A stretch of 64,000 bases of DNA from Chloranthus sessilifolius (Eukaryota > Streptophyta > Magnoliopsida > Chloranthales > Chloranthaceae): assembly GCA_021018995.1 (NCBI GenBank), contig CM037589.1:8695001-8759000 (forward strand), read 5' to 3'. The notes beneath the pieces are model-generated. The model ran no database searches. It was given only the letters and a program-made list of their open reading frames with translations, and had not been told where the DNA came from. A program made the translations under genes and the position numbers. This document shows, piece by piece, positions 1 to 64,000 of this stretch (the first letter of the stretch is position 1; every line of letters starts with the position of its first letter).

Positions 1-258
1 CGCATCATCACGCGAATTGTCGCCACCACCACCACCACCTGGACATTTGCCCCAACCAAATGAGTGGTGCACTGCAAAGGAGTTTGAATATACATCATCG
101 ATGAGGCTCTGTTTACCGATTCTGAGGTTGAGGGCGAAACCAAATGGGCTCGACAATACCTCGTTAATGCAAGCCTCGGTAACCTTTTAAAACCATTACA
201 CGGTTATTTATATTCTCGACTCGTTAAGTTATTTTATCAAAACCTAAAGGCGGGTCAT

Positions 259-1272
259 GTGGATGACACCGTTACGACCGAGATTGATGGTCATAACTAT
301 CTTTTTACCCTGCGCCATGTTCACGAGTCCTTGGAGTGTTTTCTGACACACGTACCCGAAATAAATCTTCTACCCCCTTTTCCACAGCTCGTAGATTATG
401 AAGAAATTAGAACGGAAATGACGAGGGGAAACGAAGGATCCGGCAAGTCCATACGGAGGGTAGACCTACCCCCTTATATGTAGATGTTTGATTCGATAAT
501 CAAGTGTAATCTCTACCTCATGCGCCACAATACCGAGCGCGTAGAGTTGGTCCAACAGGCCTTATACGTGGCATACCGTGGCCGTTGGTTCGACGCTACC
601 AAGTTAGTAATTGAGGGTATGATTTACATCAAAGGAAAAATGATGAAGGGCCCTTTGAAACCCAAGGAGTGTATGTCTTACGCTTGGCTCATCTCAAGCA
701 TGTTAGAGTGCTACTCTGCAGCCCCAGAGTATGCTATTTCTCCCACCGAGAAGAAGGCCACAAACCATGTTAAACACTATTCTATCACTACGTGGGTCCG
801 CAGCTATAGGATGTTAAAGAAGGCTCTACCACTTGAGGGGCCAGCACCACCATAGCAGGACCCACCAGCAGAGGGGGAGCAGCCTTTTGTACCACCGTAG
901 GACCTACCAGCAACGGGGGAGCAACCTCCTGACCCGGTACCACCTAAGGGGCATCCTTTAGTACCACCTCCTGCTCCTTCACAGTCCACTCCTATTGCTT
1001 ATGCACGATCTCACCGGAGACGGGCATCTCAGGCCCCTGTGCCTAGTACCATTGATGATGTTCTCACCCTCATGACAGAGAACAATCGCCAGATGCTAGA
1101 GCACCATCGACGTATGGAGGAGAGCAGCACCCGGATGGACCACATGCTGAATTTTCACGAGGCGCTACTCCATCAGACCATGCAGTTCATGTATCCCACT
1201 GATTACCAGCAGTGCATCTCGGCGGTACGGACTTGGGCTCCTGATGCATCGGGTTCTAGTACTCGCGAGTAG
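259..1272 (+). pseudogene. Coding remnant inside the LTR element (plant transposon-protein-like)
   Basis: Consecutive plus-strand reading frames (259-855, then 1039-1272) have a biased, protein-like composition. The middle part (NTERVELVQQALYVAYRGRW and following) and the histidine/methionine-rich tail resemble the 'putative plant transposon protein' domain family (Transposase_32-like) often annotated inside large plant LTR elements. That match is from memory of the family and was not searched. No catalytic motif is visible and no function can be assigned. The remnant ends about 370 bases before the polypurine tract and LTR, as expected for the last coding part of an LTR element. It is broken. 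Confidence 0.4.
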
Positions 1273-1650
1273 GACGAGGCGGATCAGCCCGGGGATGGGA
1301 CTGCGTGGTTGTTAGTTTTTGGCATTTCTTTTTGTGTTGTAATTACTTTTTGGGATTGTAATTATTTTGAAAATATTATGTATGGAACTATGTGGCATGG
1401 TTGCCATTTCTTTTGGGGTTGTACTTATTTTTAGTGTCAGTAACCGATGTATGGAATGTAAATCCAATTTCAATTGGTAAATTATTTTTGGCTTGTAATT
1501 CTTTACTCCAAATAGTTGCAAATGTACATGGTCTTCATGCAGGACGGTGATTGCTATTGAATGAAACTATATCTGTCAGTGTGTGTGGATCTTCCAAAGG
1601 GAAGCCCTTAGGTACATTTTCGAGGACAAAAATTCTCAAGGTGGGGAGAA

Positions 1651-3905
1651 TGTAACATCCCCGAAATTTGGACTCTGAATAGTATCCTCGGGATGCATGC
1701 CCGACTGGTCGTAAGTTGGACCATGTGAAAGTCAACTTGATGACAATGATTCAATTAGGTTGATGTTAATAAGCACGTATGCGTAGTGTTGGATCTTCTT
1801 TAGAGATCATATATACCTATCTTTGGTATATGTGTTTTACATCAAAGACATGGACTAAATTAAATGGCAAAAAGGCTAAAGAGAAGTAAATTCTCTTTAA
1901 GTTTTGTTGGTGTAGAAATTTATGAAGAGAGAGAGAGAGAGAGAGTGAAGAGGAAGGAGTAATTGCAAGGGAATTGTGTGGAATGGCGGATTGAAGCCAC
2001 ATGTGAGCTATAAATTACGACGGCAACGCGTAGGTGAACTCGTTGGAGTTGGAGCTAGGAACCCTAGCCCATAAATCAAGCCATTGAATCAATCAAGAGA
2101 TTGATTTGAGATGAGTTTTAATTTGATTTCAAATATATATAGTGGTGTACATTAGTTTAGTGAACAAATGATAAAATGTGAATTAAAGACATAGAAAAGG
2201 AAGGGAGATTGGACGAGGGGAAAACTGGAAGAAATGCCCGCAAAGGGCTGAGTTTCTGACAAACTAATGTACACCCAATGGCTGAGAAATGAGGAGCCTG
2301 GGAAAATCGATTGATCGATTTGTAAATCGATCAATCGATTTTGGATTTTTGATTAATCGATTTGGGATCGATTAATCGATATTAGAAATTCGATTAATCG
2401 ATTATTGAGATCGATTAATCGATTTTGACAGTTTTTGTTGACTTTTATTTTGGACCTTGAGGTTTTGGGAGGGTCTAGTACCTCCTTTTATTCATCGTTC
2501 TTAATATTTTGCTTATGCTATGATGTAACTTAGGTTATGCAAGTGAGTGCGAGCATGGGGAACCGCAATGGACCTAGACGCCTGAGAATTTATACGCGTG
2601 AGGTAGGGAATGCCTTGAACATGTACTTTAATTGTAAGAGCATATATGCAGTGATATGAAAATGAGTAATTATGCATTGAAAATATGAATCTTAAGTGTG
2701 TGTGTGTGTGTGTGTGAACACTAAGTAAGGAAATGAGTTACCATATGAGTATGTGACGTCCTCAGGGGATGTGAATGTTATAAGGGCATCTGTGTGATAC
2801 ATTGAGCTGGATGTATGAAAAAATGTAAAGTAAAGTAAATGAGAATTAATCAGGCCTAATATATTATAATTAGCACAATCACACAATGAATGACTATATG
2901 TAGTGCACTTTTGATTTAAGGTTTGGAAAATACCCCATCGACGCGGTGGGATACCGGCGACTGACTCGACAGAATATCCGTGACCGGTACGGCGGCCAAT
3001 CCGTACACTAGTTGGACATCCAGGGATGTATGTAAGATTTGTATCCCGTCGCCTATGAGGAAGGGACCTGGATAGTATTAAATGAATAAAAAAAGAAATG
3101 AAAATGGTCTGATTAGACGACGATGGAGGGTATTCCATCGGGGATCGAGACTATAGTAAGTCGAGGGTTATTTAAGTTACGATTTAAGTTTTTAGGTCAA
3201 TCATTATCTTTTGTGAGCAAGTTGAGAACAAGTAAACACATGTAAAGTAACAGTTACATTCAGTTCATCTTTTCAGTCATTTAAATTATTTTCTAGCTAT
3301 TTCATTGAGAAATCATGCTTCTAAATGTCATGGAATATAGGTGAGAGATTAACTTATATGTTTATTCAGTCGTTTCCCTATTGAGCTATGATGCAGCTCA
3401 TCCTTTAGACTATACGTCGCAGGTCCGGTGCTTGCGACTGCTATTGCTTCGGGAGGCGTAGATCCGGTGGATTCGAATTACGTGCCTAGGGAGGATTTAG
3501 AGCCCCCTCCCAAGGACTTCTTCTAGAGGACCCCTGTGTACTTTGATTGAGTTTTGAGAGAGTACTGTATGACTTGGTATGTCAAGCCCTATTTTTGTTG
3601 AGAAATGTAATATGTACTGAGATATTCTTTTGGCGAACCATTCAGGGTGGCTGTTATGTCGTCACTGATGGTTCGGGTGGGTTCTTTTGCTCATGCAGTG
3701 GTATGAGATCAGAACCATCTTTTGAGATATGTATTTTGACTTTACTTTATAGAACTGGAGATTTAGTTCGTTATCGGTTCTTATACATTTATTTTGCTTT
3801 ATTGTTGCTTGGGTATACCAATATTTCATGCAAGCTTATGAGGCACGACCTCGAGGGTCGTGCTGATGGCATGGGTTTCAAGGTGTCGAAATCTGGGCTG
3901 TCACA
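1651..3905 (+). repeat. 3' LTR, about 2.25 kb
   Basis: Begins TGTAACATCC right after a polypurine tract and ends GGGCTGTCACA; the two ends form the short inverted terminus usual for LTRs. It contains a short GA run (1926-1945), a cluster of ATCGAT palindromes (2304-2426), a TG microsatellite (2698-2716) and no long reading frame. A 2.2-kb length is within the range of chromovirus LTRs. The flanking base pairs on the right are TGGTC; the partner target copy is outside the window. Confidence 0.7.
2304..2426. repeat. Cluster of three ATCGAT-rich hairpins in the LTR
   Basis: Three consecutive perfect or near-perfect palindromes made of ATCGATNNATCGAT-type blocks, with loops TTTGTAA, TTTGGG and TATTGAG. 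They lie in the first third of the LTR. A closely similar set, with related loops in the same plus-strand order, is present in both LTRs of the unrelated small element at 35190-37348 (see findings). Confidence 0.8.
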
Positions 3906-4674
3906 TGGTCAATTTTTGATACCTTGTTTGCACCCACCACTTTACTGAAAGCGCCAACATATTGAAAGTTTCCACTTATAAAATTGAAATTTCCAGTTGG
4001 CGCCCACCCTCCCTTTTTCTTCTTACCCTACCTGAAAGCACCCACGTATATGAAAGTAGCCATGATCCTTCTTCTTCTTCTTCTTCTTTTCATCTCTAGC
4101 AATCACTCAACGGTATCTTCAAAGCACCATCTTTCTTCTTCTCTGGCGATCGCTCCAGAAAATCTTCAAAACACTTAAGTGGGCTCCCACCCCTCGTTTT
4201 ATTTCTTACCCTACCTGAAAGCACCCACAATCCCTTCTTCTTCTTTTCATCTTCGGCAATCACTTAACGAAATCTCCGAAGCTCCATCTTTCTTATTCTC
4301 CGACAATCGCTCGAGGAAATCTCCAAAGCACCATCTTTTTTCTTCTTTGTTCTTCTTCTCATCTTCATCTTCCTTTTCAAATCCGACAAGTCAAAATGAC
4401 TATGTTGGCATCATCGGCATCCACTCGGTTCAAAACCTAAAAAACCTCATAAAAATCAAGAAGAAAATTTGAAAAAAGAAAAAAAAATCTCAAAGCATAA
4501 CAAATAAGCTCTGAATTTGTGACGGCGAGTACCCACTGTAAATTATAAAAACCTGGTGGTGAGCATCCACTGTCACTATTTTATATCTGACAATGGGTTC
4601 CCACCATCAGATTATCACATTTGACGATGGGACCTTCGTGGCAGGGGATGTTAAAATACGTCAAAATTATTAAA
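3906..4674. repeat. Spacer with a diverged tandem duplication (unit about 175 bp)
   Basis: Two pyrimidine-rich units, about 3999-4177 and 4178-4345, share CTTACCCTACCTGAAAGCA near their starts and CTTC-rich bodies. Two short reading frames (3984-4178 and 4179-4472) are low-complexity translations of these units and are not likely proteins. From 4516 to 4640 there are repeated GGTACCCACT/TTCCCACC-like words on both strands that look like the edge of some terminal-repeat element, but no pair of ends was found. Confidence 0.5.
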
Positions 4675-4870
4675 GGGGTACCACTAATTACCGTCCGTGA
4701 AATTGTAACCTCAACCCATTTCTTGCAACCGGTATTTTTGAATCGCATTAAATCAGATGGGGGAGATCATTCTTCATCCCAATCATAAAGGATCTTGAAA
4801 TCATGGGCGCTCTATCAGGTGGCCACTTATTGGTTATAAGTGAAACACATCCCCAAAAGTGAATCTAAAA
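4675..4870. mobile_element. Foldback MITE, left arm only (Harbinger-like family, copy 1)
   Basis: Starts GGGGTACC after TAAA and continues with the arm shared by five other copies in this window, including GGAGATCATTCTTCATCCCA, a CTTGAAATCATGG block and ACACATCCCCAAAAGTGA. The first 45 bases align with the left end of the copy at 38807. The right arm is missing, so this copy is truncated at about 4870. Confidence 0.6.
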
Positions 4871-4879
4871 TCATACCAT

Positions 4880-5344
4880 ATTATTTTCGGGACAATTTTG
4901 GGGATTTGAGTTACACCGAATCAAACATTGACTGTATGATGGTGCGTCCCTGGTGACTAAAGATAGTCTGTGTGAAAGACGGGGATAAAAAACGAGCTGC
5001 AGCTTCTTACTCGAAGGGGTCATTTTCATATCGATTAGAAGAAATGGGACGAGGTCACCGTTTTTACCTGTTGTAAATAATGTGACCTTATTAGAATGCT
5101 CGAGAGAAGACCAATAGGGGAAGTCGCTCAAGCAATGGCGATCCTTGTCAGAATGCACCAGAGGGGAAGTCACTCGAGCAGCGGAGGAGTTTGTCGTTGC
5201 TTCATTGACATTGCCCTAAGATGGTGCTCGAGCGTGGGAAGCGCGACTTTAGATCTGGATTAGGGGTTTATAAAAATCATGACTGTTTGATTTAGTTTTA
5301 GGGGTTTCAGATCTGATTTAGGATTTTCATATTATTGGATTTTT
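4880..5344. other. Unassigned spacer
   Basis: No coding region, terminal repeat or microsatellite is recognised here. A 100-residue minus-strand frame (4871-5173) has no recognisable motif and is probably chance. Confidence 0.5.
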
Positions 5345-5372
5345 TTAATCAACAAATGAAATCAAGAGACAA

Positions 5373-5574
5373 TTGGTGCTGATGATGATGAAGTGGTGGC
5401 CATGGTCGTCTCTGTTGTCGAATAAGTTTCTTGTGAAGCTTGTTTTGCATAAAATCGAAAAGAGGGTTAGATCCGTGTCATCCGATGCATCGAGAATTCC
5501 ATGGGGACCAGTAGAAAGTGCAGAAGATACTGAATTCTTTGAGGAAGCTGAAGAAGAACTACAAGAAATAATTG

Positions 5575-5616
<42 letters not shown>

Positions 5617-5678
5617 TCCAAATGTTGGTTAAAGAGAAACGAGAGGGAGGTAGTAGCATAGTACCTTTTCAAGCATGA
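5373..5678 (+). pseudogene. Possible first-exon remnant of an NT-C2 (EEIG1/EHBP1-type) protein
   Basis: The frame opens MVLMMMKWWPWSSLLSNKF and continues LVKLVLHKIE. Plant NT-C2 (EEIG1/EHBP1 N-terminal domain) proteins typically open with a similar MVVKMMKWRPWPPL..KKYEVKL pattern, so about 30 residues look related. Downstream there is an acidic stretch (EDTEFFEEAEEELQEII) and then a GA microsatellite (5578-5612) read as alternating Arg-Glu. The rest of the NT-C2 domain is not found nearby. Either this is a relic exon, or the N-terminal resemblance is chance. The similarity is from memory and was not searched. Confidence 0.3.
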
Positions 5679-5739
5679 TGAAAATGTTTAATCAAGGCAA
5701 TATGTGACCTGCCAAATCTGTAATTTTGAATTTTGACGA

Positions 5740-6010
5740 AAGATTCTGTCAAATATACTTGATCAACATTAGTTAATTAAAAATCATTGAGTGGATATAT
5801 TTTGAATGATTTTACTCCATCAATGTTTAAGATGTGGGTGATCCAAATCATCAAAGTGAAAGATCATAGATTAAACTGCAACATGCCCAAAAGTAGTGTT
5901 ATAGGGAGATTTAGTCCATCCATTCTGCTAATTATGATATAAATCGTTGTTTTTAGGTTTAATGGTTGACATGAAAGTTCATCAATCAGACGGTTCCATG
6001 TACTTATCAA
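5740..6010. repeat. Dispersed repeat, related to 39222-39440
   Basis: The segment shares a series of words with 39222-39440: GATCATAGATT(A/G)AA(C/G)TGCAA, TAGGGAGA, CCATCCA and AATGGTTGA, in the same order and spacing. At 39845-40000 a related arm occurs in inverted orientation, so this is probably one arm of a foldback element. Confidence 0.6.
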
Positions 6011-6115
6011 CATGTTTAATTACATTTGCAGCCCAAATTTTAGGTTATCTCCTTCGATAGGAGTCTCTCCCTAAGTCTTGCGTGACTCAGTTTTAGCCCT
6101 CCCCCACCTTTGGGG

Positions 6116-6118
<3 letters not shown>

Positions 6119-6181
<63 letters not shown>
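6119..6181. repeat. (CT)n microsatellite
   Basis: A pure CT run of about 62 bases. It creates apparent Leu-Ser and Arg-Glu proteins on both strands that should not be annotated as genes. Confidence 0.95.
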
Positions 6182-6184
<3 letters not shown>

Positions 6185-6372
6185 TCGAATTTTTTTTACA
6201 CTTTGTTATTGTCTTCTCTGTTATGGACGATTTCATGCAAGATTGGAAACGAAAACTTTCCCGTACTATTGACGAAAGAGAGAAAATTTCCCTTACAAGT
6301 GGTGAAACTGAGAGCATCACACGTTCAGGGCAACACTATCTCATGGGAAAAATTATCTCCTGCTGGAATATT

Positions 6373-6683
6373 TGAAAAGAATGTAGAGAAAGAGACTCTG
6401 TTTTTAATTTTTCAGCAATGTTCTAATTTCAGCAGTGTGGTTTATATTTATACCATTGGTTTCACAATAGCTTAATCTTTACAGTTATAACATATGTTAA
6501 CAACTTAACAAACTCAGCTAACAACTTAACTAATGTAGTTACAATCAGCTAGTTATAACAGCTGGTTACGACAACTAGTTATAACAACTAACAACTTAAC
6601 TAATGTAGTCACAATCAGCTAATTATAACAGCTAGCAAGAACAGTTGGATCAAGATGACGTGGCATTTTGTTTATCCTTAATA
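6373..6683 (-). repeat. 3' LTR of Copia A
   Basis: Begins on the plus strand at TGAAAAGAATG and matches the start of the copy at 9981. It ends near 6683, next to a plus-strand AGACCCCCTCAAGCTT, the complement of a polypurine tract. Internal words such as ACAACTTAACTAATGTAGT recur within this LTR (around 6521-6560 and 6580-6610), showing a small internal duplication. Confidence 0.75.
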
Positions 6684-9600
6684 GACCCCCTCAAGCTTAT
6701 GGGTACAGGGGTGATCATAAGCTTAGATTGTAGATATTTGAACGGGGTAACAGGTAACGGCTTGGTGAAGATGTCAGCGATTTGATCAATGGTGGATATG
6801 TGACGAACTTCAAGCTCTTTATTGATTACTTTTTGTCGGATAAAATGATAATCTACTTCAATATGTTTGGTGTGAGCATGGAAGACAGGATTTGAGGCTA
6901 ATGAAATTGCCGAGATATTATCACACCATAAGAGAGGTCGTGCTCGAATAGGAACTCGTAAATCATTGAGAAGAAATTTGAGCCAAGTGATTTCTGATGT
7001 TGTGTGAGCAAGAGCTCGATCCTCTGCCTCAGTTGAAGAACGTTCTTTGGTTCGGTTGCGGAGGATATAATAGCAAACAAGCAAAATGGGGTTTTAATTT
7101 TTGATATACCACTCTTTGCCCTGGTGATCATGGAATGTGAATTAGTGTTGTTGATAAGTGCGACAACAGGTATTGGTACAGTAGAGTTTGATATTGGAAC
7201 AACAGTAGGTGCAGATGTAGGTTCATGAGTGAGTTCAGTTGTAGGTGGGACAATAGGTATTGGTACAGCAGAATTTCGTATTGGTACAGCAGTAGGTGCA
7301 GATGTAGATTCATGTGTAGGTTCATGAGCGGGTTCAGCTGTAGGTGGGCTATGGGGAGGAGAAAGTATAGGGTCAGATGTAGTTGGAGAGGACATTTGAA
7401 TTGTAGTGATAGGAGTGGATGGAGATCTGTGAGTTGGTAAGTGCAGGAAAACGAATTGGTGAAGGGTTGGGTTCAAAATTATGCTTGCGCTAAGGAGGAT
7501 GAGGTTGCTTTTTAGTTGTCTGAGTTGATGGTGAGCTTTCAGCTATTGCATTTGAAGCTATTGGAAATAGATCTTCAATAAATTTTACATGTCTAGAGGT
7601 GTAGACTCGATTACTTTCTATATCAAGACACCTGTAACCTTTGGAATCTTCGTAGTAACCAATGAAAATGTAAATTTTTTATCTAGGAGATACCTTGTCA
7701 CTGAGTATGGTCTTAGCCATGGAAAACAACATTCAAAAGATTTTAAAATTGTAAAATCAGGAGCATTTGTAAAGAGCATTTCATATGGTGTTCTAAACTT
7801 CAGCACACTACTAGGCATTCGGTTGATGGTAAAAATAGAGGTGAGTAGTGCATCTAGCCAATATTGCTTTGAGAGAGATACTTGATGGAGTAATGTGACA
7901 GTAGTTTCTATAAGATGGCGGTGTTTGCCTTAGCAACACCATTTTGCTCAAGTGTATGAGGGCATGTGCGATGATGAAAAATTACATTCTTATTGCAAAA
8001 ATGAGCCATGTCATTATTAACAAACTCACCACCATTGTTGGTGGGAAGGATTTTAATTGTGTGACATAATTGGTTCTCAACAAGAGCTTTAAAGTTTGAG
8101 AAGTATTTGAGAACTTCATTTTTATTTCACATTGGATATATCCAAGAGAATCGAGAAAAATCATCAACAAGCAAGAGATAATATCGAAATCCACGAAAAG
8201 AAGAAATGGGAGAAGTGCCCCATACATCAGCATGTATTATTTCTAAAGGACTGTTTACAATGGAGGTGGAAATTGAAAATGGGAGCCGATGGCTCTTTCC
8301 TATGTTACAATGTGCACAAGTGAAATTGCTTGATAAAACAGTAGGTATATTATACTTTTAAACCAGAATTTGAAAGACTTTTGATGAAGGATGCCCCAAC
8401 TTGTGATGCTATATAGACGCAGAGGAGTTGGTACAGAGAAGAGCCCTTGATTGAGAGCTTTTATTAGTAGTGTTGATGAAGGGGATATAGACCTTGCTTA
8501 CATTGGCCCCTGTAAAGAATCTGATTGGTGGCTTTGTCTTGGACTGTGAAGCCATGTGAGTCAAATGTAAGAAAACAGTTGTTATCTTTAGCCAACTTTT
8601 GCACAGACAAAAGGTTATGAGAAATCCCAGGTACATGGAGTACATGAGATAGAGAAAGAGATTTAATGGTGGTTGGTAGGGAAGAAATACATGTGTGCTG
8701 AATGTTTAAGAACTTACCATTACCCAATGCAACCTTGTCTTCTCATTGCTATGCATTGTGAATAGAAAGATTAGAGAGATCATTTGTGATGTGGTTGTTT
8801 GCGCCGCTGTCTACATACCAATTGGCATCAGGAGATGAAGATGAGGCAATGTAGGCTTGGTTGTTGGTGCTGTAATACTGCCTTTGATAGTTCAAATCTG
8901 CTCTATGCTAGCAATTTTTTGCTTCATGATTTGGTTTGCCGTAGATCTGGAAATAGATGCGAGAAGAATTTGTTCCACCGCGATAGCTAGAGTTGCGAGA
9001 ACTTCCTCTTTGTTGCTGGAATCCTCGAGATCCACCACGAGAACCTCTGTACCTCTGATTTCTACCACCTCGAGAGTTAGTACCTCCACCATTATAGTTG
9101 GAATTGATGAAGTTTTGATTGGTGTTTCGGTTGGAATTGCGGTTGGTAGTGGTTGTTGTGAATGCAGTACTCAGATCTGTAGATGGAGTGACTGGATTAT
9201 CGTAAGCAATGTTGATTTCTTCAGATCCAAGTAAAAAATGGAGTTCATGGAGTTTGATGGGTGAGGGGCGAGTTTTGATGGAGGTTTTGAATGAAGAATA
9301 TTCAAAGGGTAAGCCATGGAGTGTATGGAAGATGAGATCTTCTTCTGCAATTGGACTTCCAGCAGCCGCTAATTTGGTTGCAAATTTCTGCAACTCATCG
9401 ATGTATTTTCTCATAGGCAGATCTCCTTTCTTAAGAGCATACAAATTGGTTTTGAGTTCATGAACATGATATCTACTAAGGGAATTGAATCGATCAGCTA
9501 AGACACTCCAGATTTCATGTGTGTGATTGAGATTCATAACATATGGAAGGATTGAATGTGAGAGAGTTGCAGAGATGCCGCTGAAGAGATGGTGATCAAT

Positions 9601-9980
9601 GATCATCCATTCTTGATGAAGTGGATTTGAGATTTTCTTCCCTGAAGCATCAACAATCTCTGATGCTGGTTTTTCTTTTGTCCCATCAACATATTCAAAT
9701 AGCTGATTTTCTCACAATGCGTTTCGCATTTACAATTTTCACAATTCATAGTTTTCGGAATCAAGTTATTTTGTAATCAGCGAGTGGATATTAGAGATGA
9801 AGAACGCCAAACCTGGTGGGAGGTAGATTGAAGAAGATGAAGTTGAAGTCATGGAGATAAAGTTCAACAGAGAATTTGGGGAAGAAGATTATGCTCTTGC
9901 GAAGATTTGCAGATCTTTGAGAAAAGAAAATTGCAGATTTTGGATCTTGCTCGTTGGAGCTTCTAGTGTCTCTGATTCCA

Positions 9981-10085
9981 TGAAAAGAATGCAGAGAAAG
10001 AGACTCTATTTTTAATTTTTCAGCAATGTTCTAATTAGAGCAATGTGGTTTGTATTTATACCACTGGTTTCACAACAGATTAATA
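9981..10085 (-). repeat. 5' LTR of Copia A, truncated
   Basis: About 100 bases match the 3' LTR copy, starting TGAAAAGAAT and following directly on the primer-binding site. The match stops near 10085, where LINE-1 ORF1 sequence begins. Confidence 0.7.
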
Positions 10086-10565
10086 ACTTTGAAGGAGTAT
10101 GACCCTAAAATACCCATTTCCAAGGTCGTTTTTGACCGTGCATCGTTTTGGGTAAGAGCCTTCGAGTTGCCCATTACAACAATGAACTTGAAGATGTGTG
10201 AGAAAATTGGCAATCTTGTTGGCGAGCTAGAGAAGGTGGATGTCAATGATGATGGTCGTCGATGGGGAAGGTTTCTTCGAATGAAGGTTAACAGCGACAT
10301 TACCAAACCGATTCAAAGGGATGTTCTTCTTGAACTACAAAGGACAAGAAACCCATATGGATTCATTTTGAATATGAGAGGCTACCAAATCTCTGTTATC
10401 AATGTGGCATCTTTGGGTCATGCTAGCATAGAATGCCCCTACCACCATCAAACTGATGCTTTGATCAAGGAAAGGCAGTATGGGCGTTGGCTGAAAGCAC
10501 CACCCAGAAGTTTCACTTCCATCGGGAGTCCCAATTCGTCACTTCCAAAATCACTTGTTTCTTAA
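10086..10565 (+). pseudogene. LINE-1 ORF1 (DUF4283 region and zinc knuckle), 5'-truncated
   Basis: The frame TLKEYDPKIPISKVVFDRAS and the following 120 residues match the second half of the DUF4283 nucleic-acid-binding region usual in ORF1 of plant L1-type LINEs (FWVRAFELPI, then GRFLRMKVNSDI). It is followed, after a frame change, by a CCHC knuckle readable as CYQCGIFGHASIEC (about 10397-10438). The 5' part of ORF1 is absent because the element begins abruptly at the Copia A boundary. ORF1 C-terminal sequence without recognisable motifs continues to about 11280. Confidence 0.75.
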
Positions 10566-11289
10566 CTACTCAAACAACAAAAGAGATGATTTCTATTCAT
10601 CCATCTTTCGACAGACGAACCAAGGAGAAGGACGTGGGGGATCGGAGGTTTCTTTCCTTGGAGGGCGATGACCCCTCCCGGGGAAGGAGAGAAAGTTTGC
10701 TGGAGGGTTCCAAGAGTTTCAGTGGTGGTCAACCAATCAAAGATATTCCACGAGTTTTGGGGATGCTGTTTCAGTTCAAATCTCCTCCAACCCGCGCCAA
10801 TAACAACCATGCAAAAGATACAGAGCATGAACGCCCAACATATCAGGAGAATCTTTTTGAGAGTGTGGGGGGCCCACTCCCATGGGCCACCAATTACGGA
10901 CGTATCAATTGATGGCGAAAATGATCCTATGATTGGCACGCTTCCAAATGCGCTAGCGGGTACGGCATGAAAAGCTCCCTCCATGAAATCGGTTCGAAAT
11001 GTAAAGCATCTAATAAAAGAAATGCATGAGAACCCGGGAGACTCCTGCTTTACGAAAACTAGTACCCTCAATTTCTGTGACCTATGGAAAGAAACGCAAA
11101 CCAGGGTATACTGCAGAAATTTCGAACACGACCAATACAACCCATGCTTCCCTATTAACCTTAAAAAGGCCATGCCTGAAGGCACCTTCATCGGCTGGTG
11201 AAGCTGTTTCAGATAGTACTACTACCCACCAAAAGAATGACTTGGAGATGACACACCCTGATCTATCAGTGGAGGTTGCTCAGCAACCA

Positions 11290-11902
11290 TGATAGTCTGT
11301 GCTTGGGAACCGGACAGTTCGCTCTCTTCACTATCAAATAGCGTCCAAAGCTCCCTCTATCCTTTTTCTGAGCGAAATCATTTTAAGCTCGAAAAGGATG
11401 GACTCTTTGAAGATGTTGGGTTTCCATGGTGGCCTTTTTGTTGATTGTTGGGGCAAATCTGGAGGACTAGCTTTACTTTGGAAGGATGATGTGCAATCCT
11501 ACTCACAATACCATATTAATGCAATGGTATACCAACCTCAGGGAGATTCTAAAGGGTGCCTCACTAGAATCTATGGAAACCCAGAACCTACGACAAGACA
11601 AACCACATGGGACCTAATCCGTAATCTCCACACTAGCTTTACCCTGCCTTGGCTAGTGGTCGGGGATTTTAATGAAATCCTTTTCCAGCACGAGAAGAGG
11701 GGCCTACGTCAAAGAAGCTGGTCACCAATGGAGGGCTTTGCAAGATGTATTGAGGACTGTGCTCTTATGGATCTTGGCTATGATGGGCCAAAATTCACTT
11801 GAAATAATGGTCAAGGAAATGATTTTATTGAAGAAATGCTCGATAGAACTCTTGGTAATTCAGAATGGTGCACGGTTTTCCTAATCACAAGGTATGGTAC
11901 CA
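11290..11902 (+). pseudogene. LINE-1 ORF2: apurinic-type endonuclease domain
   Basis: The frame from 11299 reads NRTVRSLHYQI, then SGGLALLWKDDV and LPWLVVGDFNEIL, the order of motifs in the endonuclease/exonuclease/phosphatase domain of plant L1 LINEs (the GDFNE motif holds a catalytic Asp-Asn pair). The domain should supply target-site nicking. The frame stops at 11802 within the usual ..FTWNN.. motif (here FT then a stop), and further frame changes follow. The first residues (normally a WN-containing SWNCRG motif) are degraded. Decayed, non-functional. Confidence 0.8.
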
Positions 11903-12281
11903 AGTTACTACGTGATCAGATCACTTGGCTATTGTGGTGAATTTTCATCACCAATCTCAACCAAGAGTCATTGGTGTCAAACTGTTTTGGTTTGAATCAA
12001 TGTCGATGAGAGCGGAAAACTTCGATTAGCTAGTTGAAACCCACTGGACTGCACTAAATACCCCACATGTGGAACCCTTGGCTGCTTTCACCTCTAAAAC
12101 TGATTCCATTATGCAACAACTACGCGGATGGAGCAAATCAGTTTTCGGTAACATCGAAATGAAGCTAAAGGAAAAAATGAAGAATTTACAATATATGCAA
12201 AGAAACCCTGGCTCCGTCCCTTTTGACAAGGTCATATGGATTAAGTCTGAAATCAATGAGCTCCTAGAATGAAAGGAAACT

Positions 12282-13604
12282 ATGTGGAAACAGAGGTCTC
12301 GAGAACTATGGTTGCAATCAGGCGATCTGAAATCTTCGCACTTTCATTCGAGGGTGTCAGCACGGAGAAAACATAATCTAATTTATGGCATTTTTATTCC
12401 ATGGGGAGCTAGAAGATTGACAAAGAAGATATTAAAACTGTTCTCCATGACTGGTATAGAGTCATGTTCACAGCGAGTTCCACCAATCAGTCATGAAGTG
12501 CTAGAATCCATCCATGCTTCGGTGACTGAAAGCCAAAACCATTTTCTCCTACAAGAATTCAAAGCACAAGAGATCCAACTTGCACTTTCCCAGATGCACC
12601 CCCTAAAATCCTTAGGGCCTGACGGTATTCCTGCAATTTTTTTCCAAAAATTTTGGCACTTTACTCATCATGATATTCTGGCTGTTGTGCTTGGTTTTCT
12701 GAATGGCAACACTGATATTTTCACAATTAACCACACACATATTGTGCTCATTCCCAAAGTCAATAACCCAAAGAACATGAAGGACTTTTGATCTATTAGC
12801 TTGCGTAATGTTATTTACAAAATTATTTCCAAGGTCTTTGCTAATAGGTTGAAAAATGTGCTTCCCTCTATCATCTCCCTTAATCAAAGCGCTTTTGTGC
12901 TGGGACGTCTTATCACCGATAACATGTTGGCGGCATATGAAGTAGGCCATTTTCTCAAACATAATAGGCAGAAAGGTGACAAATTTTGTGCCATTATATT
13001 GGATGCTAGTAAAGCCTGTGATCGGGTAGACTGGGGCTTTCTTGAAGGGTGTCTCCTCAAATTAGGCTTTTTTGAGCGTTGGATAAACCTTATATTGAGA
13101 TGTGTTTCCACTATCGTGTTCTCCTTCCTTTTTAATGGCTATATTTCTAGGATGATGAAGCCTACCAAGGGTATCCGACAAGGAGATCCCCTGATCCCGT
13201 ATCTCTTTATTCTTTATGCGGAAGTATTTTCCTCCATGTGCACTAATGCTCTCATGACAAAATCTATCTCTGGAGTCCAAATTTGCAGGAATGCGCCTCA
13301 GATCTCTCACCTTCTTTTTACCGACGATAGCTTAATTTATTTCAAAGCTGATATTGCAGAAGGGCAAGAAATCATTCGAATGTTACAAAAGTATAAAGCG
13401 GCATCAGGTCAAATGATTAATCTGGAGAAATCTTCCCTATCCTTTAGCATCAATGTGGAGCATACCCGCCGTGTGGAGCTTCAGAACCTATTTGGTTTCA
13501 AGAGTGCTAGCCCCCATGAGAAGTACTTAGGCCTACCATCTTTCCTGGGCCGATCAAAGATGAAAGGTTGTGGCTATATGAAAATCGGGTGTGGAACAAA
13601 TTAG
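12282..13604 (+). pseudogene. LINE-1 ORF2: reverse transcriptase domain
   Basis: Two frames (12282-12791 and 12801-13604) cover the L1-type reverse transcriptase. Motifs seen in order: MHPLKSLGPDGIPAIFFQKF (palm entry), HIVLIPKV, then FRPISL-like (degraded at 12788), ANRLKNVLPSIISLNQSAFV, CAIILDASKACDRVDW (first catalytic Asp region), KGIRQGDPLIPYLF, and LLFTDDSLIYF, where the usual FADD catalytic box reads FTDD (about 13317-13328). An in-frame stop separates the two frames. The family normally makes cDNA at nicked chromosomal DNA; this copy cannot. Confidence 0.9.
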
Positions 13605-13790
13605 AGATGTAGAATGATAAACTTTTTTCTCGAGCCGGAAGAGACTCTCATCAAGGTCGTAGCCCAAGCCATTCCAACTTATGCAATGAGTTGTTTCCGG
13701 CTTCCTATGAACCTCCTAAGTTCTATTACATAGTGTATTTCATGGTTTTGGTGAGGCAAACCTCGAAAGAAGAAGGGCATTCATAGGATC

Positions 13791-14189
13791 TTGTGGAGGA
13801 ATTTGTGTCATGCAAAATCCGAGGGTGGTTTAGGTTTCAAGGATTTATCCGCCTTCAGCAAAGGCATGCTCTGGAAGCAAGGGTGGCGTTTTCTCACAAA
13901 CCCCTCCTCTCTAGCAGCCCGAGTCCTCAAGGCCAAATATTACCACTCCACCACCTTCATGGGTCCCAAGTTGGGCTCCAAGCCGTCATGCACATGGCAC
14001 AGTATATGGGGTACCAAAGAAATTTTAGAGAAGGGGTTGATGAAGAGAATTAGAAATAACCGACACACACGGATTTGGGAAGACAGATGGATCCCTGCGG
14101 GTCCACGTCTTCCATTCTCACGCCTAAGGGCATGCCTCCGAGGATGGCTGCAGAGCTCATTGAAGGGCAGCCTAGAAGATGAAATTCTA
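13791..14189 (+). pseudogene. LINE-1 ORF2: post-RT region, interrupted by Copia B
   Basis: The frame reads WRNLCHAKSEGGLGFKDLSA then GMLWKQGWRFLTNPSSLAAR and ILEKGLMKRIRNNRHTRIWED, the connector between RT and the zinc-finger (zf-RVT) region of plant LINEs. It stops at the Copia B left LTR (14190). The same protein resumes at 21492 beyond Copia B (FWPEDADIILKIPLP...), so the LTR element sits inside the LINE reading frame. Confidence 0.85.
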
Positions 14190-14669
14190 TGTTAGAAGTT
14201 TCTATTTTGGTAGCCATCACTATGGTCAAACCGTTGACAGGTGAATGGTATAAGATCAACCTTGAAATGTGTAATTATTCCGGTGAGTTTGAAGAGAATA
14301 GGCAACTAATTAGTGAGTCTTTTAGTTAAGGTATGATTATGATTTCTAATCACAATATAATTAGTATTTTTAGTCCTTAATGGGATAAGACTGTTTGGCT
14401 ATAAATATAAGGGGTGTTTGGTCCCAACGATTGCTCGACATAATTCAATCCTTCCTATTGGTGAAAGCATCCCCATTGTGCTAGGAGATTTGAAGGCGAG
14501 AAGATCATTGAAGATCGGACACCGACCATTAATGGCTCACACACAAGGTGCGCATATTTATATAATTTATGGATTGTATGTTTATTGGTTTTTGATTGAC
14601 CATGCGCCTAGATCCTACGGCTTAAATTTTGGATGGACGGATTGAAGGATCCGTATTTGAATTCCAACA
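14190..14669 (+). repeat. 5' LTR of Copia B
   Basis: 480 bp, TG...CA termini, directly followed by the primer-binding site. A TATA-like box (GGCTATAAATATAAGG, about 14398-14413) fits the expected LTR promoter. Confidence 0.95.
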
Positions 14670-15127
14670 ATTGGTATCAAAGCCTAGCCTGGTGTTTAAT
14701 CGGTCAAAGTATTGAATACCTCTTGATCATCTATATTTATAGTTTTTTGTGATGGCCCGATTTTGGGATACACTCAAGGTGTCCGATTCACGTTAAAGTT
14801 ATGAATCGGCACTTGTGTATTTACGACCCGCGCTAAAGTTAACCGGACGGCGCATTGCATCGCCGCCGGGTCTGCAGTCACCGATGAGGGGGGAGGGTCA
14901 TTAAACTAAAAGTAAATTAAAAAAAATAAAGTTCTATGTGGTTCTTTGTGTGATCCTTGGGTAGAGCTCTTTTCCGAACGACGGCACTGCCGACTTGGCG
15001 TCGGCGACGTTTGGCGACGAACTCGGCCGACGCCACTAGTGGGGGCGGTAAGTCCTTAGGGGGCTGCGGTGATTGTTGTTGTTCTTTGTCACCAAAAAAA
15101 AACTTTGAAGAAGATGAACAGTAAAAA

Positions 15128-15660
15128 GGGGGGGGGGGGGGGGTTTGGGAGACTCGGATCAGGTCCGGTCCAATGCCGGCCCACCTGACCGGGGCGGCCC
15201 CGACCCACCTGCTGAGGTCCATTCGGCCTTTTTGGCCCATGGCCTGACCGGATACCTCGACCCGCTTGGCCTATTTGGCCCAACTGGCCCGCCTGGGCCT
15301 ATTTGGCCCACCCGACCCACCTAGGCCTATTTGGCCCACCCGGCCCACTGGTCGCGACCTAGTTGGCCCACACAACCCGTTGGGCCTATTTGGCCCACCT
15401 GACCCGCCTGACCCGCTTGGCCCTTTGGACCATGGCCTGACTCGCCTGGCCCGTCTGACCTTTTGGACCATGGCCCGACTCGCCTGGCCCGTCTGGCCCT
15501 TTTGGCCTTTGGCCCGACCCGCCTGGCCCCTTTAGCCCTTGGCCCGACACTCTGGCCCCCTGGCCCACTCGGCTTTTGGCCCATGGATTGACCTACAAGG
15601 CCCCAGGGCCCACTCGACCACTAAGGCCTATGGCCTGGCCCAATTATGGCCCTTTGAATT
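15128..15660. repeat. G-run and GGCCCA-type minisatellite in the Copia B leader
   Basis: A 16-base G homopolymer (15128-15143) is followed by about 500 bp of irregular repeats built on TTGGCCCACC/CTGGCCCG words. Base composition is far richer in G+C than in the surrounding element. Open frames on both strands here (for example 15266-15535 and 15327-15584) are translations of the repeat and are not credible proteins. Confidence 0.85.
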
Positions 15661-16257
15661 CCTTATTTTTCTCAGACATTTTCTGGGCTATTTATAGGTC
15701 CGATTTTCGGACATTATATATGAATTTTGACTTTCTCGGGCATTTCAGATCCGTTTTTTATGTCTATTTTTGACAAGGAGCTCTCTATTGTAAAATATTC
15801 ATGACCTGATGTTATTTTTTCACTTTTTAATTAGGTAATCATTAATTTTTTGAGTACCATTAATTGGAGTTGGATAGTGGAGGTTGTGCTCCACCACCAT
15901 GACTGGTACTTACACATTATCATACTCGATCATTGTCAATTTTGACGCTTACTCATAACACGGTTTGGACTTAGCTTATTTTTTAATATCACTTTCGTAA
16001 TCATCTAAAAATATTATCAAACCTAATTTGACAGCATAGCTTGGAAAGATTCTTCTGTCCAACGGTGATGATCCTTCCTAGTGTCGTGGTTTTCATAGTG
16101 AGGTTTAATTTTGTCCAAGACCGTGTTACAAATTCAGTGAAAGTCTGTAGTGAACGTTGGCGTCACAACATAAGGGATTCTTCTGCCCAACAATGATGAA
16201 TCACTTAACGTTATATGATGGTTGTATTTCACTATTCATTATTTTGTGTGTGGGTAC

Positions 16258-16400
16258 TGCTAGCGTGTTGTGACTCGACTCAACAGAGGGTCATAACGAC
16301 GCAATTAGTACCACAATCATTAAGAGAGATTGAGGAAGCGGCTAGTGTGTTATGACTCGACCCAACGGAGGGTCATAATGACACAAATTGTTTCTCAATA
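16258..16400. repeat. Short tandem duplication in the Copia B leader
   Basis: Two copies of GTGT(T/A)GTGACTCGAC... each followed by an AGGGTCATAA(C/T)GACAC-like word lie about 82 bases apart. Another pair (GATTCTTCTG(T/C)CCAAC at about 16049 and 16168) lies just upstream. They are probably leader-specific repeats of this Copia lineage. Confidence 0.6.
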
Positions 16401-16548
16401 AAATCACATTGATTTTAATTTTTATATTCCTTGACATATTTTAACTCTTGCGTCACCTACTATCATTATAACCTTGTGAAATTGCTAGTTACTTCAATTG
16501 TATGTGGACATAATAAACCTCTTAATTATTGTGCAGCATTGAACCCGT

Positions 16549-19500
16549 CTTCCATAACTAATATGATTGGTGGAATTGAATTTCTAAGTGGCTCAAATTA
16601 TGGCAAATGGAAGGAACAAGTTATTATTGTTCTAGGTTGTATGGATCTTGACTATACTATACGATCTGATAAACTCAAGGTGCTCACCGCTGATGCCTCA
16701 GCTGAAGATCTGGCAGTGAACAATACGGATTTAGAAAAATGGGATAGATCAAATCGTATGAGCCTCATGATCATAAAGAGTTTCATTACTGATGCGATTC
16801 GGGGAGGTATTTCTGACTCGCACAATGCAAAGGAATACATGCAAGCCATTAAGGAATAATTTTAAGGGACTTCTAAAGCACTTGCCAGTAGTCTAATTGT
16901 TAAAATGGGAACCATGAAATATGATGGTCATAGCGGCGTACGGGAGCACATTATGAAAATGAGTGGCATGGCAACTCAATTGAAAGAACTGGACATGGGT
17001 TTTTCTTAGGGTTATCTTGTTCACTTCATTATGACTTCTCTTCCTGCACAATTTGGCTCGTTCAAGACCAATTATAACACGCAGAAAGATAAGTGAAAGA
17101 TAAACGAGCTAATCGCTCACTGTGTCCAAAAAGAAGAAAGACTTCGGGTTGAAAAACCTGATAGTGCCCATTACGCCGCTCTTTGACCATCGAAAAGAAT
17201 TTTCAAGCGAAAGAAGGGCCAATATAAAGGAAAGAACGTGAAAGCTCCTCCACCGAAAAACAAACAAGGAGAAGCTAGTAGATCTACTTCTGGCATCAAG
17301 TGTCACTTCTGTAAGAAGAAGAGACACATTAAGAAGAATTATCAAAAATACAGAGATTGGCTAGTTAAGAAAGGTAATGACCTAGCCTTTGTGTGTCTTG
17401 AATCACTTTATGTTGATGCTCCACGCAATACTTGGTGGATAGATTCTGGTGCAACTATTCACATAAGTAATTCAATACAGGGATTTCGATCCAGCAGAAA
17501 GCTAAGTAAAGGCGAATGTACCATCAAACTCGAAAATGGAGTAGAAGCAGACGTGGAGGCCATTGGGACTCTCCATCTCATTTTAGATAGTGGTTTCATT
17601 TTGGATTTAGTTGATACTATTTATGTTCCAAGTATCACTAGAAACCTTATCTCAATTTCTAAATTGGATTCATTAGGTTTTGAATTTAAATTTGGACATA
17701 ATATGTTTACTCTATTATTTAATTCCGATATTGTGGGTGGTGGCTCATTAGTGGGCAATCTTTATCAGTTGAACTTGGATTCATCTTACGCCCAATCTTT
17801 AGTTTCTATGCATGTGAATGATAAAATTAGTAAGAAACGAAAATGAGCAATCGACAACTCCTCCATTTTATGGCATAAATGTTTAGGCCATATATCTAAG
17901 GATAGAATGGAGAGGTTAATTGAAGATGATATACTCGATGCGCTCGATTTCTTTGATTTCACTACTTGTGTAGATTGCGTTAAAGGAAAACTCACAAAAG
18001 CTAATAAGAAAGGGGCTATCAGGAGCACGAGTTTACTCGAAATAGTCCACACTGATATTTGTGGACTGTTTCCAACTCTCGCTATTGGTGGTCAAAAGTA
18101 TTTTATTACCTTCACTGATGATTATTCTTATTTTAGTTATATATTTCTCATTCATGAGAAATCTGAGGCTCTGGATATGTTTAAAATCTATAAAGTCGAA
18201 GTTGAGCTACAACTCAATTCGAAGATTAAAATTGTAAGATCTAATAGAGGCGGAGAGTACTATGGTAGATACTCTGAAACAGGTCGCAATCCAGGACCAT
18301 TCGCCCTATATTTACAAGAGCATGGCATTGTCGCTCAATACACCATGCCGGGAACACCTGAACAGAACGGTGTAGCTGAAAGACGAAATCGCACTCTTAT
18401 GGATATGGTGAGAAGCATGTTATGCAACTCTAAGTTGCCTATGTTCTTGTGGGGAGAAGCCTTGAAAATAGCGGTGCATATCCTGAATCGAGTTCCTAGT
18501 AAGGCGGTTCCCAAAAATCCTTATGAGCTATGGGCAGGAAGAAAACCGACTTTAAGATATTTACACATTTGGGGCTGTTTGGCTGAAGCAAAGGTGTACA
18601 ACACACAATTAGGAAAATTGGATCCTAAAGTTATAAGTTGTCATTTCATTGGTTACCCTGATAGGTCAAAAGGCTATCGATTTTATTGCCCCACTCATAG
18701 TACCCGAATCGTTGAGACTAGATATGCCAAATTCTTTGAGGATCGTGAGAACAGTGGGAGTGTTGAGCCTAGGAAAATCACTTTTAAGGAAAATCGGGTT
18801 ATAATTCCTATCCCTTTTATCCAAGAAAAAGTGGCACAAACACCAGTTATTCAAGCAATTGTTGATGCACTTATGACTATGCCTAATGCAACACCCCACA
18901 TTGAGGAGGTTCTTGCTCCCATGGCGACTGCCAATGATCAACCATTGCGTAGATCAGAGAGAGCAAAGAAGCCAGCCATTTCTGATGACTATATAGTTTA
19001 CCTTAATGAGAGTGAGTTTGATTTTGGAAATGAATAAGATCCTGTTTCCTTTAGCCAAACCATAAAGAGCGACAAATCCACTCAATGGCTCAAAGCTATG
19101 AAAGATGAGTTTGAATCAATAAAACATAATTCGGTCTAGGATCTTTGTGAGTTACCTGAAGGAGTTAAGCTTGTAGGCTGTAAATGAGTCTATAAAACTA
19201 AACAAGACTCCAAAGGTAATGTAGAGAGATATAAGGCCAGATTAGTCGCTAAATGTTTCACTCAAAAAGAGGGAATAGACTATAAAGAGGCATTTTCTCT
19301 TGTCTCTAGAAAGGAATCCTTTCAGATAGTCATGACATTAGTAGCTCATTTTGACTTAGAATTGCATTAAATGGATGTTAAAACTGCTTTTCTGAATGGC
19401 GACTTGCATGAAGATATCTTTATGACACAACCTGAAGGTTTTCAGGTTGAGGGGGAGAGTCATTTAGTTTGTAGACTCAAAAGGTCTATATATGGTTTAA

Positions 19501-20460
19501 AGCAGGCATCTCAACAATGGTACTTAAAATTTCACGAAGTCATTTCAAATTTTAGTTTTAAAGAAAATACTGTGGATCAATGCATATATCTTAAAATCAG
19601 TAGGAGTAAGTTTATCATCCTTGTTTTATATGTTGATGATATCTTACTTGCGAGCAGTAATTTGCGCATGTTACATGAGACAAAGAACTTTTTATCAAAG
19701 AGTTTTAATATGAAAGATCTTGGTGAAGCTTCCTACGTGATAGGAATTGAGATTCATCGAGATAGAGCCCGTGGCATATTGGGATTGTCTCAAAGAACTT
19801 ATATTGATAAAGTTCTTAAAAGGTTTAACATGCACAATTGTTCCGCTACTGTTGCCCCTGTCATTAAGGATCGATCTGGAGAGAAAACAGATGGAGACAA
19901 TTCCCTATGCATCGGCAGTTGGGAGTCTCATGTATGCACAAGTCTGTACTCGTCCAGACATAGCGTATATAGTTGGCATGATTTATAGGTATCAATGTAA
20001 TCTTGGTTTGGATCATTGGAAAGCAGCTAAGAAGGTTTTTCGCTATTTACAAGGGACTAAAGGACACATGCTCACATACAAAAGGTCGAATAACCTTGAA
20101 GTTATCGGTTATTCAGATGCTGACTATACTGAGTGTCAAGACACTCGTAGGTCCACATCGGGTTATATTTTTATACTTACAGGTGGACCTATATCTTGGA
20201 AGAGCGTTAAACAAACGTTGACTACTTCGTCCACTATGGAAGCAGAATTTGTTGCATGTTTTGAGGCAACATGTGACGCGATATGGTTGAAGAATTTTAT
20301 CTCAGGGCTTCGAGTTGTTGATAGTATTTCAAGGCCGCTGAAAATCTTATGTGATAATTTCGCTGCGATTGCTATCTCCAATAACAACAAGATTAGTGGG
20401 GGTTCCAAATATATTGATATAAAATACCTTGTTGTAAGGGAGAAAGTTTAGAATCAAATT
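16549..20460 (+). pseudogene. Copia B gag-pol coding region (fossil)
   Basis: Recognisable parts in Copia order: gag with a SNYGKWKEQV motif; a zinc-knuckle-like CHFCKKKRHIKKN; aspartic protease WWIDSGATIHIS; integrase with the [16 protein letters not shown] box; reverse transcriptase with MDVKTAFLNGDLHEDI and VLYVDDILLA; and RNase H with GYSDADY and SSTMEAEFVA. Domain assignment is secure. The region is broken and is reported only as a fossil. Confidence 0.9.
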
Positions 20461-21009
20461 GTATCTGTTGAAAAGATAAGTACGACACTCATGTTGGCTG
20501 ACCCTCTCACTAAAGGCTTACCTCCCAAGCTCTTTTTGGAGCATGTTGCGCGCATGGGGCTAACGGATAATTTTGATAGCCTTTGAGAGTGGATATATGT
20601 GAGTGAATACATTTGTTTAATTGATTTAGAAATAAAGCTTCTTTATTTGTTTTTATATTTTTATGCACATAAAACTTTGGAACATATGGTGTCAGTAGAT
20701 GGCAATAAAGTAGGACCAATATTAGATTGAGTTTACATGTAATCACCATTCAGTTTGTAAACTTACAATCTGTGTGAAATCATATTAGTTGGAATCCATG
20801 TCGGTAATGACTTCCAATACGATAACTAATGAACGGTCATGTATCGATGACATGATATATTGACTTCATTGATTCTATATTGAAATTCTCATTGGACCGG
20901 ACTGATTATAAAGACTTTGATTGAGATTGATTGTAACTTACCATTCAAAGAAAGTTAGCTAACATTTGGTAATCGGAGTTTATTGACATAGTTTGGCCAA
21001 GTGGGAGAC

Positions 21010-21491
21010 TGTTAGAAGTTTCTATTTTGGTGGCCATCACTATGGTCAAACCGTTGACCGGTGAATGGTATAAGATCAACCTTGAGATGTGTAGTTGCTA
21101 TTTCGGTGAGTTTGAAGAGAATATGCAACTAATTAGTGAGTCTTTTAGTTAAGGTATGATTGTGATTTCTAATCACAATATAATTAGTATTTTCAGTCCT
21201 TAATGGGATAAGACTCTTTGGCTATAAATATAAGGGGTGCCTGGTCCCAACGATTGCTTGACATAATTCAATCCTCCCTATTGGCGAAACCATCCCCATT
21301 GTGCTAGAGATTTGAAGGCGAGAAGATCGTTGAAGATTGGACACCGACCATTAATGGCTCACACACAAGGTGCGCATATTTATGTAATTTATGGATTGTA
21401 TGTTTATTGGTTTTTGATTGATCATGCGCCTAGATCCTACGGCTTAAATTTTGGATGGACGGATTGAAGGATCCGTATTTGAATTCCAACA
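21010..21491 (+). repeat. 3' LTR of Copia B
   Basis: 482 bp, about 95-96% identical by eye to the 5' LTR. It starts immediately after the polypurine tract and ends where LINE-1 coding resumes. Confidence 0.95.
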
Positions 21492-22240
21492 CTCTAATCT
21501 CATTAAAGAACAATTTTGGCCTGAGGATGCGGATATTATACTCAAAATTCCCCTACCTTCTTCCGATGTCGATAACAAGCTTGTGTGGGTTTTCAACACA
21601 AATGGTACTTTTACTATGAAGAGTGCATATTATGTCATCAAAAGTATAGCGAAAGCTAACAATAATGTAGCCGACCCAAGCAAAGAAAACCCGAACAAAG
21701 ATGATGTAATATACCGAACAAAGTGAAGCTGTTTGTATGTCGAGCCTGCAAAGATGTCCTACCAGTCCAGTACAACCTTGCCCAAAAAAGAATTACTGAC
21801 AATTCATCATGTACCTTATGTGGGTGGTGCGAGAAGGAAACCACGATTCATGCTCTTAAGAACTTCCCATCAGTTCAGCGGCTTTGGTTTTCCTCATCGT
21901 TGGGACTACGAAGCAAAGAACACCAGGTGGTTTGCTTTTTAGATTGGTGTTACGTAATTATGATGGAGAAGGAGGAAGAACTCGAGCATTTCTTGATGAT
22001 TGCCTGGTCTATCTGGAACTTCCGTAACAAGTTGTTGTTGGGGGAGGTCACGGGTGATCCTATGCATCACATTCATTGGGCAGAAGTTTTTTTGATTGAG
22101 TTCATCGTAGCTAATGGAAAAAATGTTGGTACTCAAAGGGCTACTAATAGCAATCCCAAATGGTGTAGGCCACCCGACGGAATCTAGAAAATGAATGTTG
22201 ACAGGCCTGGAATAGAACGACCATCTTTGATGGTATTGGG
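21492..22240 (+). pseudogene. LINE-1 ORF2: zf-RVT region and start of RNase H, after Copia B
   Basis: It reads FWPEDADIILKIPLPSSD, then VWVFNTNGTFTMKSAYYVIK, then, in another frame, VKLFVCRACKDVLPVQYNL and CTLCGWCEKETTIHALKNFP, a typical plant LINE zf-RVT module with its Cys/His set. It then reads AWSIWNFRNKLLLGE, and ends PKWCRPPDGI.KMNVD, the first strand of the terminal RNase H (RVT_3) domain, where the first catalytic Asp normally sits. The RNase H frame is then cut by the hAT element at 22241 and resumes at 23266. Confidence 0.85.
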
Positions 22241-23257
22241 TAGGGATGCAGGTTCGGTGTACCAAAGTGAATTGAAATCAAAATTTTCGGTTTTCGGTTC
22301 GGTACACTACAAACTGAAATCGAACTGAACTATGAATCGGTTCGGTTCAGTGTACAGATTTCCACAAATGTCCAAACCGAAATAGAAATCGAAACCCATT
22401 TTTTCGGTTTTCTATTCGGTTTAGATAAGATCGGTTCGATCGGTTTGAATTCTAGGGAGAGAGAGATGGATTCTAGAGAGAGATTTAGAAGAATACCCAA
22501 ATAATAGTTTCTAGAGAGAAATTCTCCGTCAGCCTCCTCTCGCCGGATTTCTCCTCTCCTTGGAGTTCTCCGCACCGCCCATCGTCAGTTCTAAGCTCGG
22601 ACATGGATATTTGGGTCAGGTGAGGCCATGAGGGCTTGACTTTTGTGATTAGGAGTAAAACCGATGTTTGAGTAATGGTGGATGCCATTAAAGCTCAAGA
22701 CCGGAGAGGACATTAGAGCTCAACGTCGGAGTTCTCCTTCCTCTCCCCAGAGTCTCTCTCTCTCTCTCTCTCTCTCTCTGAGACTACTTTTTTCTTTTGA
22801 TAATGACTTTTTGTATTTACTAGTATATATAATATGTTATATATATAATAATATAATATAATATATATTAATATTATATATATTAGCTTGGGTGTTGGGA
22901 GACAGCTATATTGGAATTGAATTTTTTTTTAAACGAGTTGTATGGGATTTGGACATGTAGGCGGACAGCTGCAGAGAGAGAGGAGAAAAAAAAGGAAAAA
23001 ACTCAAAAAGCCTTAAAAGCACCGGTTAGGTGTAGGCTCGGTTTGGGGAGTCGGTTCGGGTCGGTTTGGGCCGGTTCATGCTGGTTTTGACCTATTAATG
23101 GGTCCGTTTACTCAACCTACCTAATCGGCTCTCAGTTTTCAACCAACCAAACCAAAAACTAAATTTATTTCACTTCGGTTCAGTTCGGTTTAAGTCGATT
23201 TTCTAGACGGTTCGGGAGGGCCAGTTTTTGGTGTTCGATTAAGGGTTTGTATCCCTA
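22241..23257. mobile_element. Non-autonomous hAT element (hAT-1), copy in unit 1
   Basis: 1,017 bp. It starts TAGGGATGCAGG and ends GTATCCCTA, a hAT-type terminal inverted repeat, and is flanked by the exact 8-bp duplication GTATTGGG (22233-22240 and 23258-23265). It interrupts the LINE-1 RNase H codons. The interior has no transposase. It holds many CGGTT(C/T)GGTT words near both ends, a CT microsatellite (about 22747-22779) and an AT-rich core. Confidence 0.9.
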
Positions 23258-23265
23258 GTATTGGG

Positions 23266-23667
23266 GCAGTGATAAGGGACTTTGAGGGTCTGGTGCTTGG
23301 ATCGATGAGCAGAAGCTTTCAACGCACATGGGACCTGTTACACACAAAATTGTTTACTTTATATGATGGATTGTGTTCGCCCGCGATACTAGGTTTCAGG
23401 ATATTATTCTTGAAAGTGACTCCCTTAATGCTGTTAATCTTATTAACAATGCTTCGGAGGACCTTTCTATGTTCTTTATGCTAGTGCATGATATAAAGAA
23501 TTGCTTGGCATCTTTTAAATTTGCAATATGTAGACTTCTAAACAAGGAAGCCAATTCAGTGGCTCGCGCTCTTGCCAAATTTGGTTCCAGCAACGATGTA
23601 TCTCATGTGTGGTTGGAGGAAATTCCTTTATCTTTTGAGCACCTTGTTCTCTCTAATCCAATTTAAT
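23266..23667 (+). pseudogene. LINE-1 RNase H domain (RVT_3), unit 1
   Basis: The frames read VIRDFEGLVLGSMSRSFQRT, then DIILESDSLNAVNLINN and NKEANSVARALAKFG, ending SFEHLVLSNPI and a stop. These are the conserved blocks of the RNase H domain at the C terminus of plant L1 ORF2: E-x-D in LESDS and H/N-x-x-N/D-x-x-A in the last helix. A frame change lies between the first two blocks. The poly-A tail follows 20-30 bases after the stop. Confidence 0.85.
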
Positions 23668-23750
23668 GAATTGAATTATTTGCTTTCTAAAAAAAAAAAC
23701 ATGTTTAATTGGGCTGAGACATATGCCAATGATAAATTATCACTTGGGAA

Positions 23751-23928
23751 TAGGGCTCTCAATGGGTTGGGTTGGGTCGAAATTTGGCCCGTACCCGGCT
23801 CGAAAAAAGTAGTACTTTCTATCAAGCAAACCCGGCCCGGTATCCAGATCAGGTTAAACATTTTACAAACCGGATAAATTCGTGCCAGGCATGGGTTGAG
23901 TGTTCCAACACCTGGCCCGCACCCGACC

Positions 23929-23987
<59 letters not shown>
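23751..23987. mobile_element. Left part of hAT-2, in unit 1
   Basis: Starts TAGGGCTCTCAATGGGTTGG, the same terminus as the complete copy at 27424, and ends in (TA)n at the unit junction. It was truncated by the duplication, not by independent insertion. Confidence 0.8.
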
Positions 23988-23989
<2 letters not shown>

Positions 23990-24097
23990 TCAAAGGGCTA
24001 CTAATAGCAATCCCAAATGGTGTAGGCCACCCGACGGAATCTAGAAAATGAATGTTGACAGGCCTGGAATAGAACGGCCATCTTTGATGGTATTGGG

Positions 24098-25120
24098 TAG
24101 GGATGCAGGTTCAGTGTACCAAAGTGAATTGAAATCAAAATTTTCGGTTTTCGGTTCGGTACACTACAAACTGAAATCGAACCGAACTATGAATCGGTTC
24201 GGTTCGGTGTACCAATTTCCACGAATGTCCAAACCGAAATAGAAATCGAAACCCATTTTTTCGGTTTTCTATTCGGTTTAGATAAGATCGATTCGATCGG
24301 TTTGAATTCTAGGGAGAGAGAGAAGGATTCTAGAGAGAGATTTAGAAGAATACCCAAATAATAGTTTCTAGAGAGAAATTCTCCATCAACCTCCTCTCGC
24401 CGGATTTCTCCTCTCCTCGCAGTTCTCCGCACCGCCCATTGTCAGATCTAAGCTCAGACATGGATATTTGGGTCGGGTGAGGCCATGAGGGCTTGACTTT
24501 TGTGATGAGGAGTAAAACCGATGTTTGAGTAATGGTGGACGCCATTAAAGCTCAAGATCGGAGAGGACATTAGAGCTCGACGTCGGAGTTCTCCTTCCTC
24601 TCCCTAGAGTCTCTCTCTCTCTCTCTCTCTCTCTCTGAGACTACTTTTTTCTTTTGATGATGACTCTTTGTATTTACTAGTATATATAATATGTTATATA
24701 TATAATAATATAATATAATATATATTAATATTATATATATAGCTTGGGAGTTGGGAGACAGCTATATTGGAATTGAATTTTTTTTTAAACGAGTTGTATG
24801 GGATTTGGACATGTAGGCGGACAGCTGCAGAGAGAGAGAGAGAGGAGAAAAAAAAAGGAAAAAACTCAAAAAGCCTTAAAAGCACCAATTAGGTGTAGGC
24901 TCGGTTTGGGGAGTCAGTTCGGGTCGGTTTGGGCCGGTTCATACTGGTTTTGACCTATTAATGGGTCGGTTTACTCAACCTACCTAATCGGCTCTCGGTT
25001 TTCAGCCAGCCAAACCAAAAATTGAACTTATTTCACTTCGGTTCAGTTCGGTTTAAGTCGGTTTTCGAGGCGGTTCGGGAGGGCCGGTTTTTGGTGTTCG
25101 ATTTAGGGTTTGTATCCCTA
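24098..25120. mobile_element. hAT-1 copy in unit 2
   Basis: Same termini and the same flanking GTATTGGG as the copy at 22241, hence copied with its host segment and not inserted separately. Confidence 0.9.
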
Positions 25121-25128
25121 GTATTGGG

Positions 25129-25530
25129 GTAGTGATAAGGGACTTTGAGGGTCTAGTGCTTGGATCGATGAGCAGAAGCTTTCAACGCACATGGGACCTG
25201 TTACACACAAAATTGTTTACTTTATATGATGGATTGTGTTCGCCCGCGATACTAGGTTTCAGGATATTATTCTTGAAAGTGACTCCCTTAATGCTGTTAA
25301 TCTTATTAACAATGCTTCGGAGGACCTTTCTGTGTTCTTTATGCTAGTACATGATATAAAGAATTGCTTGGCATCTTTTAAATCTGCAATATGTAGACAT
25401 CTAAACAAGGAAGCCAATTCAGTGGCTCGCGCTCTTGCCAAATTTGGTTCCAGCAACGATGTATCTCATGTGTGGTTGGAGGAAATTCCTTTATCTTTTG
25501 AGCACCTTGTTCTCTCTAATCCAGTTTAAT
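25129..25530 (+). pseudogene. LINE-1 RNase H domain, unit 2 copy
   Basis: Same blocks as the unit 1 copy (VIRDFEGLVLGSMS, LESDSLNAVNLINN, HLNKEANSVARALAKFG, ending LSNPV), with a few substitutions. The same frame change between blocks shows it predates the duplication. Confidence 0.85.
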
Positions 25531-25613
25531 GAATTGAATTATTTGCTTTCTAAAAAAAAAAACATGTTTAATTGGGCTGAGACATATGCCAATGATAAAT
25601 TATCACTTGGGAA

Positions 25614-25806
25614 TAGGGCTCTCAATGGGTTGGGTTGGGTCGGAATTTGGCCCGCACCCGGCCCGAAAAAAGTAGTACTTTTTATCAAGCAAACCCGGCC
25701 CGGTATCCAGATCGGGCTAAACATTTTACAAACCGGATAAATTCGTGCCAGGCTTGGGTTGAGTGTTCCAACACCCGGCCCACACCCGACCCGGATATAT
25801 ATATAT
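25614..25806. mobile_element. Left part of hAT-2, in unit 2
   Basis: Same TAGGGCTCTCAATGGG start as in unit 1; ends at a short (TA)n at the unit 2/3 junction. Confidence 0.8.
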
Positions 25807-25916
25807 ACTCAAAGGGCTACTAATAGCAATCCCAAATGGTGTAGGCCACCCGACGGAATCTAGAAAATGAATGTTGACAGGCCTGGAATAGAACAGCCAT
25901 CTTTGATGGTATTGGG

Positions 25917-26928
25917 TAGGGATGCAGGTTCGGTTGTACCGAAGTGAATTGAAATCAAAATTTTCGGTTTTCGGTTCGGTATACTACAAACTGAAATCGA
26001 ACCGAACTATGAATCGATTCGGTTCGGTGTACCGATTTCCACGAATGTCCAAACCGAAATAGAAATCGAAACCCATTTTTTCGGTTTTCGGTTCGGTTCA
26101 GAGAAGATCGGTTCGATCGGTTTGAATTCTAGGGAGAGAGAGAAGGATTCTAGAGAGAGATTTAGAAGAATACCCAAATAATAGTTTCTAGAGAGAAATT
26201 CTCCGTCAGCCTCCTCTCACCGGATTTCTCCTCTCCTCGGAGTTCTCCGCACCGCCCATCGTCAGATCTAAGCTCGGACATGGATATTTGGGTCGGGTGA
26301 GGCCATGAGGGCTTGACTTTTGTGATGAGAAGTAAAACCGATGTTTGAGTAATGGTGGACGCCATTAAAGCTCAAGATCGGAGAGGACATTAGAGCTTGA
26401 CGTCGGAGTTCTCCTTCCTCTCCCCAGAGTCTCTCTCTCTTTCTCTCTGAGACTACTTTTTTCTTTTGATAATGACTCTTTGTATTTACTAGTATATATA
26501 ATATGTTATATATAATAATATAATATAATATATATTAATATTATATATATAGCTTGAGAGTTGGGAGACAGCTATATTGGAATTGAATTTTTTTAAAAAC
26601 GAGTTGTATGGGATTTGGACATGTAGGCGGACAGCTGCAGAGAGAGAAAGAGGAGAAAAAAAAGGAAAAAAACTCAAAAAGCCTTAAAAGCACCAATTAG
26701 GTGTAGGCTCGGTTTGGGGAGTCGGTTCGGGTCGGTTTGGGCCGGTTCATGCTGGTTTTGACCTATTAATGGGTCGGTTTACTCAACCTACCTAATCGGT
26801 TCTCGGTTTTCAGCCAACCAAACCAAAAATTGAACTGATTTCACTTCGGTTCAGTTCGGTTTAAGTCGGTTTTCGAAGCGGTTCGAGAGGGCCGGTTTTT
26901 GGTGTTCGATTTAGGGTTTGTATCCCTA
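25917..26928. mobile_element. hAT-1 copy in unit 3
   Basis: Same termini and flanking 8-bp target word as the other two copies; a shorter CT run than in units 1 and 2. Confidence 0.9.
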
Positions 26929-26936
26929 GTATTGGG

Positions 26937-27340
26937 GCAGTGATAAGGGACTTTGAGGGTCTGGTGCTTGGATCGATGAGCAGAAGCTTTCAACGCACAT
27001 GGGACCTGTTACACACAAAATTGTTTACTTTATATGATGGGTTGTGTTCGCCCGCGATACTAGGTTTGCAGGACATTATTCTTGAAAGTGACTCCCTTAA
27101 TGCTGTTAATCTTATTAACAATGCTTCGGAGGACCTTTCTATGTTCTTTATGCTAGTACATGATATAAAGAATTGCTAGGCATCTTTTAAATCTGCAATA
27201 TGTAGACATCTAAACAAGGAAGCCAATTCAGTGGCTCGCGCTCTTGCCAAATTTGGTTCCAGCAACGATGTACCTCATGTGTGGTTAGAGGAAATTCCTT
27301 TATCTTTTGAGCACCTTGTTCTCTCTAATCCAATTTAATG
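26937..27340 (+). pseudogene. LINE-1 RNase H domain, unit 3 copy
   Basis: Collinear with the other two copies. An extra base near GGTTTGCAGGAC (about 27064-27075) brings DFEGLVLG.. and DIILESDS.. into one frame, but a stop follows at about 27178 (KNC then stop). Confidence 0.8.
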
Positions 27341-27423
27341 AATTGAATTATTTGCTTTTAAAAAAAAAAAAACATGTTTAATTGGGCTGAGACATATGCC
27401 AATGATAAATTATCACTTGGGAA

Positions 27424-28037
27424 TAGGGCTCTCAATGGGTTGGGTTGGGTCGGAATTTGGCCCGCACCCTGCCCGAAAAAAGTAGTACTTTCTATCAAGC
27501 AAACCCGGCCCGGTATCCTGATCGGGTTAAACATTTTATAAATCGGATAAATTCGTGCCAGGCTTGGGTTGAGTGTTTCAACACCCGGCCCGCACCCGAC
27601 CCGGATATATATATATATATACTTATCCTTTTAAAGTTATAAAAGAAATTCCTTTTAATTAAATATAATTTACTTAAGTCCGTTATAATCATTGTGCAAC
27701 CGCTGTCTGTTATAACCATTGTGCAACAAACTAAAACGAAATATGTGAATAAAATCATGTACCTAAGCCTTTATAATGTTAATATAATTATTTAATTAAA
27801 TTTTTAACCTACTTCAAACTTTTGTTAGTAGAAAAGAAGTTTAAGTCCAACCAAATTTTATTAGAAAAAAGGCTGAAAAAACCTTGAAAAAATACCCAAG
27901 TCCGGCCCAGCCTGGTATGGGTCGAACTTAGGCTAAGTACATCGCAGCTCGAGTTAGGGCCGAGCTGAAAATTTAAAAAACCCGGCCCGAATATATTAGG
28001 GCCGGGTTGAACCCTTCCCAACCCATTAAGAGCCCTA
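27424..28037. mobile_element. Non-autonomous hAT element (hAT-2), complete
   Basis: Starts TAGGGCTCTCAATGGG and ends CCCATTAAGAGCCCTA, a long inverted terminus. It is flanked by CTTGGGAA (27416-27423) and CTTGGGGAA (28038-28046), an 8-bp hAT-type duplication with one extra G. The interior has no transposase and is rich in CCCGGCCCG/GGGCCGGGTT words at both ends. It inserted just downstream of the LINE-1 poly-A tail. Confidence 0.85.
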
Positions 28038-28238
28038 CTTGGGGAATTTTGATGTGTGTAATAAGGCATAATGATAAATTGCATTTCAATAGGATGTAAT
28101 TTAACGGTGTAAATAAATGATAATACCCTTTCAAAAAAAAAAAAAAATGATAATACTCGGGGAGTCCCAATTTTGTTACAATGTCTTAGTGGAGGGTGCA
28201 CAAACTAAGGTGCGCCGCCCATACACCCACAAATATTT

Positions 28239-28255
28239 TGACGCACTCAATGACG
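28239..28255 (+). promoter_or_regulatory. as-1-like element, TGACG-N7-TGACG
   Basis: TGACG CACTCAA TGACG: two TGACG half sites 7 bp apart, the same spacing as in the classical as-1/ocs element bound by TGA bZIP factors. Many tau GST promoters carry such elements and respond to auxin, salicylate and xenobiotics. It lies 110 bases upstream of the TATA box. The functional role is inferred from the motif only. Confidence 0.6.
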
Positions 28256-28357
28256 TCTTTTAAGAATAACGTTGTTTTTTTTTTTTGATTCCAATCTTTT
28301 AAGAATAACTTGGAAAATGTTGAACGGGAAAGTCAAAAAGTCGCGAAACCAACATAA

Positions 28358-28831
<474 letters not shown>

Positions 28832-29353
28832 TAGTATAGTGGGTTAAGACTTAAAGAGTGATTTGTTGGCTTTGTTACCCATTATATCTGGTTATGGGTG
28901 GTTCTTATCCCCAATTTGTGGATCTCACGTTTCATAGTTTTAAGAAACTTCGATAACTTTTCGTTTTTTCACTATTATATAGTTGTAAGAGTTAAGAGTG
29001 GTTTTTGTTGTCTTATTAAAAAAAAAAAAGACTGGTTTTTGTTGTAAGTGACTCTCATGGACAACAAGACTATCTCAGGGTTGTTTACAAGATGATCTCA
29101 GCTCTCAATCCCCCCTAAATCCCTAAAAAAACAGCAAAAATTGAATGCAGATCCCTTTCTGCGTTCTCTTTATGAGGGATTAGCAATTTCCCTATTAGAT
29201 TGAGATCCCGGAGAGAAGGCAATTTGCGTTTAGGTCCCTCGTCGTTTCCTTTGGTTAGGAAGACCATTACAGCGAAGTGGCTTTCGGATGTCGCCATTCA
29301 CAAAGATAGGGGTAGTTTCGTAATTATGATAATTTAGAAAAATGAATAAGTAA

Positions 29354-29815
29354 GACTTGTGTTACTACCATGCCACTTTATTTTGTAGCCACCTCACTTA
29401 TACAAAGGAAAAATTCGTTGACTGCTTTAAATGAGACTGGTGATCCCTTTTTCGTCCCAAATTTTCACGCTAGATCTTGAGATCATGGACTTACTATCAG
29501 ACCGTCAGATATTGATTCCATATGAGACACATCCCAAAAGGTGAATGTGAACCAGGTTTGATGGTATGCTTTGATCACCTTCACTTTTTGGGATATGTGT
29601 CAACGTTGAATCAACATCTTTCTAATAGTAAGCCCATGATCTCAAGATCATTTGTGTGGAACATTGAGATGAAAAATTATCTCCATTATTTGAATAAAGT
29701 AGTCAACAAATTATCTCCATTATTTGAATAAAGCAGTCAACATTGAGATGAAAAAATTTTCCTCTGTTTAAGTTAGGTGGGTGTAACATAAAGTGGTTTG
29801 GTAGTAACATCAGCC
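29354..29815. mobile_element. Foldback MITE (Harbinger-like family, copy 2)
   Basis: About 460 bp, with both halves inverted over nearly the full length. The ends contain TGTTACTACCA and TGGTAGTAACA. Inner blocks are GATCTTGAGATCATGG on the left and CCATGATCTCAAGATCATT on the right, then ACACATCCCAAAAGGTGA against TCACTTTTTGGGATATGTG-type words. TAA lies just left; the right flank starts TTT, so the target duplication is unclear. Confidence 0.75.
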
Positions 29816-30399
29816 TTTAATTAAAGAGGAGAGAGAAAAAAGACATTAAATTTTGAGTTCTTTAGTACTTCTGAGTTCCTATCTAATTTTGAGTTCTTTA
29901 GCTCTTTTCAGTTCCTTAATCCCTTAGAGCCTGAAAATTTTGAGTTATAGTGTGGCTCTATCGAGCTCAAGCCGAGCTTCGAGCCAGATAAGTTGTATTA
30001 TAAATTTTTTTTTGCTAATGTATTTTTTAAACCTTATCTTCCCTTTTCAATAGATGAAAGCTCCAATAAATTGAATATATGAAAGCCCTAATCTCATTTT
30101 AGTCTTTTTTGGGTTTAATTGATCAATTGAAACTGAGAAAGATCGATTGAAGAAAGGTGTTTAAATTTAATACACTAAATTTTGATTAAAAGCCATAGTC
30201 TCATAGTAGGGTTACATGAGAATCTAAAATGTAGTGCTTGCTACCTGTGGCTGTGAATAAAGTATGGAGATGAGGTGATTAGCGTTCAGTCGTGTAGCGT
30301 GTAGGTGTAATCAATGACGTGTAGTGGGATAGGTGTTGATTGGTTGGTCGAATGTCGTGTTGGCTACTCACTGAGATGAGTGAGAAAAAGCGTTAATAG

Positions 30400-30454
<55 letters not shown>

Positions 30455-31229
30455 TAATGGAGAACGAGAAGTATGGTTCAAAATTTCGGCCGAAAACGAA
30501 ACCGCTATTTTGATCCTTTACAAGAAGAGAAGAGTGCAAGCTTTAATGGAGGATCATAACAATTAGATGAATCTAGTGAGACAGAGCTTTAATGGAGAAC
30601 GAGAAGCATGATTCAAAATTTCGGCCAAAAACAAAACCAATATTTTGATCCTTGACGAGAAGAGAAGAGTGCAAGCTTTAATGGAGGATCATAGGGATTA
30701 TATATTTATAACATATTTATCCATGATAAAGTAACAATTAGATGAATCTAGCAATTACTTATAAGGGAAAAAACTATAAAAATTATGTATAATATTTTAT
30801 CATATATAAAAATATTAAATAATAATAATCGAGCAGAGTCGGACGAGCCGAGATGTACAAGCTCAGCTCTATTATAAGCAAGCGACAAATAAATAGCTCG
30901 ACTCTAGCTCTTGAGCAAAGCTTAAGAGAGCAAAACCTCTCATTTTGAGCTGAGTCAGAGCTTCGAGTTGGCTCTATTGCGACTATACCTTTGATATGTA
31001 TAATATTTGCTTGACGATAGACGTCACTAGGTCATAATTCTACACTCATGATTGAACAATTTCTACCCTTCGATCAAATGTTTCCAAATTAGGGCTATTG
31101 GCAGAACAGGTCAGATAGGGTTGGACCAGACTGTTTTGGCTTTCCAATGGGGACCAGTCGAGGGCATATTACCCTTCTCTAAAAGTTTTGGTGGGGTCCG
31201 CCTAAAACAATATTGAGAAACTCTATCTC
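29816..31229. other. Intron spacer with (GA)n, a 135-bp duplication and GAGCTCG-rich ends
   Basis: (GA)n at 30404-30450 is followed by two units starting GCTTTAATGGAGAACGAGAAG (30451 and 30586), period 135; the second unit has a roughly 40-base insertion. The segment is bounded by words such as TATAGTGTGGCTCTATCGAG (29946) and GTTGGCTCTATTGCGACTATA (to 30987). These ends could mark a degraded hAT-like element of about 1 kb, but no convincing target duplication was found. No gene is seen. Confidence 0.5.
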
Positions 31230-32745
31230 AACGTGAGATGAGAGTGACCAGCGCTGTTCCATATATATAGTTTTACAAACAACAGATTTCCCTGATCTTG
31301 TGAGATCAGTTACAACAAATATTCAAAATATTTGAAGCATACAACAAGGTTGACAAACGGAAGGAGGCCACAGTTCGTTGTGAATAGGAGTTGAACATTA
31401 TTGAGATAAGGCCTGGACTCCTTTGATCAGATCTTTAGGGAGGTGGTTTCAATCATCAATTGTAGATAAGGAGTGAACTTTGTTGACTGTAGAATCACTG
31501 ATATCTTGTAATCTGGGATCTCATGATTCTCTAATATGGCCCCTCAAATTGAGCCAAGGAGCAGTGCAAAGGCCCAATTTGATACTTAGAGGAATGAATT
31601 GTGCCTTGGGAAATGGTTTGGTGAAGATGTCCGCAACTTGTTCGCTCGATGTTACAAACTTGGTGATGAGAGTTCCGAGGGCAATTTTCTCTCGGACATA
31701 ACGATAATCCATCTTAATGTGTTTAGTGCAATAGTGAAAGACTGGATTGACCGTCATATATAAGGTTGAGAGATTATCACAATGTAAGATCGGTGGACGA
31801 GATTGATAAAATACCGATATCTCGTAGAAGATAAGAGAGCCAAGTCAATTTGGCAGCTTAAGAAGCCATTGATCTGTCTTCGGCCTCGGCACTCGATTTG
31901 GCAATGGTAGTCTGCTTCTTTGCACTCCACGAGATATAGTTGCTGCCAAGAAACGTGCAAAATCCTGTAGTCGAACGTTTGGTGAGTGGGCAGCCAGCCC
32001 AATCGGCATTCGAAAAACCATGGAGATCAAGAGTGCTTTGCGTATGCGTAAACCATGCTGAAGTGTTCCATGCACATAACGTAGAATTCGCTTCACCGCT
32101 TTATAGTGTGCCATGGTTGGAGTGTGCATAAATTGGCGCACGAAATTGACGTTGTAGGATAGGTCCAGTCTAGTAAACGTGAGATACTGAAGAGCACCGA
32201 CATGACTCCGATAATGAGTTGGATCGGTAAAAAGGTTATGATCATATGTTGGTAGTTGCCCTTTAACAACCATATGAGTGTTGAGAGCTTTGCAATTTTG
32301 CATTTGGGCACGTGTAATGAGATATAGCATATTTGGAATTGACACAAAAAAAGTCCTTGTGAACGTTGAACTTCCACACCAAGAAAGTAATGAAGATCGC
32401 CGACATCTTTGATAGAAAACGAGCAAGAGCTTGAATCAACCAATCCAAAAGAGATGGATTATTTCCGGTGAGAGCCATATCGTCCACATAGATGAGAAGT
32501 AAAATGGTACCACGAGAAGAATGATGAATAAATTAGGACGGGTCTGCAATGTTGCAAAAGAAACCCAAGGTGGGTAAAAAATGACTCAACCAATCAAACC
32601 AGGCTCGTGGTGCCTATTTGAGCCCATAAGTGCCTTTTTAGCTGGCACACATTATCAGGGTGCAGAGGATCCTGAAATCCCGGGGGTTGCTCCATAAATA
32701 TGGGTTCTTGTAAAAAACAGTGGAGAAAAGCGTTTTTAACGTCAA

Positions 32746-33405
32746 GTTGTTGAAGCTGCCATTTACAAGCTACTGCGATCGTTAACACCAAGCGAATACT
32801 ACCAGGCTTTATAATTGGAGAGAAAGTATTGAAAAAATCAACGCCATCCATCTGATTGTAGCCATTTGCTGCTAATGTACTTTTAACCTATCAGAACCTC
32901 CATTAGGTAGTAATTTAGTTTTGTAGACCTAGCGACATCCGACCACATTCATTGATGGAGATCGAGTTGCCGAAGCTGCCATTTACAAGCTACTGCGATC
33001 GTTAACACCAAGCGAATACTACCAGGCTTTATAATTGGAGAGAAAGTATTGAAAAAATCAACGCCATCCATCTGATTGTAGCCATTTGCTGCTAATGTAC
33101 TTTTAACCTATCAGAACCTCCATTAGGTAGTAATTTAGTTTTGTAGACCTAGCGACATCCGACCACATTCATTGATGGAGATCGAGTTGCCGAAGCTGCC
33201 ATTTACAAGCTACTGCGATCGTTAACACCAAGCGAATACTACCAGGCTTTATAATTGGAGAGAAAGTATTGGAAAAATCAATGCCATCCATCTGATTGTA
33301 GCCATTTGTTGCTAATGTGCTTTTAACCTATCGAGACCTCCATTAGGTAGTAATTTAGTTTTGTAGACCTAGCGACATCCGACCACATTCATTGATGGAG
33401 ATCGA
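32746..33405. repeat. Tandem triplication of 220 bp inside Copia C
   Basis: Three head-to-tail units starting near 32746, 32966 and 33186, each with GAAGCTGCCATTTACAAGC near its start and CATTCATTGATGGAGATCGA at its end. Units 1 and 2 are almost identical; unit 3 has several substitutions. It lies within the reverse-transcriptase part of the fossil. Confidence 0.9.
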
Positions 33406-33703
33406 GGAACAAGGTCCCATGTGTTGTTGGCGGCAAGAGCATTGATCTCTTCATGCATTGTAGCAGTCAACCTAACATGTTTTAATGTTGATTTCACTGT
33501 TCGAGGTTCTGTAGGAACTGGTTCAAAGGAGAAAGAGAGGTGAAGGTCTGCATATTTCAGGTTGGATTTGCAGACTCCAGCTTGAGCACGAGTCACCATG
33601 GAGTGAGAGGGTACTAGTGTGGGCTAGGTCTGGAAAATGTTTCTGACGGCATGATAGGGGCCAAGTTCATGCACAACTTCAATTGAGGTTTGGTCAGTGT
33701 TAC

Positions 33704-34207
33704 CTTGGCACTTCTACTTTTGGGATTTTTGTCGTGCCGACACTTCGTAGCACTTGGCACCCGTGTCAACGCTTGGACACTCCTCAAACAACACGAAACT
33801 TCTAGACATAAATGAAAAATCAAATATTATTATTAAAATGCTCATTGTTTTAATACTATAATATACTTTTATTTAGGTTTGGGTGGTTAAAAACAATTTT
33901 ATACTATAATATTATTTTATTTAGGTTCACGACATATACTATGAATCTTTTCAGTACATATCTAAATTGGTTCTCTAAGATTTCCCTTTAATTTTTCTCT
34001 CTATATATGTTCTATATTTTTATTTTATCTTTTCAATACATATCTAAATTGATTCTCTGAGATTTTTCGTCAATTTTTCTCTATATATGTTTTGTATTTT
34101 GATTTTATTTTTCTTAAGGCCGTGCCGCCGTATTGAAAATTTTAAACATTGGTGTGCCAAACATCTGTTCGCACCTTGACACTTGGCACCCGTGCCATGT
34201 GCCCAGG
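33704..34207. mobile_element. Possible MITE-like insertion in Copia C
   Basis: About 500 bp of AT-rich non-coding sequence splits the Copia linker. Its ends read TACCTTGGCAC and, on the complement, TACCTGGGCAC, flanked by TA on both sides. GCACTTGGCACCCGTG-like words occur near both ends in direct orientation. The superfamily cannot be named. Confidence 0.4.
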
Positions 34208-35189
34208 TAATATTAGATTTGGTACTATGTTTCAGGCAAGTGTGGTTGCGCGTTGGTTGTGTTTTTGGGCTCCAGGGAGATCAATTTAGTTAGGTGTTGT
34301 GGACGGTGAAGGCTCAAGTGAGGTAGCTTGGTCAGTTTGGATAGTGCCTTGGGCTTCAGGATGTAATTCAGGATTTTGGACTTGATCATGTGATGGATAA
34401 ATGGGTGTGGCTGAAGGAATTGGTACAAACTCAGGTTCTGTTTGGTTGAGATTTAAACCTTCACATATTTTAGATGGAGCCTCTTCAAGATGTAACCGTT
34501 CTTCATACACGGCCAATTCACCAGTTATTTGACTTTTGCAATAAAGAGACGGTGGATCTTTAAATGGAAGCAAGTCTTCATCAAAAATCACGTGGCGAGA
34601 GATATAGATCTACCTAGTTGGAGGATATATATATATATGCTTGTATCCTTTGTGTTTAACACTGTAACCAAGAAAAACGCAAGGAAGAGATTTGGGATCA
34701 AGTTTAGAGCTGTGATAGTCACCCAAGTGAGGGAAACATTTACAGCCAAAAGTACGCAAAGATGAATAATCCGGATGTCACCCATGTAGCCAAAAGAAAG
34801 GAGAGTCCATATCAATTTGTGGTGAAAGGGAGGCGATTAATCAATAATACTGCAGTAGAGAAACAATCAAGCCAAAAATAAGAGGGGAGCTTGCATGAAA
34901 CATCATAGTTAGTCCCAATTCCGTGATGTTTCGATGTTTTCTTTCTGCTACCCCATTTTGCTTTGGGGGTTTTTGGACATTAAGGTTAATCTTGATCTTG
35001 GCATCGAATGAAATAAAGTTATTATAATGCACAATGCAATAAAAATTTCTGATTTTTTTCTTAAAGGGAACGACAAAGTTGATTCCTTGCTTCGTGACTT
35101 TGGAGAAGAGGGACTATATCCATATAAGAGGGAACATGCGGCTTGAGTATAGTGGCAACGAAGTTTTCGTACCCTTGACCAAGATCATT

Positions 35190-35891
35190 TGATGCAGGGC
35201 AAATCACACGCTAACCCTAAAATAGCATAAATCCCGCACGATAGGTTCTCAATCTTCAATTAAAACAAAAAAATAAATAAAAAGAAGAATATGATGTAAG
35301 ATCTTCGGATTGACTCCAAAGAGTCTTGTTGGCTTCGCACCAACGATAACTTTGAAGAATCACTCCTCAAAGGCGAAAACTCTTCGCAAGGTTTTTACGA
35401 AAGATTCACTCTTTCACAAGATGCACAAAAGCAACTTAATTTTATTTCATTCCTCATTATTAACTACTATAAAGTTATAAGGACCTTATATAGTAAGCCT
35501 AAAAGAAAGAAAGCCCTAAAACAAATCAACACTGAAAAAGACAAGTTTGCCCATAAAACTAAATTTTCATCCTTTGGCGGATATGGCTTTGTGACAAATT
35601 GATCGATCGATTTACAAACTTATAAATCACACGAAGTCGTAGACTACAATCAATCGATCGAAAATTTGGGATCGATCGATCGACTAAGAAAAGAAATTTG
35701 CCAAAAGTTCACAGCACACTACCCTCAATCGATCGATCGAATCTTTGAGATCGATCGATCGACCACAACACGCCCCAAATCTTTACGTCACGGGCCATTT
35801 GAAAGCCCATTTATGGGTCTACTTCTTCCTTACTGATTTCGTTCGTTTGACTCGGCCACAACTTAACCATGCGGATCTAAATTCCTCATCA
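35190..35891 (-). repeat. LTR of element D (3' in its own sense)
   Basis: 702 bp. Contains ATCGATCGATCGA-type palindromes between 35600 and 35763. Confidence 0.9.
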
Positions 35892-36074
35892 ATACCCTCT
35901 ACTTTGAAAAAGTTTGACCTCGAACTTTGGCCGACATCGATAGACATTATCAAGTATACTTGCTCTTCATCGATCTATAATTTTTTAACGGTCTCGGGGT
36001 CGGTAGGGCCTATCACGGATGTTTGTGCTTCAACGATCTTGGGCTCTTTAACGGTTCCGGGATCTGCAATGGTC

Positions 36075-36428
36075 TCACCAACAGGTATGGAACTCTTCAA
36101 CCGGATGTTGTTCAAGCACAAGATTAATACAAATAATTGGATATACTTGAGCAACGGGCTCAATTGGTTCTTCCATGGGCATGGAGGTACTCGGATTCAT
36201 CGTGAATTCGGTATCTTCCACCGGTAAAGGTATTGCCACGGGTGCGGGTACGGCTCTTGGGATGAAGCTTGTAACCTTCGACTTCAAAGCTAGAATTATT
36301 GTCAATACATCTTCGGATAAGTCGTGAATAAAAACCTTGATAAGTATTTTACTGATATTCTCATGCCATGCAATGACTATCCGACGCGACATTAGCAACT
36401 CACGGTAAGCATTGTTAAGAAGCATCAT
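36075..36428 (-). pseudogene. Short coding remnant inside LTR element D
   Basis: A minus-strand frame of 117 residues opens MMLLNNAYRELLMSRRIVIA and includes a proline-rich middle part. It lies just downstream of the primer-binding site, where gag is expected. It resembles the N-terminal gag-like frames of small non-autonomous LTR elements, but no defined domain was recognised. Fossil. Confidence 0.35.
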
Positions 36429-36656
36429 ATGTTTGAATAGGGAACCATATTGATCGAATGATCAACATTTTTTCTCACACCATAAATTTTCCACATTCGC
36501 CATCTTTTGATGCACAATCAGAATGTTCCACCATTTCACAAACTTTCTCATGGAAATTGTGTAATCGTTCAAATCACGAAGAACTTTGAGAATTTGATCT
36601 TCACTCATAATCGTTCAAATCACGAAGGACATTAGCAACCGGCTTTGATACCAATT

Positions 36657-37348
36657 TGATGCAGGACAAATTGCATGCTAACTCTAAAATAGCATAAATC
36701 CTGCACGATAGGGGTTAGGGTTCTCAATCTTCAATTAAAATAAAAATAAAAATAAAAAGAAGAATAGGATGAAAGATCTTCAGATTTGCTCCAAAGAGGC
36801 TTAATGGCTTCGCACCAACGATAACTTTGAAGAATCACTCTTCAAAGGCGAAAACTCTTTGCAAGTTTCTACGAAAGATTCATTCTTTCACAAGATGCAC
36901 AAAAGTAACTTAATTTTTTTCCATTATTAACTAGTACAAAGTTATAAAGACCTTATATAGTAGGCCTAAAAAAAAAGAAAACCCTAAAACAAATAAACAC
37001 AAAAAAGACAAGTTTGCCCATAAAACTAAATTTTCGTCCTTTGGAGGATCTAACTTTGCGACAAATCGATTGATTGATTTACAAACTTATAAATCGCATG
37101 AATCACAATCGATCGATCGAAAGTTGGAGTCGATCGATCGATTGAGAAATGAAATTCACCAAAAGTTCACAGCACACTGCCCTCAATCGATCAATCGAGT
37201 CTCTAGATCGATCGATCGACCACAACACGCCTCAAATCCTTACTTCATGGGCCGTTTGAAAACCCATTTATGGTTCCACTTCTTCCTTATTGATTTTCTT
37301 CGTTTGATTCGCCCACAACCCAACCATGCGGATCTAAATTCCGCATCA
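36657..37348 (-). repeat. LTR of element D (5' in its own sense)
   Basis: 692 bp. Carries the same cluster of ATCGATCG palindromes (about 37062-37221) as the other LTR. Confidence 0.9.
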
Positions 37349-37994
37349 TCATTAAGCAACCAAAACCTTATTCTTATCAGGAACGAGTTTACCTATGGCG
37401 GTGAGACATTTGTACTCGGCTAAGGTGGCCTTGCGGATTAGGCGCATTTGTTGAAGAAGAATGAGTTATCCTTCTTGAGAATTCTGTGCGAATGCATTTT
37501 CAAGAGTGTTCCAAACTTCGGCAGCAGTATCGAGGCCTACAACCAGGCCCAGTACTTCCTCCGATAGGGCATTAGTGATCCAGCCCTTTAGTCTTCGATC
37601 AGTTCTCTTCCATGCGACAAAAAGAGGATTACGCTGTCCCTTGGTTCCCTCGGCAGCATTGTCATCAATAGGTAAAACGGGCTCAGGCGCTTTAGCTTCA
37701 CCATTAATAAAATCAACCAGATCCTTGCATTCGATGAGAGACGTGATTTGGGTACACCGCGTTTGGTAGTTTATGGAGGTGAGTTTCAAAGTGACGAAAT
37801 TTGCGACACTTTTTGTAGATGGATAAGGGTAGGGATTTTGTCGAGGAAGAAGCAAAAGAAGACATGATTAAAAAAAACAGAAGCCGAAAACTCTAACTCA
37901 CGCTAAGGCCTTGATGAACCCAAGTCTGTTGCAACCTATACAATAAAAGCGCTTGTATATCTTTTTTCCACTAGTGGATGGTACGTGCTATGCA

Positions 37995-38000
<6 letters not shown>

Positions 38001-38087
<87 letters not shown>
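38001..38087. repeat. (GA)n microsatellite
   Basis: About 87 bases of GA inside the GST intron, the longest microsatellite in the window. Confidence 0.95.
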
Positions 38088-38089
<2 letters not shown>

Positions 38090-38411
38090 TGTTTTATAAA
38101 TTACAAATGGGAGATTGATGGAGTGAAAAAAAAAGGGCTTAAAGCTATTGTTTCAAAAACTATTTTAATGATAGGTATCATTATTTATATCCTAAGTTAA
38201 TTGCCACAACTACAGTTGCAAATAAAGGTATTCTATAATAATTTTATTAGATATGAGAGGCAAGAAAAATCTTGTACTTCATCTTCGGGCCTATTTCTGG
38301 CCTTCTACCGTTATAACAGTAAAGACAACATGACACATCCAAAAAATTGACACCAAGTACCAAGTAGCCTAGCGCTTACACTACTCACTTAATGCTAACT
38401 CAATTTTTTTA

Positions 38412-38798
38412 GGGTAACCTTATTAACACCTACGGAATCGTGAAGGGCACCATATGCAAAAAAACCTTTGACTCTTTTGTTTTTCGCCTCCATTCTTGCA
38501 CATAAGTGATGTTGATATCATGGAGTGTACCATCAGACGGTTAGTATTTTATTCACTGAGACACACATCCCAAAAAAGTGATGAAAATTAGGCTTGAGCT
38601 TAATGTGTTACGTGATTTTTATCACCTTTTTGGGATGTGTGCCACGTAAAAATGTATTGTTCGATGGCATGCGTATGATCTCAAAATCTCTTTGCAAGAT
38701 TGGGGTGAAAAACAATCTCCATCGTCTAATTCAAAGCAGTCAATAGGTTTTTGGTGTAGGTACCCTTTACGATTCAGTGGATGTTGGTAAAGCTACCT
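38412..38798. mobile_element. Foldback MITE (Harbinger-like family, copy 3)
   Basis: Left end GGGTAACCTTATTAACACC pairs with the complement of GGTGTTGGTAAAGCTACCT-like sequence on the right. The inner arms carry ATCAGACGGTTAG, ACACATCCCAAAA and its inverse TTTTTGGGATGTGTGCCACG. 387 bp, inverted over most of its length. Confidence 0.8.
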
Positions 38799-38806
38799 AT
38801 TTTATA

Positions 38807-39197
38807 GGGTTCCGTTATTCACAACCCGTGGAATTGTGATTCACCCCATCTCATCTAGCGTGCATGCGTTGGCCAGTGAATCAGACAATGGAGATCATTT
38901 TTCGTCCCAATTTTCCATACCATGGATCTTCCGATTATGGGTGTACCATCAAACAATCAATTTTAAATTACACATGGCACACATCTCAAGCATGATTTTA
39001 AGGTCACTTTTTGAGATGTGTGCCACGTGGAGTAGAAAACTCACCATTTGGTGGAATGCCTATAGTCTAAAGAACCGTTGAGCAGAAGATTGAGATGAAA
39101 AACGATCTCCATCATCTGATTCAAAGGGGGTCAATGCATGCCGGCTGAAGGAGATGGGTTGAGATCACACTTCTATGGGGTGGATATAATGGTACCC
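38807..39197. mobile_element. Foldback MITE (Harbinger-like family, copy 4)
   Basis: Left end GGGTTCCGTTATTCACAACC pairs with the complement of the right end ATATAATGGTACCC. It lies only 8 bases from copy 3. Inner blocks are the same, including GATGTGTGCCACGTGGA and GATGAAAAACGATCTCCAT. The pair may derive from insertion of one near the other's end. Confidence 0.8.
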
Positions 39198-39221
39198 TTT
39201 TCTATAAGACCTGGTTCTCGT

Positions 39222-40000
39222 GACCATCATTTACACACCAACGTGGTGTTTAAATGATCTTACACCATTAATGGGTTAAGATGTCGGTGATCCGTACCGT
39301 CAAAGTAGTAGATCATAGATTGAAGTGCAATAACGGTGTTCTAGGGAGAATTAAACCATCCAATCTGTAGATTATAGTATTAGCCATTGTTTCAATGGTT
39401 GATATTAAAATTCTTTAATCGGATGAATCACATCCACTTCTAAGCTTTGTTTTCGGTTTTTGGCATATCTTCCCCTCTGTTTTGGGATATTCATAAATGC
39501 TACCCCATATTTCACTTATTTATAAATAATCCCTTAATTTACAGTTGTGTTTAAATAGCACCTTGAGTTATAGTTTTGTATTTAAATAACACCTTGAGTT
39601 ATTGCTCCATTAACTGCTGCTTCTAAAAAAGTAAAGTGATGTCACAGACCTATCTCTCCCACGAGAAAAAAAATAATGTAGGTGATAAGTGCACGTTGCT
39701 TTTTTTAGAATCGACAGCTAACGAAACAGTAGCTTAATGTGTTGTTTAAACAAAAAACTTAGGGGATCATTATAAATAAGTGAAACAGGGGGTGACATTT
39801 ATTAATATGCCAAGATAGGGGGTATATGCAATAATCTCTTTTTGTAAGGTTGACACATGTCCCAATGATAGATTGTCACATGGACAATTTAGATTGATCA
39901 CATATGTGTGCCCAATGCATAATGATAAATCACACTTCAATGGTGGGAGATCAAAGATCTAATTTTAATGGTGTAAGATCATTTAAACCCCATTTTTCAT
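39222..40000. mobile_element. Foldback repeat interrupted by a MULE-like MITE (39441-39835)
   Basis: Outer arms: TTTAAATGATCTTACACCATT (about 39251) and its inverse AATGGTGTAAGATCATTTAAA (about 39967-39987). Between them is an AT-rich element whose two ends are inverted over about 100 bases: GGCATATCTTCCCCTCTG... on the left and, on the complement, GCATATACCCCCTATC... then TTTCACTTATTTATAA on both. These ends resemble the terminal repeat of the large MULE at 41192 (TTGCATATACCCCC), so it may be a MULE-derived MITE. No target duplication was resolved. Confidence 0.65.
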
Positions 40001-40355
40001 GTTTAAATGTCGGTCAGGACTCAGAGCCATTATCCCTTAATATTGTGCATAATTTGGTCCTTGGAAGAATCCTCGCTCGGCCTTTGACTCCCAACTTTTG
40101 GGTAGACCCGTAACCCAACTCAAAGGTTGGGTCATATGCTTCATGCCGGTAGAGTCAGAGAGCCTTGAAATGATGCGATTTGTACCCTCTGATTAATAGT
40201 GTTCAAATGAATCGCTGACCAGCATGTCGGTAATGGTCCAGATTGAGGCACAAAAAATTTCCTTAGGATATTGTTGATGGTAAAATTTTATAGACCTTTT
40301 TAGTGTGACGGAACAAATGGCACCTGAAAATTTAGCTGTTGTTATTGTTCTGCAG

Positions 40356-40700
40356 GTATCCGAGTGCGGAATGAGGCTGTGGGTGACCAAAGGAGAGAAG
40401 CAGGAGACAGCTAAGGAATTTATAGGGTACTTAAAGCTGTTGGAAGGGGAGCTCGGAGACAAAACTTACTTCGGAGGGGACTTGTTTGATTTGGCAGATA
40501 TAGCTCTCATCGGCTTTGCTCCCTGGTTTTACACATATGAGAAACATGGAAATTTCAGTATAGAGGAGTGTTGTCCCAAGCTGAGTGCTTGGGTGAAGAG
40601 GTGTAATAAGAGGGAGACCGTCTCGAAAACACTTCTTGACCCCCACAAGGTCTACGATTTTGTTGTTGGCGTTCTGAAGAAGAGGTATGGAGTAGAGTAA
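40356..40700 (+). CDS. GSTU: Tau-class glutathione S-transferase, exon 2
   Basis: Encodes residues 106-219 and the stop: the all-helical C-terminal domain that forms the hydrophobic substrate site. Seen: VSECGMRLWVTKGEKQETAK, LLEGELGDKTYFGGDLFDLA with the tau-type FGGD.FG..D core (here FGGDLFDLADIAL), APWFYTYEKHGNFSIEE, CPKLSAWVKRC and KVYDFVVGVLKKRYGVE at the end. It starts in phase 0 after TTCTGCAG and joins exon 1 to give a 219-residue protein, the normal tau GST length. There is no stop or frame change, so the gene looks intact despite the 11.6-kb intron. About 480 bases after the stop the MULE begins. Confidence 0.93.
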   Translation, partial: VSECGMRLWVTKGEKQETAKEFIGYLKLLEGELGDKTYFGGDLFDLADIALIGFAPWFYTYEKHGNFSIEECCPKLSAWVKRCNKRETVSKTLLDPHKVYDFVVGVLKKRYGVE

Positions 40701-41182
40701 AGGAAGAGGTAGAGAATAGTTGATGGATGGAGGCAGATATTTGAATTGGTTTCTCTTTTTGCTTTTGCTTTATTTTGGTTATGCATGGTATATATGGACT
40801 TTTGTCGAAGAGGTGTCTTAGAACCAGTGGGATCTCTGGGGTAATTCTTGTTGCCTGGAACGCCAATCGCTTCGACGAGGTGGATGGGGAGATGGAATGT
40901 TTTATAGAGGTTGGGGATTTCTTGAATAGATGAGAATTTTTGTTTTAATAGGAAAGCATGAGATTTTGAATAGATGATGAGAATTGCTAAGAGCTGCTTG
41001 ATTCCCTCACCTGTTGTGTGGAGTTTTCTTATTTCATTGTTGTGTGTGATTTTTTTTTTTTGGGGGGTCAGCCCCGGGCTTGTGCAGGGCTGGACTGGTT
41101 TCATCCTCTTTTATGTTTTCGCTTGGCAGCCTCTCACTGCCTTTTTTCTCATATTTTCCTTGCCTCCTTTTGAGTTTTGCAA
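40701..41182 (+). other. 3' flank of the GST gene
   Basis: The 3' untranslated region is expected here. No canonical AATAAA signal was seen by eye; the sequence is T-rich around 40745-40800. Further on there is a T9-G6 run (about 41050-41067). The 9-bp MULE target word TTTAATCTT occupies 41183-41191. Confidence 0.5.
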
Positions 41183-42244
41183 TTTAATCTTGGGTTTTTT
41201 GCATATACCCCCCGAGTTATGCTAATATTATAAGAAACCCTCCGAGTTATGAGTATTTATTCTCCAGCCCCTGCTTTTATCTTTCTGTTTCATATAACCC
41301 CCTGCCGTTAACTAGCCGTAACCCAACGTATTTGTTAGGATACTAACCCACAGTAAATATTTAAGTAAAACCGAAAATGCCCCTACAAAGCTTTGATTGG
41401 AAAACGTTTGAGGAAAGAAACCCATCGTTTCCCAAGGCGCTAAAAACCCGCCCAAAAAACCCATCGTTCCCAATCTCCAACCTCCAGCGCCCATCTCCAG
41501 TGCCCTAAACCCTAAACCCTTTGAAGCTCTTCGCCATTTGAAGCTCTCCAGCGCCCGTGCCCTTTGAAGCTCTCTAGTGCCGTTAAAGCTCATCTCCACC
41601 ACCCTTTGAAGCTCTCCAGCGCCTTTGAAACTCCATGGAGCCTTTGATCAGAATACAATAAAGTAAGCACTATAGATTATACATTATTTTAAGAGAATTT
41701 CTTCTCCAGTTTTGCTTATGGATTCAAATATTTTTCTTAAGGAAGAAGAGGGGTTATACCATTTAATTATTCCATTATTCCTAAATGGCAACTTAACTTC
41801 AAATCGTACGGTGGAATTATGAGAAAGGGATTTCATATCTATTCATAATGTTTAGATACTAAAAAAGATGAGATCAATTGAAGAACCTTTTTCTTTAAGC
41901 CAGCTGTACTTTAGACTAGTTTCTTGCTTTAATATTCCCAAAACAAAGGGAAGGAGATTCTGGGATAATGCTGTATGTAGGGTAGAAGCCAAAGGCCCAG
42001 TTATTCAAAGTAATTAGCAAAAGGTACTCACAGTTATTCTTCAAGGGAATCAAAAAGCATTGAAAGCAGGGAAGAATATGGCTACCTGAATCAGGAAAAG
42101 AGTAGGAAAGAGATCAGTCAGAATCCCACCAGGAAAATTCAAATATCATGAGATTAAGAAACTATGCAGAATTGCCGATACACAGCCACGATCATATGTC
42201 ATCTTCAATTCCAGGAACCTTGTGACATGGAACTAAATTTTTGT

Positions 42245-42380
42245 CACTACAAAAAATAAGACTATTAGTAGCAGCTAAAAACTGCTCCTATTAAAAAAAA
42301 AACTGATGCTATTAGTCCTATCGCTACTAAAAAATGCCTTAACAGCAAGTGCCGCTCAAACACCTTATTTTTATAGAGTG
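42245..42380. mobile_element. Short CACTA-like MITE
   Basis: Starts CACTACAAAAAATAAGAC and ends CTTATTTTTATAGAGTG, whose complement is CACTCTATAAAAATAAG. 136 bp. It holds GCAGCTAAAAACTGCT-type subterminal words. Flanking triplets are TGT and TTT, a 2/3 match. Confidence 0.5.
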
Positions 42381-42423
42381 TTTGAATAATAAACATTTAC
42401 CTTAATACTAATAAACATGCACC

Positions 42424-42885
42424 CATAGTCACAAAAATCGCCGATTTATTGAATAATTCGCGTTTTTTGTGAAAAACGAACAAAACACAAATAGTTCGCG
42501 ATTTTTTGAAAAAATCGTCAAACCACCGAAATTCGCGAATAATTCGGCAAATTTGTGAAGTTCGCTGAGGTCGGCTTCCTTTGCAAGCAACGCCTTATTA
42601 TTATTTTTTCACAAAATTTATGGTAAATAGACTAGTAATTTACTCACCAGTCACCACAGCTGCTTGTTTTGTTAAAGCCAATGGAGAACCCATTAAATAG
42701 GTGGCTAGAAGAGTTGGCTTTTCTTGCCTAACCGATGTGGGACTAAATTTTAGGTAGAAGTGTAGAAAATGTAGTGTAAACGTGAATGGGTACAGCTGTT
42801 GCTTTGTACAATGGATCTACTTTTTGAGTTTTTATTCCCATGGAGCCACCCACCATGTTATAATGGTATCAGTATTTTAAATATT

Positions 42886-42933
<48 letters not shown>

Positions 42934-43030
42934 TTTTTTTTGTATTGTTCCCAAACTTCCCGAACTTTGCCAAATTTTTTTGGATTTTAACTTTGCCGAA
43001 TTATTACCGAATCTCGATTTTGTGACTATG
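42424..43030. mobile_element. hAT MITE, 607 bp
   Basis: The ends CATAGTCACAAAAATCG and CGATTTTGTGACTATG are inverted, and the flanks are an 8-bp duplication CATGCACC/CATGCACT (42416-42423, 43031-43038). It contains a (TA)n run (about 42890-42928) and no transposase. It inserted into the MULE upstream of its transposase. Confidence 0.85.
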
Positions 43031-43304
43031 CATGCACTGATACGTATCGGTATCAGTCAATATTTAATACCATGCTTTTTACCAATACAAGTTGTCCAAG
43101 TGGCTAAACATGAAGACATATCATTACATGGTGGGAAGTGCATTTTTTTGGGTCTTGGCATAGAAATTTTTGGGCAAGTTTTGGGTATTGATTCACATAA
43201 AATGGCTAGAATAGAATTGAAAATACATGTCATACATATCATTGCATTCTACTCTTTCAATGTTGCTAATTGGCGTATTTTCTATTGTTCAGTAGGTTAG
43301 AAAA

Positions 43305-43832
43305 ATGTCAGCCGATTTTGATGGGCACGTGAGGATTAAAGTACATTGGGGTGGTAAATTCATTAGTCGAAAAGGCCAAAATAGCTATATCGGTGGGAAG
43401 TGCGAGGAGGTGGCATGGGATCATGAGCGCGCATCATACTTGGACATGCTAACCGATGTGATACAAATATGCAATTGCTGTAAGGAGTATATTCCAACTA
43501 TTCAATACATTCACAGAGGTACAACCCTCAGTGAGGAGTTGGTGACTGTTCTGACGGATAAGAACCTGATGTGCATGTTTGAGAGACATGATATGAAGAA
43601 AACCATCAACATCTATGTCAACTTTGAAGAACTTCCAGATCCACTTACCACATATCAGTCAGACATGAATATATCTGATGCGAACTATGAAGACGAAGAG
43701 TATGATGATAGTTATGTCAAAGAAGAGTCTTTAGACGATAATGGTACATCTATGGATGGAGGAACTAAAATAAATTCGGAGCGAGCCGACGAGTGGTCTC
43801 ATTCTCCAGTTCCGAAAGTGAGGATGAGATAG
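43305..43832 (+). pseudogene. MULE transposase, N-terminal PB1-like region
   Basis: Opens MSADFDGHVRIKVHWGGKFI and runs 175 residues to an acidic tail (EDEEYDDSYVKEE). Plant MULE transposases often open with such a PB1-like, lysine/glycine-rich module (V.V...GGKF......Y.GG). The frame is lost at about 43790, where the acidic region continues in another frame (SSSESEDEIDDDDKD). Confidence 0.7.
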
Positions 43833-44101
43833 ACGATGATGACAAAGATGTCGATCTCGAGAGGGCTATTGTTAACGAGGAGAAGGCAAAACTAATTTTA
43901 CGAATCGGTATGATGTATGATTTAGTTTATGCATTTCGAGATGTGTTGACCCATTTTGCGGTGGCGCATGGGTTTCAGTTGGAGTACATAAAGAATGAAA
44001 AGAGTAGAGTTACAGCTAGATGTACAGATACAAATTGTCGTTGGAGGATCCATGCATCTATATATGCAGATAATACGACGTTCCGAGTCAAGACATATTA
44101 G
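43793..44101 (+). pseudogene. MULE transposase, MuDR DNA-binding region
   Basis: After the acidic stretch it reads RIGMMYDLVYAFRDVLTHFA, then HGFQLEYIKNEKSRVTARC and CRWRIHASIYADNTTFRVKTY. This is the MuDR/FAR1-like zinc-binding N-terminal DNA-binding domain (C..C.WRI.A pattern) of Mutator-type transposases. A stop follows RVKTY; the expected next motif (EEHTCERCNRNGNR) continues immediately in the same frame after the stop. Confidence 0.8.
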
Positions 44102-44109
44102 GAAGAACA

Positions 44110-45430
44110 TACATGTGAGAGATGCAATCGTAATGGGAACCGAATGGCAAGTGCGAGATGGATATGCTAACGAATTGAGGAACAAGTTCGTGATGATCGG
44201 GAGGTGAAGATAAAGAAGATAGCTAGATGTTTGTTCAGGGATTATGGAGTAAATATCCCATATCATCGCATATGGCGCGGCAAGGAAATGGCCTTAGGAC
44301 AAGTATATAGGTCTTTTGAAGATTCATATAAAGTGCTCCCGTCCTTCTGCAATGCAATACTCCAAACCAATCTGGGGAGTATTGCGAAACATAAATTAGA
44401 ATAAGGGGCCTTGCAGAGGATCTTTATTTGTCTTAATGCTTGTCGCATTGGATTCTTAAGTGCATGTCAACCCTTCATAGGATTGGATGGATGCCATTTA
44501 AAAGGGAAGTACAAATGTTGTCTTCTAGCCGCGACATGTTTGGACGAGAATCGCGGATTATATCCTTTAGCATATGGGTGGTTGAGATAGAAAATGAAGA
44601 GTGTTGGGGATGATTTTTTGAGCAGTTACAATTGGCGATTGGATTTCCCAACAATCTCGTTTTTTATGTCAGATAGGCAGAAGGGCCTAATAAATGCTAT
44701 AACGAAGATATACCCATCTGCTGAACATAGGTGAGATAATTAACATTCAATATTATTTATTTCTATCATGGTTTATTCATTGTTGACATTCATTACGACA
44801 TGCTAAAGAAAGTACCATATTTTTCAGGTTTTGCGTACGTCATCTCTATAAAAACTTCATATCATTATATAGGGGTAAGGCATATGAAAAGTTATTTTGG
44901 AGTGCCGCAAGGGCCTATGTGAGACATGAATATAGTACCCACATAGATGCCATTAAGAAAAAATCAGCATATGCAAGATTATGGATCAAAGAGGTAAAGG
45001 GATATTGGAGTCGAGCAATATTCCACGAAGGGGCCAAGTGCGATGTGATTACGAACAATCTTTCTGAATCTTTCAACAATGCAGTTTCAGAATCTAGGTT
45101 CATGCCTATCACAGACATTGTTGATAGTATTCGTTCACTCATTATGACAAGGATGCAGGCTAGGCGTATGGATGCAGAAAAATGGTCAGGTATTGTTGTG
45201 CCATCGGCTATGGCCAAGTTAGTGAAGTTATGTGAAGAGGAGAAAGAGTGTTGGATTCACTATGTAGGTGTGCACGAATTTGAGGTGACTCAAAGTACCA
45301 TTCTTGGTAACTTCAGACATACCATACTCGTAGATCGTTGGGCGTGTACTTGCCGAGTATGGCAATTATCAGGATTACCTTGCGTGCATGCAATGTCATG
45401 TATTATACATGAAAGATTGAATCCTGAATA
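44110..45430 (+). pseudogene. MULE transposase, catalytic and SWIM zinc-finger region
   Basis: Motifs in order: FICLNACRIGFL, FIGLDGCHLKGKYKC (first catalytic Asp, about 44480-44506), SDRQKGLINAI (second Asp, about 44669-44689), SAEHRFCVRHLYKNF, NLSESFNNAV, and the SWIM-type CTCRVWQLSGLPCVHAMSC near 45350-45400. A likely intron (44731-44827, GTGAGA...TTTTTCAG) splits HR from FCVRH at the position conserved in plant MULEs. Several stops and frame changes lie upstream of the intron (for example after HKLE at 44402 and around 44590-44660), while 44919-45431 is open. Non-functional as it stands. Confidence 0.85.
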
Positions 45431-45469
45431 GTATTGTTCGTATTACTATAGAGTGGATGTCTACAAGCT

Positions 45470-45855
45470 TCTTTACCGAGAGATCTGCCATTCCTTGTGA
45501 GATAAATTTTTTTGGCATCGATCTGATATTATCTGTAAGCCACCACATGCATGTTGGCCACTTGGTCGACAAAAAAAAAATAGAGTAAGAGGGGAAGACG
45601 AGCAACCATCTACTTAGACCAAAGTACAATCTTCGAAGAAGTGCTCTAATTGCAATAAGGGTGGGCACAATCGGAGGAAATGCAAGGATCCTCCAGTTAG
45701 ACGCCACCAAGAAAATGATGAGGGACCCTCAAGCATCTCTGAACGTGGCCTCGATTCAAGCGGCCATGGACGTGGACATGGCTCGGCTTCAAGCAACTCT
45801 AAACGTAGCTCAACTTCAAGCACTAGTCGTGGACCTGTTTGGGGTTGAAATATGG
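45470..45855 (+). pseudogene. MULE transposase, C-terminal zinc knuckle and SR-rich tail
   Basis: After the SWIM region the sequence reads a CCHC knuckle CSNCNKGGHNRRKC (about 45642-45683), then a Ser/Gly/Arg-rich tail (SSGHGRGHGSASSNSKR), ending with a stop near 45850. This knuckle is the usual C terminus of plant MURA-type proteins. The frame differs from that of the SWIM block, so at least one frame change separates them. Confidence 0.7.
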
Positions 45856-45869
45856 AACATTTAGTGGGT

Positions 45870-47510
45870 TTCTGTTGATGAGTTTTAAAAACTTTTTATG
45901 TTGATGTGGTTCACTGCTTTTCGGGTTATTCACAATCACAAGTTGATTGTGCATTTTTAACACTTTTTATGTTGTTGCTTTTTTGTTAGTTTTTATGCTG
46001 ATGTGGTCAACATTATATGTTGCTATAGTTGACATTATATGCAGCTATGGTCCTCATTATTTGATACTATGGTTTTCATTATATTATGTTGTGTCCTCAT
46101 TGTTTATGCTGATGTGGTTCTTATTAACTGTGGTCCTCATTTTCTAATGCTTGTTTAACACTTGGGCGTAAGTATTTTCGATGACCCTATTCATATGCTG
46201 TATTTTACAATTTTTGTATATTTTTTAATCAATGAAATAACATTTGAAGAGAATTGCTAAGATCAATTTGTAGATTCTATCTGCATATGTACTGATTTTA
46301 CCATTGATGCTACTTTGCTTATTCAACTATTTTTTTATATTTTTAGTTTTTGTGTTGCGATTAGTAGTCAATGGATACAATTTTTTCTCTGAAAAATTAG
46401 CCAAATAGCCAAATCCGAGACCAAAATATACCTCTTGCGGGTTCAGAATTCTCACCATCTAATTTGTCAATAGTGCAATGCATATCAACATTTGTGTTGC
46501 TTCCAAACTCACATGTTGGGTAAAATGTGGAATGCTCTGTTTTAAAATGGCTGTCCAAACAGCACCTTATCAGCTACTCATGATTTACTCTCCGATCTAA
46601 CTCTGCTTCTTTGACAGATCTTCAAGGTCTAGATCTAACTCTGCTTCTTTGAAGCCTGTACAGGATAAGCTGGCTTCTAATATAAAACTGCTTTATATAA
46701 GATTTGAATTTATATGTAAATAATTTTATAATTTATATTATACATGTAAAAGGTTTGATCCAATTAGACTATTTTGCACTAGTACCATCCCCTTAGCAAT
46801 TCAGACTCCGGCCTGGTTTGCAAGACACTGGTTTTTTAAACACATTTTCCATGTATGTGAATCTCTCTGTTCTCTTTTCCTTCATCTGTCTTTCTTATCC
46901 TATAGTAAAAAGCTGAAGAATATGTGGCATTAGAGAAACATGTCCATAATTTTCTATCCCGGATTTTTTTTTTTAGAGTGTGATTCCTTTTTATGATATA
47001 GCATTCTATTTCAATCTTTTTCAGTTTATCCCTTCCTCATTTCAGATAGAGATATCTCTTGATCGGTTCATTTTCAGCACCCATTTTGTCATCTGAGCAA
47101 TAAAAATTTGTGCAAACAATGATGACCTGTGCAATTGTTTAAAAATTGCATCCATTCATAACTTTCCTTAGATCTGTGTGACGTAGAATTCTTATTTTTA
47201 TGAAATCAGATGTTCTTATGGATTGTCGGATGAGGGATTTGGTTTGAAGCTGTTCTTGACATGTGAAAAATCAGCAAGTTCTTTGCATAATTAGGTCAGT
47301 TATGATGTTCTAAACTTTATGAAAAGTCAGTTTAGTTAAATCATATGCTGGAAGGATATTTCTGGCTGTTATGAATGCCTGAATGCTTGATGTTTGTCAT
47401 TCTATATATTCAAAATAATATAGAATTCCAAATCTTGTTAAAACTTTTGAAAAAAACAGAAGGGAAAAAAAGAAGGAAAAAAAACGTGATAGCTGATACT
47501 TCGTAGACAA
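45870..47510. other. Non-coding AT-rich part of the MULE
   Basis: Repeated TTTATGCTGATGTGGT-like words occur between 45890 and 46140. No coding motif, terminal repeat or RNA gene is recognised in the remainder. A short direct repeat GATCTAACTCTGCTTCTTTG lies at about 46596 and 46632. Confidence 0.5.
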
Positions 47511-47513
47511 ACT

Positions 47514-47735
47514 CTAATTCATGGGTATTAGACAAACTAATAATGCTATGACAAGTGATGTAAATGTGATGGAAGTGGGCATCTTACCCTTGTCCCGGAG
47601 GAAAAAGAGCCCTTGGTAGATGGGTATATTGGTGAAAACCAAGAACCCACAAAGAAGAAATTGCAAGGCTAATTGCCCCACAACCATGCTTTTACTACCC
47701 ATCACTACCTTCCACATAGAAAACTCCATGTACAT
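47514..47735 (-). pseudogene. Unrecognised hydrophobic frame in the MULE
   Basis: A 73-residue minus-strand frame with two strongly hydrophobic stretches (VVGQLALQFLLCGFLVF and ITFTSLVIALLVCLI). It could be a fragment of a membrane-protein exon carried by the MULE, or chance. A 22-base word from this frame (CATGCTTTTACTACCCATCAC) recurs inverted at about 48347-48368, so this part has been internally duplicated. No family is recognised. Confidence 0.2.
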
Positions 47736-48470
47736 TGTTATTTTTCACTTTTGAGATATCTTCATGTTCACGTAAGCTAGCAGCATCAAGTTCCTCATGG
47801 CCCTGTCTATGAAAAGGGGCCAACCTTAGATTCAGCAGCTTGCAATAGAAAATGGCAGCCGAAAAATATATCTAGAACAATATTTAAAAGATTGTGAAAA
47901 AATTATTTATAATTAATGTTGGCTACAAGAAATAGGATAGTTTTTCACAAGAGGCTCAATCTTCTAGCATCATTGTAGTACTTAACTTCGAGTTTAAAAA
48001 GCAATAGATATAATTACTAGCCTTTCTTTCTTTTAATGCATTTGCTTACCAATAAAAATAAAAAATTAAAAGAAAGTATATAGCTGTTTTTTGGAACATG
48101 CAAGTCAATATCTATAGGTATAAAGTGATTTATATTGGTTTTGAGATTGGACCTTTGACCCGATGGTGATGCCCTCAAGCGTGTAGCATTAAGGTCAGGG
48201 GTGCCAATAAAAAATATAAAAATATTTGTATTGGTTTTAAATAGGATTGACATGCCTACCAGCTCCTCACTTTCTAACATCCTCCTGCTTCAACATGGCT
48301 ACCACCAATTACCAAGATAATTGGTCCAAATATCATGGATTGCAGTGATGGGTAGTAAAAGCATGGATTGCAGCAGGTTTGAGCACTGTCACCCAAATAT
48401 CATCCATACATGTTTATTATCTTAATATATATATATATATAATAATTGTGAAACTGACAATAGCAGATTA

Positions 48471-49370
48471 GTGAATTTTGGTGAAACTCTAGCTGTATGG
48501 CTTCTTACTGCCATATCAAGTCATGATAACAAAAGTAAAGTTGCCATTATGGAGGCTGGTGCAGTTGAAGTTCTCACTGATAAGATCTCACAATATTTAT
48601 TCCAAGCTACACATGTAATTCACAGTTTTAGCTGTTTATTCATTTTCATTTGAGTAAATATATTTTTCATGACTCATTAAGTGCTTATCATCATTGTAGA
48701 GTCCTCTCTTTACTTACCTTTTAATTCTGCAAAGCGATTCTAAAGAAGATAGCAGTACATGGGTTTGTGCTTTACTGCTCGCAGTTTTATTTCAAGATAG
48801 AGATATCATTCGGGCACATGCAACCATGAGATCCATTCCCACGCTATTTAATCTGTTGAAGTCAGAGGAGTCTACAAACAGATTTTTTCAGCCCAAGCAC
48901 TGACCAGTCTTGCCTGCAATGGTAGCAGAGGAACTCTTCTTGCTGTAGCCAATACAGCCCAAGTATCTTTCTCTTGGTCCACAAGACATAACAGAAGAAG
49001 CTGGAGCTAGAGCTGGAGTTGGGCCCTTGCTGTTGCAGATGTTGAAATGAATGCGGTTGATGTCCTTTGCCGTATTCTCTCTCTCTCTCTCTCACCAGGC
49101 CATTGAACATATACCTTGTCAATTCAAGCAGTTCAACAATTAGCAAAAACTCTTATCACTTTACTGGATTCACCAATTCAAGCAGTTCAACAGTTAGCAG
49201 CTGAACATCTCCCCCAACTTCTCTTGGAAGAACATTTACAAAAAGACAACAAATCAGCAAGCCATTGGTCCCTTGATTCGAGTTTGTGGGGCTGGGATAC
49301 ATATTCTATAGCAGAAAGTTGTGTTCTTGGGGCTGGGATACACATTTTTCTTTTTGTACTATTGTAAAAA
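48471..49370 (+). pseudogene. CSI1: Shuffled exon fragments of a CSI1-type armadillo protein, inside the MULE
   Basis: Plus-strand blocks match, from memory, segments of cellulose synthase-interactive protein 1 in order but with large gaps: ETLAVWLLTAISSHDNKSK and IMEAGAVEVLTDKISQYLFQ (48480-48615); after an intron-like gap, [20 protein letters not shown] and [20 protein letters not shown] (about 48749-48870); SLGPQDITEEA (about 48970-49000); ALAVADVEMNAVDVLCRILS (about 49026-49080, running into a CT repeat); and DSPIQAVQQLAAEHLPQLLL (about 49167-49230) with EEHLQKD. CSI1 links cellulose synthase complexes to microtubules. The intron-like gap and collinear order suggest DNA-level capture with internal deletions, not a retrocopy. 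Non-functional. Confidence 0.75.
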
Positions 49371-49592
49371 GACGGTGCCAATGTTCGAATTATAGCCGAC
49401 ATATTTTTCTTTTTGTACTATTGTAATTCTTACTTTTGATTCAATTGAGTATCATATTTTCCCAAAAAATTTCCCAATCATTTTCCCTATTTTACTTTTA
49501 TCAAAACGTCTATATTAGCAAAGCTTCTAGTGGGCATCTCCTTGTTTATAATGTCGGTATAAACATGGCAGTGACAGTTTTTTAGTGGTTGC

Positions 49593-49796
49593 CACTATAT
49601 TGATAACTTAGCAGCAGCAGTTGTAAAAACTACCGCTAATACCCTTACCGGCAGTTGTAAAAACTGTCGCTAAAACAAAGTAGCAACAGCCTCAGTAGTA
49701 GCAGTTTTTACAATTGCTGATGAGGGTATTAGCCGCAGTTTTTTTGTTAATAGCGGCAGTTTTTGGCTGCCGCTAATAGTCTTTTATTTTATAGTG
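49593..49796. mobile_element. Short CACTA-like MITE with AGCGGCAG subterminal words
   Basis: Starts CACTATATTGATAAC and ends TTTTATTTTATAGTG. The interior is made of GGCAG(T/C)TTTTT/AAAACTGCCGC words in both orientations. The right end is very similar to the left end of the element at 42245. Flanking triplets do not match, so the exact ends are uncertain. Confidence 0.5.
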
Positions 49797-50268
49797 ACAT
49801 TCTCTTACGCGTTAGGAAGTTGGCGGAGATGCATTCTCAGACTGGTTACCAGCAAAGCTACATCAAGCTACTGGGCCGCTTCGGTGATAATGTACAAGAA
49901 ACGAGTGGAGAAATAAGACTCACAAAACCGATTGATAGAATAAGGCTGTAATTACAATGATGATTTATGTACTCTAATATACCTGCTTGTGTATGTTTTT
50001 TGAAAAAATAGGATGGTCTGTGACAAATCGTTGGATTGCATTGGGGTTTGATTGGGATGTGCATTGTCGGTATATTATGTGTACACATTGTAATCGTTTT
50101 ATTTGGTTGTTGATTTGGGTTGCTCGAACTACAGTCCTGGAATCTCCGCGTAAAAAATATCTACCTAAAAAATTGTGGTGTTTTTGTGACTGTTTGATAA
50201 TCGCTACATAATGTATGAATTATTCAGATAATCTCCCTTGTAGATAAAAAATAAATAAATAAATAAAG

Positions 50269-50377
50269 CACTATACCGACAGCTCATTGCGTATGTATCC
50301 TCCGGCGAGGACATTGCTGACGACTGCAAGCCGTCGGCGTAATCTATGCCGACTGATAGGAGACCTTTTTTATAGTG
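50269..50377. mobile_element. Very short CACTA-like element
   Basis: CACTATACCGACAG at the left and TTTTTTATAGTG at the right, 109 bp, with CCGACGGCTTGCAG-like words inside. Only 7 bases of terminal repeat are clear and flanking triplets differ (AAG, TAA). Confidence 0.4.
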
Positions 50378-50451
50378 TAATGAACCTCATCATTTGCCGA
50401 TTTCAATTAAGTCGATTTTGAAAAGCCAGGAAACACCAGAACGAGGCCTAA

Positions 50452-50935
50452 GTGCATCTTGAGATCATAGGCGTACCATCAGACAATCAGTGTTTTATTT
50501 TGTGGCACACATCTCAAAAAAGTGACCTTAGTATCACGTACACGGTTAAAATTAATTTTAAGATCACTTTTTGGGTATGTACCACATGAAATAAAAAACC
50601 AACCGTCTAAATGGTGCCACCATGAAGAGCTTGGGCTATCGTGTGATACGTTGGGACAATAAACGATCTCCATCATCCGATTCAATGCAGTCAACCGTCT
50701 GATGGTGCCACCATGATCTCAAGATCCATCGTGTGAAAGGTTGGGACGATAAACGATCTCTATCGTCCGATTCAATGCGGTCAACCGTCTGATGGTGCCA
50801 CCATGATCTCAAGATCCATCGTGTAAAAGGTTGGGATGAAAAGCGATCTCCATTTTCTGATTCAATGCAGTCAATGTTTTTCAGTGTGGGTGAACTCAAA
50901 GATTTGGTGGTTGAATTTAACGATGCGAGGGCACC
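50452..50935. mobile_element. Foldback MITE (Harbinger-like family, copy 5) with a triplicated right arm
   Basis: The inner region CACATCTCAAAAAAGTGA against TCACTTTTTGGGTATGT is family-typical. The right arm block (ATGGTGCCACCATGATCTCA ... GATTCAATGCGGTCAAC) occurs three times head to tail, starting near 50611, 50702 and 50792, a period of about 90 bases. The right end is GCGAGGGCACC. The left arm starts only at GTGCATCTTGAGATCATAGG, so the left terminus is lost. Confidence 0.75.
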
Positions 50936-51029
50936 AACTCATAATCACATGTAGACGGTGGCAATACTCGGAGGGTTTTTTATAATATCAGCATAACTCG
51001 GGGGTATTTATAAAAAACCCTTTAATCTT

Positions 51030-53380
51030 TTCGCTGCCGATCCAAAAAAAACAAAAAACGGCTTTGTACCATGTAGAAAATTTTAAGATCGAGAAAAAGG
51101 ACGATGGAGATAAAGTCTTTGTACCATGTAGAAATTTTAGACAACATCAAGAAATTGTCTAAAATGAGTCGACGGCTTATTGCAAACTCTTCCTAGATAA
51201 TGAGTTGATGTCTTGTCCAGCTATGCATCCATACAAACTTTGAATATGCAAGCTTTCAAATCATGTGTTAGAGGTTGCTTGTTCATGATACTAATAGAGT
51301 TGTAAAGGGGTTCCGTTTGTGTTGGATCTAATTAGTTTCAACCATCAGTCCAAAAGCAACCTGCTTCCAAAACCTGCAACTCTCTGAACCAACCTCATTC
51401 TCGTGCCAACTAGGGCTTCTTCGGAAGAAAACTGCGATTGAAAAATATCCTTCGAGTTGAGTTATTTTGTATATTCTTTGTTTTAAACTTGAAGTTTAGT
51501 AAAACTCCTACTTATAAGAAACTTATATATTTCTCCAAAATGCCATAAGAAACTTGAAGCACCTAATTTCCTCCCGATAATGTTTAAAAATAAGATTTTA
51601 CCAATCTACATATACTAATCATTATACTATCATATTACTGTTGGCAGTTAATAGTGAGAGCCTCCATAGTCCGTACTCTCCTTTTCTTTTAAGAGTGGAC
51701 GATGTGACATTGAATCAACGGCTTCAATATCAAATTGGCTAATATTTTTGTGACAATGTAATATACTGCTTCGCTCGATCTGCTATCAGATCGATAGCAG
51801 ATTTGATAGCACATTGCTCGATCTAATAACAAATTAGATATACAAATAATTAATTTTTCAACATTAGTGCTGAAAAAAATTGCACACCTGTCATTTCTTG
51901 ATAATGTTCAATATCAATGAGAATCTGAGCAAAAGAGACGGGAAAGTGAGTAAAAAAAAAGCGAGAACAAAAGTGGGCAATTTGGTCATTTGATGGTGGG
52001 TCGAATACGAGCCACCAACCTATCTTGCAAAATTTGAAGCTATGGAGCTGTTTTCACAAAATCTGAAACTATGAGGGCCCCAGAGTACAATTTCCCTCGG
52101 GCAATGACCGTCTGTTTACCCATTAAGGTTTGAAAGTTACCGAGCGAGCCGGTCGTAAATCTCAACCTTAAAATGCTTAATGGCCAACTTCCATTTCGAA
52201 CGGCGGTCTCTTAAGAAGTAGGGTTTTACTTGGCTTCTCTTCTCCTCTTCATAGGTACGCTTACTGTTAGGGGTTTACACCTACCTGCTCAGATTTTTTC
52301 TCTGTTAGGGTTTTGATCTGCTGTTCATTTAATTTTTTTCTATGTAATTTGTTACCACCATAAACCCTAGTTCCAGTGTTAACATGGATCATTAATCGCG
52401 TGTTTTTTCGGCAAGTATTTATTTATATTCCTCGGTCAACCAAATGCGCGATTGCAGGTGGTTAGGTTATCGTTGATGATTCAATTGTTGTTAAATTAGT
52501 GTTTAGATTATATTTTATAATTTGATTGTTGGTAATTTAGTTTTGAACAAAAAATGTTTTGTTTTTGTGAGCACGGATTTCACTGTTTTCACAAATTTTA
52601 AATCTTTTGGCAAGAGATCATTATAATATATGTTTAAAAAGGGCCTAAGCCAGCCTAAGAGATGGCTATGTGCCATTTGCTTATGCCATTGCATAAGCGA
52701 TGATACAATTTTTAAATAAAAAAAATTTAAAAAGATGGGAAAATAGTAAAAGAAAAAATATATAATTTTTTTTTTTTTTTGAAAGGAAAGAAAAAATATA
52801 TAATTGAACTATAAGTGTAGCCAATTATTTTTTTAGCCTTCTATTTTCAATTTCATTATGATATAATATGCTTACTTGTTTAACTATAATAATGCAATTG
52901 GAGCATCAGAATGTGATGGCATAATGAAAATTATGGCTTCCGACATACTTTATATGTGATGGCTTGTCATAATGTTACCCAAATTATAATGAGCCTTTGG
53001 GATACATTAAATGCTTTCGCAAATCATGATGCGAAATGAGGTAAACCAGCTGATTTGGGAGCTGGGTTCTATCATGTGGATTTGAAAAGTCAAAAGAATT
53101 CTTATGTATTAGTTATGACTTACGATCCCCCCAAAGTATGATGAGCCTAACTTTTTGCTCCATTAATGCCTAGGTGTTTTTGGAGTATTGGTTGGTCTTT
53201 ATCAATTGATGCACGAGCATTTCCTATAATATTGGTCATATTGATACCCATGATCATATGTGCTCCCTTGAAATTGAAACATTAGCGACGAAAATGGCTC
53301 AGTGTAATAGATAAAGGTTGGTCCTCCAAAAATTTGACCAACGAAGTCATTGGCTTGGGGTAGGTTGGTTGAGGCCGATA
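51030..53380. other. Unassigned region with a possible leader-exon relic near 52200
   Basis: No coding region is recognised. Around 52195-52255 the sequence GTAGGGTTTTACTTGGCTTCTC and the pyrimidine tract that follows end in TTCATAG|GTACGC, and AGGGTTT words recur at 52270-52320. AGGGTTT (telo-box complement) plus a pyrimidine-rich leader and an early donor site is typical of 5' regions of plant ribosomal-protein-type genes, but no coding exon follows. At 52720-52800 there are A- and T-runs. Confidence 0.35.
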
Positions 53381-53389
53381 GTAGAATGG

Positions 53390-54530
53390 GTTACTGGTTG
53401 CTGAATCTTCGATGTTTTGCTGAATCTTCGGTGTTTTAGCACTAGTGGTGGTGTTTGATAAGATTCTGATGCTCCTCTTCCTTCAACTCCTCTACCTCTA
53501 AATGTAAGAGTGTCATACATTGTTATCGGCTCATCATCCTATGCCAGCAATGCCTCTATAAGAATAAGAGGGATCAATATTATCCCCTCCACCACTAGTG
53601 CCAACATGGATTTCATCGCCTCCACCATCACCCCCATCATCGTCATTATTACTATCAGGCTGCATTTCGTCATCAGATCCAACCACTGAATGATAATTCA
53701 ATCTTTTTTTCTGCCTCGATGGTTGGGAAGTCTGCTCCTCTACACTTTCAATATTGTCTAGCTATGCAGTACTCTCAGTATCCAACACTGAGTCTTCTCT
53801 CTCTTCGATCCACTGATTCAAATGGTCATCCTCCGTGAATATATAATTCAACTCGATGGGATTAAAATATTCACTATCTATAAGGTAGAATATGATAGAT
53901 GAATTAGTATATGTCTCGTCAATTATATCAAATAAAAATTGTATGAACTAAGACTTTATATAATTGTTTACCACGGTTGGTCATCTGCATATTTCTGACC
54001 CTTAATCGCATATTGTAGTGGTAATAGATTAACTTTTTCAATCGTTTCATAGTTAGCCTATTCTTTCTCTTCGTGTGACTGAGAGAAAATGTACTTCAAT
54101 TCCACTCACAGTTGGACGAGGAATATGTTTGCGATAAAACTCGCATTGTAACTCGCCTTAGTATCGGGCAATCACCTCTATAGTGCATCCACCAATCAGC
54201 GGGTTTATCGTGTTTGACTTGGGATTGCGCCAACGGGGTCTCAAATGGCCCATGTCTCTTGCGAAACATATCAATCTACAAAGATGGAATACAATAACCC
54301 ACATATCAATAAATAGATCATCTGACATTTGACTTATTAGTTATAAGGTATGATTACTCACATCTCCTATGGCTTGACCTTGGTCCGCCAACTTAGGGAG
54401 CATTCATTGGATCATATTGAGCAAACTGATGTACACTTCATTGACCTCACTCAATTCGAAGTACTGCGTATACTGAAAGGCCGGGTTCAAATAGTGTGCT
54501 ATACATCAAATATGAGCAATCTCATAAGTA
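53390..54530 (-). pseudogene. Decayed hAT transposase (C-terminal half)
   Basis: Minus-strand pieces in order from right to left: NPAFQYTQYFELSEVNEVYI (about 54485-54425), RKRHGPFETPLAQSQVKHD then PADWWMHYRG (about 54275-54180, matching the conserved P.EWW..YG block), STFSLSHTKRKNRLTMKRLK then YYHYNMRLRVRN (about 54095-53985, the hAT dimerisation region), and EYFNPIELNYIFTEDDHLNQ then WIEERED (about 53870-53800), the usual C-terminal end of plant DUF659/hAT transposases. Stops and frame changes occur between and within blocks, so it is dead. No terminal repeats could be paired. Confidence 0.75.
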
Positions 54531-54759
54531 TATGGAAACAGTGAATAATATGAAAAATAATATTTAAATAAAAATCACTACATAACGTCCGTTTATGATA
54601 TAAGAGAATATAAAAGGAAGCTTTTGGCTTTGATGTAAGGAATTTTTCAAGCTGGAGGGTCGTTGAATTGTCGCCAAATACCCCTCGGATTACAAGGGAG
54701 ATGCTATATCTGTCATGTCTCATGCTTTGATCTTCTTGGATTCTCATTTTATACAATCT

Positions 54760-56062
54760 TTTGTGCAGATATTAGTCTAGAAGGAAAAATATGATCCAGA
54801 AGGAAAAATAGGGTTGTCGAATTTACTCTTGATCTTTTTTACATTCTTTATTTTGGATATTTGGCTAGAAAAAAAAATATGCTTCACTCTGATAGAGTCA
54901 CTATTTTAGATACGATTTCCTAGGCGGAAGCGCCAAAGGCACCTCCCTTGATTTTATATTAAATCGTAGCTCAGAATTTTGGATGAGAAAAGTAATGAGA
55001 AATGCAAAACTCGTAACGGATGACCCAATTGTAGGGTGCCTATGGTTGAAACTTATTGATTCATGTGAATCCGCCTTTAAAAGGCCAAATTTGACGCCCT
55101 TATTCCTAGGCTTAAGTGCTAGAGAGGTTGGTTGATTCTTATCTTATCGGTGCCAAAACTCTAACGAGGACAAGACCTTTCAAATAATGACGAAAAGGAG
55201 GGATTGATACACCAAAGACACACTTGGCAGCAAGGAGCCGCCACTTGGGTTTGAGGCCTCAAACCTAAGAAAATATTTTGTTTGAAATGCAGGGAAAGAC
55301 TAGGTCTAGGTACGATGTTAGGGTACACCACGTTTTCATGCGAGGTAGAACGACATGCCCAGCATATTACGGCTTATACTTCATACGAAATAAAGAGGGA
55401 TAATATGTATCTGAAATTGTGCTTGGTGTATAATTATGTCTTCTCCATTCTGTTCGTCTTTCATGCTTCCTCAAAGTCTTGGAAACTTCCACTCAAACAC
55501 CCCTCAATTTCTCCATTTCCTTCTGCCGCAATGGCGCAATTCTTGCAAACAAGGAGAAAAAAAGGACCTTAGATAGAGGTCTTTTTTAGGAATTACATGG
55601 AGGGATTTATTAGTGATCTTCAAATGATTGCACAAGCTCAAGCCAAAATCCCTCTTTTGTAGAGGAGGGAGGGATGCTTTTTGGTTCGATGTTAATGCAC
55701 AGATATTCTTTTAGAATATGTGTGAACTTCCATATCTCACCCATGCATCACTCATTCTATGTCCCCAAGGTAATTAAAGAACACCTTTATGACTATTAGA
55801 GTGAAAATGAAAATAAGAGCTATGATGCCCTTCTCAGGTTTAACTTTGGCTTTATATCATATGCTAGCAAACCCCTGCGGATTGTCCAATGTGTCACTTT
55901 GGCGATGCTTTGGAAGCTCTTTGTCATGAATTTTTCGACATGTTAAAGCTCAAGTGTATTCTCCATATCCCAAAGAGTACACAGAAGCTGAAGGATTTGA
56001 AATCGAAGGGCCAAGCGTCATCATCAATGGGTTAAAATTAAAACAAAGATGATCGAACCCTA
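54760..56062. other. Unassigned region
   Basis: No recognised gene or element. A 96-residue plus-strand frame (55282-55572) has no known motif. Its central YLKLCLVYNYVFSILFVFHA is hydrophobic by composition only. Confidence 0.4.
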
Positions 56063-56070
56063 CTTTGGAC

Positions 56071-56360
56071 CATGGATCAAAATATCGTCCGATATCGATA
56101 CGTATCGGTTTTGGACGTGAACGATACGATACATTGGGTTTTTATCGTCCCCCTTAAACAGTCAAATTATCATTCAATGTTTCGTTCGTATCGGACGATA
56201 GTTTGAAATTATCGTATGATAATTTCAAATTATCGGTTTGATGTTTTTTTTTTTTGGTAAAAAACTGGAAAATATTGTCCGAAACCGATACATATCATCC
56301 GATACGTATAGGTTTTGGGGCTGGACGATATGTATCGAAAATTCAAGATTTTGATCTATG
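56071..56360. mobile_element. hAT MITE, 290 bp
   Basis: Ends CATGGATCAAAAT and ATTTTGATCTATG (inverted), flanked by the exact 8-bp duplication CTTTGGAC (56063-56070, 56361-56368). The interior is made of CGATA/TATCG words (CGATACGTAT...) that can also fold. Confidence 0.85.
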
Positions 56361-56369
56361 CTTTGGACC

Positions 56370-57128
56370 ATGTTTCTAGACATCTAGAGGTTCGAATCTT
56401 GAGATTCAATGATTCCAATGTTTTCTCATGTGGAGAAGAATTCAAGGAAGAAAACTGCATCCAAATATGATGCAGGGAAGACTCTAAGGGGAGCTCCAAA
56501 AAAAAGGGTGCATCCCATGCTTTGTGTTGGCATGGAGTAAACCCTTAAGTCCCTAAAATAATAATGAATGGGGGAAGGCACAATCTGATACCAACAAAGG
56601 AGAAGTAATAGGAGTTACAGCTCAAGTAACCAAGCAAATAAATGCTTCAATGAAATTCAAGTATTCCCACCAGCACTCAAGTTGAGAATAACAATTTGCT
56701 GACAGAAACAGATTCTTCATATTTCTTAATTAAACTACCAGCGATAATGATCCAGTGATATTGAGATTGTGCTAACCAACCAATCGGATATCTACGTTTT
56801 CCCCTCTTGAGAATCTCGAGAGCTGCCTTTCTGTTTCAAGATAAAGCATATAAAATCAAAGAACCAAATAGATACTCTAGCTGCCTTTTTCCGTTTTTCA
56901 GATATACTAGAAGAAATATGAGAGCCCATCAGGTGCAGTGGCGGACGCAGGATTTTCTTGAATGGGGGGCACGTGTAATCATTATGTCATCTGGCCCACA
57001 TTTGTAATCAATCTAAATTGTCCAAGTGGCAATCTATTATTTGAACATAGTTCAGCTCACAGAAACATGCTTATAAGTGGATATGAACTATTCGATTGAT
57101 GAACTTGAATATCCGGCATGAAACATAA
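56370..57128. other. Unassigned region
   Basis: No gene is seen. At 56938-56960 GCAGTGGCGGACGCAGGATT is a word common at the ends of several plant repeat families, but no second end was found. Confidence 0.4.
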
Positions 57129-57557
57129 GGGTACCTTTGTTTACCTATAGGAGTAGTGAGGGCGCCTACTTCTGAAACCCACTAAAACTCATTGACTAAT
57201 TGGAATCAGATGGAGATTGCTTTTCACCTCAATCTTTCACATAGGGATGTTGAGACCATGACCGTACCATCAGACGGTCCATTTTTATTACACGCGACAA
57301 ATGTCTCAAAAATGTGTCCCTAAAATCAAATGGCACACATCAAACTCAAGCTTAATTTTAGGGCCATTTTTGGGAATCTGTGCCACATGGAATAAAAATA
57401 CACCGTCTGATGATAAGCTCATGGTCTCAAGATCCTTTATGTGGAAGATTAAGCTGAAAAGTGATCTCCATAGTTCGATTTCATGTAGTCAATAGGTTTT
57501 AGTGGGTTTCGGACGTAGGCAGCCTCAGTAATCCTGTTGGTGCGAACAGAGATACCC
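57129..57557. mobile_element. Foldback MITE (Harbinger-like family, copy 6), best-defined copy
   Basis: 429 bp. Left end GGGTACCTTTGTTTACC pairs with the complement of the right end (GGGTATCTCTGTTCGCACC). The flanks are TAA on both sides, the 3-bp duplication typical of PIF/Harbinger elements. The arms contain GAAACCCACTAAAAC(T/C) and its inverse, then GAGATTGCTTTTCACCTCAA against AGTGATCTCCAT. It adjoins LINE-2. Confidence 0.8.
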
Positions 57558-57699
57558 TAAAACTAAAAACAATGATTGATATTAAAAAAAAAAATTGATC
57601 GGTAAAATGCATTGTATTACAAACCAGCAAGGCGCTGAAGAACAGATACACCGACACAAAAAAAGAGACAACAACTAAGAACAAGCAGAAACGCATGGC

Positions 57700-58355
57700 A
57701 CAACCGTAAGGACAGAACTGCTAAAACCTAACCTGGATCCCAAGGCGCTGATTCTTCCCCATCAGCATCACTTCGACTAGAAACCCACAGATAAATAAAG
57801 TCCCGGACTGACTTGATGATCATCCCCACCGGACGAGGTTTATTATCAAAAGTTCTTGCATTCCTTTCTAGCCATAAACTCCAACTGACAGCGAAGAACG
57901 CTGCCTTCCAGCAGTCCCGAAGCTGATGACCGAATCCAAAGTAGGAATTGTTGGCAAGTGGCTAGAGGGATAGCCCAGGCCATGCCGAAAGAACTAAGAA
58001 TCACACCCTAGACCTTGTAGGCCATCTGACAATGGAGAAACGCAGTTGATGCTTCTTACTGGTGGCACATAACACATTGATTTGGTATCTCATTCCCCCG
58101 ATGGATGAGTTGATCAATGGTTAAGACTTTACCTTTGGGCAAAGTTCAAGCAAAGAATCTAACCTTTGAGGGGATACCCATTTTCCACAACTTGGCTCCT
58201 TGAAATCTGATAAGTGGACGACTTGTGAGCATTTGGTAATACGCCTTGACACTGAAACTGCCATCTTTGCTTGACGCCCATACCTGCTGGTCCTGATGCT
58301 GCACATTTGGGAGGATAGTATAGATCGTGGACAGCAGGTTGGTGAAAGAGGTCAT
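57700..58355 (-). pseudogene. LINE-2 ORF2: zf-RVT region and C terminus
   Basis: Reads QVWASSKDGSFSVKAYYQML, then AKLWKMGIPSKVRFFAW, CVMCHQ, and LWLERNARTFDNKPRPVGMI, the canonical zf-RVT and tail blocks of plant LINE ORF2. A frame change separates RFFA from the cysteine block, and stops interrupt the tail. Unlike LINE-1, no terminal RNase H domain is seen before the 3' end. Confidence 0.8.
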
Positions 58356-58699
58356 CTCCTCACTCGTTAGAAATCTACAAGTGGAGACCTCCCATAACCT
58401 ACTATCAGTGGAATTTGAGACAATCGCTAATCAGCCCCCCTTGGTTGGTGGAGATTGCGTAGATATTCGGAAATGCCGATTTAAGATAGACCCCATCCAC
58501 CCAAATATCTTCCCAAAATCGAATTCGAGAGCCACAACCCCACTTGAATCTGATCCATTTAGCATACGAAGACCAAGTACTGCAGATGGCCTTCCACCAA
58601 GCCGAGGTACCTCTGTGTACCGTGGTATTAATTCCCCAATTCCCACTTGATTGCCCGTACTTCTCTGCCAGCACAACTCTCTAAAGGCTTTCTCTTTCA

Positions 58700-60212
58700 C
58701 TCTCCAAACTAGCACGCCAAAATCATTTCCCCAGAAAAGCAACATTGGATCCCTTCATACTTCGAATACCAAGACCTGCACAAGACATTGGGAGCTGGCA
58801 GGTCTCCCAGTTCGCAAGGTGGTAGCATTTGTCTAGGCCCGAGCCTTCCAAAAGAAAGTTTCATTGAATTTGCTCTAGACGGTGAATAACCCCTGTCGGG
58901 CAAAGGAACATTGATGTGAAGAATATAGGCAGGCTGGAGAGCACCGATTTAACCAGAAGAAGGCGACCCCCGCTGCTAAGCAATTTTCCTTTCCACGTAA
59001 CAGTCGTTGCTCAAACTGCTGAACTACCGGTTCCAACGCTCGCGCCAATAATTTTTTTATACCCAAAGGCAGCCCAAATACTTTATGGGGAGCTGTTCAA
59101 TAGCACAATTGACGGTAGCCGCTAACTCAACCATCTGCTGATCCCTAGTACCAATTTCTGAAATGGCTAATTTGTGAAAGTTAACATGTTGTTCGGAAAC
59201 TATCTCATAAACCGCGAGGATGTCAATCAGGTTGCTGAACTCTTATACATCAGCGAGACCAAATAAGATGGTGTCATCGACATATTAGAGGTGTGAGATA
59301 GCCCAGCCCTGTGATCCCACCAAAACCTCTTAAATAAGTTGAATCTGCTTCACTCGCGTAATAAGACCAGCTAGGGCTTCACCCACCATGTTGAATAGGC
59401 ATGGGGACAGCGGGTCTCCCTGGCGGAGGCCTCTAGAGTTATTGAAGTACCTGGCTGGCATGCCGATGAGAAGCAAACACGCATCCATTTCCTCCAGGTC
59501 GTCCTGAACCCAAATCAGTGAAGCATATAGTCAAGGCAGTCCCAACTGACATAGTCATAGGCTTTTTCTCCATATCCACCTTCCATAGGGTTATCGGATG
59601 GCGCAATAGATGAGCCGAGTATATCACCTCATGCGCAACCGCGATCAGGTCGATCAATTATCGTCCCTGAACAAAAGCTCTCTAGTTATCCGAAATGATC
59701 TTGCACATTACCAGTTTGATCCTGTTGGTTAGGACTTTGGAAATAATTTTATACAGGCAGTTGAGGAGACTGATTGGCCTAAAGTCAGATATGTCCTCAG
59801 CCCCACTTCTTTTGGGGATGAGAGTTATGAATGTAGAATTTAGGCATCAACCAATGAATCCTTTGGCATGGAACTCACAAAAAATCTCCATTAGTTGTGA
59901 TTTCAGAATCGACCAGAAAGCACGATAGAATTCCATTGTGAATCCGTCCGGGCCTGGGGATTTATTTTTCCCCCATAACCTAATTGCCCTCCAAACTTCT
60001 TCGTTGAACGGTTTCTCCATCTCTGTACTCTCGACCTCGGAGATGGAGTTGAAGGTTAGCCCATCCAACTCTGGCCGGATTAATCTGTCGTCTATGTATA
60101 GGTTAGAGTAGTAATTCACCACTTTGTGCAGGATCTGCTCAAGCTCAGAGTATTGGACGTTGTCAACGACAATGTTTCTCATGTAGTTGGTTTTGTTCTG
60201 TGCATTTGCCAC
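58700..60212 (-). pseudogene. LINE-2 ORF2: reverse transcriptase domain
   Basis: In sense: NYMRNIVVDNVQYSELEQIL, KNKSPGPDGFTMEFYRAFW, RGLRQGDPLSPCLFNMVGEA (about 59430-59370) and YVDDTILFG (about 59290-59260), where the catalytic YADD box reads YVDD, then LPIKYLG. The order is that of an L1-type RT. In-frame stops occur, for example directly before YVDD and downstream of FGLADV, so no active enzyme is encoded. Confidence 0.9.
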
Positions 60213-60510
60213 CTTATGGGAAAACCTAGTATTTTGATCCCCCTCTCGCAGCCACTGAACCTTGGATTTTTGTCTCTAGTGCACCTCTTCAGCTCTGCAT
60301 TTATCGTTGAACTCCAGCATCTTTTACGCCCGCTCCTATTTTTTCGTCCTCCGATAGGGCGCTCATCTCCTCGAGATTATCATTCTCTTCAATGAGTAAG
60401 CCTCTTGCAATCCACACCGCACTACACTTCTCCATTCCAATCTTAATGCCCAAAAGCAGCTGAAGTCAGAAGTTGAACTTGCCAGATAAGGCTGTCCCAA
60501 CAGGCATGCA

Positions 60511-61366
60511 TCACCCACCACAAAGGAACCAGCTGTTTGAATTGTTCATCCAATAGCCACATGTTCTCGAAACGAAACGAAACGGGATCGGGCCTCTCCC
60601 CTTAGTCTCGCACGTAAGCAAGATAGGCTGGTGGTCCAACACCACCCTGGTGAAGCCTTCAAGCCTGGCCGCCAGAAATAGATCCATCCATTCCGTAGTG
60701 CATAGGAAACAATCCAGCCGGCTTAAGGAGGGGGCTTCCTGAAGATTTGACCAGGTAAAATTAGCTTTCGTGAGAGGTATGTCCATCAGCTCTCAATCTG
60801 AAATGAAAGTGTTAAAATCTCTCATCACTCCCATATTTGGCAGACTGCCATTTTTCTCATGTGGCCATCTAATGGCTTTAAAATCCCCCCCCCCCCCCCC
60901 CCCCCCAAGCAGCGAGGGTACTCCCATCTAGCCGAAATGGCAGCCAGTTCGAACCAGAATTGTCACACTGTCTATCGTCCATTGGTCCATAAATTTCGGA
61001 AAATGACCACACTTTGTTTGAGTCCCTGTTCCAAAGCACAACCGAGGCCGAGAATTGGCCCACCTTGTCGTCCATTTTCTCGAACAACGTCGAATCCCAA
61101 GCCACAAGAATCTCGCCCGAGGCCCCCACGGAATCGACTCCAATCCAATCCCATCGGTTTCCTTCGAGCACCAATGCGCCTTTAAACTCGTTGCAGCTAC
61201 CCCATTTGGTTTCCTGAATTGTAATGGCCGCTGGGTTGATGAACTTGATGACCAGTTTAACCCCGGCCCGCTTGAATCTGTCACTGATACCTCTCACATT
61301 CCATGACAACATCTTCACGAAAACATCGCAAGGCCCACCCACCAATGATTGAGGAAGGTTATACAC
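60511..61366 (-). pseudogene. LINE-2 ORF2: endonuclease domain
   Basis: In sense: KMLSWNVRGISDRFKRAGVK, ITIQETKW (catalytic Glu), VAWDSTLFEKMDD, FSEIYGPMDDRQ, and, after a gap, FTWSNLQEAPSLSRLDCFLC and VVLDHQPILLTCE (the usual DH catalytic pair in S.SDH.P reads LDHQP here). The middle (normally GDFN) is interrupted near a run of 22 C (60885-60906; G in sense). Decayed. Confidence 0.85.
60885..60906. repeat. C homopolymer of 22 bases inside LINE-2
   Basis: A pure C run (G on the LINE sense strand) within the endonuclease region. It is prone to length change and sequencing error. Confidence 0.95.
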
Positions 61367-61369
61367 CCC

Positions 61370-62560
61370 CTACTCCCTTTTCATCTAAAATCCCCCATTG
61401 TAACCGTGCAAGTTCCCGGGGAATTTCACGACGTCTCTTCTTACTGCTGTTGTGCCTGCTAGTGAGAATGGACCGGAACACATCCCTGAGATTCTCTTCG
61501 GGGCCTTTGAAAGGCACTCCCAGATCACCCCCCACTCCAATCAAACGATCGACATCATTCAGCACGCCAAGCCCTTCGCCACTCTCCTAGGCCCTAGAAT
61601 CTTCAATGTTATCTAAAGCTTCCGATAGAAGTGAAGTTTGGGAAGCCAAAGTTGGGGCCAAAGGATTGACTCTCTCTGCAAAAGTTGAATCATCCATCGG
61701 ATGAAAGTTAGAGATGATCTGTTTTCTCGGGTCCTCCCCCGATATTGTGTATTCCCATCAATCGGTACAGGCCAGGTCTTGGATCCATGGCCTTAAGTGT
61801 GACAGTCCCTTAACTTTTAGAGCATAAGTCGTCACGGGTCCATCCCTCGATCTCTTACAGAAACCCATGGTAACCGGCCTATTTATGGTCCACCTAGAAG
61901 CCCCTGCCAGCTGTCTCCCGTCGAAGTAGTGGAAACCACATGTCTCCTTTGTATAGCTTTCAGACTTTTCTATGACCGTAGGCTCATGGTAGCGATGGGA
62001 ATCTTGAAAAAAGGGCAGGTCGATGGTAACTGAATCGCCACATGTCACAGTGACTGAGAACCCCCGTGTCATGATGACTGAATATCGAGATAAACTCTGG
62101 ACGATGGTGCCAGCTTGTCCACGTGTCATAGTAAAAGGGCGATAGTCAACGCTTAAAGGTGAAACCATGCATCGGTTTCCTGAAACCGTGTGCCAGTTTT
62201 CTGAAACCACTGAGAGCCCATGTACTGTATTCTCCATAGGCCTCGAAATCCACCTCCCACTACATTTCCTTCTCTTTTTGAAAAAGACCAAAAGTTTCTT
62301 TCTACCTCCTGGCATCACCTTCCTCTTGAGGCAAGACATCCTCTTTGTCTCCATCGGATCCCACCGACGAGGCGCAGTTGTCGGTGGCATCCAAACCTGC
62401 CCACCAACCACCGCAGTTGTCGGTTGACAGGCAAGCATGATGTACGACGAAGCGACCACCATAGAACATCTCGACGATGTAAGATCTGGGTCCAAGCAAC
62501 TCGCTTGAATCGGGTATTTAGCCGTCAACACCGATTATCTCCTCTCGCTGGAATCTTTGA
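61370..62560 (-). pseudogene. LINE-2 ORF1 C-terminal/linker region
   Basis: A long minus-strand frame (61758-62531, 257 residues) lies between the DUF4283-like part and the endonuclease. It contains threonine- and serine-rich stretches but no defined motif; plant LINE ORF1 proteins usually have such a variable C-terminal part. At about 62340-62440 the words CAACCACCGCAGTTGTCGG and CGCAGTTGTCGGTGG form a short repeat. Confidence 0.5.
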
Positions 62561-62599
62561 TACCCCCATCTACGAGCTATAGACGACAAAACTCATCAA

Positions 62600-63863
62600 T
62601 AATTTTTCCATCTTCAAACTCAGCGATTGGAGAATGAGCGATCCAATCAGAACCCGAGGTACCTTGGAAGCCCGTCGGCGAGGACGACTACCACTGTTCC
62701 CCCCTTCTATGAGACGGATTCGCGGACGAGCTCCCCTCCAGGCATCTCGCTGATGACCGACCGGGCCATTCCACCCGGTCCCAGACTGGTTCGATCTCCG
62801 TTGAGACTTCTTTTGCGGTACCACAGAATACGTCTACGTTGGGGTTCCGGGACCCCAGGGTTTCATCGCCCGACTGTTGAGGGACGAGCACCCTCTCCGT
62901 GAACGCCATTTCTATGAAGACCCTGAATTTTTGGTTGTCCACTCAGACCTCATAGCTTTTAGGGATGCGCTCCACTCGATCAACGACAATGAGAATCCGG
63001 GCAGCTTCCATGTCCTAGAGGTCCTCCATCCTGCGGTCAACCAGGATGAACCTACCACATCTATCTCCGAGATCCCCTTGAAGACTTCAGGGGACCATGC
63101 ATGGAGTGGTAGACCCAACACCCAAATCCAAACCCCTCCTCCCCACCGATGTAGATAAAAGGTCACCAACCGCTAGATCCCAAGTCCCACACTCAACTGG
63201 GATCCCATCAATGTGTAGCAGTTGTATGTGGCAGATGTCTCTTGCCGCCTCTTCCAATCGAAACCGCAGGATGAATTTTGTTTTTGTAATAGATGACAGG
63301 CTAGGCCTATTAGAGACCTCCCATGTAATTTGGACCAATCTGTGTAAATGGAACAATGTTAATGTATCTTTGTTTGTGTAAAGGATCACCCGATAATTAT
63401 GTAAATTTTTGGTGAGCGAGAGAATTTGCGGGGATTTGAAACTGAGCTGAGCAGTGCTGTCTCCCAGTTCCGGCAAGCTGGGAGCATTCCCATGAACGGC
63501 AGCAGAAGAGTTGCCTATCTCCCAAGTATCTCTCCCTCCTTTCTCCACCACCTCACCGAACGAGACCCCATTTTGTCGGGTGGCCGGATTTTTAATAGCA
63601 ATGTTTACCCGATAGAACTTTTTGCCGGCAATTGACCATCCCCGACGTAAATCGCGCATTTGTGCGCCATTGATGACTGTTTGTTTATTGCTTTCAGGCC
63701 GGGGGGTACGATCAGCAACAGACTTAACCATCACTCCCTCGGCTCTGGCCACATTGCACCCATGTCGATGACAAATCGACCGACGCCGGAAATTCACGTT
63801 CCGGCAGTGGCCACAAATCCAATCTCCCAATCGTAACACCAAGACAGGTCATGATGCTTCCAT
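62600..63863 (-). pseudogene. LINE-2 ORF1 with N-terminal RanBP2-like zinc finger and DUF4283-like region
   Basis: From the ATG at 63863 the frame reads MEAS, a stop, PVLVLRLGDWICGHCRNVNF, then RRRSICHRHGC. This fits a RanBP2-type finger (GDW-x-C-x2-C-x3-N-F-x-R-R-x3-C), although the last cysteine pair is spaced four apart and not two. Then come LRRGWSIAGKKFYRVNIAI and NYRVILYTNKDTLTLFHLHR. In another frame follow GVWIWVLGLPLHAWSPEVFK and WVDNQKFRVFIEMAFTERV, matching the second half of the DUF4283 region of plant LINE ORF1 (GLPL..WS...F..I.). ORF1 proteins bind the LINE RNA; a RanBP2-like finger would add RNA binding. The in-frame stop at codon 5 and a frame change near 63090 show decay. Confidence 0.7.
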
Positions 63864-63912
63864 CTTCTCCAAGTTCTGACCACTACCTTTGGATTGACTC
63901 ATGATTGATATT

Positions 63913-64000
63913 AAATCAACATATGAGATGATTTTACTCTCCCTGAAAGACACTTGTTGCACTTTGATCTATGATTGATCACTTTGTCGGTACGGATCAC
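63913..64000. other. Flank to the right of LINE-2
   Basis: Eighty-eight bases beyond the target duplication; nothing recognised. Confidence 0.5.

Follow-up and report, generated by a model that had tools for sequence, protein, structure and literature searches.

A decayed Mutator-like element with mudrA sequence and CSI1-like gene pieces in Chloranthus sessilifolius

As transposase sequence and pieces resembling a host gene lie close together in a stretch of 64,000 nucleotides from Chloranthus sessilifolius (contig CM037589.1 of assembly GCA_021018995.1, positions 8,695,001 to 8,759,000; the window below), we were interested whether both belong to one mobile element and how the gene pieces came to be there. 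A first-pass annotation had described a complete Mutator-like element (MULE) with its own transposase and shuffled exons of the host gene CSI1.

We identified MULEs by terminal inverted repeats, a target duplication of 8-11 bp and MuDR/MULE transposase domains, and all three were found here as 56-bp ends, an exact 9-bp duplication and three Pfam families. The interval 41192-51020, 9,829 bp long and about 0.49 kb 3' of the stop codon of a glutathione S-transferase (GST) gene, is a MULE-type insertion. Its left terminal inverted repeat (41192-41247, plus strand, 56 bp) aligned to the right one (51020-50966, minus strand, 55 bp) with 89% identity over 56 columns and one gap. The alignment score was 80, whereas one arm shuffled base by base 200 times reached at most 27; together with E = 1e-12 in a self-BLAST of the window, this confirmed the matched ends claimed before. 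The exact 9-bp target duplication was recovered as well, with TTTAATCTT directly outside both ends (41183-41191 and 51021-51029). On the plus strand of the window it occurs at 41183 and 51021 only and its reverse complement once, at 18222; given the base composition, nine matching bases at fixed flanks would arise by chance with a probability of about 7e-6. A 12-base core of the ends, with one mismatch permitted, was found within the window at the two ends only. Compared to the 100-500 bp usual for MULE terminal inverted repeats according to the available part of PMC4858842, the ends of 56 bp are shorter. The left sub-terminal arm (41248-42241, plus strand) is C-rich at 41420-41660, which may be the 5' leader of the transposase, and an open reading frame (ORF) on its minus strand had no Pfam match.

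By its content, the window is plant nuclear DNA. The GST gene upstream was recognised from GST_N (28427-28741) and GST_C (40305-40700) in Pfam searches of ORF pieces, and appears to be interrupted by a repeat-filled intron of about 11.5 kb. Copia and LINE remains, named from our reading of ORFs, and MITE-like repeats are also present in the window. A copia-type element at 14190-21491 with LTRs of about 480 bp (95% alike) appears in our reading to interrupt a LINE; its flanking 5-mers, TTCTA and CTCTA, are one base apart, and no exact 5-bp duplication was found around it in the scan. Further repeats are a unit of about 1.83 kb present three times head to tail at 22130-27621 (copies 95% alike, with junctions at or close to (AT)n tracts), three tandem copies of a 220-bp unit at 32745-33406 (98% matches) and a direct repeat of about 710 bp at 35187-35891 and 36654-37348 (86% alike, 1.5 kb apart), possibly representing LTRs.

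Within the MULE ends, a mudrA-type transposase pseudogene was located at 43305-45848 on the plus strand. When it was scanned against Pfam in four pieces, with stops read as X, DBD_Tnp_Mut (E = 1.4e-15), MULE (E = 2.5e-8) and SWIM (E = 1.5e-6) were each detected above the curated cut-off, in agreement with the MuDR-type blocks noted earlier, and neither the N-terminal nor the C-terminal piece had a match at this level. In our own reading, mudrA contains a GT-AG intron at 44731-44827. It shows a frame change near 43.8 kb and six stops (44099, 44168, 44402, 45429, 45498 and 45615), with one further stop at 44588 or 44611, depending on the frame chosen near 44.6 kb, and the final stop at 45846. 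This copy is dead, a pseudogene, and because of the six stops, the additional stop and the frame changes the element is not autonomous as it stands, an intact transposase being absent. The statement that the element combines its own transposase with host pieces between one pair of ends was therefore right about the location of both, and needs the correction that the transposase is now a pseudogene. A search for an inner inverted pair around mudrA yielded only an A+T stretch (score 29; shuffle mean 25.9, maximum 32), and of three pattern matches to the transposase stretch 44817-45428 in viral contigs, by description a non-plant collection, none was confirmed.

About five CSI1-like pieces, collinear and oriented like mudrA, were detected downstream of it, with three stretches missing. 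They look like parts of a cell-wall gene and were named by comparison to a provisional Arabidopsis CSI1 reference sequence, so that CSI1 and its paralogues are not separated by this name. tblastn with the C-terminal region of this sequence gave ordered matches between 48444 and 49323 with a best E = 2.5e-17, while the best of 20 shuffled queries reached E = 0.15. Against the provisional reference, the collinear similarity is thus beyond chance, and the ordered blocks with gaps of the first-pass annotation were reproduced. Behind piece 1 (48471-48614, plus strand, as are all pieces) lies a spacer of roughly 110 bp (about 48615-48726), previously called an intron-like space; it does open with GT, and no in-frame acceptor could be fitted. 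Piece 2 (48727-48956) includes the best match (48727-48888) and changes frame near 48886. Piece 3 (48961-49002) has 12 of 14 residues identical, and as its E = 0.20 is not below the value for shuffled queries, it counts by its order only. Piece 4 (49017-49082) was again found by tblastn, and piece 5 (49101-49323, with 49101-49140 assigned by eye) shows a frame change and a 26-bp partial duplication (49120-49145 and 49174-49199). In our reading of the alignment, about 105, 95 and 200 residues are absent between pieces; no more than 4 bp lie between pieces 2 and 3 and 14 bp between pieces 3 and 4, despite the loss of about 105 and 95 residues at these two points. Whole exons, shuffled or not, are unsupported by pieces that change frame and carry a partial duplication. 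The N-terminal half of the CSI1 reference matched the window at chance level (best E = 1.8). For four of the pieces, no Pfam family passed its cut-off (one match, E = 0.27), and a PDB search gave seven matches up to E = 10, of which the best had E = 0.0019 and the first three were designed repeat proteins; the CSI1 name therefore rests on the provisional reference. For relatives of piece 2 in non-plant collections, none of 16 pattern matches in viral contigs and none of 168 in bacterial and archaeal contigs was confirmed.

Besides the transposase stops, nested hAT-type and MITE-like blocks and a second inverted-repeat pair were added to the earlier description, and the interior of the element is a nest of insertions. 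Close to the left arm lies a probable CACTA-type MITE of 134 bp (42245-42378, CACTACAAAAAATAAG ... CTTATTTTTATAGAG, boundaries by our reading), the two ends of which are weakly alike (score 25) and which has a TGT duplication at 42242-42244 and 42379-42381 on the assumption of a change in one end base. It is followed by an insertion at 42424-43030 with ends CATAGTCACAAAA(A)TCG, which we read as a non-autonomous member of the hAT superfamily and which is flanked by CATGCACC and CATGCACT, agreeing in seven of eight bases. The unassigned interval between mudrA and the CSI1-like pieces (45849-48470) contains degenerate 22-bp repeats at 45994-46084 and an inverted pair (47684-47714 and 48336-48366) adjoining a repeated CATGGATTGCAG. 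As no fitting duplication was seen at this inverted pair, we prefer filler DNA to a separate transposon, and the pair is perhaps templated filler. To the right of the CSI1-like pieces follow a CACTA-like block (49549-49796; left boundary uncertain, no matching duplication), a possible short MITE (50266-50378, CACTATA ... TATAGTG; weak, with a self-alignment score of 18) and a palindromic MITE-like copy with a 90-bp tandem repeat inside (50449-50891, boundaries approximate), members of whose family were also found in the window at 29412-29712, 38477-38751, 38806-39198 and 57128-57558. None of six further ORFs of 90 aa or more within the element reached the cut-off of a Pfam family, Rfam gave no match over 41000-51200 at gathering scores, and a simple hairpin-plus-CTRR scan detected no Helitron-like 3' end.

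From the ends, the duplication, the transposase domains and the collinear pieces, the locus is probably a formerly transposase-bearing MULE with CSI1-like pieces, either carried along or gained later, which arose by repair and were followed by decay. A MuDR-type MULE with transposase would have inserted about 0.5 kb downstream of the glutathione-transferase gene, an event that left the 9-bp duplication. The ends, this duplication and the mudrA sequence are observed, and we infer that mudrA and the ends once formed one unit. The pieces, likewise observed, would have been brought in by the MULE or acquired afterwards, most likely through template switching or error-prone repair of a gap within the element, with subsequent deletions and a small duplication. 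This route is suggested by collinear pieces with gaps, the frame changes, the 26-bp partial duplication and the filler-like inverted repeat nearby, and gap filling with template switching has been published as a capture route for animal TIR elements (PMC8277862, in the part available). Decay would have followed, with stops arising in the transposase and with the observed hAT-type and MITE-like insertions presumably entering at this stage. The explanation is favoured by the presence of one set of MuDR domains, oriented like the CSI1-like pieces, and by the nested hAT-type insertion with a near-duplication of its own. Around the CSI1 stretch (45849-48461 against 49330-50440), inverted repeats did not exceed chance (score 26; shuffle mean 26.6, with 40 of 60 shuffles equal or higher), nor did direct repeats (score 30; mean 27.2, 12 of 60 equal or higher). 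Most likely, the element is now a fossil without present function.

Against this explanation stands the second inverted pair (42242-42314 and 49727-49799), which also encloses mudrA and the CSI1-like pieces and, with 73 bp at 84% (E = 7.6e-15), is longer than the MULE ends. It consists of the left end of the MITE beginning at 42245 and the right end of the block ending at 49796, and its arms score 113 with each other compared to 25 and 70 for the ends of either MITE alone. One could therefore think of a CACTA-type element of 7.55 kb (42245-49796) that captured the mudrA stretch together with the CSI1 pieces and now lies within a MULE remnant of about 2.3 kb, all the more as host fragments captured by CACTA elements are described in the available parts of PMC8903248 and PMC2528002. 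Examined as a Pack-CACTA, however, this interval has CACTA-type inverted ends and no 3-bp duplication, since the flanking triplets are TGT and ACA, and no CACTA transposase domain was detected in the stretches scanned with Pfam (four of mudrA, four of the CSI1-like pieces and the six ORFs of at least 90 aa). In addition, a candidate right end belonging to the left arm lies at a distance of 134 bp, with the matching TGT duplication if one base change is permitted, so that the 73-bp pair can be accounted for by two MITEs of the same family. As the triplets outside the pair differ and the left MITE may be complete in itself, two MITEs are more likely than one CACTA element of 7.5 kb, and we consider the latter unlikely.

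The timing of the capture is a closer matter. In a variant that overlaps with the MULE explanation, the element was free of CSI1 DNA when it landed; the pieces would have entered through later repair of a break inside it and never transposed. The rearranged, shortened and partly duplicated state of the pieces and the inverted filler-like repeat at 47684-48366 would fit, as would transposition-independent gap filling, for which single-copy animal cases are given in the accessible text of PMC8277862; no sequence feature, however, dates the capture relative to the insertion, and we give this variant a substantial chance that falls somewhat short of even. That the pieces are instead the remnant of a local CSI1 gene, invaded by the MULE and other elements, would agree with their collinearity, yet the intact 9-bp duplication brackets them and both halves of the CSI1 reference matched the window outside the element at chance level (E of at least 2.3 and at least 1.8), which makes this origin very improbable. 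Hardly better placed is the idea of a working regulator that forms antisense or small RNA against CSI1. Captured sequences can serve as siRNA reservoirs, a general precedent only, taken from the available part of PMC13317346; here, however, the pieces lie in sense orientation to mudrA, the element is decayed, and no copy of 48471-49323 in inverted orientation appeared at E ≤ 1e-4 in the self-BLAST of the window (63 rows), so that transcription would have to come from the right end to yield antisense RNA. It would be more daring still, and scarcely credible to us, to assume that a mobile, transposase-bearing MULE lineage captured and multiplied the CSI1 pieces and that antisense RNA from its right end tuned cellulose deposition before the lineage died.

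Pack-MULEs share with this element the MULE ends, the target duplication and internal pieces of host genes. They are non-autonomous and free of transposase fragments in the excerpted text of PMC4858842 and PMC8903248, in line with the first-pass statement that they usually lack transposase. Here, host pieces (as judged by the provisional CSI1 reference) and transposase sequence both lie inside the ends, and as Pack-MULEs are defined without transposase in that part of PMC4858842, the element is not a Pack-MULE. The occurrence of both within one element is not exceptional according to the available parts of PMC2528002 and PMC13317346. Transduplication is described as common in all grapevine class II superfamilies, MuDR-like and Jittery-like families of grapevine carry ULP1 sequence beside the transposase, in some of them downstream, and a grapevine MULE family holds cellulose-synthase gene sequence (all from the accessible part of PMC2528002). 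The likeness of the ULP1 families to our element is the host sequence alongside, and in some cases downstream of, the transposase; the difference is that those are families with a protease domain or cellulose synthase as host gene, whereas one decayed copy with CSI1-like pieces is present here. ULP1 cases from Arabidopsis, grapevine, melon and rice are mentioned in the available text of PMC13317346, and the Arabidopsis KI-MULEs (Kaonashi) and the ULP1-MULEs of melon and rice combine mudrA with a host-derived coding region as in our case (parts of PMC2528002 and PMC13317346). KI-MULEs are there described as lacking terminal inverted repeats and retaining a conserved coding domain that runs opposite to mudrA, in contrast to the terminal repeats and the broken pieces in the same orientation as mudrA found here. 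Among open-licence papers we found no CSI1-carrying transposon.

In sum, the element is a MULE in decay that holds transposase sequence together with host-gene-like pieces, a combination that is already known and not exceptional. It adds one more case of host-gene sequence in a MULE with transposase sequence, a class which at least one survey removes by design, as elements with transposase similarity are dropped there (PMC4858842). It also illustrates that, where insertions are nested, one pair of ends can give the false impression of a single tidy element. In all other respects it displays ordinary plant transposon decay.
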